From Rubrivivax sp. (GTDB lineage: Bacteria; Pseudomonadota; Gammaproteobacteria; Burkholderiales; Burkholderiaceae_C), in NCBI GenBank assembly GCA_016788525.1, contig JAEUPD010000240.1, positions 1 to 44,417 on the forward strand: 44,417 nucleotides of DNA, written 5' to 3'. Of the stretch, positions 1-44,417 are shown in pieces. The notes below the pieces were generated by a model that was given only the letters and a program-made list of their open reading frames with translations, did not search any database and was not told where the DNA came from. Made by a program: the position numbers and the translations under genes. The first letter of the stretch is position 1. Each line of letters opens with the position of its first letter.

Positions 1-1
1 G

Positions 2-322
2 CGCATCGTGGGGTACGAACTGGAAGCCAGGCAGGTGTTCTGCCTGCCGCTGTTCAGCGCTCGACCAGGAGCATTCAAGTCCCGCGAGATGAAGGCGCAC
101 AACCTGGACGGCTTCTTCCGGCGGCTGCGCCAGCACCAGCCGGCGTCGATGCCGCGAATCAGCGCGCATCGAATCCGCCACACAACGGCAACCATCCTCG
201 CCAACGCCGTGCCGAACCTCAAGGTGGTTCAGCAGCAGCTTGGGCACACGTCGATATCGACGACTTACGGCTACGTGCACCCGGATCTCAGCGCGATGCG
301 CAACGCTTTGGGCGCCCTGTAG
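2..322 (+). CDS. Tyrosine recombinase/integrase, C-terminal part (5' end outside window)
   Basis: The frame is open from the left edge of the window, so only the C-terminal ~105 residues of the catalytic domain are seen. They carry the HxxR box (HRIRHTTAT) and the LGHTSISTTYGYVHPD segment that holds the second conserved histidine and the nucleophilic tyrosine of phage-type integrases. Such enzymes cut and rejoin DNA at attachment sites through a 3'-phosphotyrosine intermediate. About 210 bases downstream lies a 3' tRNA-Lys fragment, the usual target of this family, so this is probably the integrase of an element lying to the left. The GTG at 8 is probably internal, because the preceding codons are also open. 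Confidence 0.85.
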   Translation, partial: RIVGYELEARQVFCLPLFSARPGAFKSREMKAHNLDGFFRRLRQHQPASMPRISAHRIRHTTATILANAVPNLKVVQQQLGHTSISTTYGYVHPDLSAMRNALGAL

Positions 323-439
323 CCGTCGGCGGCCTCCGCGGCTTGCGGCCCGCTCCGCGTTCACCACCTGCGGTTGGCGCCCGCCGCTGGCGCCCCCTCA
401 TTCGAACGGGGCACCCTGCTCCGCGTTCGTGATCACGCT

Positions 440-469
440 TTGACTGCGTCCAGCCACTGCGGGCACAAT
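440..469 (+). promoter_or_regulatory. Possible sigma-70 promoter reading into the tRNA fragment
   Basis: A -35-like TTGACT (440-445) and a -10-like CACAAT (464-469) are separated by 18 bases, pointing toward the tRNA-Lys fragment at 534-583. It could be a promoter carried by the integrated element next to its attachment site. It could also be chance. Confidence 0.3.
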
Positions 470-533
470 CGCGCCCGTGGGGTATGCAAAGCAGTCTCAG
501 CCGATCTGAACTCTGCGTCCCCGCTGCAATTGA

Positions 534-583
534 ACGGACTCTTAATCCGTTGGTCGCAGGTTCGAATCCTGCAGGGCCCACCA
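534..583 (+). other. 3' half of tRNA-Lys(CUU): attachment-site scar
   Basis: The sequence reads as the 3' half of a tRNA. There is a perfect 5-bp anticodon stem (534-538 with 546-550) around a 7-base loop with anticodon CTT (541-543), a variable loop (551-555), a perfect 5-bp T stem (556-560 with 568-572) with loop TTCGAAT, the 3' acceptor strand AGGGCCC (573-579), a discriminator A and an encoded CCA (581-583). No D arm or matching 5' acceptor strand (GGGCCCT) is found upstream, so it is not a full tRNA gene. Integrases that target tRNA genes leave this kind of duplicate at one end of the insertion. The intact gene should lie to the left, beyond the element. Confidence 0.8.
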
Positions 584-619
584 ACACTTCCTCGGGGTTC
601 GGGAGCTGCAGCCCGCCCT

Positions 620-1804
620 TCACACATCGACCAGGTAGCGCTGCACCAGGCGCACGAACAGGCTCGCCGTGCTCGGCAGGATGCGGTCGTTGAAGTCGTA
701 GCCGGCGTTGTGCACCGGGCAGCCGCCCTGGCCGGGCGCCTCGTCGGTGCCGTTGCCGACGTTGAAGTAGCAGCCGGGCACACGCTGCAGCATCAGGCCG
801 AGATCGTCGCTCGCGGTGCCCGGCGGCCAGTCGGGGATGAGGGCCGCGTCGCCCATCAGCTCGCGCGCCGCCTCGCGCACGAAGGCGGCCGCGCCTTCGT
901 CGTTGACCGTCACCGGGTAGCGCCAGCGGTAGTCCACTTCGGCCGTGGCGCCGTGCACCTGGGCTTGTGCATGCGCCATCGCGGTGATGCGGTCGCGCAG
1001 CATCGCTCGCACGGCTTCGCTGCGCGCACGGACCGTCAAGCGCAGCTCGGCAAACGCGGGGATCACGTTGGGCGCATCGCCCGCGTGGAAGGCGCCCACC
1101 GTCACGATCGCCAGTTCGTTCGGGTGCACTTCGCGCGAGACGATGCTTTGCAGCGCGAGCACGAGATGCGACGCCGCAACGATCGGGTCCACCGCCAGGT
1201 GCGGCTTGGCGCCGTGCCCGCCGCGGCCGACGATCCTGATGATCGCCGTGTCCGAGCTGCTGTAGACCACGCCGGCGCGGATGCCCAGGTGCCCGGCCGG
1301 CGCGCCCGGGGAGTTGTGGAAGGCGAACAGCCGGTCGCAAGGGAAGCGCTCGAAGAGCCCGTCGTCGAGCATCGCCTGCGCGCCACCCAGCCCTTCTTCG
1401 GCCGGCTGGAAGATGACGTTGAGCGTGCCGCTGAAGGCCCGCGTCAGCGCCAGCACGCGCGCCGCCGCAAGCAGCGTGGCGGTGTGGCCGTCGTGCCCGC
1501 AGGCGTGCATGAGGCCCGGGCGCCGGCTGGCGTGCGGCAGACCGCTCAGCTCGGTGATCGGCAGCCCGTCCATGTCCGCGCGCAGGCCGAGGCGGCGTTT
1601 GCCGCGGCCGACCTGGAGCCTTGCGACCACACCGGTGCGGCCCACGCCGCGCGCCACTTCGAAGCCCCAGCGCTCCAGGCGGCTGGCCACCAGCTCGCCG
1701 GTCTGGTGCTCTTCGAAGCCGAGTTCCGGGTGGGCGTGGATCTGGCGGCGCAGCGCCACCATCTCGTCTTGAACCTCTCGGACTTCCTGGAGCACGGTGG
1801 GCAT
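620..1804 (-). CDS. M20D-family amidohydrolase (hippurate/N-acyl-amino-acid hydrolase type)
   Basis: A 394-residue protein matching the usual length of M20D di-metal amidohydrolases. Visible motifs in order: LGLRADMDGLPI near residues 72-83, the metal-binding HACGHDGHT at 100-108, QPAEEG at 134-138 with the catalytic and metal glutamates, HNSPGAPAG from 163, and a C-terminal VHNAGYDFND. Members hydrolyse N-acyl or N-aryl amides of amino acids (hippurate, indole-acetyl amino acids, N-acetyl amino acids) in the cytoplasm. The substrate cannot be read from sequence. The ATG at 1804 gives the normal N-terminus and HPELGFEE follows at residue 25. It is followed on the same strand, with no gene in between, only by the attachment scar. 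Confidence 0.88.
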   Translation of the reverse strand: MPTVLQEVREVQDEMVALRRQIHAHPELGFEEHQTGELVASRLERWGFEVARGVGRTGVVARLQVGRGKRRLGLRADMDGLPITELSGLPHASRRPGLMHACGHDGHTATLLAAARVLALTRAFSGTLNVIFQPAEEGLGGAQAMLDDGLFERFPCDRLFAFHNSPGAPAGHLGIRAGVVYSSSDTAIIRIVGRGGHGAKPHLAVDPIVAASHLVLALQSIVSREVHPNELAIVTVGAFHAGDAPNVIPAFAELRLTVRARSEAVRAMLRDRITAMAHAQAQVHGATAEVDYRWRYPVTVNDEGAAAFVREAARELMGDAALIPDWPPGTASDDLGLMLQRVPGCYFNVGNGTDEAPGQGGCPVHNAGYDFNDRILPSTASLFVRLVQRYLVDV

Positions 1805-1919
1805 GGTCGGCTTGCCTGATCACGGCGGTGAGCCCATGATGCCGCAACAGCCACGGCACGACTCCGAAGGCGGCGCGCGCGCGTCCGAGGGCGCCATCGC
1901 GCCACACCCCCCGCGCAGA

Positions 1920-3278
1920 TCAGCTGTTGGCCGCCGCCTCGCTGCGCACCAGCTGCTCACGCCACACCCAGGCGATGACGCCGGTCATCAGCAACCCGAA
2001 GACCCCATACACGGCCACCAGCCCGGCAAAGCCGATCGCCGGAATCAGCGCCCCGGCCAGCAGCAGGCCGATCGGCAGCGTGTAGACGGCCAGCATGCGC
2101 GCGCCCATCACGCGCCCGCGCAAGCGAAGTTCGCTGTGGCGCATCAACATGATCGACAGGCTGACCATGCTCACGCTCTGGCTCAGGCCCGTTGCCACCA
2201 GCAGCGCAAATGCCACGGGCACGCTCACCGGCAGCGCCAGGCCGAGCAGGCACAGGTACCACAGTGCGCAGGTCACGAGCATCGTGCGCGCCGGCGGCAG
2301 CCGCGCGCCGAAGGCGCCAAGGCCGATCGAGCCCACCAGTGCGCCGGCGGCATAGCTGGCCACCAGCCAGCCCAGGCCCTGCTGGTCGAGGAGGAAGACG
2401 TCGCGCGCGATGTAGGGCATCAGCCCGTTGGTGAACGGAAAGGCACACAGGTTCACCAACGCCGCCAGCACCATGCCCGCACGCAACAGCGGCGTGCGCC
2501 AGACATGCTGCAGGCCTTCCTTCAAATCGCGCCAGTGCGAGGCGATGCCGGCGCCTTGCGGCGCTGCCGCGGCCGCGGCTTCGCCCGCGCCTCGGCCCCC
2601 TTCCGGTGTTTCCTGTGCTTCTTGTGCCGCTCGGCTGCCAGGCGCGCCGCCCGAGCGCGCCGTCAGCAGCGCGCCCACCACGTAGAGCACCGTGATGGCC
2701 ACGTAGGCGCCGACGAGACCGAGGCTGGCCACGAAGCCGGCACCGGCCAGCGCACCCCCGATCCGCGCCGAGTCGCCCGTGGTGCGCGTGACGCCCATCG
2801 CCGCCACCAGATGGGCCGGCGGCACCGCGGCGCTCACCAGCGCCGTGCGCATGCCCACGTCGCTGGGCTTGATCAAGCCGGCGACAAAGGCCACCGCGAG
2901 AACGATCGAAGGCTGGAGCTGGCCCGCCAGCGCCAGCCCGAGGATCACACCGGCCAGCAGCGCGTAGGCCAGGCGCATCGCGCCGAGCACGCGGCGCAGG
3001 CCGACCCGGTCACCCAGCGTGCCCATCAGGGGCGCGATCCAGCTGCCGACATACAGCAGCGCACCGAACAGCGCCAGCGCCGCCACCGAATTCGACTCCA
3101 CCAGCACGTACCAACCCAGGATCAGCATCTCCATCTCCTGGGCCCAGGCGGTGATCAGATCGGCGGGCCACTGGTAGCGGAAGCTGCGCGTGCGAAACGG
3201 CGCCAGCGCGGGCCAGCGGGTTTCGGCAGCATCGTCCAGGTCTGCAGCGGACCGCTGGGGCTCCCTCGGCACGCTCAC
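1920..3278 (-). CDS. MFS transporter
   Basis: A 452-residue hydrophobic protein with the layout of a 12-helix major facilitator. The N-terminal half has the loop 2-3 signature as GTLGDRVGLRR, a central cytoplasmic linker rich in Ala, Gly and Glu (about residues 205-240) separates the halves, and a second set of helices follows. It most resembles the MFS_3 group of small-molecule exporters. The start is taken as a GTG at 3278 inside a tandem TGAGGGGG repeat that also supplies a strong purine-rich ribosome site. The stop of the P450 gene lies only 20 bases upstream, so the two are probably co-transcribed and the transporter may export a P450 product or substrate. The substrate is unknown. Confidence 0.82.
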   Translation of the reverse strand: MSVPREPQRSAADLDDAAETRWPALAPFRTRSFRYQWPADLITAWAQEMEMLILGWYVLVESNSVAALALFGALLYVGSWIAPLMGTLGDRVGLRRVLGAMRLAYALLAGVILGLALAGQLQPSIVLAVAFVAGLIKPSDVGMRTALVSAAVPPAHLVAAMGVTRTTGDSARIGGALAGAGFVASLGLVGAYVAITVLYVVGALLTARSGGAPGSRAAQEAQETPEGGRGAGEAAAAAAPQGAGIASHWRDLKEGLQHVWRTPLLRAGMVLAALVNLCAFPFTNGLMPYIARDVFLLDQQGLGWLVASYAAGALVGSIGLGAFGARLPPARTMLVTCALWYLCLLGLALPVSVPVAFALLVATGLSQSVSMVSLSIMLMRHSELRLRGRVMGARMLAVYTLPIGLLLAGALIPAIGFAGLVAVYGVFGLLMTGVIAWVWREQLVRSEAAANS

Positions 3279-3298
3279 CCCCTCACCCCCTCACCCCC
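3275..3298. repeat. Three tandem 8-bp units at the P450-MFS junction
   Basis: TCACCCCC is repeated three times and runs directly into the P450 stop codon. On the coding strand it reads TGAGGGGG, so each unit offers a Shine-Dalgarno-like tract, and the first unit also contains the GTG start of the transporter. Confidence 0.8.
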
Positions 3299-4513
3299 TC
3301 AGCCCCAGCACACCGGCACCGCCAGCGGCCCGCGGAACGCCCAGCCGCCGAAGCGCACCTCGGCCCCGGGGGCCAGGCGCAGGCCCGGCAGCCGCTCGAA
3401 CAGCGCCGGCAGCGCCACCTCGGCGATCAGGCTCTTCGAGGCGGCCGCGCCGGCGCAGTAGTGCGGCCCGGCGCCGAAGGCGATGTGGGCGCCGGCCGTC
3501 GTGCGCCCGAGGTCGAAGCGCTCGGGCTCGGCGAAGAACGCCTCGTCGCGATTGGCCGAGCCGAACATGAAGAACACGCGGTCTTCGGGCTCCAGAGTCA
3601 CGCCGTCGACGGTGTAGCGCTGCGCCACGCGGCGCGGGCTCATGCCGATGGGCGAGATCCAGCGCAGGTACTCGTCGAACACGCGGCGCCAGGGCACCGC
3701 GCCGCTGCGCACCCGTGCCAGTTGCTCTGGATGCGCCAGCAGCGCCCAGGCGGCGCCGGCGATGGCATCGCGCGGTTCGTTCTGCCCGCCGCTGATGCTG
3801 AGCTTGATGTTGGCGCGCACGCTGGCCTCTGGCAGCCCGGCACGTTGCATCGTCGCGAGCAGGCTCTGATCGGGCTCGCGCACCTCGGGATCGCGCACCT
3901 CGGGATCGCGCTTCTCGGGCCCGTGCATCAGCACCGGCCAGCGTTCGCTGATGCACGCATCGATGCCGGCCGTGGCGGCATGGCAGCGCGCCTCGATCGC
4001 CGGGTCGCCGCCGTAGTTGGCGATGCCGTCGATCATCGCCTGCGACCAGGCGTCCATGTCCTGCCAGCGCATGTGGGTCAGGCCCGTGAGCGCGCGCAGG
4101 GCGTGGGCCGCCAACGGCATCGCGTAGTCGCTCACCAGGTCGGCCTGCCGCCTGGGCGCCAGCGCGTCGAGCAGGCGCGTCGCATCGGCGCGGAAGATCG
4201 GCTCCCAGTGCGCGCGCACCGGCTGCGGCCCCAGCGCAGCCAGCATCAGCTTGCGCTCGGCGAGGTGTTCGGCGCCGTCCTTGCGCATCATGTTGTGGCC
4301 CATCAGCCGGTTCATCAGGCCCTGCGGCTGGTGCGAGCTGAAGACCTCGATCCGCTTCTCCAACTCGACGATGTGCTCGCGCCTTGTGAACAGCGTGGCG
4401 CCGAGTTGCGGCACGTAGGCGACGGGGTGCTCGCGCCGCATCACCGCCAGCGCCGGGTACGGGTCGTGCCAGAAGGCGGTGGGGTCGATGTCGACGATCG
4501 GCGCGTTGCTCAT
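3299..4513 (-). CDS. Cytochrome P450
   Basis: A 404-residue soluble bacterial P450, a heme monooxygenase. The K-helix ExxR is E281-Y-L-R284, and the heme-ligand loop is FGAGPHYCAG with Cys353. The I-helix reads SGGQNEPRD (241-249) instead of the usual AGxDT or AGxET. This places Asn/Glu-Pro where the acid-alcohol pair for oxygen activation normally sits, a variant known in some bacterial P450 groups. Residues 202-213 hold a short internal duplication (RDPEV twice) from a 15-bp tandem repeat near 3877-3910. The start is the ATG at 4513; the much longer open frame upstream is only antisense to the secretion gene. No ferredoxin or reductase gene is nearby. The following MFS gene is probably in the same operon. 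Confidence 0.9.
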   Translation of the reverse strand: MSNAPIVDIDPTAFWHDPYPALAVMRREHPVAYVPQLGATLFTRREHIVELEKRIEVFSSHQPQGLMNRLMGHNMMRKDGAEHLAERKLMLAALGPQPVRAHWEPIFRADATRLLDALAPRRQADLVSDYAMPLAAHALRALTGLTHMRWQDMDAWSQAMIDGIANYGGDPAIEARCHAATAGIDACISERWPVLMHGPEKRDPEVRDPEVREPDQSLLATMQRAGLPEASVRANIKLSISGGQNEPRDAIAGAAWALLAHPEQLARVRSGAVPWRRVFDEYLRWISPIGMSPRRVAQRYTVDGVTLEPEDRVFFMFGSANRDEAFFAEPERFDLGRTTAGAHIAFGAGPHYCAGAAASKSLIAEVALPALFERLPGLRLAPGAEVRFGGWAFRGPLAVPVCWG

Positions 4514-4699
4514 GGGTAGGCCCGTGTCGCAGGCGGGCGCGGGCGAGCATAAGGCGGCGCCAGGGGCCAGGAGGCCGCAGCCAAGCGAGCGGCGCGCAGC
4601 GGGCGGGCCCTGTGATAGCCTCGGCCGCCCTGTTTGGGGCGTCGCGAGCGGCACATGGCGCATACGGCACGCATTGCACGTACGGCACGCACGAAGCGC

Positions 4700-6427
4700 A
4701 TGGCAGGCTTGGCACGCATGGCGTGGATGCGTGCCCTGATGCTGCCGCGCCTGCTTCCCACCCTCGCGGCCGCCACCGCAGCCGGCGCCCTTGTGGCCGC
4801 CGCCGCGCCGCCCGCCCGCGCGCAGGCCCCCGGCACACAGCCCGGCCAGATCGAGCGCCAGTTCCAGCAGCCGCCGCAGCCGCGCGCACTGCCGGGCCAG
4901 TTCCAGATTCCGATGCCCTCGCTCACGCCACCGGCAGGCAGCGAAGGCATCCGCTTCCGCTTGCGCGGCATCTCGCTGGACGGCATGACGCTGTACCCGG
5001 CCGACTCGTGGCCGGCCGACTACCAGGGGCTGTTCGGCCGCGAGGTCTCGCTGGCCGACATCTACGCCTTCGCCAACGCGCTGACCACGCGCTACCGCAA
5101 CGACGGCTACATCCTCTCGCAGGTCATCGTGCCGGCGCAGACGGTGGAGCAGGGCTACGTGCGGCTGCAGGCGGTGGAGGGCTACCTGGCGGAGGTGCGC
5201 TTCGAAGGCAGTGCCCCGAGCGCGCTGATGAAGGCGCAGGCCGAGGCGCTGCGGGCCCAGCGCCCGCTGCGCGCCGAGACGCTGGAGCGCGCCCTGCTGC
5301 TGATGAACGACCAGCCCGGCACCTTCGCGCGTGCGGTGCTGATGGCCTCGGCGACGCCGGGCGCCTCCGACCTCGTCGTGCAGAGTTCCGCGCAGGCGGT
5401 GACGGCCGGGCTGAGCCTGGACAACCGCGGCGGCCGTGCGCTCGGCCCGCTGCGCGCCACGCTCGACGTGGAACAGCGCGGCCTGCTCGGCTGGGGCGAC
5501 CGCACCGGGCTGCGCGCAGTGGCTGCCGAGAAGGGCGAGCTGAAGTACTTCGCCTTCAACCACGAGCAGGCGGTGGGCCATGACGGCACGCGCGCCGGGC
5601 TCAGCCTCGGCCGCGTGCGCTCCAGGCCCGACACGGGCACCAGCTTCATCCCGCTGGACCTGGAGACTTCGTCCGATTCGGCAGCGCTCACCCTCAGCCA
5701 CCCGTTCCTGCGCGGCCGCCACGAGAACCGCAGCGCGCGCGTGAGCCTCACCGCGCACAACGGCCACACCAACCTGTTCGGCGTGCGCGACACCGAAGAC
5801 CGCATCCGCGCGCTGCGCGTGGGCCTGGGCTGGGACCTGGCCGACGCGGCACGCGGCATCAACCTCGTCGACATCGAGCTCGCGCGCGGCTTCGAAGGCG
5901 CGGGCTCGTCGCGCGCCGGCGACCCGCTGCTCTCGCGCGCCAACGGCAAGCCGGCGTTCACCAAGCTCGGCCTGTATGCCGCGCGCCTGCAGGGACTCAC
6001 GCCGCAATGGTCACTGCTGGCGGCGCTGAGCGCGCAGGTTGCGCTGGACGACCTGCTGGCACCCGAACTGTTCAGCTTCGGCGGCGAGCAGTTCGGCCGC
6101 GGCTACGACCCTTCGGAACTGGTCGGCGACCACGGCGCAGCGCTCAAGGTCGAGGTGCGCTGGTCGTTCGCCGGGGGCGGCAGCGGCAGCAACTGGCTCG
6201 GCGGCGCCACGCTCTACGGCTTCTACGACGCCGGCCAGGTGCGGCAGCGCTCGCCGGGTGGGCTGGCCGCGCAACAGTCGGCGTCGTCGGCGGGCCTCGG
6301 GGTGCGCTTCGAGCTGCAGCGCTGGCTGAGCGGCTACCTCGAAGCGGCCAAGCCGCTGTCGCGCGTTGTCGCCGCCGAAGGCAACCGCGACCCCCGCGGC
6401 TACGCGGGTCTGTCGTTGCGCTACTGA
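4700..6427 (+). CDS. TpsB outer-membrane transporter (ShlB/FhaC/HecB family)
   Basis: 575 residues from the chosen ATG, the normal TpsB size. There is a signal peptide ending near PARAQA, a proline/glutamine-rich linker, a POTRA region beginning around IRFRLRGISLDG, and a 16-strand barrel domain ending in the aromatic C-terminus GLSLRY. The loop-6 signature appears as FGRGYD (Arg467). The family secretes a partner TpsA protein across the outer membrane, and the POTRA domains bind the TpsA N-terminus. The TpsA gene follows at 6532. An in-frame ATG at 4655 would add 15 residues of low-complexity basic sequence; 4700 was preferred because it gives a more usual signal-peptide length. It is transcribed divergently from the P450 gene. 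Confidence 0.88.
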   Translation: MAGLARMAWMRALMLPRLLPTLAAATAAGALVAAAAPPARAQAPGTQPGQIERQFQQPPQPRALPGQFQIPMPSLTPPAGSEGIRFRLRGISLDGMTLYPADSWPADYQGLFGREVSLADIYAFANALTTRYRNDGYILSQVIVPAQTVEQGYVRLQAVEGYLAEVRFEGSAPSALMKAQAEALRAQRPLRAETLERALLLMNDQPGTFARAVLMASATPGASDLVVQSSAQAVTAGLSLDNRGGRALGPLRATLDVEQRGLLGWGDRTGLRAVAAEKGELKYFAFNHEQAVGHDGTRAGLSLGRVRSRPDTGTSFIPLDLETSSDSAALTLSHPFLRGRHENRSARVSLTAHNGHTNLFGVRDTEDRIRALRVGLGWDLADAARGINLVDIELARGFEGAGSSRAGDPLLSRANGKPAFTKLGLYAARLQGLTPQWSLLAALSAQVALDDLLAPELFSFGGEQFGRGYDPSELVGDHGAALKVEVRWSFAGGGSGSNWLGGATLYGFYDAGQVRQRSPGGLAAQQSASSAGLGVRFELQRWLSGYLEAAKPLSRVVAAEGNRDPRGYAGLSLRY

Positions 6428-6495
6428 AGGCGCTTCGGCGCACACTTGCCTCCACGGTCGCAGTCCACGGCCCGCCGGTTCCGCCTCGCCAAACG

Positions 6496-6519
6496 CCAGC
6501 GCCAGCGCCAGCGCCAGCC
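6496..6519 (+). repeat. Hexanucleotide repeat just upstream of the tpsA ribosome site
   Basis: GCCAGC is repeated four times without interruption, immediately 5' of the GGGAGA ribosome-binding site of the TpsA gene. It lies in the gap between the tpsB stop and the tpsA start. A change in copy number would alter leader length but no reading frame. Confidence 0.7.
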
Positions 6520-6531
6520 AGGGAGATCCTC

Positions 6532-9500
6532 ATGACCATGCCGTCACCGCCTCGCCATCCCGCCCGCCGCGCTTCCTGTGGCGAGCACGACCTGCGCTGG
6601 GGCGTCTCGGGCCGCATGCAGCGCTGCGCGCCACCCCGCCTCACGCTGCTGGCCGCGGCGCTGGCCGCCGGCGGCTTGCTGAGCGCGCCGGCGCAGGCCG
6701 CGCCCGAAGGCGGCACCGTGCGCGCCGGCAGCGCCACCATCACGCAAGGCGGCGCGCCCCTGGCCACGCAGACCCGCATCGACCAGAGCAGCCAGCGGGC
6801 CGTCATCGACTGGCGCAGCTTCAACGTCGGCGCCGGCGAACAGGTGCTGTTCGTGCAGCCCTCGGCCGGCAGCGCCACGCTGAACCGCGTCACCGGCGAG
6901 CAGCTCAGCACGATCCACGGCCGCATCAGCGCCAACGGCCAGGTCTTCCTCGTCAACCCCAACGGCGTCGTGCTCGGCGGCGGCGCGCAGGTCAACGTCG
7001 GTTCGTTCGTCGCCAGCACCGCCAACGTCGGCAATGCCGACTTCATGGCCGGGCGGCTGGAGTTCCGCCAGCCCGGCGCGCCCGGCGCCGGCATCGTCAA
7101 CCGTGGCCACATCACCGCCGCCGAGGGCGGCCTGGTGGCGCTGGTGGCGCCGCACGTGCGCAACGACGGCGTCATCCAGGCGCGCCTGGGCCGCGTGGTG
7201 CTGGGGGCCGGCGACACGTTTGCACTCGACCTGCACGGCGACGGCCTGATCTCGCTGGCCGTCGGCGCAGCGCAGGCGCGCCAGCTCGTCGATGCCGAAG
7301 GCCGCCCGGTCACCGCGCTGATCCAGCACACCGGCCGCATCGAAGCCGACGGCGGCCAGGTGGTGCTGATGAGCGCGGCCACCGCCAAGGCCGCACTCGA
7401 CCAGGTGATCAACCTGTCGGGCACGGTGCGTGCCGACACCGTGCAGCAGCAAGGCGGCCGCATCGTACTGGCCGCCAGCGGCGGCGGCGCCACGGTGAGC
7501 GGCGAGCTGAGCGCGCAAGGCCAGGGCACGGGTGAAGCCGGCGGCCGCATCGAGGCGCTGGGCGAGCGTGTGCACCTGGCAACCGGGGCCGCGCTCGACG
7601 CCAGCGGCCACGCCGGCGGCGGCACCGTGCACGTCGGCGGGGCCTGGCAAGGCGGCGGTACCACGCCGCGCGCCGCCACCACCACCGTCGACGCCGGCAC
7701 GCGCATCGCCGCCGATGCCCGCCACCAAGGCCACGGCGGCGAGGTGGTGGTGTGGGCCGACGGCACCACCACCTACGCCGGCCACATCAGCGCGCGCGGC
7801 GGTGCCGCCGGCGGCGACGGCGGCCGTGTCGAGGTCTCCGGCAAACGCACGCTCGAGTTCGCCGGCACCGTGGACGCCGGCGCGGCCGCCGGTGCCGCCG
7901 GTTCGCTGCTGCTCGACCCGGCGACGATGGACATCGGCATCGCCGAGGCGAGCCTCATCAACCGCGTGCTGCGCACCGGCACCAGCACCACCGTGAGCGC
8001 CGATGTCGACATCAACGTCGGCGCCGCCATCGACGGCCGCGGGCGCCTGGCCGGCGGCGGCCTCACGCTCAACGCCGGGCGCGACATCAACCTCCACGAG
8101 TTCATCGTCACCGCCAATGGCGCGGTGACCCTGAACGCGACCACCGGCACCGTGCGCCTGGCGGCCGGCCGCGGCGTCTTCACCGGCAACGCGCCGATCG
8201 CGGTGCGCACCGGCGGCGACCTGGCCGCCGGCCCCTACGTCACCTCGGGCGCGCTCGGCCTCGTTTCCACCGGCGGCCGCGTCAGCCTGGACGCGCCGCT
8301 GGACGGCACGCAGGGTGCAGTCACCATCACCGCGGCCGGCGACGTGCGCATCAACCAGCCGGTGGTCAACCTGCGCAACGGCAGCGCCTTCACCGTCAGC
8401 GCCGGCGGCGACGTGATCGTCAACGCGCAGGTCGACGGCCGCGGCGGCGCCGGCGGCGGCGCCGTCAACCTCACCGCCGGCGGCAGCGTACGCATCGACG
8501 AGTCGGTGGTCACGCAGCTGGCCGACCTTCGCGTGCGGGCCATCGCCGGCACCATCGCCACCGCCGCAGGGCGCGGGCTGTTCTCGGTGGGCGGCGCCGG
8601 CACGCCGGGCGGCATCATCGACCTCAGCGCCGGCAGCGACTTCACCACCGGCCTGGTCAGCACCACCGGCGCGCTGAACCTCACTTCGGTCAATGGCGCG
8701 CTCACCCTCGGCGAAGGCATCGACGCCACGGTGGGTGCGGCCACGCTGCGCGCCGGCACCGACGTGAACATCGACTCGCCGGTGCTGAACCTGCGCAACG
8801 GCTCGCCGTTGTCGGTGGTGGCCGGCCGCGACATCCACGTGCGCGCGCCCGTCGACGGCCGCGCGGCCAGCGGCGGTGCCGCCGGCGGCACCGCCACGCT
8901 GACGGCCGCACGCGACATCAACCTCACCGACTCGGTCGTCACGCGCAACGGCGCCATCGCGCTCACTGCCACCGCCGGCACCGTGACGCAGGGCGCCTTG
9001 GCCCAGCTGCGCAGCGGCACGGCGCCCATTGCCGTCACGACCGGGGGCAACCTCGCCACCGGCAGCTACGTGACTACCGGCGCGCTGGATCTGCGCTCCA
9101 CCACCGGCTCGATCTCGATCGCCGAGCCGGTGTACGACTCGGTGGGCGCCACCACGATCACCGCAGCCGCCGACGTGGTGGTGCAGCCCGGCATGCGCAT
9201 CGAAAACGTGCGCACCGGCGCGCCGCTTGCCATCACCGCCGGCCGCGACATCCTCGTCAACGAGCAGATCGGCCAGGACCGCGACGCCACCACGCTCACC
9301 GGCCCCATCACGCTGACCGCGGCGCGCAACGTCGCGGTGAATGCCGACGTGGTGACGCGCGACGCGCCGCTCACCGTCACCGCCACCAACGGCACCGTGA
9401 CCATGGCGCCGCAGGTGGCCGGCGCACCGCAGCTGCGCGCCGGCAGCGGCACGCTCAGCGTCACCGCCGGCGCCGACCTGTACTTCGGCAGCCCCACCGC

Positions 9501-11322
9501 ACCGCGCCCCAACAACGAGACACCCTTCATCACCAGCGGCACGCTGAACGTCTCGTCCACCGCGGGCACCCTGTTCATCGAGGCGCCGGTGCCTTCCACC
9601 ACCGGCCGCGTCAACCTGAACGGCGGCAACGCGCTGCGTGTCAACGAGCGCATCTACTCCAACAACGGCGACATCACGCTCACCGCGGGCCTGGGCGGCA
9701 TCGTGATGAACACCGCCAACATCGACGTCTCCGGCTTCACCACCACGCTCAGCGACACCGACGCGCGCCTGGGCAATCTCACGCTCACCGCGCGCGGCGA
9801 CATCAACGCGCCTTCGGTGCGCACCGCGGCCACGCTGGCCATCACCTCCACCGAAGGCCGCATCACCAGCGGCACGGTGCTCGTCAGCCGCAACGGCCCG
9901 GTGCCCGCGCCGCCGCTGGGCATGCCGCAGCGCGTGCTGCTGGCCGGTGCGCTGGGCATCGACAGCTTCAACACCGCCAGCTCGCCCGATGTCGAAGCAC
10001 GATCGTCGCAGGGCTCGGTGAACCTGTCGGTGTTCGCGCCGCAGCGCCTGTTCATCGAGGCAGCGCAGGACGTGCGCACCGGCGGCTTCATCGGCCAGCA
10101 GGTCGAACTGGTCGCCGGGCGCGACGTGCTGCTCAATGGCGTGGCGCTGGCCGGCCTGCTGCGCGTGCGCGCCGGGCAGGACTTCCGCATGGACGACGAC
10201 ACGTCGCTCAACGCCCTGCGTGCGCAGGCCGGGCGCGACGTGCGGCTGACCAATGCGCCGGGCTCACTCACCTGGATCGCCGGGGCCGGCGGCAACATCA
10301 CGCTGCGCGATTCGGCCAGCCTCGGCACGGTGGTGTCGGTGCGCGGCTTGAACCTCACCGCCGGGCGCGACGTGCTGCTGCCGCAGCCCACGCATGTCTC
10401 CGATTCGCTGCAGACCGGCACCGAGGCTGCGCTGCAGCCCACCACGCTGGTGGCCGGCCGGCACGTCTTCGTCGATCGCCTGCAGACCATCGGCGACGTG
10501 GCCATGACGGCCAGCACCGGCAACGTGACGGTGGCCTTCCCGCTCATCCCGCCCTCGGGCGTGCTGGCCCCCGGGCCGCACGTCTGGAACCCCGCCGACG
10601 TGGGCGTGAACTCGCTGGCCATCAACGCCCCGGGCGCCGGCGCGGTGATCAGCCTGCAAGGCGTGCGCGCGGTGGGCAACGTGTCGCTGGTGGCACCGGC
10701 CGGCACGGTGAACTCGGCGTTCGCGGTCACGTCGTCGGCGGGGGCGGTGAGCATCGTCGCGCCGGTGCAGAACATCTCGGTCACGCCGATTCCGCCGTCG
10801 GCGCGCCTGGCGCCGCCAGGTGTCGTGACGCCGGCGGTGGCGCCCGGGCCGCTGCGCGCCGATGCGCCCGGCCCGCTCATCCCCGCCGCGCCGGCGCCCG
10901 GGGCGCCGGGCCTGAGCGAGATCCTGGTGGCCGCGCCAGGCGCCATCGACGCCGGCGCCCTGCCCGCTCCGGGCGCCAGCGGCAGCGAGGGCGACAGCGC
11001 GGCGCAACAGGCGGCCAACGCGGCACGCGCGGCCGGCGGCGCGGCCACCGGCGAAGGCGCCGAGGCCGCCGAGGCCGCCGGCGCCGATGCCGCGGCGCGC
11101 ATGGCCGCCGGGCTGCCGGTGGTGATCTTCAGCGGCGGCCGCGGCACCGCACAGGGCGCCGACCTCGGCCGCAGCGGCAACTACGGCAGCACCCGCGCGC
11201 CTCAGGCTGAAAGCGAGCAGGAGCGGCGCCGCCGCGCCGCGGCGCCTGGCAAGGCAGCGGCCGGCCCAGCCGGCAAGGCACCGAACCCGGCCACCCCGCC
11301 CGCGGGCACGCCAACGCGCTGA
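6532..11322 (+). CDS. TpsA exoprotein with filamentous-haemagglutinin N-terminal domain
   Basis: 1596 residues from an ATG preceded by GGGAGA six bases upstream. An extended signal sequence ends near AQA (residue 56). The TPS secretion domain follows, with NRVTGEQLSTIHG (118-130) and the hallmark VNPNGVVLG (141-149). The rest is Gly/Ala/Thr-rich beta-helix sequence with many GRDI- and GTV-type turns. Four modules of 135-142 residues recur between about 8083 and 9740. The tail (from ~10780) is Pro/Ala-rich and ends in a charged segment, with no recognisable toxin or CDI domain. It should be exported by the TpsB encoded just upstream and act as a surface or released adhesin-like fibre. The actual ligand is unknown. 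Confidence 0.88.
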   Translation: MTMPSPPRHPARRASCGEHDLRWGVSGRMQRCAPPRLTLLAAALAAGGLLSAPAQAAPEGGTVRAGSATITQGGAPLATQTRIDQSSQRAVIDWRSFNVGAGEQVLFVQPSAGSATLNRVTGEQLSTIHGRISANGQVFLVNPNGVVLGGGAQVNVGSFVASTANVGNADFMAGRLEFRQPGAPGAGIVNRGHITAAEGGLVALVAPHVRNDGVIQARLGRVVLGAGDTFALDLHGDGLISLAVGAAQARQLVDAEGRPVTALIQHTGRIEADGGQVVLMSAATAKAALDQVINLSGTVRADTVQQQGGRIVLAASGGGATVSGELSAQGQGTGEAGGRIEALGERVHLATGAALDASGHAGGGTVHVGGAWQGGGTTPRAATTTVDAGTRIAADARHQGHGGEVVVWADGTTTYAGHISARGGAAGGDGGRVEVSGKRTLEFAGTVDAGAAAGAAGSLLLDPATMDIGIAEASLINRVLRTGTSTTVSADVDINVGAAIDGRGRLAGGGLTLNAGRDINLHEFIVTANGAVTLNATTGTVRLAAGRGVFTGNAPIAVRTGGDLAAGPYVTSGALGLVSTGGRVSLDAPLDGTQGAVTITAAGDVRINQPVVNLRNGSAFTVSAGGDVIVNAQVDGRGGAGGGAVNLTAGGSVRIDESVVTQLADLRVRAIAGTIATAAGRGLFSVGGAGTPGGIIDLSAGSDFTTGLVSTTGALNLTSVNGALTLGEGIDATVGAATLRAGTDVNIDSPVLNLRNGSPLSVVAGRDIHVRAPVDGRAASGGAAGGTATLTAARDINLTDSVVTRNGAIALTATAGTVTQGALAQLRSGTAPIAVTTGGNLATGSYVTTGALDLRSTTGSISIAEPVYDSVGATTITAAADVVVQPGMRIENVRTGAPLAITAGRDILVNEQIGQDRDATTLTGPITLTAARNVAVNADVVTRDAPLTVTATNGTVTMAPQVAGAPQLRAGSGTLSVTAGADLYFGSPTAPRPNNETPFITSGTLNVSSTAGTLFIEAPVPSTTGRVNLNGGNALRVNERIYSNNGDITLTAGLGGIVMNTANIDVSGFTTTLSDTDARLGNLTLTARGDINAPSVRTAATLAITSTEGRITSGTVLVSRNGPVPAPPLGMPQRVLLAGALGIDSFNTASSPDVEARSSQGSVNLSVFAPQRLFIEAAQDVRTGGFIGQQVELVAGRDVLLNGVALAGLLRVRAGQDFRMDDDTSLNALRAQAGRDVRLTNAPGSLTWIAGAGGNITLRDSASLGTVVSVRGLNLTAGRDVLLPQPTHVSDSLQTGTEAALQPTTLVAGRHVFVDRLQTIGDVAMTASTGNVTVAFPLIPPSGVLAPGPHVWNPADVGVNSLAINAPGAGAVISLQGVRAVGNVSLVAPAGTVNSAFAVTSSAGAVSIVAPVQNISVTPIPPSARLAPPGVVTPAVAPGPLRADAPGPLIPAAPAPGAPGLSEILVAAPGAIDAGALPAPGASGSEGDSAAQQAANAARAAGGAATGEGAEAAEAAGADAAARMAAGLPVVIFSGGRGTAQGADLGRSGNYGSTRAPQAESEQERRRRAAAPGKAAAGPAGKAPNPATPPAGTPTR
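8083..9741 (+). repeat. Four ~138-residue modules inside TpsA
   Basis: Module starts align at 8083, 8488, 8914 and 9328, giving spacings of 405, 426 and 414 bases, all multiples of three. Each carries a pattern like R-D-I-N-L..VVT.NGA, a GTV turn, PIAV.TGG.L..G.YVT.GAL.L.S, an ITA..DV block, and NLRNG.P with AGRDI-V, though the fourth is looser. They look like diverged tandem duplications of a beta-helix segment. Confidence 0.75.
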
Positions 11323-11323
11323 C

Positions 11324-14300
11324 GTGGCCCCCGGCGTCGTGCGCGCACTGGCCGCCGGCCTGCACCGGGCCCCCGCGCCAGCCGACGGCGCCTGCGCGCC
11401 GCCGCTGGCATGGGCACTGGCCGGCGATGACTGGGCACGGCGGCTGGCACTGGCACTGGCACTGGCACTGGCGCTGGCACTAGCGCTGGCAAGGGCACTT
11501 GCCGGCGGCGGCTGGGCGCAGCGGCTGAGATGGGCACATGCCCGCCGCGGCTGGGTGCAGCGGCTGGCCCTGGCCGTTGCCGGCGGCGCCATCGGTCTGG
11601 CCGCCACCGCACAACCACAACGCCCGGCTCGCGAGCCCACGCGTGAGCCGCTGCTGCGCGTGGAGGCCGGCATGCACACCACGCTCATCCGCCGCGTTGC
11701 GGTGGACGCGCCGCGCAACCGGCTCGTCACCTGCAGCGACGACAAGACCGTGCGCGTGTGGCAGATGCCCGAGGCGCGGCTGATCACCACGCTGCGCGTG
11801 CCGATCGACAGCGGCCACGAGGGCCAGCTTTTCGCCGTGGCCGTGTCGCCCGATGGCCGCACGGTCGTCACCGGTGGCTGGACCGGGTGGGACTGGGACG
11901 GCGAGGCTTCGCTGTACTTCTTCGATATCGCCACCGGCGCGCTCACGCGGCGCATCGGCGGCTTCAAGGACGCCATCCACGCGCTCTTGTGGACGCGCGA
12001 CGGCGAGCACCTGCTCGTCGGCCTGCAGGGCCGCGGCGGGCTGCACCGGCTGCGCGTGGCCGAGGGGCGCGTGGTGGCCAGCGACACGCAGTACCTGGAC
12101 AAGGTCATGGAGCTCGACGAGCGCGCCGACGGCCTCGTCACCGTGGCGGCGCTGGACGGCATGCTGCGCCTCTATGACCGCGCCTTCACGCTGCTCGGCC
12201 GCCGCGCGGTGCCCGGCGGCGGCAAGCCGGCAAGCGCGCGCTTTTCGCCCGACGGAAGGCTGATCGCCGTGGGGCTGATCGACCGGCCCGCGCTCACGGT
12301 GCTGCAGTCGCGCGATCTGTCCGAGGCCTACCGCCCGGCGCTCGACGCGGTGCGCGACCAGGCCAGCTTCACGAGCGTGGCCTTCTCGTCCGACGGGCGC
12401 CATCTCTACGCCGGCGGCGATTGGCGAGGCGGTGGCCCGAACCCCCTGTACCGCTGGGAAGATGCCGGCCGCGGGGTGATGCGCGCGCTGCCTATCGCCG
12501 ACAACCGCATCACCGAGATCCAGCCGATGCCTGGTGGCGCCATCGCCTTCGCCGCCGAAGACCCGGGGCTGGGCATCGTCGGCCCCGCAGGCCAGCGCAC
12601 CACGTGGCGCGGCCCCGACAACGTCGACTTCAGCACCGCGCACGGGCGGCTCGAGCTCTCGGCAGACGGCAGCGTGGTGCGTTACCCGCGCCAGCGCCAG
12701 GGCACGGAAACGCACAGCTACTCGCCGCTCCTGCCCGGTGACCAGAACCTCGGCGCGCTGCCGAAGGCCGAGTTCTTTTCGCCGGTGTTGCAGGCTGCGG
12801 CGCTCTCGGTGGAAGACTGGAAGGACAGCTTCGAGCCGCGCATCAACGGCCGCAAGCCGCGGCTCGACGAATACGAGCTGTCTCGCAGTTATGCGCTGGC
12901 CCCCGGGCGCCGCGCCGTGCTGCTGGGCACCGAGTGGGCGTTGCGCCTGGTGGACGAGCAGGCGCGTGAGCTGTGGAGCGTGAAGCTGCCGGCGGTGGCC
13001 GGCGCGGTGAACATCAGCCGCGACGGGCGGCTGGCGGTGGCCGCGTTGTCCGACGGCACGCTGCGCTGGTTCCGCATGAGCGACGGCCGCGAGGAGCTGG
13101 CCTACTTCCCGCACCGCAACGGCCAGGACTGGGTGGCCTGGGTGCCCGAGGGCTACTTCACCTCGTCGGTGCAGGGCGACCGCTTCGTCGGCTGGCATGT
13201 CAACCGCGGCCGCGACGCCGCGCCCGACTTCCACCACGCGGTGCAGTTCGACCGCATCCTCTATCGCCCGGACGCCGTGGCCGCGGCGTTCCGCGCTGCG
13301 GCAGGTGCGGCCGGCGCGGGCGGGCGCGTGGAGGCGCTGGCCAAGCTCGGCGCCGACTTCCAGATCAGCAAGCTCGCCGACATCGCGCCGCCGCGGCTGC
13401 GCCTGCAACTGCTGGAGGTGAGCCTCGGCCCGGGCGGCCGGCCGCGCGCGGTGTTCGACCTCAAGGCCGAGAAGGCCGAGCGCGCGCGCCACGGGCTGCA
13501 GGACCTCACGGTGTTCGTCAACGGCATCCCGGTCACCCCGGCCGCCGAGCGCAAGGTGGCCGGCGGCGAGGCGCAGCAACTGGCGCGCCGGCTCACGCTG
13601 GACCTCGCCGACGGCGGCAACCAGGTGCGCGTGGAAGCCTTCAACGGCGTGGCGATGGGCGTGGCCGAGGCCTTCGTCAACGCGCCGGCGGGCGTGCGGC
13701 TGGCGGCGCCGCCCGGTGACCTGTACCTGCTCGCCGTGGGCATCAACAACTTTCCGCGCCTGCCCGAACGCATGCACCTGGCCTACGCCGCGCGCGACGC
13801 CGAAGAGCTGGCCAAGGCGCTGCAGTCGCGCGCCGGGGGTCAGTTCGGCCGCGTGCACCTGCGGCTGCTCACCGATTTCAGCGACACCAAGCCCGAGCGC
13901 GCCGCCGTGCAGCAGGCGCTGCAGTTCGTGCAGCAGGCGCGGCCGCAGGACACGGCGGTGATCTTCCTCGCCTCGCACGGCATCAGCGACGCGGCCGGCA
14001 ACTACTACTTCGTGCCGCGCGACGTGCGCGCCGAAGATCTGCGCGCGCTGGACGGCGGCCAGACACGGGCACCGCCCTCGCTGCTGCCGTGGACCGCGTT
14101 CTTCGACGCGCTGCGCGCCACGGCCGGGCGGCGGCTCTTGATCGTCGACACCTGCCAGGCGCGCAACATCGAAGGCCGCTTCGAGGCGCATTCGCTGCTC
14201 AAGCGCTCGGCCGCGTCGATGTTCCCGCTGCTGGTGGCCTCCAAGGGGGACGAGGAATCGCAGGAGTACCCGCCGGGCAAGCACGGCCTGTTCACCTACG

Positions 14301-14488
14301 CGCTGCTGCAGGCGCTGGCGCCCAGCTCCGACACCAACCGCGACGGTGTGGTGACGTTGAACGAGGTGTTCGACGCCGCGCGGCCGGTGGTCGAACGCCT
14401 GCGCGACAAGCGCACCGGGCCGCAGACGCCGCAGATCGTGGCGCCGCCGCCATTGGATGGGATGCCGCTGCTGCGGGCGGAGCGTTGA
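11324..14488 (+). CDS. WD40-like propeller/caspase-fold (peptidase C14) protein
   Basis: 1054 residues if started at the GTG one base after the TpsA stop. Residues ~115-560 resemble WD40/beta-propeller blades (for example DDKTVRVWQM, VAVSPDGRTVVTGG, FSPDGRLIAVG). A linker domain follows, and a C-terminal caspase domain begins at DLYLLAVGINNF (~residue 803). The caspase His-Cys pair is visible as ASHG (His885) and VDTCQA (Cys944). Family members are cysteine peptidases, often cutting after basic or acidic residues; target and trigger are unknown here. The N-terminus holds a Leu-Ala run and could be export-directed. A GTG at 11555 would start a compact signal-peptide-like MQRLALAVAGGAIG, so the true start is uncertain. 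No ribosome site is seen at 11324, which fits translational coupling to tpsA. Confidence 0.82.
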   Translation: MAPGVVRALAAGLHRAPAPADGACAPPLAWALAGDDWARRLALALALALALALALARALAGGGWAQRLRWAHARRGWVQRLALAVAGGAIGLAATAQPQRPAREPTREPLLRVEAGMHTTLIRRVAVDAPRNRLVTCSDDKTVRVWQMPEARLITTLRVPIDSGHEGQLFAVAVSPDGRTVVTGGWTGWDWDGEASLYFFDIATGALTRRIGGFKDAIHALLWTRDGEHLLVGLQGRGGLHRLRVAEGRVVASDTQYLDKVMELDERADGLVTVAALDGMLRLYDRAFTLLGRRAVPGGGKPASARFSPDGRLIAVGLIDRPALTVLQSRDLSEAYRPALDAVRDQASFTSVAFSSDGRHLYAGGDWRGGGPNPLYRWEDAGRGVMRALPIADNRITEIQPMPGGAIAFAAEDPGLGIVGPAGQRTTWRGPDNVDFSTAHGRLELSADGSVVRYPRQRQGTETHSYSPLLPGDQNLGALPKAEFFSPVLQAAALSVEDWKDSFEPRINGRKPRLDEYELSRSYALAPGRRAVLLGTEWALRLVDEQARELWSVKLPAVAGAVNISRDGRLAVAALSDGTLRWFRMSDGREELAYFPHRNGQDWVAWVPEGYFTSSVQGDRFVGWHVNRGRDAAPDFHHAVQFDRILYRPDAVAAAFRAAAGAAGAGGRVEALAKLGADFQISKLADIAPPRLRLQLLEVSLGPGGRPRAVFDLKAEKAERARHGLQDLTVFVNGIPVTPAAERKVAGGEAQQLARRLTLDLADGGNQVRVEAFNGVAMGVAEAFVNAPAGVRLAAPPGDLYLLAVGINNFPRLPERMHLAYAARDAEELAKALQSRAGGQFGRVHLRLLTDFSDTKPERAAVQQALQFVQQARPQDTAVIFLASHGISDAAGNYYFVPRDVRAEDLRALDGGQTRAPPSLLPWTAFFDALRATAGRRLLIVDTCQARNIEGRFEAHSLLKRSAASMFPLLVASKGDEESQEYPPGKHGLFTYALLQALAPSSDTNRDGVVTLNEVFDAARPVVERLRDKRTGPQTPQIVAPPPLDGMPLLRAER
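11444..11491 (+). repeat. Hexanucleotide tandem repeat encoding Leu-Ala
   Basis: Eight consecutive 6-bp units, mostly CTGGCA with three variants or near-variants, encode an alternating Leu-Ala stretch in the N-terminal part of the caspase-like protein. Gain or loss of a unit would lengthen or shorten a hydrophobic segment without changing frame. Confidence 0.85.
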
Positions 14489-14546
14489 CTCGGCCGCTGG
14501 TCGGACGCCGGTGGGCCTTTGGTCCCCTGCTCCGGAGGGAGTGGCG

Positions 14547-14663
14547 GGATCGAGCCGGCGGGGTGCCCAGCTTCGTTCATGTCCTCTTGCCAGTGCCCTG
14601 GTTCCCAGGGCACTGGCATGCCCCCTTTACTTCACTGCGCTGGGCACCCCGTCGGCTCGATCC
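14547..14663. repeat. Nested hairpin element D1
   Basis: The outer arms 14547-14571 and 14639-14663 are complementary over 25 bp with one mismatch. Inside them, 14588-14601 and 14605-14618 form a perfect 14-bp stem with a 3-base loop. The joining segments contain TTCATGTCCTCT on the left and TTTACTTCACTGCGC on the right. These joining segments recur in inverted orientation in the next element, although the stems do not. Confidence 0.85.
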
Positions 14664-14710
14664 GGCACCAGGGTCGAAGTACGAGCGCTCGACCTCCGAC
14701 AGGGGTGGCT

Positions 14711-14825
14711 CGCCAAGGCCACCGGGCGATCGGCGCAGCGAAGTCAAGGATGCATTCGAGTGACCAGCGCAGCTGGGCACTCGAAGAAGGACATGAGCGG
14801 CGCCGATCGCCCGGCGGCCTTGGCG
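14711..14825. repeat. Nested hairpin element D2 (inverted relative to D1)
   Basis: The outer arms 14711-14736 and 14800-14825 are 26 bp with one mismatch. The inner arms 14755-14768 and 14772-14785 are 14 bp with one mismatch and a 3-base loop. The geometry is almost identical to D1. Read on the minus strand, its joining segments CTCATGTCCTTC and CCTTGACTTCGCTGCGC match those of D1, while the stem sequences are different. Confidence 0.85.
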
Positions 14826-14889
14826 CGCGCCACGCTGCATCAGCGGCATTCAAGGACCCCGCAGCCGCATCCGGCGCGAAGCTGCCCGC

Positions 14890-16104
14890 TCAATCGCCGG
14901 GCTTGGCCCCTGCCTCCTCGTCCACCGCCTTCTGCACCGCGCGATAGAAGGCCTCGCGCGCACGGTCGGCTGCCGGGTCGCGTGCACCCCCACCCCAGTT
15001 CGCGTTGGACGCGACCACGAGCTTGCGCTTCGGGTCGATGAAGATGCCCTGGCCGAAGATGCCGCGCGCGGCGAAGCTGCCGTCGGTGTAGGTCCACCAC
15101 TGGTAGCCGTAGCCGCGCCCGGGCTGGCCGATGCCGGTGCGCTCGGTGGTGGCCTCGGCCAGCCAGCCCTCGGGCACGATGCTGCGCCCGTCGCCGGCAC
15201 GCGCGCCATTGAGCATGAACAGGCCGAAGCGCGCATAGTCCCGCGTCGCCGCCTGGATGCAGCAGCCGCTGATCTCGCGCCCGGTGCGGCTGAGAATCCA
15301 GGTGGCCGGCTGCTCCATGCCGGCAGGCCCCCACACCTTCTCCGACAAGTACAGCGACAGCGGCTTGCCCACCGCCTGCGCGATGAGGATGCCCACCAGG
15401 TTGGTCTCGCCGGTGCTGTAGTTCCAGCGCGTGCCGGCCGGCGCCGCGCGCGGCAGGCCGCGCAGGTAGCTGACGAGCGACTCCATGCCCTCGGCGGGCT
15501 TGTGCTTGTCGAACAGCGCGACGTCGGAATTCGGGTCGGCGTAATCCTCGGTCCAGCGCACGCCCGAGGTCATCGTCAGCAGCTGGCGGATGCTGACGTC
15601 GTCGTAGGCCGAGCCCTTCATCTGCGGCAGGTAGTCGCTGACCTTGTCGTCCATGCTCTTGATGTGGCCGTCGTGCAGCGCGGCACCCACCAGCACCGAG
15701 GTCATCGACTTGGCCACCGACCAGCTCGTCCAGCGGCCGGCGGCGCTGAAGTCCAGGCCGTAGCGCTCGAGCCTGAGCTTGCCGCCGTGCACCACCACGA
15801 GGGCCGCGCTGCGCTGGCCGGCCATGTAGGCACCCACGTCCAGCGCCAGCTTCAGCGGCGCGCCGGGCGGCAGCGGCAGCGGCTGGCTGCCGGCGGCGAT
15901 GGGGCGCGCCTTGGCCAGGAACGGCAGCCGGTCCAGCGCGCGGAAGGTGGCGTCGCGCTGCGGCTGCGTCCAGAACAGCACGTCGCGGTTGGTGGGCAGC
16001 GACGCAAGAGCGCCGCGGGCGTCCTTGTCGAGGCTGAACCAGCCGGCGGTGCCGGCGACGACGAGCGCGCCGAGGGTGCCAAGAACGATCCGCTTTGCCT
16101 TCAT
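14890..16104 (-). CDS. Serine hydrolase, class C beta-lactamase/esterase fold
   Basis: 404 residues from an ATG at 16104. An N-terminal hydrophobic segment (residues ~5-21) predicts a signal anchor or signal peptide. The catalytic SxxK is S129-V-A-K132 within SWSVAKSMTS. WNYSTGETNLVG supplies the tyrosine-box region, and a C-terminal GIFGQGIFIDPKRKLVV matches the end of the beta-lactamase domain. Related proteins include 6-aminohexanoate-dimer hydrolases, esterases and penicillin-binding-like enzymes, so a true beta-lactamase role should not be assumed. It probably acts in the periplasm. The longer open frame upstream of 16104 is translated 12-bp repeat and is not convincing. Confidence 0.85.
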   Translation of the reverse strand: MKAKRIVLGTLGALVVAGTAGWFSLDKDARGALASLPTNRDVLFWTQPQRDATFRALDRLPFLAKARPIAAGSQPLPLPPGAPLKLALDVGAYMAGQRSAALVVVHGGKLRLERYGLDFSAAGRWTSWSVAKSMTSVLVGAALHDGHIKSMDDKVSDYLPQMKGSAYDDVSIRQLLTMTSGVRWTEDYADPNSDVALFDKHKPAEGMESLVSYLRGLPRAAPAGTRWNYSTGETNLVGILIAQAVGKPLSLYLSEKVWGPAGMEQPATWILSRTGREISGCCIQAATRDYARFGLFMLNGARAGDGRSIVPEGWLAEATTERTGIGQPGRGYGYQWWTYTDGSFAARGIFGQGIFIDPKRKLVVASNANWGGGARDPAADRAREAFYRAVQKAVDEEAGAKPGD

Positions 16105-16188
16105 CACGACCACGCCCGGGTGAGACCGAAGGCCGCATTGGACACCATGCGGCAATTCGCCCCGAGGTGAAGGCGCGGGGCGTTCGGT

Positions 16189-16236
16189 GCGGCGATCAGC
16201 GCGGCGATCAGCGCGGCGATCAGCGCGGCGATCGGC
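16189..16236. repeat. 12-bp tandem repeat (four units)
   Basis: GCGGCGATCAGC occurs four times in succession, the last with one change. It lies in the gap between the serine hydrolase start and the aquaporin stop. Its role is unknown; it could simply be replication slippage. Confidence 0.85.
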
Positions 16237-16294
16237 GCGGCGGACATCAGGGCCCTCGTGCAGCGCTTCGGCGCCTGCGCGAGGCCCCGGGCAC

Positions 16295-16984
16295 TCAGCG
16301 CTCTTCGCTGCCGATGAACTTGTAGATCGTCGCGCCGAGCACCGCGCCGACGATCGGCGCCACCCAGAACGCCCACAGCTGCTGAATCGCCAGCCCGCCG
16401 GCAAACACCGCCACGCCGGTGCTGCGCGCCGGGTTCACCGAGGTGTTGGTGACCGGGATGCTGATGAGGTGGATGAGCGTGAGGCCCAGGCCAATGGCGA
16501 TGGGCGCAAAGCCCGCCGGCGCGCGCTTGTCGGTGGCGCCGAGGATGATGACGAGGAAGAACGCCGTCATCACCACCTCGCACACCAGCGCGGCGACCAT
16601 CGAGTACTTGCCGGGCGAGAACTCGGCATAGCCGTTGCTGGCAAAACCCTTGCCGGCATCGAAGCCCGCCGCCCCCGAGGCGATGATGTACAGCACCGCA
16701 CCGGCCGCGATGGCCCCGGCCACCTGGGCGATGACGTACGGCACGAGTTGCGAAGCCGGAAAGCGCCCGCCCGCCCACAGCCCCACCGACACGGCCGGGT
16801 TCAAGTGGCAGCCCGAGATGTGGCCGATGGCGTAGGCCATCGTCAACACCGTCAGGCCGAAGGCCAGCGACACGCCCAGCAGGCCGATGCCCACCTGCGG
16901 AAAGGCCGCTGCCAGCACCGCGCTGCCGCAGCCGCCGAGCACGAGCCAGAAGGTGCCGAAGAACTCGGCGCCGTATGCTTTCAT
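16295..16984 (-). CDS. aqpZ: Aquaporin Z
   Basis: 229 residues with six predicted helices and both NPA boxes: HLNPAVS (Asn62) and SVNPARS (Asn184). The selectivity-filter residues read Phe42, His172, Thr181 and Arg187, the water-specific set found in E. coli AqpZ (F43/H174/T183/R189), which argues against a glycerol facilitator. It forms a tetrameric inner-membrane water channel. The ATG at 16984 has a good GAGGAGA ribosome site on the minus strand. It is transcribed divergently from hsdM across a ~170-bp gap that must hold both promoters. Confidence 0.93.
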
Positions 16985-17157
16985 GGGGGTCTCCTCTTGG
17001 GGTTGTGATCAACGAACGCGGCAGCCGCGCCAGCCGTCGCCGCGCCGGAATCGTCGCACGAAGGGATCGGGCCTTCGCCAACCGCAAGGCTGGGGTCGCG
17101 GTGCCTGGGCACGCGCCGGCGGCCGGTGCCGCAGCGGCCGGTAGCATCGCCCCGACC

Positions 17158-19620
17158 ATGGCCATCAAGAAATCCGAGCTCTACTCATCCTTGTGGAGCA
17201 GCTGTGACGAGCTGCGCGGCGGCATGGACGCCAGCCAGTACAAGGACTACGTGCTGGTGCTGCTGTTCATCAAGTACGTGAGCGACAAGTACGCCGGCCA
17301 GCCCTTCGCGCCCATCACCATCCCGAAGGGCGCGAGCTTCGCCGACATGGCGGCGCTGAAGGGCAAGCCCGACATCGGCGACCGCATCAACAAGCAGATC
17401 GTCGGCCCGCTGGCCGCGGCCAACCGGCTGGCGGACATGCCCGACTTCAACGACGCCACCAAGCTCGGCAGCGGCCAGGAGATGGTGGACAAGCTGACGA
17501 ACCTGATCGCCATCTTCGAGAACAAGGCGCTCGACTTCTCGAACAACCGGGCCGAGGGCGACGACATCCTCGGCGACGCGTACGAGTACCTGATGCGCCA
17601 CTTCGCCACCGAAAGTGGCAAGAGCAAGGGGCAGTTCTACACGCCGGCCGAGGTGAGCCGCGTCATCGCGCAGGTGCTGGGCATCCGCCACGCGAAGACG
17701 AGCGCCGCCACCACGGTGTACGACCCCACCTGCGGCTCGGGCTCGCTGTTGCTGAAGGTGGCCGACGAGGCGAAGACGCCGCTCACGCTTTACGGCCAGG
17801 AGAAGGATGCCACCACCAGCGGCCTGGCGCGCATGAACATGATCCTGCACAGCAACCCGACGGCGCTCGTCGAGCAGGGCAACACGCTGGCAGACCCGAA
17901 GTTCCTCGAAGGCGGGCGGCTCAAGACCTTCGACTACGTGGTGGCGAATCCGCCCTTCAGCGACAAGCGTTGGAGCACGGGGCTGGACGCCGCGAACGAC
18001 GCGCACGAGCGCTTCGCGCCCTTCGGCATTCCGCCGGCCAAGCAGGGCGACTACGCCTACCTGCTGCACATCGTGCGCAGCCTGAAGAGCACCGGCCGCG
18101 CCGCCTGCATCCTGCCGCACGGCGTGCTCTTCCGCGGCAACGCCGAGGCCGACATCCGCCGCGCGCTGCTGCAGCGCGGGTACATCGAGGCGTTGATCGG
18201 CCTGCCGCCCAACCTCTTCTACGGTACCGGCATCCCGGCGTGCATCGTCGTCATCGACAAGGCCGGCGCGCTGAAGCGAGCCATGGGCGCCGAAGGCGCC
18301 GGCGTCTTCATGGTCGATGCGAGCGCGGGCTTCCGCAAGGACGGGCCGAAGAACCGCCTGCGCGCGCAGGACATCCACCGCATCGTCGACGCCTTCACGC
18401 GCCGAGAGCAACAGCCGCGCTACAGCCGCTTCGTGCCGCTGGCGGAGATCGAGCGCAACGGCTTCAACCTAAACCTGCCGCGCTACATCGACGCCAGCGT
18501 GGCCGAAGACGTGCAAGACATCGCCGGCCACCTGCAAGGTGGCATCCCGCTGGCCGACGTGCAGGCGCTGCAACACTGGTGGGCCGTGTGCCCGGCGCTC
18601 GAAGCGGCGCTCTTCAAGCCCCACCGCGCCGGCTACGTGGACCTGGCCGTGGACAAGGGCAACATCAAGGCCACGATCCACGGCCACCCGCAGTTCGTGG
18701 CGCTGCGCCAGGGGCTCGAAGCGCACTTCGCCGCATGGCGCACCGCCACCACAAAAGAGCTGAAGGCGTTGAAGACCCCGGCGCCCGGCTTTCACCCCAA
18801 GGAGCTGATCGCCAAACTCGGCGAGGGCCTGCTCGAACATTTCCAGGGCCAGCCGCTGGTGGACCCCTACGGCCTGTACCAGCACCTGATGGATTTCTGG
18901 GACGCGACGATGCAGGACGACGCCTACCTGCTGGCGGCCGACGGCTGGCAGGCGCGCCCGGCGCGTGTGCTGGAGGAGAAGAAGAACAAGGAAGGCAAGG
19001 TGGTGAAGACCATCGACCGCGGCTGGGCCTGCGACCTGGTGCCCAAGGCGCTGATCGTGGCCCGCTACTTCGCGGCCGAGCAGGCAGCGATCGACGCGCT
19101 TGCGGCGAAGATCGACAGCACCGCCGCCGAGTTGGCTGAGCTGGAGGAAGAGCATGCGGGCGAGGACGGCGTGTTAGGGGCTCTCGACAAAGTGAGCGCT
19201 GCGGCAGTGAAGGAGCAGCTCGACAAGATCGCCGCCGAGTTGGGCAAGAGCCAGCCCGACGACGACACGCGCGCCGAGATCGAGGTGCTGAAGCGCTGGC
19301 TCGCGTTGAGCAGCGAGACAACATCGCTGAAGAAGAAGCAGCGCGACGCCGAGGCCCGCCTGGACCAGCGCGCGCACGACCGCTACGCCACGCTGAGCGA
19401 AGCCGACGTGAAGGCGCTGTTGGTTGGCGACAAGTGGCTGCCGGCGTTGGACGCCGCCCTGCACGCCGAACTCGACCGCGCGAGCCGGCAGCTGACGCAG
19501 AGGGTGAAGGAACTGGCCGAGCGGTACGAGACGCCGATGGGGGTGCTGGCGGCGAGGGTGGCGGAGTTCGAGGGCAAAGTGGCGGGGCACCTGGAGCGAA
19601 TGGGGTTTGCGTGGAGGTGA
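17158..19620 (+). CDS. hsdM: Type I restriction-modification system, methyltransferase subunit HsdM
   Basis: 820 residues. The N-terminal HsdM helical domain (SELYSSLWSSCDELRGGMD) is followed by the N6-adenine methyltransferase domain with motif X/entry GQFYTPAEVSRVI (159-171), SAM-binding DPTCGSGS (189-196) and catalytic NPPF (264-267). A long C-terminal extension is strongly helical and probably coiled-coil, making the protein larger than the classic ~520-residue HsdM. Such extended forms occur in one type I subgroup. It methylates adenine in the sequence chosen by HsdS and forms the M2S core. The ATG at 17158 is preferred over an open upstream extension because it begins at the conserved domain. 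Its TGA overlaps the hsdS start. Confidence 0.93.
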   Translation: MAIKKSELYSSLWSSCDELRGGMDASQYKDYVLVLLFIKYVSDKYAGQPFAPITIPKGASFADMAALKGKPDIGDRINKQIVGPLAAANRLADMPDFNDATKLGSGQEMVDKLTNLIAIFENKALDFSNNRAEGDDILGDAYEYLMRHFATESGKSKGQFYTPAEVSRVIAQVLGIRHAKTSAATTVYDPTCGSGSLLLKVADEAKTPLTLYGQEKDATTSGLARMNMILHSNPTALVEQGNTLADPKFLEGGRLKTFDYVVANPPFSDKRWSTGLDAANDAHERFAPFGIPPAKQGDYAYLLHIVRSLKSTGRAACILPHGVLFRGNAEADIRRALLQRGYIEALIGLPPNLFYGTGIPACIVVIDKAGALKRAMGAEGAGVFMVDASAGFRKDGPKNRLRAQDIHRIVDAFTRREQQPRYSRFVPLAEIERNGFNLNLPRYIDASVAEDVQDIAGHLQGGIPLADVQALQHWWAVCPALEAALFKPHRAGYVDLAVDKGNIKATIHGHPQFVALRQGLEAHFAAWRTATTKELKALKTPAPGFHPKELIAKLGEGLLEHFQGQPLVDPYGLYQHLMDFWDATMQDDAYLLAADGWQARPARVLEEKKNKEGKVVKTIDRGWACDLVPKALIVARYFAAEQAAIDALAAKIDSTAAELAELEEEHAGEDGVLGALDKVSAAAVKEQLDKIAAELGKSQPDDDTRAEIEVLKRWLALSSETTSLKKKQRDAEARLDQRAHDRYATLSEADVKALLVGDKWLPALDAALHAELDRASRQLTQRVKELAERYETPMGVLAARVAEFEGKVAGHLERMGFAWR

Positions 19621-20924
19621 GGGAGCCGTCACCCCAGTACCTGACCGATGGTGCGGCGGCTTCCGCACCTACTGGCTGGGTAAGCACGGGGATTGGTCAA
19701 CTCGGTGCCGTGGTGACGGGAAGCACACCGTCAACTGCCAATCCCGCCAACTACGGTGACGACTTCCCTTTCGTTGGCCCGGGCGACCTGAGCTACGGGA
19801 AGTGGGTTGCTCGAACTGAGAAGAGCCTCTCCATCACCGGCTTCGCCCGCGCGCGGCCACTCCCTCCAGGCGCAGTACTTTTCGTGTGCATCGGATCGAC
19901 GATCGGCAAGTGCGCTGTTGCGGCAACCCGGCTGGCAACCAATCAGCAGATCAATGCCATCGTGCCGTCGACAGAGTTTGTCGGCGAGTTCGTGTACTAC
20001 GCGGTGGCCGCTGTGGCCTCGCGGGTCCGCGCGTTGGCTGGGGAGCAGGCGGTTCCGATCGTCAACAAGGGGCAGTTCGCATCGACGACGATCGTGGTGC
20101 CGAAGGATCGGGGTGAGCAGGAAGAGATTGCACGCACTCTGAGCGACGCCGACGCACTCATCGAATCCCTGGAGCAACTCCTCGCCAAGAAGCGCCAGCT
20201 CAAGCAAGGCGCCATGCAGGAACTGCTCACCGGCAAGAACCGGCTGCCGGGGTTCGGCGGTGCTTGGACCACGCGCACGCTCGGTGAGATGTTCGCCTTC
20301 AGCGGCGGCCTTTCGGCGTCCCGCGAGCAGCTTAGCGCAGAGGGCATCGCGTACCTGCACTATGGCGACATTCATCTCGGCACGAGCACGCTGCTCGACC
20401 TTGACGCCCAGCACGCGTCGGTGCCGAAGCTCGACGTGCCCGCCTCCGAGGTGCCACGCAAGGCGTGGCTCGATGATGGCGATGTGGTGTTCGTCGATGC
20501 TTCCGAGGATGACGAGGGCACGTCGAAGCACGTGGTCGTTCGCAACGTTCTCGCGCGCCCCTTCGTCGCCGGCCTGCACACGATCGTGGCCAAGGCGAAG
20601 GGCGCCGACCTCGACAAGGAGTTCAGGCGCTACTGCTTTCAGTCGGCAGCCGTGAAGGCTCAGTTCAAGTTCTTCGCCGTGGGCACCAAGGTCTCCGGGG
20701 TCAGCAAGGGCAACATCGGCAAGATCACGCTTGCCTTTCCGTCGATCGAAGAGCAGTCCGCCATCGCCACCGTCCTCTCCGCCCTCGACACCGAACTCGA
20801 AGCCCTCGAGGCGCGCCTCGCCAAGGCCCGCGCGCTGAAGCAGGGCATGGCGCAGGCGCTGCTCACCGGCCGCATCCGTCTGGCGCCTTTTGGCGAGCAG
20901 CCTTCAGCCGCGCCGCCCGGCTGA
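19617..20924 (+). CDS. hsdS: Type I restriction-modification system, specificity subunit HsdS
   Basis: 435 residues from a GTG that overlaps the hsdM stop by four bases (GTGA); a GTG at 19611 is also possible. It has two target-recognition domains separated by conserved helical spacers. TRD1 starts at GWVSTGIGQLGAV and is followed by the spacer LIESLEQLLAKKRQLKQGAM. TRD2 starts at TRTLGEMFAFSGG and is followed by the spacer ELEALEARLAKARALKQGMA. The repeated LLTG(K/R) ends of the two halves show the usual internal duplication. HsdS reads a bipartite DNA site and holds two HsdM subunits. The target sequence cannot be predicted here. Confidence 0.92.
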   Translation: MREPSPQYLTDGAAASAPTGWVSTGIGQLGAVVTGSTPSTANPANYGDDFPFVGPGDLSYGKWVARTEKSLSITGFARARPLPPGAVLFVCIGSTIGKCAVAATRLATNQQINAIVPSTEFVGEFVYYAVAAVASRVRALAGEQAVPIVNKGQFASTTIVVPKDRGEQEEIARTLSDADALIESLEQLLAKKRQLKQGAMQELLTGKNRLPGFGGAWTTRTLGEMFAFSGGLSASREQLSAEGIAYLHYGDIHLGTSTLLDLDAQHASVPKLDVPASEVPRKAWLDDGDVVFVDASEDDEGTSKHVVVRNVLARPFVAGLHTIVAKAKGADLDKEFRRYCFQSAAVKAQFKFFAVGTKVSGVSKGNIGKITLAFPSIEEQSAIATVLSALDTELEALEARLAKARALKQGMAQALLTGRIRLAPFGEQPSAAPPG

Positions 20925-20952
20925 TCGCACCCGGCATCCGACGCGCAGCGCG

Positions 20953-21191
20953 GCAAAGGGCGGCGCGGGCAGGGCGTGGCGCTTAGCTGCGGCGGTCGGG
21001 CCCTGGGGGCCCGACTCCCCTGCGCTGCTCAGGCTCCTGGCCCGCGAACAACTCGCTTCACTCGCTGCGCTCGTTGCGCTCAAACAGTGTTCGCGAGTCA
21101 GAGGTGGATGCGCGCGAGTACGCGCGCGGCCAGGAGCCTTGCGCTGCTCGGCGCCGCAGATGCGCGCCACGCCCTGCCCGCACCGCCCTTT
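20953..21191 (-). repeat. Large nested palindrome, copy 1 (palA type)
   Basis: The outer arms 20953-20982 and 21162-21191 are 30 bp with one mismatch. An inner stem pairs 21032-21042 with 21126-21136 (11 bp, perfect). A further CGCGAACA/TGTTCGCG-type stem encloses the core, and a local hairpin with TCGGGCCC arms sits at 20996-21014. Read on the minus strand, the loops match copies 2 and 3, including GAGCAGCGCA on both sides of the inner stem and the core ACGAGCGCAGCGAGTGAAGC. Confidence 0.88.
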
Positions 21192-21194
21192 GCG

Positions 21195-21230
21195 GAACCG
21201 GGGTCTGTTCTCGATGGAACACAAACCCCG
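21195..21230. repeat. Linker hairpin between the two palindromes
   Basis: ACCGGGGT at 21195-21202 pairs with 21223-21230, with an additional TGTTC/GAACA inner stem. A hairpin of different sequence sits at the equivalent place in the 36.6-kb locus. Confidence 0.75.
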
Positions 21231-21233
21231 GTG

Positions 21234-21477
21234 CCGGCAAGGCCGCGGGCGGGAGCCCGGCGGGGCGCACATGCGGCGGCGAGCAGCACAGGCCTGGGGT
21301 CGGCGCGCGTACTCGCGCGCTTCGTAAACTGACTCGCGAACACTGTCTGAGCGAAACGAGCGCAGCGAGTGAAGCGAGTTGTTCGCGCGACCCCAGGCCG
21401 AGCAGCGCAGCGGAGTCGGGCCCCCCGGGGCCCGACCGCCGCATATGAGCCCCGCCGGGCTCCCGCCCGCGGCCTTG
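21234..21477 (+). repeat. Large nested palindrome, copy 2 (palB type)
   Basis: The outer arms 21234-21264 and 21447-21477 are a perfect 31-bp inverted repeat. An inner 12-bp perfect stem pairs 21289-21300 with 21386-21397 and differs in sequence from the equivalent stem of copies 1 and 3. A GTACTC mini-hairpin lies in the left half, and a local TCGGGCCCC hairpin at 21414-21433. The loop sequences agree with the other copies. Confidence 0.9.
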
Positions 21478-21547
21478 CCCGCCACGACCGCCGAGGGAGC
21501 CGCGGAGGGCCATCCGAGACGAGGCCGTACAGATCGCTACGCCGGCG

Positions 21548-21645
21548 ATTGCAGATATTGACCGAGGATCAGTTACTCAAGGTACTGTCAATAAAGGACT
21601 TTTTGACGTACATTGCAGATGTTCCGGATGCACGATGCAGATGAT
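21548..21645 (+). promoter_or_regulatory. Probable promoter/operator region of the Fic gene
   Basis: This stretch is AT-richer than its surroundings. ATTGCAGATATT at 21548 and ATTGCAGATGTT at 21612 are near-identical, and a third variant GATGCAGATGAT lies at 21634, close to the start codon. A TTGACC (21558-21563) could be a -35, but no good -10 follows. The spaced direct repeats could be operator sites. Confidence 0.3.
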
Positions 21646-21653
21646 TGCGCCCC

Positions 21654-22886
21654 ATGTCTGAGCCACCTCGGTTCGTCCACCATGAGCTGCGGCTGCTGAA
21701 CCCGTCGTTCAGCTCGCCGCTGCTGGACGTGCTCACCGAGCTGGAGTACCTGCGCCGGCTGCAGATGCGCGGCACCACGCCGCTGCCTGTGTTCCTGCAA
21801 CTCAAGCGCGTGTTCCATCTGCTGGAGAGCCTGGCCTCGGCGCGCATCGAGGGCAATCACACCACGCTTGCGGAGGTCGTGGAGGCCGCGGCGGCCCCGG
21901 TCGCCGCGGCCCGTGCCGAGCGCGGCACGCCGGATGCCGCCGCCCGGGCGGAGGCACTGCGCGAAATCCAGAACATCGAAGCCGCCATGCGCGAGGTTGA
22001 AGCAGCCGTACCGCCCGCAGCGCCGATCACCGAGCACTTGCTGCGCAGCCTGCACGCTCTCACCGTGAAGGGGCTCGTGCGGGAGGGCGACCGCACGCCG
22101 GGCGCCTGGCGCAGCGGGCAGGTACAGATCGCCCAGGCCGAGCACCTGCCGCCCGAAGCAGTGCAGGTGCCCAGCTACATGACCGAGCTGGTGGCCTTCA
22201 TCAACCGGCCCGACCCGCCCAAGTACGACCTGATGAAGGTGGCGCTGGCGCACCACCGTTTCGCGTGGGTGCACCCGTTCGGCAACGGCAACGGGCGGGT
22301 CGTGCGGCTGCTCACCTACGCGCTCCTGCTGAAGTACGGCTTCCAGGTGAGCATGAACGACAGCAACCTGGGAGACTTCGGCCGGCTGCTGAACCCGGCC
22401 GCGGTGTTCTGCGCCGACCGCGCGCGCTACTACGCCATGCTGGCCGAGGCCGACCGCGGCACCGAAGAGGGCCTGGAAGCCTGGTGCACCTACGTGCTCT
22501 CGGGCGTGTTGGAAGAGATGAAGAAACTCGACCGCCTGGCCGACCACGCGCACCTGCAGGCGCACGTGCTGCTGCCCGCCGTGGCGCATGCGCGCGAGCG
22601 GCAGCATGTCACCGCGCAAGAGGCGGCCGTACTCACCACGACGGTGAAGACCGGCGTCGTGAAGGCGGGCGACCTCGTCGGCGCGATGGCCGGCCTCAGC
22701 GCCACGCAGCGCACATACCAGGTGCGCAAGCTGGTCGACGCCGGGCTACTGCAGCCGATCTCCCCGGGGTCGCGGCAATACTGCATCGGCTTCTCGAACA
22801 ACCTGCTGCTGCGCGGCGTGGTGCGCGCGCTGACCGACGAGGGCTTCATCCCGCAGGCGCTGGCGGGAGTACCGCCGGCCGCCTGA
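21654..22886 (+). CDS. Fic family protein with C-terminal winged helix
   Basis: 410 residues. The Fic active-site motif is complete: [12 protein letters not shown] at 207-218, with catalytic His207. An N-terminal inhibitory helix motif SARIEGN (62-68) fits (S/T)xxxE(G/N), the class II arrangement, so activity is probably self-restrained by its glutamate. The C-terminal ~90 residues ([24 protein letters not shown] onward) resemble a winged-helix DNA-binding domain. Fic enzymes usually transfer AMP to hydroxyl groups of target proteins. Its position between hsdS and hsdR suggests a role tied to the restriction system, but its target is unknown. The ATG at 21654 was chosen over a TTG nine bases upstream. 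Confidence 0.9.
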
Positions 22887-22933
22887 CGAAGCCCTCACGC
22901 CTTCATGGGCACCAAGAACCGCGAGGGATCCAC

Positions 22934-23101
22934 ATGTCCGCCCGCTGCCGCCTGCCCCTGCGAAGGAAGGTCTCCGACAAGGCGTTGCTCGAAAGCTCCG
23001 CCGCATTGACTGAAACCTCGCTGGCCGACTTCTGCACGCACTTCGGCCTTGCTTCGCCCCAGGACGCGCGGATGACGCTGTACCTCCCGTTTTGGCGTTA
23101 G
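22934..23101 (+). CDS. Small hypothetical protein (55 residues)
   Basis: A short ORF with a good ribosome site (GAGGGA, five bases before the ATG) starts 47 bases after the Fic gene. The product begins MSARCRLPLRRKVSDKALL and ends YLPFWR, with a basic N-terminus and no recognised domain. It could be a Fic partner or a remnant of a degraded gene. It is not certain that it is translated. Confidence 0.35.
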   Translation: MSARCRLPLRRKVSDKALLESSAALTETSLADFCTHFGLASPQDARMTLYLPFWR

Positions 23102-23158
23102 GCCGGCCGGCAACTGCCGCAGTCGCAGGCCCGCACCCGCCCGCCAGGGAGACGCCAC

Positions 23159-23203
23159 GTGCCCGGAGCATCCACCGTCGGCCAGCCCGAGCGTGCCACG
23201 CAA
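23159..23203 (+). pseudogene. Duplicated 5' end of hsdR ahead of the Uma2 gene
   Basis: A GTG at 23159, preceded by AGGGAGA, opens a frame that encodes PGASTVGQPERATQ. This is almost the same as the N-terminus of HsdR (NSTVGQPERATQ at 23884). The DNA match is 32 bases with one mismatch (23171-23202 and 23890-23921). After it the similarity stops and the Uma2 gene begins. It looks like the original hsdR start, cut off by insertion of the Uma2 gene. Confidence 0.65.
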
Positions 23204-23249
23204 GACCTGGCTTGCACACCACCGGGAACGACGCATAGACTGAGGAATC

Positions 23250-23822
23250 ATGGCCCACGCACTGCAAGCGCCGCTCGAACTCGTCGATTACCTCGAACAC
23301 GAGGTGGCGAGCGATCGCCGGCACGAATACGTGGCCGGGCGGATCCACGCGATGACGGGAGGCTCGATGCGGCACAACCGCATCGCCGGCAACCTGTACG
23401 GCAAGCTGCTGCTGCGTCTGGCCGATGGTCCATGTCAGGCCTTCGTCAACGACATGAAACTGCATGTCGAGGCGGCGGATTCGGTCTATTACCCGGATGT
23501 GTTCGTCTGGTGCGGCAGCGCCACGGCCGGCGCCGCCTTGACCGCGAACGACGCCACTTTCATCGCCGAGGTCTCGAGCCCGAGCACGGTGGAGATCGAC
23601 CGCCGCGAGAAGCTCGCGGCCTACATGCGGCTGCCGAGCCTGCGCGCCTACGCCGTCGTGAGCCAGGACCAGCATCGCGTCGAGTTGCACCTGCGCGGCG
23701 ACGACGGCCGCTGGGCGTTGGCGGTGCTGACCGAGGCCGAGGACCTGCTGTCGACGCCCGGCTTGCCAGGGCCGGGCGTACGCTTGGCCGAGCTCTACGC
23801 CGGCACCGACGTGGCGTTCTGA
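23250..23822 (+). CDS. Uma2 family (DUF820) putative endonuclease
   Basis: 190 residues with the PD-(D/E)xK-type pattern of Uma2 proteins: ELVDYLEHEVASDRRHEYV at the N-terminus, VYYPDVFVWC (the Asp of the PD motif), IAEVSSPSTVEIDRREKLAA (the E-x-K/S part), and Y(M)RLPSLRAYAVV. The family is predicted to be a restriction-type nuclease, and its biological role is largely unproven. The ATG at 23250 has GAGGA shortly upstream. The gene sits between two copies of the hsdR 5' end, which suggests it was inserted into the hsd operon as a unit. A weak promoter-like TTGCAC...TAGACT lies at 23212-23241. Confidence 0.85.
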   Translation: MAHALQAPLELVDYLEHEVASDRRHEYVAGRIHAMTGGSMRHNRIAGNLYGKLLLRLADGPCQAFVNDMKLHVEAADSVYYPDVFVWCGSATAGAALTANDATFIAEVSSPSTVEIDRREKLAAYMRLPSLRAYAVVSQDQHRVELHLRGDDGRWALAVLTEAEDLLSTPGLPGPGVRLAELYAGTDVAF

Positions 23823-23883
23823 TCCCGTGCCGGCCCTCCCACTTCCGGCACGCGCGTGACATGCCGGGCCAGCGGGCGGCACG

Positions 23884-26800
23884 ATGAACTCCACCGTCGG
23901 CCAGCCCGAGCGCGCCACGCAGAAGCGCGTGCTGGCGCTGCTGTGCGATGAACTCGGCTGGCAGTACCTGGGCGACTGGAGCGAGCGCGCCGGCAACGCC
24001 GCCATCGAAGAAGGCCTGCTGACGGCGTGGCTCGCGAAGCGCGGCGTCAGCGCGCAGCAGGCGGCCGTGGTGCTGCACCGCCTGCGCACCGAGGCGGCCA
24101 ACCCCACGCGCACGCTTTACGGCAACAACCAGGCCGTCTACTCGCTGCTGCGCTACGGCGTGCCGGTGAAGCTGGCGGCCAGCGAAAACACCGAAACGGT
24201 GTGGCTCGTGGACTGGGACGACCCCAAGGCCAACCAGTGGGCGGTGGCAGAAGAGGTGACGCTGCAGGGCCCTCAACCGGGATCGTTCGAACGGCGGCCC
24301 GACGTGGTGCTCTACCTCAACGGCCTGGCCATCGGCGTGCTGGAGCTGAAGAACAGCCGCGTCAGCATCGGCGAGGGCATCCGTCAGCTGCTCAGCAACC
24401 AACTGCCGGAGTTCCACGCCGGCTTCTTCAGCACCGTGCAGCTCGTGCTCGCCGGCAACGACAGCGAAGGCCTGCGCTACGGCACCACGGGCACGCCGGA
24501 GAAGCTGTTCCTCGCCTGGAAGGAAGACGAGCACGACAACACCCGCTTCAAGCTCGACAAGTACCTGCTCAAGCTGTGCGCAAAGCCGCGGCTGCTGGAG
24601 TTGCTGCGCGACTTCGTGCTCTTCGACGGTGGCATCAAGAAGCTGCCTCGCGTGCACCAGTACTTCGGCATCAAGGCGGCGCAGGCCTTCGTGGCGCGGC
24701 GCGAGAGTGGCGTCATCTGGCACACACAAGGCAGCGGCAAGAGCCTCGTGATGGTGCTGCTGGCGCGCTGGATCCTCGAGCAGCACCCACATGCGCGCAT
24801 TGCCATCGTCACCGACCGCGACGAGCTGGACGGGCAGATCGAGCGCGTGTTCAACGAGGCCGGTACGCCGATGGCGCGCGCCGGCAGCGGGCGCGAGCTG
24901 ATGCGCCTGCTGGCGCAGCCGGCGCCGCGGCTGCTGTGCTCGCTGGTGCACAAGTTCGGCGTGCAGGGCCGAGGGCGGGATGACGCGGCGTTCGAGAACT
25001 TCCTCGCCGAGCTGCAGGGCCAGCCGGCAGCCGCCGCCGGTGAACTCTTCGTCTTCGTGGACGAATGCCACCGCACACAGAGCGGCCGCCTGCACCGCGT
25101 GATGAAGGCGCTGCTGCCGCAGGCGGTGTTCATCGGCTTCACGGGCACGCCGCTGTTGAAGCAGGACAAGGCGACGAGCTTGGAGGTGTTCGGCCGCTAC
25201 ATCCACACCTACAAGTTCGGCGAGGCCGTGGAAGACGCCGTGGTGCTGGACCTCGTCTACGAGGCGCGCGACATCGACCAGCACCTGGGCTCCAAGGCCA
25301 AGGTCGATGCGTGGTTCGAGGCCAAGACGAAGGCCCTGAACGACTGGCAGAAGGACGAGCTGAAGAAGCAGTGGGGCACGATGCAGCAGGTGCTCAGCTC
25401 GCGCCAGCGGATGGAGCGCGTGGTGCAGGACATCGTGTTCGACTTCGGCACCAAGCGGCGCCTGATGAGCGAGCGCGGCAACGCCATGCTCGTGGCCGGC
25501 AGCATCTATGAGGCCTGCAAGTACTTCGTGCTCTTCAATCGCGGCGACACGGGGTTCAAGGGCCGCTGCGCCATCGTCACTTCCTACAACCCGCAGGCCC
25601 AGCACGTGACGCTGGAAGAGACCGGCGCGCACAACGAGACCGACAAACAGTTCATCTTCAACACCTACACCGAGCTGCTGAAGGACGTGGTGCCGCGCCC
25701 CGGCCTCACGCGCACCGAGAGCTACGAAGCAGCCGCAAAGGAACGCTTCATCAAGGAGCCGGCGCAGATGAAGCTGCTGGTGGTGGTGGACAAGCTGCTC
25801 ACCGGCTTCGACGCGCCGCCTTGCACCTACCTCTACATCGACAAGGTGATGCAGGACCACGGCCTGTTCCAGGCCATCTGCCGCACCAACCGGCTCGACG
25901 GCGAGGACAAGGACTTCGGCTACATCGTCGACTACAAGCGCCTGCTCACGAAGGTGGAAAGGGCGATCGCGGTCTACACCTCCGAGCTGGACACCTCGGC
26001 CGGCGGCGCCAGCCCCGAGGTGTTGATGAAGGACCGCCTGGCCACCGGGCGCGAGAAGCTGGACGAGGCGCTGGAAGCGCTGCACCTGATCTGCGAGCCC
26101 GTGTTGCCACCGCGCGGCGAACTGGAGCACATCCACCACTTCTGTGGCAACACCGAAGTTGCCGGCGACCTGCGCGAACGCGAGCCGCAGCGCGCGGCGC
26201 TGTACAAGGCCGTGGCAGCGCTGCTGCGCGCCTACGCCAACATTGCCGACGAGCTGGAAGGGGCGGGCTATGGCGCCGCGGACCAGGCGCGCCTCCAGGA
26301 ACGCCTGAAGCACTACCTGAACGTGCGCGACATCGTGCGCCAGGCGAGCGGCGAGACGCTCGACCTCAAGGCCTACGAGGCCGACATGCGCCACCTCATC
26401 GACGCCTACATCCAGGCCGACGAGCCGCGGCGCATCTCGCCGTTCGAGGGCATCGGCCTGCTGGACCTCATCGTCAAGACCGGCATCGCCGAGGCCATCG
26501 CAGCGCGGCTGGGTTCGATGAAGAACAACCGGCAGGCGATCGCCGAGACGATCGAGAACAACGTGCGGCGCAAGATCGCCCGCGAGCAGCTCACCGACCC
26601 GGCGTACTTCGAGACGATGTCGGCGCTGCTGGAGGAGATCATCCAGGCCAGGCGCGACAAGGCCATCGAGTACGAGGAGTACCTGCGGCGCATGGCCGAC
26701 CTGGCCAAGCGCGTGACGCTCGGGCAAGCGGAGGACACGCCGCCGCAGCTGGACACGCCGGGCAGGCGGGCGCTGTACAACAACCTGAAGGCGCAGCCGC

Positions 26801-27021
26801 CGAAGGGGTTCAATTTCGCGGAGCCCGCGGCCGATGGCACAGAGCCGGCGGTGGCGCTGGCGCTGAGGCTTCACGCGGCCGTGACTGCCGCCCGGCCGAA
26901 CGCGTGGCGCGGGGTGCGCGCAAAGGAATTGGTTGTGCAGCGCGCGCTCTACGACGTGCTGCAGGACGTCGACGAGGTGGAGCGCTTCTTCCGCATCGTG
27001 CAGCAGCACCCCGAGTTCTGA
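23884..27021 (+). CDS. hsdR: Type I restriction-modification system, endonuclease/translocase subunit HsdR
   Basis: 1045 residues. The N-terminal nuclease domain carries the PD-(D/E)xK residues as RRPD140 and E154-L-K156. The superfamily 2 motor domain follows, with Walker A TQGSGKS (281-287), DECH box (393-396) and motif III FTGTP (419-423), then the helicase C half (DKLLTGFDAPPCTYLYIDK) and a helical C-terminal domain that binds the M2S core. The enzyme pulls DNA through the complex using ATP and cuts at a distance from unmethylated sites. All key residues are intact. The start ATG at 23884 has only a weak ribosome site, which fits the idea that the original leader was displaced. Confidence 0.94.
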   Translation: MNSTVGQPERATQKRVLALLCDELGWQYLGDWSERAGNAAIEEGLLTAWLAKRGVSAQQAAVVLHRLRTEAANPTRTLYGNNQAVYSLLRYGVPVKLAASENTETVWLVDWDDPKANQWAVAEEVTLQGPQPGSFERRPDVVLYLNGLAIGVLELKNSRVSIGEGIRQLLSNQLPEFHAGFFSTVQLVLAGNDSEGLRYGTTGTPEKLFLAWKEDEHDNTRFKLDKYLLKLCAKPRLLELLRDFVLFDGGIKKLPRVHQYFGIKAAQAFVARRESGVIWHTQGSGKSLVMVLLARWILEQHPHARIAIVTDRDELDGQIERVFNEAGTPMARAGSGRELMRLLAQPAPRLLCSLVHKFGVQGRGRDDAAFENFLAELQGQPAAAAGELFVFVDECHRTQSGRLHRVMKALLPQAVFIGFTGTPLLKQDKATSLEVFGRYIHTYKFGEAVEDAVVLDLVYEARDIDQHLGSKAKVDAWFEAKTKALNDWQKDELKKQWGTMQQVLSSRQRMERVVQDIVFDFGTKRRLMSERGNAMLVAGSIYEACKYFVLFNRGDTGFKGRCAIVTSYNPQAQHVTLEETGAHNETDKQFIFNTYTELLKDVVPRPGLTRTESYEAAAKERFIKEPAQMKLLVVVDKLLTGFDAPPCTYLYIDKVMQDHGLFQAICRTNRLDGEDKDFGYIVDYKRLLTKVERAIAVYTSELDTSAGGASPEVLMKDRLATGREKLDEALEALHLICEPVLPPRGELEHIHHFCGNTEVAGDLREREPQRAALYKAVAALLRAYANIADELEGAGYGAADQARLQERLKHYLNVRDIVRQASGETLDLKAYEADMRHLIDAYIQADEPRRISPFEGIGLLDLIVKTGIAEAIAARLGSMKNNRQAIAETIENNVRRKIAREQLTDPAYFETMSALLEEIIQARRDKAIEYEEYLRRMADLAKRVTLGQAEDTPPQLDTPGRRALYNNLKAQPPKGFNFAEPAADGTEPAVALALRLHAAVTAARPNAWRGVRAKELVVQRALYDVLQDVDEVERFFRIVQQHPEF

Positions 27022-27023
27022 CG

Positions 27024-27740
27024 GTGGCCGAGACGTTGCAGCTGGGCGAGCTGGCCATCGAGCTGGTGCGCAAGGACATCCGGCAGGTGCACCTGAGCGT
27101 GCACCCGCCCGCGGGCCGCGTTCGCATTGCGGCGCCCGAGCGCATGCGGCTGGAGACGGTGCGCGTGTTCGCCATCGCGCAGCTCGGCTGGATCCGCACG
27201 CAGCAGCGGCGCATGCGCGCGCAGCCGCGCGAGCCGCGGCGCGAGTTGGTCGAGCGCGAGAGCCACTGGCTGTGGGGGCGAAGGTTGCTGCTGGAACTCA
27301 GCGAGGCCGAAGGGCCGATGCGCATGCAGGCCACGGCCGGGCGGCTGCGCATGCAGATGCGGCCCGGCAGCGGCCGCGATGCGCGGGAGGTGCTGCTCGA
27401 ACGCTGGTACCGCGATCAGGTGCGCGAGGTGGCGGCGCCCCTGATGGCGCACTGGTGCGGGCGCATGGGCGTGGAAGTGGCCCACCTGTTCGTGCAGCGC
27501 ATGAAGACGCGCTGGGGCAGCTGCTCGCCGGCAATGCACTCGGTGCGCCTGAATACTGAGTTGGCGAAGAAGCCGGTCGAGTGCCTGGAGTTCGTTCTCG
27601 TGCACGAGCTGGCCCACCTGATCGAACCCGGGCACGGCGAGCGGTTCACCGATCTGATGAATGCGCTGCTGCCGCCTTGGCGGCACAGGCGCGACAAGCT
27701 CAATCGCCTGCCGCTGCCGCACGCGGCCTGGAAGTTGTAG
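27024..27740 (+). CDS. YgjP-like/SprT-like zinc metallopeptidase (DUF45)
   Basis: 238 residues from a GTG two bases after the hsdR stop, so almost certainly co-translated with it. The zinc site is HELAH (194-198) plus His204 in EPGHGERF, and the family signature WGSCS (164-168) is present. Proteins of this family (M48/DUF45, YgjP) are very often encoded next to type I hsdR genes, though their role there is not established. It is predicted to be cytoplasmic, with no signal peptide. It is the last gene of the hsd operon and converges with ftsZ. Confidence 0.88.
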   Translation: MAETLQLGELAIELVRKDIRQVHLSVHPPAGRVRIAAPERMRLETVRVFAIAQLGWIRTQQRRMRAQPREPRRELVERESHWLWGRRLLLELSEAEGPMRMQATAGRLRMQMRPGSGRDAREVLLERWYRDQVREVAAPLMAHWCGRMGVEVAHLFVQRMKTRWGSCSPAMHSVRLNTELAKKPVECLEFVLVHELAHLIEPGHGERFTDLMNALLPPWRHRRDKLNRLPLPHAAWKL

Positions 27741-27744
27741 GTCC

Positions 27745-27774
27745 CGCGCGGGCCGTGAGGCCGCGGCCCGCGCG
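27745..27774. terminator. Possible bidirectional terminator between the hsd operon and ftsZ
   Basis: The perfect 10-bp arms CGCGCGGGCC (27745-27754) and GGCCCGCGCG (27765-27774) lie in the 46-bp gap between two convergent operons. There is no U-run on either side, so intrinsic termination is uncertain. Confidence 0.45.
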
Positions 27775-27786
27775 CCCCGGCGAGAC

Positions 27787-29190
27787 TCAATCCGCCTGCT
27801 TCCTCAGAAACGCCGGAATCTCGATCTCCTCCATCCCGTTGCTGGCCAGCGCCTCCACCTTGGCCGCGGCCTGGTCGGCGCGCGGGCGGCGCCACACGCT
27901 CGGGGTGTTGAGGTGGTCGTAGGGCTGCTGCGGCGGCATCGCGCCTTGCGGCAGACCGGCGCCCTGCGGCGCGGTGGCAAAGCCCACCGGCGCGCCGGCA
28001 GCCGCCCCGCCGGGCATGCCACCCACGGCGTGGTTCAGCACCGGCAGTCCGTCGGTACCGTTGCGCAACTGGGTGTGCGCGGCGGTGGCCGCGTGGGGGT
28101 GCGCATGCACCGGCGTACCAGGCTGGCCCTGCGCGGCGCCGGGGCCGCCGTTCGGGCCCTGGCCAGGGTGCTGCGGCGCCTGACCGTGCACCACCGTCAG
28201 CCCCTGCGGCGCCGTCACGGGCGCGGCCTTGCGCGCGGCGCTGGAAAGACCCGTGGCGATGACCGTCACGCGCAGCTGGTCGCCCAGCTCGTCGTCGTAC
28301 GCGGTGCCGTAGATGACGTGCGCATCTTCCGAGGCGTAGCGGCGGATGGTGTTCATCACGTTGCGGCTCTCGGCGAGCTTGAAGTTGCTCTTCGACGCCG
28401 CAATCAGCACCAACACGCCGCGCGCGCCGCTCAAGTCGATGCCTTCCAGCAGCGGGCAGGCCACCGCCAGTTCGGCCGCCTTGGCGGCGCGGTCGGGGCC
28501 GCCGGCGTGCGCGGTGCCCATCATCGCCTTGCCCGGCTCGCTCATCACCGTCTTCACGTCTTCGAAGTCGACGTTGACGAGGCCCGGGATGTGGATGATG
28601 TCGCTGATGCCGCCCACCGCGTTGCGCAGCACGTCGTTGGCGTGCGCGAAGGCGTCTTCCTGCGTGACGTCGTCGCCCAGCACTTCCATCAGCTTCTCGT
28701 TGAGGATGACGATGAGGCTGTCGACGTTGGCTTCCAGCTCGGCCACGCCCTCGTTGGCCTGCTTGGCGCGCTTGCCGCCTTCGAACTCGAAGGGCTTGGT
28801 CACCACGCCGACGGTGAGGATGCCCATCTCGCGCGCGATGCGGGCGATGACGGGCGCCGCCCCGGTGCCCGTGCCGCCGCCCATGCCGGCGGTGATGAAC
28901 AGCATGTGGGCGCCGTCGATCACGCCGCGGATGCGGTCGGCCGCTTCCTCGGCCGCCGCGCGCCCCACGGCGGGCTTGCCGCCGGCCCCCAGGCCGTTGG
29001 CGCCCAGCTGCACCAGCGTGTTGGCGTTGCTGCGGTTGAGCGCCTGCGCGTCGGTGTTGGCGCAGATGAACTCCACGCCCGCGACACCGTGGTCGATCAT
29101 GTGCTCGACGGCGTTGCCGCCGCCGCCGCCGACACCGATCACCTTGATCTGGGTGCCTTGGCCGAAGTCGTCGATCATTTCGATGGGCAT
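27787..29190 (-). CDS. ftsZ: Cell division protein FtsZ
   Basis: 467 residues. The tubulin-like GTPase domain shows GVGGGGGNAV near the N-terminus, the GGGTGTG signature at 104-110, and the T7 loop region with NVDFEDVKTVM. The C-terminal peptide IEIPAFLR, which binds FtsA and other partners, is present. The linker between the core and the tail (from about LTVVHGQAPQHPG) is unusually long and rich in Gly, Pro, His and Gln, which makes the protein longer than the usual ~390. FtsZ polymerises with GTP into the division ring. The ATG at 29190 has AAGGAG seven bases upstream. The frame stays open to 29406 through a poly-Thr stretch. Confidence 0.95.
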   Translation of the reverse strand: MPIEMIDDFGQGTQIKVIGVGGGGGNAVEHMIDHGVAGVEFICANTDAQALNRSNANTLVQLGANGLGAGGKPAVGRAAAEEAADRIRGVIDGAHMLFITAGMGGGTGTGAAPVIARIAREMGILTVGVVTKPFEFEGGKRAKQANEGVAELEANVDSLIVILNEKLMEVLGDDVTQEDAFAHANDVLRNAVGGISDIIHIPGLVNVDFEDVKTVMSEPGKAMMGTAHAGGPDRAAKAAELAVACPLLEGIDLSGARGVLVLIAASKSNFKLAESRNVMNTIRRYASEDAHVIYGTAYDDELGDQLRVTVIATGLSSAARKAAPVTAPQGLTVVHGQAPQHPGQGPNGGPGAAQGQPGTPVHAHPHAATAAHTQLRNGTDGLPVLNHAVGGMPGGAAAGAPVGFATAPQGAGLPQGAMPPQQPYDHLNTPSVWRRPRADQAAAKVEALASNGMEEIEIPAFLRKQAD

Positions 29191-29271
29191 GGAGAACTCC
29201 TTGATTCGTTGCTTGGTTGCCAGTTGCCGTTGCTGTGGAAGAAGGGAATCGCCTGTCGTTCTGGTCTGAGC

Positions 29272-29324
29272 CGTCGTCGTTGTCGTTGTTGTCGTTGTCG
29301 TTGTTGTCGTTGTTGTCGTTGTCG
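29272..29324. repeat. GTT/GTC trinucleotide repeat between ftsA and ftsZ
   Basis: About seventeen consecutive GTC or GTT triplets lie in the 222-bp spacer. On the coding strand they are ACA/ACG/ACC-type codons in frame with ftsZ. The whole spacer is otherwise free of genes. Confidence 0.85.
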
Positions 29325-29412
29325 CGCTTCGTGCGTCGTCATCGCCTTGGTCGTCTCTGTGAACCCAACGTCGTGGTTGTCTTGTTCGTGTTGCTGGTGG
29401 TGTCACCCGGCT

Positions 29413-30657
29413 TCAGAAGTTGCCGAGAAACCAGTCCTTGGCGCGGCCGAGCACGTTCTTCACGCTGCCGGCCTGCGCCGCCGCCTTGTGCCCGCGCGCA
29501 CGCGCCAGGCGCGCCTCTTCGAGCAGCCCCATCACCGTGGCGCTGCGCGGGTTGGCCACCATGTCAAAGAGCGGCCCGCTGTAGGTGGGCGTGCCGCGCC
29601 GCACGGGCTTGAGGAAGATGTCTTCGCCCAGCTCCACCATGCCCGGCATCACCGCGCTGCCGCCGGTGAGCACGATGCCGCTGGAAAGCAGCTCTTCGTA
29701 GCCGCTCTCGCGGATGACCTGGTGCACGAGCGAGAAGATCTCCTCGATGCGCGGCTCGATCACGCCGGCCAGTGCCTGGCGGCTGAGCATCCTCGGGCCG
29801 CGGTCGCCCAGGCCGGGCACCTCCACCTGCTCGGCGGGGTCGGCGAGCAGCTGCTTGGCCACGCCATGCTCGAGCTTGATCTCCTCGGCGTCCTTGGTCG
29901 GCGTGCGCAGCGCCATCGCGATGTCGCTGGTGATCAGGTCGCCGGCGATCGGGATGACGGCCGTGTGGCGCACGCTGCCGTCGGTGTAGACCTGCACGTC
30001 GGTGGTGCCGGCGCCGATGTCGACTACCGCCACGCCCAGGCTCTTCTCGTCGTCGGTCAGCACCGCGGCGGCGCTGGCACTGGGGTTCAGCACGAGGCCG
30101 GCCACTTCCAGCCCGCAGCGGCGCACGCACTTCAAGATGTTCTCGGCCGCGCTGCCGGCGCCGGTGACGATGTGCACCCTCACCTCCAGCCGGCTACCGC
30201 TCATGCCGATCGGCTCCTTCACCTCGTGGCCGTCGATCACGAACTCCTGCGGCTCCACCAGCAGCAGGCGCTGGTCGTTGGGGATGTTGATGGCCTTGGC
30301 GGTTTCCACCACGCGCGCCACGTCGGCCGGCGACACCTCGCGGTTGTCGCGCACGATCACCATGCCGGTGGAGTTGATGCCGCGGATGTGGCTGCCGGTG
30401 ATGCCGGTGAAGACCGCGCCGATCTTGCACGCAGCCATCATCTCGGCCTCCTTCAGCGCCGCCTGGATGCTCTGCACGGTGGCCTCGATGTTGACGACCA
30501 CGCCGCGCTTCAGGCCGGAGGTGGGCGCCACGCCCATGCCGGCCAGGCGCAGCTCGCTGCCGCCCTCCACATTGGCCAGCACCTCGGCGGCAACCACCAT
30601 CACCTTGTGGGTGCCGATGTCCAGCCCGAAGACCATGTCCTTGTATTCCTTGGCCAT
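29413..30657 (-). CDS. ftsA: Cell division protein FtsA
   Basis: 414 residues of the actin-like ATPase fold: GLDIGTHKVMVV (phosphate 1), GIDV-like VAVVDIGAGTTDVQVY (phosphate 2), and GIVLTGGSAVMPG (adenosine motif). The C-terminus GRAKDWFLGNF is the amphipathic membrane-anchoring helix. FtsA tethers FtsZ filaments to the inner membrane and signals to FtsN and FtsQLB. The gene lies between ftsQ and ftsZ as in other proteobacterial dcw clusters, with 48 bases to ftsQ upstream. Confidence 0.95.
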   Translation of the reverse strand: MAKEYKDMVFGLDIGTHKVMVVAAEVLANVEGGSELRLAGMGVAPTSGLKRGVVVNIEATVQSIQAALKEAEMMAACKIGAVFTGITGSHIRGINSTGMVIVRDNREVSPADVARVVETAKAINIPNDQRLLLVEPQEFVIDGHEVKEPIGMSGSRLEVRVHIVTGAGSAAENILKCVRRCGLEVAGLVLNPSASAAAVLTDDEKSLGVAVVDIGAGTTDVQVYTDGSVRHTAVIPIAGDLITSDIAMALRTPTKDAEEIKLEHGVAKQLLADPAEQVEVPGLGDRGPRMLSRQALAGVIEPRIEEIFSLVHQVIRESGYEELLSSGIVLTGGSAVMPGMVELGEDIFLKPVRRGTPTYSGPLFDMVANPRSATVMGLLEEARLARARGHKAAAQAGSVKNVLGRAKDWFLGNF

Positions 30658-30705
30658 TGCTCTCTCGTCGCCTCGCCTCGCGTGTGCGGTCTCTCGTCGT
30701 TGCCT

Positions 30706-31572
30706 TCAGTTCGCGCGCGCGCCCTGCGGCGTGCCCGGCACGGTGCCCGGTACCCCTGCCGCGGGGCCGTTCGTGCCCACGCCGCGCAGCTTCAACGCAT
30801 AGCCCTCGGCATGCCGCAGGTCGGCATACACGAACGGCTGGCGGTACTTGGCGGTCATCGTGCCCACGGTGCGCAGGAAGCGCTCGGTGCGCTCGGCCAC
30901 TTCGGCCTCGGTGCCGCGGCCCAGCTCCACCACCACCCCCTTGCCCAGCTCGGCGCGCCACGAGCCGCGGCCCGACTGCGCCAGGTGCTGGATGCGCTGC
31001 CCACGCCCGGCGAAGGCCGGCTGCAGCCGTTTCCACAGCCCCAGCGCCTCGGCGGCGCGGCCTTCCGGGCCGGTGAACAGCGGCAGCGCCTCGTCCTCCA
31101 CGTCGGCCAGGTTGGCCTCGAACACTTCGCCGAAGGTGTTGACCAGTCGCGTGAAGCCGGTCTGGCTGCCCTCGTTGGCCTCCCACAGCGCCAGCACCTC
31201 GTGCTCCTCGACCTGCACCACCAGGCGGTCGGGCCACAGGCGGCGCACGACGGCCCGCCGCACCCACGGCACGCTTTCGAAGGCGCGGCGCGCCGCGTCG
31301 AGGTCGATGCTGAAGAAGTTGCCGGCCAGCTCGGGCAGCGCGTGCGTGCGCAGCGTGGGCAGCTGGTTGCGCGTAAGCTCGCCCTTCACTTCGATGCTGC
31401 GCAGGTTGAACATCGGCGCGCGCGTCAGCCACCACGCGCCCGCCACCAGCAGGCTGAGTGCCGCACCGGCGACGACCAGCGCCACCACGGCGTTCATCAG
31501 GCGCACGTCGCCCGGCAGCCGCGCCGGCGTGGCCGGCGGGTTGGGGGTGCGGGGGCGATTCAGGCGCGCCAT
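30706..31572 (-). CDS. ftsQ: Cell division protein FtsQ
   Basis: 288 residues with the expected plan. A short proline-rich cytoplasmic tail is followed by one membrane helix (about 24-48, ALSLLVAGAWWL), a POTRA domain beginning at MFNLRSIEVKGELTRNQ, and the FtsQ beta domain with VPWVRRAVVRRLWPDRLVVQVEEH. FtsQ recruits FtsL/FtsB and later divisome proteins. The tail is Gly/Pro-rich and likely disordered. Ten bases separate it from the ddl stop upstream. Confidence 0.93.
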   Translation of the reverse strand: MARLNRPRTPNPPATPARLPGDVRLMNAVVALVVAGAALSLLVAGAWWLTRAPMFNLRSIEVKGELTRNQLPTLRTHALPELAGNFFSIDLDAARRAFESVPWVRRAVVRRLWPDRLVVQVEEHEVLALWEANEGSQTGFTRLVNTFGEVFEANLADVEDEALPLFTGPEGRAAEALGLWKRLQPAFAGRGQRIQHLAQSGRGSWRAELGKGVVVELGRGTEAEVAERTERFLRTVGTMTAKYRQPFVYADLRHAEGYALKLRGVGTNGPAAGVPGTVPGTPQGARAN

Positions 31573-31582
31573 GTCGGCTTGC

Positions 31583-32601
31583 TCATGCGCCCGGCGGCGG
31601 CGCAGCGGATGCGGCCGGCGCAGCGGTACCGGCGCGCGTGCTGTCCAGCCGCGCCATGCGCAGGATCTCGAGGCACAGCGCCTCGTAGCCCAGGCCCGCG
31701 GCGCGCGCCGACATCGGCACCAGCGAGTGCCCCGTCATGCCCGGGCTGGTGTTCATCTCCAGCAGGAAGAAGCGACCGTCGCTGCGCCGCTGCATCAGGT
31801 CGGCGCGGCCCCAGCCGCGGCAGCCGAGCGCCCGGTAGGCGGCCAGCGTCAGCCGTTGCACCTCGGCTTCGTCTTCGGGCGGCAGGCCGCTCGGGCAGCG
31901 GTAGCCTGTCGCGTCGCTGAAGTACTTGTGCTCGTAGTCGTAGTTGCCGTCGGGCGCTTCGATGCGCACCACCGGCAGCGCGCGCGCCGCGGCGCCTTCG
32001 CCCAGCACCGGGCAGGTGAGCTCGGCGCCTTCGATGAACTCCTCGCACAGCACGTCGGCGTCGTAGCCCGCGGCCAGCGCCACCGCGTCCTGCATCTGCG
32101 AGTAGCCCAGCACCTTGGTCACGCCGATCGAGCTGCCCTCGCGCGGGGGCTTGACGATCAGCGGCAGGCCGAGCCCGTCGGGCACGGCGCGCAGGTCCTC
32201 GCGGCGCTGGTGGTCGGCATCCAGCCACGCCCAGCGCGGCGTGGGCAGGCCCTCGGCCTGCCACACCCGCTTGGTCATCACCTTGTCCAGCGCGATGGCG
32301 CTGGCCAGCACGCCGCTTCCGGTGTAGGGCAGGCCCAGCAGTTCCAGCGCGCCCTGCACGGTGCCGTCTTCGCCATGGCGGCCGTGCAGCGCGATGAAGA
32401 CCCGCGCGAAGCCCTCGCGCCTGAGCTCCGCCAGCTCGCGCTCGGCGGGGTCGAAGGCATGCGCGTCCACGCCCTGCGAGCGCAGCGCAGCGAGCACGCC
32501 GCCGCCGCTCATCAGCGACACCTCGCGCTCGGCACTGGTGCCGCCCATCAGCACGGCCACCTTGCCGAAGGCTTTCACGTCGAGAGCGGAGGCCGCCTGG
32601 T

Positions 32602-32605
<4 letters not shown>
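31583..32605 (-). CDS. ddl: D-alanine--D-alanine ligase
   Basis: 340 residues of the ATP-grasp family. [19 protein letters not shown] lies at the N-terminus, [13 protein letters not shown] follows, EGSSIGV forms the nucleotide loop, and [16 protein letters not shown] carries the metal ligands. It joins two D-alanines for the MurF reaction. The ATG overlaps the murC stop by four bases (ATGA), which explains why a much longer open frame appears in this reading frame. It has a short Ala/Pro-rich C-terminal extension. Confidence 0.95.
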
Positions 32606-33977
<1,372 letters not shown>

Positions 33978-33981
<4 letters not shown>

Positions 33982-35081
33982 GCCGCCCGCTCTTTCGCCA
34001 CCAGCCGCTCGATCTCGTCGGCCACACGCGCCGCGGCGTGAGGCCGGGCGGCCGCGCGCGCGCTGGTCGCCATCTCGACCAGCCTGCCGCGGTCCAGCGA
34101 GCGCAGCACGTCAGCCAGCCGCTGTGGCGTCAGCTCGGCCTGCGGCATGTGGATCGCCGCGCCCTGCGCCGCCAGCCACTTCGCGTTGTCGACCTGGTGC
34201 GACGTGGTGCTGACGATCAGCGGCACCAGCACCGCCGGCACGCCGGCCGCGCACAGCTCGCTCACCGTGATGGCGCCGGCGCGGCAGATCATCACGTCGC
34301 AGGCGGCCAGGCGCGACGGCATGTCGTCGATGAAGGGCACCAGCTCGGCATCGATGCCGGCGCGCTGGTAGTCGGCGCGCACGGCTTCGAGGTGCGCGGC
34401 GCCGGTCTGGTGCACGACCTGCGGGCGCGCGTCGCGCGGCATGGCCGCCAGCGCGGCCGGCAGCGTCTGGTTCAGCACCTGCGCGCCGAGACTGCCGCCG
34501 ACCACCAGCACGCGCAGCGGGCCGCTGCGGCCGGCACAGCGTTCGGCCGGCGGCGCGAGGGCTTCGATCTCCGCTCGCACGGGGTTGCCGGTGACGATGC
34601 CTCGGCGAGCCTTGCCGACAGCGTCGCCCTCGAAGCCGAAGGCCACCGTGTCAGCCAGCGGCAGCAGCGACTTGTTCGACAGCAGCAGCGCCGCGTCGGC
34701 GTTCACCAGCACCAGCGGCTTGTTCAGCAACGAGGCCATCAGCCCGCCGGGAAAGCAGACATAGCCGCCCATGCCCAGCACCGCGTCGGCGCCGCGGCGG
34801 CGCAGGATGGCGAGGCTGTCGGCCATCGCCTTGAGCAGGCGCAGGCCGCCGGTGAGGGTGTGCCACAGGCCCTTGCCGCGCAGCCCGCTGAAGGTGAGGC
34901 GGTCCATCGTGAAGCCGCCTTGCGGTTCACCGGGCACGAGGCGGTTTTCCATGCCGTGCGTGGTGCCGAGCCAGCTGACGGTCCAGCCGCGGCTTCGCAT
35001 CTCGCGCGCGACGGCGAGCCCGGGCATCACGTGCCCGCCGGTGCCCGCGGCCATCACCACGAGATGCGGCATCAGGAACAT
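33978..35081 (-). CDS. murG: UDP-N-acetylglucosamine--lipid I transferase MurG
   Basis: 367 residues of the GT28 family. The N-terminal loop [16 protein letters not shown] binds the lipid-linked acceptor, [12 protein letters not shown] is the second Gly-rich loop, and [23 protein letters not shown] binds UDP-GlcNAc. It makes lipid II at the inner face of the membrane. ATG 35081 was chosen; an ATG three codons later (35072, [10 protein letters not shown]) is equally good by family comparison. The 91 bases upstream to ftsW hold a hairpin repeat. Confidence 0.95.
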
Positions 35082-35094
35082 GCCCCCACGCTCC

Positions 35095-35155
35095 CTCCGG
35101 TCGCTGCCCCCCGAGGGGGCTCTTGCAGCGGCCCGGCAAAGCCGGATCCGCGCAA
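35095..35155. repeat. Short hairpin-rich intergenic repeat between ftsW and murG
   Basis: Two small hairpins are visible: GCCCCC/GGGGGC (35106-35111 with 35115-35120) and CCGGC/GCCGG (35133-35137 with 35141-35145). The wording resembles a short repeat that I recall as widespread between genes in Burkholderiales; that recollection was not checked. Confidence 0.5.
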
Positions 35156-35172
35156 GGCCCTTGGCTTGGTTC

Positions 35173-36477
35173 TCATGCCCGCCCTCCCCGCATCATCGAG
35201 CGCGACTCGGAATCGACACGCAGCACGATGGCCAGCGCCACCAGGTTCATGACGATGGCCGAACCGCCGTAGCTCATCAGCGGCAGCGTCAGCCCCTTGG
35301 TGGGCAACACGCCGAGGTTGACACCCATGTTGATGAAGGCCTGGAAGCCGAACCACACGCCGATGCCCTGCACCATGAGCCCGGCGAACACGCGGTCCAG
35401 CGACACCGCCTGGCGGCCGATGACGAAGATGCGCCGCGTGAGCCAGAAGAACAGCACGATGACGGTGGCCACGCCGACGAAGCCGAGTTCCTCGCCGATC
35501 ACCGCCAGCAGGAAGTCGGTGTGCGCCTCGGGCAGGTAGTGCAGCTTCTCGACACTGTCGCCCAGGCCCTGGCCGAAGATCTCTCCGCGGCCGAAGGCGA
35601 TGAGCGAGTGCGTCAGCTGGTAGGCCTTGCCTTGTGCGTAGGCCGGGTCCCACGGCTCGAGGTAGGCGAAGATGCGCTCACGCTTCTCGGGGCTCAAGGC
35701 GATGACCATCACGAAGGTGCCCACCAGCACCGCGCACGACAGCAGGAACATGCGGCCGTTGACACCGCCCAGGAACAGGATGCCCATCGAGATGACGGCC
35801 ACCACCATGAAGGCGCCCATGTCGGGCTGGCGCAGCAGCAGCGCGCCGGTGAAGCCGAGCGCCACCGCCATCGGCCACACGGCCTTGATGAAGTCCTCCT
35901 TGAGGTCCATCTTGCGCACCATGTAGCTGGCCGCGTACATGGCCATCGCGAGCTTGGCCAGTTCACTCGGCTGGAAGTTCATCAACCCCAGCGGAATCCA
36001 GCGCCGCGAGTTGTTCACCACCTTGCCGATGCCCGGGATGAGCACGAGCACGAGCAGCACGAGTGCCACGACGAAGACCCAGGGCGCTGCCTTCTCCCAG
36101 AACTTGTTGGGCAGCTGCAGCACGATGAGCGCGGCGACGAAGCCCACGCCGATGGCGACCAGCTGCCGCGCGAGGAAGTAGGTGGGCGTGTAGCCGCGGT
36201 ACTTGGGGCTGTCGGGCAGCGCGACGCTGGCCGAATAGACCATCACGACGCCCAGCGCGAGGAGGGCGATGATGACGGCGACCATCGCCTGGTCGAAGGC
36301 GAAGATGCGCAGCGGGCGGTCGCCACCGATATGCACCTGGTCGCGCACGGGCAGGGCTTTCGCGCTGGCGCTGGCCCAGGCGAAGCGGGTCTGGCTCAGC
36401 AGCTTGCCGATTGCGGCGAAGGGGGCGGCGAAAGGGGCGGCGAAGAGAGCGGCCATGTTGGCGAGCGGGCGCTTCAT
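35173..36477 (-). CDS. ftsW: Lipid II polymerase/divisome protein FtsW
   Basis: 434 residues of the SEDS family with about ten membrane helices. An N-terminal cytoplasmic tail of ~60 residues precedes [24 protein letters not shown]. Conserved SEDS segments are visible: [51 protein letters not shown], and [18 protein letters not shown]. FtsW makes septal glycan strands together with FtsI. The ATG at 36477 ([11 protein letters not shown]) is preferred. The open frame upstream runs into a palindromic repeat and is not coding. The gap to murD is ~490 bases, by far the largest inside this cluster. Confidence 0.95.
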
Positions 36478-36555
36478 GGGTGCGCTCTCGCAGTGGTGGC
36501 GCTGTGGCGCTGGACCGGTGCGCGGTTCCTTGCGGCGATCGGAGGTGGTGGCGGC

Positions 36556-36630
36556 AAAGGGCTGTGCGGGCTCGGTGCAGCGCTTGGCTGCGGCGCAGAT
36601 GCGCGCCGCACCGAGCCCGCACAGCCCTTT
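36556..36630. repeat. Short palindrome (palA type without the core)
   Basis: The arms 36556-36578 and 36608-36630 form a perfect 23-bp inverted repeat around a 29-base loop. The loop keeps the TGCGGCGCAGATGCGCG sequence seen next to the outer arms of copy 1 at 21 kb, but the large inner stem and core are missing. Confidence 0.85.
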
Positions 36631-36640
36631 GAGCAAACCG

Positions 36641-36661
36641 ACGAGGCGTTCGTCGCCTCGT
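36641..36661. repeat. Linker hairpin
   Basis: ACGAGGCG (36641-36648) and CGCCTCGT (36654-36661) form an 8-bp stem with a 5-base loop. It sits in the same place as the 21195-21230 hairpin in the other locus, with a different sequence. Confidence 0.75.
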
Positions 36662-36678
36662 ACTCCGCAGGTGGTGCC

Positions 36679-36925
36679 GGCAAGGCCGCGGGCGGGAGCC
36701 CGGCGTGGCGCACTTGCGGTGCCGAGCAGCGCAGGGCTTGTGGCCCGCGCGTGTACTCACGCGCCTCCACATCTGGCTCTGCGCGGGTGTCTGAGTGGCA
36801 CGAGCGCAGCGAGTGCAACGAGTTCCGCGCAGTGGGCCACAAGACCGAGCAGCGCAGGGCAGTCGGGCCCCCAGGGCCCGACCACCGCATATGCGCCCCG
36901 CCGGGCTCCCGCCCGCGGCCTTGCC
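36679..36925 (+). repeat. Large nested palindrome, copy 3 (palB type)
   Basis: The outer arms begin at 36679 and end at 36925 and are nearly the same as those of copy 2. The inner stem pairs 36737-36746 (CTTGTGGCCC) with 36834-36843 (GGGCCACAAG) and is unlike the equivalent stems of copies 1 and 2. The mini-hairpin has a T-A pair where the others have C-G, and the deep stem is CTGCGCGG/CCGCGCAG instead of CGCGAACA/TGTTCGCG. The loops are conserved. Confidence 0.9.
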
Positions 36926-36970
36926 CGCCACGACCGACGAAGGAATCCGAACGGCCGGCGTGCGGAGAGT

Positions 36971-38563
36971 TCATGCCACGCCCCCGCGCTCACTCGCCAC
37001 CCCCTGCACCGCCGCCACGAACACCTCCGCCCGATGCCCATAGTTGCGGAACATGTCCAAGCTCGCGCAAGCCGGCGACAGCAGCACCGCATCCCCGGCG
37101 CGTGCCTGCGCGAAGCACCACCGAGTGGCCGCCTCCAGCGAATCGTGCCGCTGCACCACCACACCCGCCGCCACGGCTTCAACCAGCGCCGCCTCGACAG
37201 CACCCGCATCGCGCCCGATCGTCGCCACCGCCCGCGCGTGCTGCATCACCGGCGCCAACAGCGGCGAGAAGTCCTGCCCCTTGCCGTCGCCGCCGAGGAC
37301 GACCACCAGCTTGGCCGGTGCCTTGTCGGCGCCCAGCCCGACCAGCGCCGCCACCGTGGCGCCGACATTCGTGCCCTTGCTGTCGTCGTAGGCCTCGATG
37401 CCATCGGCCGTGGCCACCCACTGCACGCGGTGCGGCTCGCCGGCGTATTCACGCAGGCCGTGCAGCATCGGCGCGAGCGGGCAGCCGATGGCCGTGGCCA
37501 GCGCCAGCGCCGCCAGGGCGTTGGCGGCGTTGTGCCGGCCGCGCACGCGCAGTGCGTCGGCGGGCATCAGCCGCTGCAAATGCAGTTCGGCCTCCTCGCC
37601 GCCCTTCGGTTTTTGCGTCTCGTCGGCCGGCAGCGCGCGCACCAGCCACGCCATGCCGTTCTCCACCACGAGGCCGAAGTCGCCGGGCCGCTGCGGCGGC
37701 TCCAGCCCGAAGCGCACCACCGGCCGCGGCGCCGGCCGTGGCGCCCCCTTCGGCTTGCCGCGCCCGCCCGCAGCCGCCGCGGGTGCGGCGAGGGGAGCCA
37801 TCGCCTCCACCACGGCATCGTCTCGGTTGAGCACCATCACCCCGCGGCTCGCCTCGCCCGCGCTGCCGAACACCCGCCGCTTGGCCGCGGTATACGCCGG
37901 CATCGAGCCATGCCAGTCGAGGTGGTCCTGCGTCACGTTCAGCACCGCTGCGGCATCGGGCTCGAAGCCGGCCACGCCGGTGCCGCCGCCTTCGAGCTGG
38001 AAGCTCGACAGCTCCAGCACCCACACCTCGGGCAGATCGTCCTCGGCCAGCGCCGCGGCCAGCGTGTCCAGCAGCGTCGGGCCGATGTTGCCGGCCAGGG
38101 CCGCGCTGCGGCCGGCGCGCGCCACCAGCAGCGCCGTCATCGCGGTGGTGGTGGTCTTGCCGTTGGTGCCGGTGACGGCCAGCAGCTTCGGCGCGTAGCC
38201 GCGGGCTTCCTTCAGCTCGGCCAGCGCGCGCACGAAGAGGTCGAGCTCGCCCAGCACCGGAATGCCGCGCACGCGCGCTTCCTGCGTGAGCGGCGCGATG
38301 CGCGCGTCGTAGGGCGAGAGCCCCGGGCTCTTCAGCACCAGCGTCAGGCCCTCCACGGCGTCGGGCATCAACGCGCCGCTCAGGCGCTGGGCCTCGGGCC
38401 ATTCACGCGCCAGTGTGTCGGCCTGCGGCGGCAGTTCGCGCGAGTCCCACACGCGCACGCGCGCGCCGGCCTTGGCGCACCAGCGGGCCATCGCCAGGCC
38501 GCTTTCGCCCAGGCCCAGGATGAGGACCGAGTCGTGCTGCATCGAGGACGAGGGTGACGACAT
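36971..38563 (-). CDS. murD: UDP-N-acetylmuramoylalanine--D-glutamate ligase
   Basis: 530 residues. The N-domain starts VLILGLGESGLAMARW, the ATP loop is VTGTNGKTTTTAM, NVTQDHLDWHGSM follows, and LSPACASLDMFRNYGHRAEVF is the C-terminal signature. MurD adds D-glutamate to UDP-MurNAc-L-Ala. It is about 80 residues longer than usual because of two low-complexity insertions in the central and C-terminal domains (for example GGRGKPKGAPRPAPRP). ATG 38563 is preceded by GAGGTGAG; a GTG at 38572 is possible. It lies just after mraY. Confidence 0.95.
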   Translation of the reverse strand: MSSPSSSMQHDSVLILGLGESGLAMARWCAKAGARVRVWDSRELPPQADTLAREWPEAQRLSGALMPDAVEGLTLVLKSPGLSPYDARIAPLTQEARVRGIPVLGELDLFVRALAELKEARGYAPKLLAVTGTNGKTTTTAMTALLVARAGRSAALAGNIGPTLLDTLAAALAEDDLPEVWVLELSSFQLEGGGTGVAGFEPDAAAVLNVTQDHLDWHGSMPAYTAAKRRVFGSAGEASRGVMVLNRDDAVVEAMAPLAAPAAAAGGRGKPKGAPRPAPRPVVRFGLEPPQRPGDFGLVVENGMAWLVRALPADETQKPKGGEEAELHLQRLMPADALRVRGRHNAANALAALALATAIGCPLAPMLHGLREYAGEPHRVQWVATADGIEAYDDSKGTNVGATVAALVGLGADKAPAKLVVVLGGDGKGQDFSPLLAPVMQHARAVATIGRDAGAVEAALVEAVAAGVVVQRHDSLEAATRWCFAQARAGDAVLLSPACASLDMFRNYGHRAEVFVAAVQGVASERGGVA

Positions 38564-38573
38564 GTCGCTCACC

Positions 38574-39755
38574 TCAGCGCAGCTTCAAGCTGGCCAGGCC
38601 GATCAGGCACAGCAGCATGGTGACGATCCAGAAGCGCACCACCACCTGGTTCTCGGCCCAGCCCTTCTTCTCGAAGTGGTGGTGCAGCGGCGCCATCAGG
38701 AAGACGCGCCGGCCCTCGCCGTACCTGCGCTTGGTGTACTTGAACCAGCTCACCTGGATCATCACCGAGAGCATCTCGGCGACGAAGATGCCGCCCATGA
38801 TGCCCAGCAGAATCTCCTGCCGCGTGATGACGGCGATGGTGCCCAGCGCCCCGCCGAGCGCCAGCGCGCCGACGTCGCCCATGAAGACCTGCGCCGGGTT
38901 GGCGTTGAACCACAGGAACGCCAGGCCCGCGCCGGCCATGGCGGCGCCGAAGATGAGCAGCTCGCCCGAGCCCGGGATGTACGGGAACAGCAGGTAGCGG
39001 CTGAAGTTGATGTTGCCGGTGACGTAGGCGAACACGCCGAGCGCCGAGCCCACCATCACCACCGGCATGATGGCGAGGCCATCGAGCCCGTCGGTGAAGT
39101 TGACGGCGTTGCTCGCGCCGACGATGACGAACCAGGCCAGCGCGATGAAGCCCCACACCCCCAGCGGGTAGCTGTAGGTCTTGACGAACGGCACCATCAG
39201 GTCGGCGCGCGGCGGCAGCGAGGTGGACAGGCCGCTGCTCACCCAGCGCAGGAACAGCTCCAGCACGCGCACGTTGCTCGTCTCGGCCACGCTGAAGGCC
39301 AGGTAGATGGCGGCCACCAGGCCGATCAGCGTCTGCCAGAAGAATTTTTCGCGCGAGCGCATGCCTTCGGGGTCCTTCTTCACCACCTTGCGGTAGTCGT
39401 CCACCCAGCCCACGGCGCCGAAGCCGAAGGTCACCAGCATCACCACCCACACGAAGCGATTCGTCCAGTCGAACCACAGGATCGTGCTGACGCCGATGCC
39501 AATCAGCACCAGCACGCCGCCCATCGTGGGCGTGCCGCGCTTGCCCAGATGGCTTTGCATGCCGTACTCGCGGATCGGCTGGCCGACCTTCATCTCGACC
39601 AGCTTCTTGATGACCCGCGGCCCCAGCGCCAGGCCGAACAGCAGCGCGGTCATCGCCGCCAGCACGGCGCGGAAGGTCAGGTACTGGAACACGCGCAGGA
39701 AGCTCAGCTCCTGCGGGTACATCGCCAGCAGCAGCTCGGACAGCGCCAGCAGCAT
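38574..39755 (-). CDS. mraY: Phospho-N-acetylmuramoyl-pentapeptide transferase MraY
   Basis: 393 residues with ten membrane helices. Conserved cytoplasmic segments include [18 protein letters not shown] with the catalytic-site Asp pair, [26 protein letters not shown], and the loop [13 protein letters not shown]. It transfers phospho-MurNAc-pentapeptide to undecaprenyl phosphate to give lipid I. The ATG at 39755 shares one base with the murF stop (TGATG), so the much longer open frame upstream is antisense or out-of-frame noise. Confidence 0.96.
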
Positions 39756-41206
39756 CAGCCCGCCCTCCCCGCCGCCGCGGTGGGCGCCGGCGCGGCCCAC
39801 GCGGCCTCGAGCGCACGCACCACGTCCTCCATCTTCATCGCGCGAGACCCCTTCACCAGCACCGAGCAAGCCGCGGGTGCCTCGTGCAGCGCCGCGGCCA
39901 GCGCCGGCGTGTCGGCGAAGTGCCGGCCGATGCCCAGGCCGGCGCACAGCGGCCCGACCGACCAGCAATGCTCGATGCCGCGTGCGCCTGCGTAGCTGCC
40001 CACTTCGGCGTGGAACGCCGGGCCGTCGGCACCGACCTCGGCCATGTCGCCCAGCACCAGCCAGCGCGGGCCTGGCAGCGCGGCCAGCACATCGATCGCG
40101 GCGCGCACGCTGTCGGGGTTGGCGTTGTAGCTGTCGTCGACGAGTGTGAGCGGCGCACCATCTCGTTGCAGCGCCAGCACGCGGGTGCGGCCGCTCACCG
40201 GCCGAAAGCCCGCCAGGCCCGAGGCGATGGCCGGCGGCGCCACGCCGGCGGCCAGCGCGCACGCCGCCGCGGCGATGGCGTTCAGCGCGTTGTGGCGGCC
40301 GGGCTGGTGCAGCGTGGCATCGAACTCGCCGGCTGCCGTGCGCAGCCGCAGCTGCCACGCCCCCGGCGCCGGCTCCGGCGTCCACGTGGCCTGTCCGCGC
40401 ACATCGGCCGCAGCCCCGAAACCGAAGGTCAGCACGCTTCGCCCCTCGGCCAGGCCGCGCCACAACGGCGCGTGGTCGTCGGCCTCGGGCAGCACCAGCG
40501 TGCCGGTGGCGGGCAGGCGCGCGATGACGCTGCCGTTCTCGCGCGCCACGGCCTCCACGCCGTGCAGGAACTCCTGGTGTTCGCGCTGCGCGTTGTTGAT
40601 CAGCGCGATGGTCGGTCGCACCAGGTCGGCCAGCAGGCCGATCTCGCCGGCGTGGTTGGTACCCAGTTCCAGCACCGCCGCGCGGTGCTGCGCGCGCAGG
40701 CGCAGCAGCGTCAGCGGCACGCCGATGTGGTTGTTCAGGTTGCCTTGGGTGGCCAGCGCCGCTTCGCCAAGCGCGGCGCGCAGGATGGCGGCGAGCATCT
40801 GCGTCACCGTGGTCTTGCCGTTGCTGCCGGTCACCGCGATGAGCGTGAGCGCCGGCAGGCGCGCGCGCCAGGCAGCGGCCAGTTGCTGCAGGGCGGCCAG
40901 CGTGTCGGGCACCTCGAGGCCCGCCAGGCCGGGCACGACGGCGGCCAGGTGCCCCGTCTCGGCCAGTGCCGCCACGGCACCGGCGGCCTGCGCCTCTGGC
41001 AGGTAGTCATGGCCATCGAAGCGCTCGCCGCGCAGCGCAACGAACATGTCGCCCGGGCGCAGCGTGCGCGTGTCGCTGTGCACGCGGTGCAGCGACGTGG
41101 TGCCGTCACCGACCAGGCGGCTGCCGGGCAGCAGCGCATGGGCCTCGGCCAGCGTCATCCAGGGTGCGGCCGCGTCGGCGGTGGCGGGCAGGGGCGCTGC
41201 GTTCAC
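39755..41206 (-). CDS. murF: UDP-N-acetylmuramoyl-tripeptide--D-alanyl-D-alanine ligase
   Basis: 483 residues from a GTG with AGGTGG shortly upstream. An ATG at about 41073 lies inside the fold, and one at 41134 ([11 protein letters not shown]) is a shorter alternative. Motifs: [25 protein letters not shown] in the N-domain, ATP loop [33 protein letters not shown], and [14 protein letters not shown]. MurF attaches the D-Ala-D-Ala made by Ddl. It starts 16 bases after the murE stop. Confidence 0.94.
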
Positions 41207-41222
41207 CGGACCACCTGCGAGT

Positions 41223-42839
41223 TCATGCCGCCGCTCCTTGCGGGGGGTGCGGGGGGCGTGCAGCAGGCGGCAACGTCGGGGTGGACGCCGGGCCCACCTG
41301 GGGCGCGGCGGCGCCAACGTCGGCGCGCCGTTGCAGCGCCGCGCGCGCCTCGTCGAGGTCGGAGAAGGGGCGGCGCACGCCAGCGATCTCCTGATAGTCC
41401 TCGTGGCCCTTGCCGGCCAGCAGCACCACGTCGCCCGCGGCGGCATCGCGCACCGCCTGATCGATGGCCTCGCGGCGATCTTCGACCAGCACCACCTCGG
41501 GGGCGGCCGCCGCGATGCCGGCGCGGATCTGCTGCAGGATGGTCGCGGGCGCTTCGCTGCGCGGGTTGTCGCTGGTGATGACGACCCGGTCGGCGCCGCG
41601 CGCGGCGATGGCCCCCATCAGTGGCCGCTTGGTGGCGTCGCGGTCGCCGCCGCAGCCGAACACGCACACCAGCCGGCCGCCGCGGGCGCGCGCCAGCGGG
41701 CGCAGCGCCGCCAGCACCTTGTCCAGCGCGTCGGGCGTGTGCGCGTAGTCCACCACCACTTCGACCTCGCGGCCGGCGACACGTTGCATGCGCCCGGGCA
41801 CCGGGGCCACCGTCGCCAGCGCCCGCGCCGCCACCCCCAGCGGCTGGCCGAGCGCGCGCAGCACGCCCAGCACGCCCAGCAGGTTGCTCGCGTTGTAGTC
41901 GCCAACCAGCGTGCTCGCCAGGGCGACACGGACCTCGCCGGCCGGCCCGGGGCCGCCAGCGGCGCCGGGCTCCAGGACCTCGAAGGCCAGGCCGCGCGGC
42001 TCGTGCCGCACCTGCACGGCGGCGAGGCGGGCGCCCGGGCGCGTGGCCACGGTCCACAGGTCCAGCGGCGTGCCGTGCAATTCGGCCGCCAGTGCCGCAC
42101 CGTGCGCATCGTCGACGTTGATCACCGCCGCGCGCAGCCCCGGCCAGGCAAACAGGCGCCGCTTGGCCGCCCAGTAGGCCTCCATCGAGCCGTGGTAGTC
42201 GAGGTGATCGCGGGTGAAGTTGGTGAAGACCGCGGTGTCGATGTGCAGCGCGGCCAACCTCTCCTCGACGATGCCGATCGACGAGGCCTCGATGGCACAG
42301 GCGCCGCAGCCGGCATCGGCCAGCTCGCGCAGCGTGCGGTGCAGCGTCACGGGGTCGGGCGTGGTCAGGCCGGTGGCCTGGACCTGCGGCGGCTCGCCGA
42401 CGCCCAGCGTGCCGATGACGCCGGCGCGCACGCCCAGCGCGCGCAGCGCCGCGGCCGTCCACCAGGCGCTGGAGGTCTTGCCGTTGGTGCCAGTGATGGC
42501 CACCACCTTCAGCGCATGGCCGGGGTGGCCGAACCAGGCATCGGCAATGGCACCGCAGGCCGACTTCAGGCCCGGCACGGCGGCCACGGCCGCGCCGGCT
42601 GTGCCGAAGTCGAAGGCTTGCGCGCCTTCGGCCTCGACCAGGCAGGCCGCGGCGCCGGCGCGCAGCACATCGACAACAAAGCGGCGGCCATCCTGCGCCT
42701 GGCCGGGCCAGGCGATGAAGGCATCGCCGGGCTGCACCTGGCGGCTGTCGGTGCGCAGCGTGCCCGAGCCCCGCAGGCGCGCGCGCAGCCAGGCCACGGC
42801 CGCGGTGGCATCGGGCAGGTGGTGGAGGCCCGCGCTCAC
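41223..42839 (-). CDS. murE: UDP-MurNAc-tripeptide synthetase MurE (meso-diaminopimelate type)
   Basis: 538 residues from a GTG that overlaps the ftsI stop by four bases (GTGA). Motifs: DSRQVQPGDAFIAWPG, ATP loop ITGTNGKTSSA, TTPDPVTLHRTL, FTRDHLDYHGSMEAYW, and the amino-acid selectivity motif DNPR in ITSDNPRSEAP, which marks meso-diaminopimelate rather than lysine as substrate. This predicts DAP-type peptidoglycan, as expected for a Gram-negative. The last ~20 residues are Pro/Ala-rich. Confidence 0.95.
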   Translation of the reverse strand: MSAGLHHLPDATAAVAWLRARLRGSGTLRTDSRQVQPGDAFIAWPGQAQDGRRFVVDVLRAGAAACLVEAEGAQAFDFGTAGAAVAAVPGLKSACGAIADAWFGHPGHALKVVAITGTNGKTSSAWWTAAALRALGVRAGVIGTLGVGEPPQVQATGLTTPDPVTLHRTLRELADAGCGACAIEASSIGIVEERLAALHIDTAVFTNFTRDHLDYHGSMEAYWAAKRRLFAWPGLRAAVINVDDAHGAALAAELHGTPLDLWTVATRPGARLAAVQVRHEPRGLAFEVLEPGAAGGPGPAGEVRVALASTLVGDYNASNLLGVLGVLRALGQPLGVAARALATVAPVPGRMQRVAGREVEVVVDYAHTPDALDKVLAALRPLARARGGRLVCVFGCGGDRDATKRPLMGAIAARGADRVVITSDNPRSEAPATILQQIRAGIAAAAPEVVLVEDRREAIDQAVRDAAAGDVVLLAGKGHEDYQEIAGVRRPFSDLDEARAALQRRADVGAAAPQVGPASTPTLPPAARPPHPPQGAAA

Positions 42840-44417
42840 AGGCTCTCCGTCTCGGCCGGCACCGGCTTGGCCGAGATCTGCGTTTTCACGTCGACGTCGG
42901 GCGGCACGTTCAACGAGCGCAGCGTGTTCTGCACCACCTGGCTGAACACCGGGGCGGCCACGTCGCCGGCGTAGTACTTGCCGGCTCGGGGTTCGTCCAC
43001 CATCACCGCCACCACGATGCGCGGCGTGCCCACCGGCGCCAGCCCCACGAACCACGCCCGGTACTTGCCTTCGGCGTACTCGCCACCCACCAGCTTCTTG
43101 GCGGTGCCGGTCTTGCCGGCCACCGTGTAGCCCAGCGTCAGGCGCTGCAGGTCGGGCGCAGTGCCGCCGGGCGAGGCGGCGGCGCGCAGCATCTCGCGCA
43201 TCTGCCGCGCGGTGGTGGCGCTGAACACCGGCGTTCCGGCGGCGGGGGGCGCGTCGGCCTCGCGCTTGAGCAGCGTCACCGGCGCCAGGTCGCCATCGCG
43301 CGCGAACACGGTGTAGGCACGCGCCATCTGCAGCACGCTGGCGCTGGCGCTGTAGCCGAAGGCCACGCGCGCGTGGTCGGTGGGGCGCCAGGTCGTCCAG
43401 GCGCGCAGCTTGCCGGTGGCCACGTGCGGCAGCTCGATGCGCGGCCGGCTGCCCAGGCCGAGTGCGGCGTAGGCTTCCCACAGGTCCTTGCGGTCCATCG
43501 CGAGAGCGATCTTCGCGGTGCCGACATTGGAGGACTTCTGCACCACCTCGGCCACGCTCAGCGTGCCGTGCGGGTGGGCGTCGGTGATGGTGGTGCCGGT
43601 GACGACCATGCGGCCGGGCGAGGTGTCGATGGCGGTGCCGGGCGCCACCTTCTTCATGTCCAGCGCCTTGGCGATGGTGAACGGTTTCATCGTCGAGCCG
43701 GGCTCGCTGGCGTCGCTGGCGGCACGGTTCTGCAGCACGGTGGCGGCGTTCGCGCCGCGCTTGTTGGGGTCGGCGCCGGGGTAGTTGGCCATCGCCAGCA
43801 CTTCGCCCGTGCGGCTGTCCAGCACCACCACGCTGGCGGCGCGCGCGTTGTGCGCGAGCACCGCGTCGCGGGCGCGCTTCCAGGCATCGAACTGGATCTT
43901 GCTGTCGATGCTGAGCGTGACATCGCTGCCGTGCCGCGGCAGCTCGATGTCGCCCACGTCTTCCACGGCGCGGCCCAGGCGGTCGCGCACGAGCGTGCGG
44001 CTGCCCTTCTCGCCTTGCAGGTCGCGCTGCAACAGCAGTTCGATGCCGGCACGGCCGATGTCGTCGACATCGGTGTAGCCCACCAGGTGCGCGGCGGCCT
44101 CGCCCTCGGGGTAGCGGCGGCGGTACTCGCGTTCGTCGATCAGGCCCTTGAGCTTGTGAGTCTCGCCATAGGCCTGCAACTCGCGCCAGGCGGCCTCTTC
44201 GAGATGCCGGCGCAGCGTCACGGTGCCGCCGCCCTCGAGGCGCTCGTCCAGCTCGGCAGCGGTCAGGCCGAGCAGACGGGCCACCGCCTTGCGCTGCGCG
44301 GCCTCGGGCTTGAACAGCTTCGTGTCGGCCTTCACCGTGGGCAGCGCGACGCTGGTGGCCAGCACCAGGCCGTTGCGGTCGAGGATGCGCCCGCGCGTGG
44401 CCGGCAGCGTCTGCGTG
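42836..44417 (-). CDS. ftsI: Septal transpeptidase FtsI (PBP3), N-terminus outside window
   Basis: The frame is open to the right edge, leaving ~526 C-terminal residues. The first visible residues include PATRGRILDRNGLVLATS, the usual start of the PBP dimerisation domain, so the missing part is only the cytoplasmic tail and membrane anchor. The transpeptidase motifs are complete: STMK in EPGSTMKPF, SSN in VQKSSNVGT, and KTG in AGKTGTAKK. FtsI crosslinks septal peptidoglycan with FtsW. The frame also contains the GTG at 44365, but that is internal. Confidence 0.94.
   Translation of the reverse strand, partial: TQTLPATRGRILDRNGLVLATSVALPTVKADTKLFKPEAAQRKAVARLLGLTAAELDERLEGGGTVTLRRHLEEAAWRELQAYGETHKLKGLIDEREYRRRYPEGEAAAHLVGYTDVDDIGRAGIELLLQRDLQGEKGSRTLVRDRLGRAVEDVGDIELPRHGSDVTLSIDSKIQFDAWKRARDAVLAHNARAASVVVLDSRTGEVLAMANYPGADPNKRGANAATVLQNRAASDASEPGSTMKPFTIAKALDMKKVAPGTAIDTSPGRMVVTGTTITDAHPHGTLSVAEVVQKSSNVGTAKIALAMDRKDLWEAYAALGLGSRPRIELPHVATGKLRAWTTWRPTDHARVAFGYSASASVLQMARAYTVFARDGDLAPVTLLKREADAPPAAGTPVFSATTARQMREMLRAAASPGGTAPDLQRLTLGYTVAGKTGTAKKLVGGEYAEGKYRAWFVGLAPVGTPRIVVAVMVDEPRAGKYYAGDVAAPVFSQVVQNTLRSLNVPPDVDVKTQISAKPVPAETESL

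Follow-up and report, generated by a model that had tools for sequence, protein, structure and literature searches.

Two hairpin doublets in the window

The window analysed here, a 44,417-nt stretch of a Rubrivivax sp. contig (JAEUPD010000240.1), carries two doublets of a large hairpin repeat (Table 1). The first lies in a type I restriction-modification locus, in the order hsdM, hsdS (ending at 20924), doublet, Fic-domain gene and hsdR, and the second has ftsW and murD genes on its two sides. Three of the copies (both halves of doublet 1 and the right half of doublet 2) had been reported in a first-pass annotation, and we confirmed all three, with positions that were correct and ends off by a few bases at most. 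The fourth, an internally deleted copy that completes the inverted pair of doublet 2, had been overlooked. Folding energies were far below those of shuffled sequences for each of the three (z-scores of -11.3 and -13.6 for the left and right halves of doublet 1, and -12.3 for the right half of doublet 2; 0/200 shuffles as good in every case).

Table 1. Parts of the two doublets and their end motifs in the window.
Feature	Position	Strand	Basis
Doublet 1, left half, outer stem type a	20953..21193	-	
Doublet 1, spacer of 42 nt, forms small hairpin	21194..21235	no strand	
Doublet 1, right half, outer stem type b	21236..21479	+	
End motif CGCCACGACC after doublet 1 right half	21480..21489	+	by eye
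End motif left of doublet 2, CGCCACCACC on - strand	36544..36553	-	by eye
Doublet 2, left half, type a, outer stem only (internal deletion)	36555..36631	-	
Doublet 2, spacer with small hairpin	36632..36678	no strand	
Doublet 2, right half, outer stem type b	36679..36925	+	
End motif CGCCACGACC right of doublet 2	36926..36935	+	by eye

Compared across the three copies, the core ACGAGCGCAGCGAGTG does not differ, in agreement with the earlier claim that it is fixed, and the partners in stem 2, the deep stem and the mini-hairpin vary in step as had been described. The motif GAGCAGCGCA, said to flank stem 2 on both sides, does so, the 5' occurrence in the second copy carrying one change (GAGCAGCACA). 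The only terminal repeats in the window are 10-letter motifs that flank doublet 2, the left one matching the right one in 9/10 letters (by eye); the left side of doublet 1 has no counterpart of CGCCACGACC by the same inspection.

Copies and covariation in the source genome

The source genome assembly (268 contigs, 73% complete) contains 28 model matches; this copy number and the doublet organisation had also escaped the first reading. A number of contigs break off inside repeat copies. By eye, at least four types of outer stem (a to d) can be distinguished in this genome. Type a is joined with b, and c with d, in every doublet that has two readable halves or a readable remnant.

Across 17 source-genome copies, 45 of the 76 pairs changed on both sides and 95.7% of the 1292 cells are paired. 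At one position (columns 21/254), all four Watson-Crick types are present. The covariation score of the 17 copies was 0.412, as compared to 0.140 (sd 0.009) in shuffles, none of which was as high (0/500), and it dropped to 0.077 or less once partners were slid by 1-3 columns. The compensated stem change proposed from three copies thus holds beyond chance, and the many genomic copies are nearly all compensated. The exception, included among the 17, is a hybrid (G000, C219:858-1098) with arms of two types and broken, uncompensated stems, which could have originated by recombination or by assembly error. No named family had been recognised at first reading, and none was retrieved from Rfam: the window yielded 0 matches above gathering score, and five other loci, searched with E up to 1, yielded a single chance match located elsewhere than the element.

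Spread across genomes

Within the genus, the model matched in 45 of 60 genomes, source included (with strict filtering and scoring of 43 candidates in each genome). In a sample of the phylum (six candidates scored per genome), matches were obtained in 15/397 genomes and 11/224 genera, the carriers being the source genome, seven others of its family, two of its order and five of its class. A pattern scan over named genomes returned at least 116 loci, on which the model was run in sets of 80 and then 36, and carriers with model matches include Rubrivivax, Methylibium, Zoogloea, Aquabacterium, Quisquiliibacterium, Rhizobacter, Paucibacter and Silanimonas. Loops and junctions are kept across genera. 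The pattern also matched in Rhizobium, Actinomycetales and Eisenbacteria, but the model did not (L218, L220 and L202), and these matches were dismissed as chance. A plasmid or phage origin was likewise rejected, as the 527-nt doublet was unmatched at E 1e-5 in 72,556 plasmid and 50,697 phage records. No paper describing the repeat was found in a literature search that covered mostly sources other than subscription journals and, of the 184 papers containing one of the letter strings, 20.

The doublet as repeated and apparently mobile unit

Copies usually come as a doublet, in which two divergently oriented hairpin halves enclose a short spacer. We pooled 176 matches (97/117 from one scan, 63/80 from another, and 16 of the source genome, leaving out cut-off rows, duplicates and marginal matches), of which 173 differ in sequence. 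Neighbours in this set were divergent (-,+) in 48 of 53 relations, tandem in four and (+,-) in one. All 48 divergent pairs were unlike in sequence, 47 lay within 407 nt, and in 22 the gap between model ends was 85-106 nt. The complete, one-contig genome G296 carries two single halves and six whole 520-nt doublets; with one of these as query, the other five were 89-97% identical to it. In G017 the whole doublet is again the repeated unit, its second half being mostly another hairpin module, of which one unit has two copies. G433 is an exception, with convergent pairs in 4/5 loci.

The ends of the unit are clear in G017, where a ~20 bp inverted repeat bounds the units and itself covaries (CGGCCCG/CGGGCCG vs. 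CGGCAGG/CCTGCCG). A related repeat bounds only 3/6 of the G296 doublets. A pattern search for the terminal repeat gave 148 matches vs. 100 in the control for G017, and 75 vs. 123 in the control, i.e., no excess, for G296. No parent transposon was found by searching terminal inverted repeats (TIRs) in two genomes and TIR-pair spacing in 30 loci.

Presence of the doublets varies between relatives. The murD-ftsW doublet was detected by the model in 3/30 loci (G000, G058 and G070) and absent from 27/30, where nothing on the murD side scored above 17.1 bits (murD-side junctions read in 29/30). At another locus (C225), the doublet of G070 is flipped relative to that of G000, a fused remnant is left in G058 and G011, and G042 is without the element (contig ends interrupt the locus in G054, and no flanking match was obtained in G050 or G052). 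With doublets that only some of the relatives possess, and six whole doublets in G296, the doublet thus behaves as a mobile unit. Inspection of 22 units by eye revealed no target-site duplication, and none of the loci compared offered a clean empty site to the exact base. Such duplications are a feature of MITEs, though not all MITEs need one.

The repeats are mostly intergenic. A few wide doublets enclose cargo, namely a SIR2 + nSTAND gene (L228), a chemotaxis receptor (L227), an IS4/5-type transposase (L138), and a FAD-binding oxidase with a Crp-like regulator (L229). Cargo as a rule was rejected: gaps of at most 407 nt in 47/48 pooled pairs mean that it is not a defining feature.

Strand-specific tolerance of stem mismatches

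In a double-stranded palindrome, a G.T mismatch on one strand is an A.C mismatch on the other, so that equal numbers of both are expected. We counted outer-stem pairs with an aligner scoring all mismatches alike in 127 of 157 usable copies (the 30 without a long stem being dropped), and obtained 3473 Watson-Crick pairs, 105 G.T and 16 A.C, next to 55 G.A, 12 T.C, 17 G.G and 4 C.C. Mismatches occurred in 106 of the 127 stems and the other 21 were perfect; G.T outnumbered A.C in 68 copies, and the reverse was true in seven. When each sequence context was counted once, the ratio was 80:16 (p ~2e-11, a guide only, as the copies are related to one another). The bias appeared in left halves (28:5), right halves (38:6) and single halves (39:5) alike.

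Stem 2 gave a similar picture, with 24:2 for G.T to A.C, 18:2 for G.A and 10:3 for G.G in distinct contexts (129/231 sequences parsed, ~25 copies in twice), and 4:0, 5:1 and 7:0, respectively, in a distant set (21/35 parsed). The G.A and G.G biases are roughly as strong as that of G.T. The 3' hairpin held too few mismatches for this test (2 G.T and 3 A.C in 109 copies). Substitutions among six genomes numbered 68 C>T vs. 52 G>A (1.5-fold per base), 44 C>A vs. 13 G>T (3-fold by count) and 48 C>G vs. 39 G>C, counts that take in stems and are therefore no neutral control. Mutation bias was rejected as the source of the asymmetry, the transition bias being much smaller (1.5-fold), with the C>A excess as a caution. 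Since G.T exceeds A.C in both halves, our conclusion is that selection acts in each half on the outward-reading strand, for folding by itself.

What folds, and alternative explanations

The same asymmetry bears on the readings in which single-strand folding plays no part. A functional double-stranded cruciform, e.g., a protein-binding or replication-pausing site, would account for extreme palindromes with conserved loops in mostly intergenic positions. Both strands would then fold, and G.T should equal A.C instead of standing at 105 vs. 16, which makes the cruciform, offered by the first-pass annotation beside a structured RNA, very unlikely. That annotation had also raised template switching. 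If the fold were not selected and the arms were homogenised by template switching or arm-to-arm conversion, the ~30 bp outer stems that are often perfect (21/127) would be explained, and fused or deleted palindromes do display recombination at work on the elements. Such copying treats both strands alike, however, and would leave no G.T bias; moreover, most outer stems (106/127) contain mismatches, and the conservation of loops and junctions between genera also argues against it, so that we consider it highly improbable too.

The structured RNA keeps its standing beside single-stranded DNA, the latter being ahead as the folded molecule, yet not far ahead. Loop types lean towards DNA: C(GNA)G triloops, which are very stable in DNA, close 33 of 64 distinct 3' hairpins vs. 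4 GNA loops in 180 control hairpins (these had a longer minimum stem, 8 vs. 6, and GNA loops of related copies are non-independent), and GNRA or UUCG loops occur in 0 of the 64. The + strand folds better in 102/126 copies by DNA energies and in 89/126 by RNA energies. DNA is also favoured by the constraint on both halves although they occupy opposite strands, and by G.A and G.G biases close to that of G.T. A structured RNA family spread as a repeat, its halves being transcribed from the spacer outward or by read-through from outside, and functioning as a small RNA or as a transcript-end or stability element, is nonetheless a serious, if less probable, contender. Fixed loops combined with covariation are what classically marks a structured RNA, the tolerance of G-U pairs fits the strand asymmetry, and 78 of the 132 gene ends facing 66 units are 3' ends (home-made frame caller). 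Yet halves constrained on opposite strands around a ~40 nt spacer would have to be served by two divergent promoters within it, one half would come out in the wrong sense under read-through, and both the lack of GNRA and UUCG loops and the lack of an Rfam match (window and five other loci) count against RNA.

A proposed mobile doublet with branched single-strand folds

The repeat is real, conserved and widely spread, and its best reading is a REPIN-like mobile doublet whose single-strand fold is branched. The explanation that we prefer, and hold with moderate confidence, is a non-autonomous intergenic mobile element of ~500-620 bp, in which two oppositely oriented hairpin modules surround a short spacer, part of the copies being bounded by ~20 bp terminal inverted repeats in at least two genera. 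An enzyme acting in trans would move it, and the outward-reading strand of each module, once single-stranded, would fold into a branched hairpin recognised by its shape and by the fixed letters in loops and junctions. Recognition of this kind would leave stem letters free to drift as long as they re-pair, probably via tolerated G.T, G.A and G.G steps. Against this explanation stand the lack of a mobilising enzyme among our findings, RAYT genes not tracking the element, the missing target-site duplication and clean empty site, the partial terminal repeats, the pattern search in G296 that did not exceed its control, and the convergent pairs of G433. The general substitution bias, the similar strength of the G.A, G.G and G.T biases, and the limits of the GNA loop comparison also weigh against it. 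It is tempting to go further and propose a phylum-wide new class of mobile elements, with a branched single-stranded DNA substrate, interchangeable modules, an enzyme guided by shape more than by sequence, and occasional cargo (the SIR2-STAND defence-like gene), a proposal that is possible and, in our view, rather unlikely.

If the preferred explanation is true, REPIN-like mobile DNA would extend from small hairpins to ~245 nt branched folds under visible structural selection, and the moving enzyme would count as a new nucleic-acid shape reader. The comparison of G.T with A.C in stems separates single-strand folding from double-stranded palindromes by sequence alone, and RNA surveys may take it as a caution that strong bacterial covariation may stem from single-stranded DNA elements.

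Comparison with known systems

In PMC3116915, REPINs are described as having an inverted doublet as replicative unit, compensatory hairpin changes, and singlets and long palindromes as remnants; like these, and like BIMEs, the element has an inverted doublet unit, compensated hairpins, remnant singlets and an intergenic location. The one-strand constraint revealed by the mismatch asymmetry may further parallel the strand-specific binding of TnpA-REP, which recognises single-stranded REP and not its complement (PMC8266576). However, the halves are ~245 nt long and branched, as opposed to the 20-40 nt REP hairpin, and copies per genome are far fewer. A GTAG at the 5' foot was present within 20 nt in 0/127 copies, and the CGTC tag of some REPs was seen within 20 nt in 13/127 (5') and 12/127 (3'). 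RAYT genes had no convincing copy nearby in 32 loci of ~3 kb (14 + 18/30), the best match being 20.0 bits (E 0.023, L286) and the others at most 16.7 bits. Within the genus, PF01797 was found in 9/18 element-positive and 3/11 model-negative genomes (two of the latter, G018 and G024, have weak DNA matches), and outside it in 11/14 positive (one below the cut-off) and 10/10 negative genomes. A RAYT was thus rejected as mobiliser, its presence not tracking the element and no convincing copy lying near the genes. With GTAG absent and the RAYT gene unattached, the element works like a REPIN without being one by definition.

Bacterial MITEs such as NEMIS, RUP and ERIC are, according to PMC3733652, non-coding, intergenic sequences of 70-300 bp with terminal inverted repeats that fold as RNA or DNA, traits that the element shares (the terminal repeats in part of its copies) apart from its greater length and its two interchangeable hairpin modules per unit. 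The same paper reports self-complementary TIR families in S. maltophilia, and the TIR families of RAYT-like genes that it mentions may be akin to our element, as judged by description. Further differences from MITEs are the lack of a visible target duplication at the 22 units and of a parent transposon in the searches described above.

OriT hairpins act through a single folded strand whose shape is the main feature recognised, and the element may resemble them. Integron attC sites are described in the same terms, one folded strand recognised mainly by shape (PMC8266576), and the element would resemble them in its single-strand fold and in the shape recognition proposed here.

Ends, orientation and hairpin content of the doublets

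In genome G296, CGGCCCGTTGCAGACATTCA, from the inverted terminal repeat that bounds some doublets (divergent pairs of hairpin halves), was found at eight places outside doublets among the matches listed, as though this repeat could stand alone too. At one site, the doublet lies in opposite orientations in two genomes (locus L330, contig C248 of G070 vs. L037, contig C225 of the window's own assembly), which looks as if it had been inverted via its ends or re-inserted.

Some copies carry an extra hairpin within the 3' half, in which CCGGACAC...GTGCC flanks an ACAGTCC/GGACTGT stem. The insertion point is identical in copies from two genomes (the window's own and G017), and the inserted hairpin resembles a smaller module or mobile hairpin. 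A separate hairpin with CTTTCTTTTGGCGAAGCAAAAGAAAG-like arms follows the + half in distant carriers (L344, L346, L348, L351, L122, L158 and others), and the element copies in the window lack it.

Genes within and around the doublets

Doublet 1 of the window sits immediately behind hsdS in the Type I restriction-modification locus, where a Fic-domain gene lies between hsdS and hsdR. Elsewhere in the window, one frame encodes a long repetitive protein and contains direct repeats spaced by near 420 bp. The frame adjoining ftsA is called with 17 consecutive threonine codons at its start, perhaps a microsatellite upstream of the real start.

Coordinates of the features described
Feature	Sequence	Position	Strand
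Extra hairpin	L038 (own genome)	3514-3716	
Extra hairpin	L040 (own genome)	4065-4253	
Extra hairpin	L295 (G017)		
Extra hairpin	L442 (G017)		
Type I restriction-modification genes	Window	16975-27021	
Repetitive-protein frame	Window	6007-11322	+
Direct repeats	Window	7990-10530	
Frame adjoining ftsA	Window	27787-29406	-
Widened doublet	L228 (G011 C21)	4796-8033	

In G011, the halves of one doublet are spread apart to 2.9 kb with a gene in between, GC content being 55% there vs. 67-70% in the flanks. The 818-aa product combines SIR2-like and nSTAND NTPase domains, and PADLOC gave it a weak ThsA-like match.
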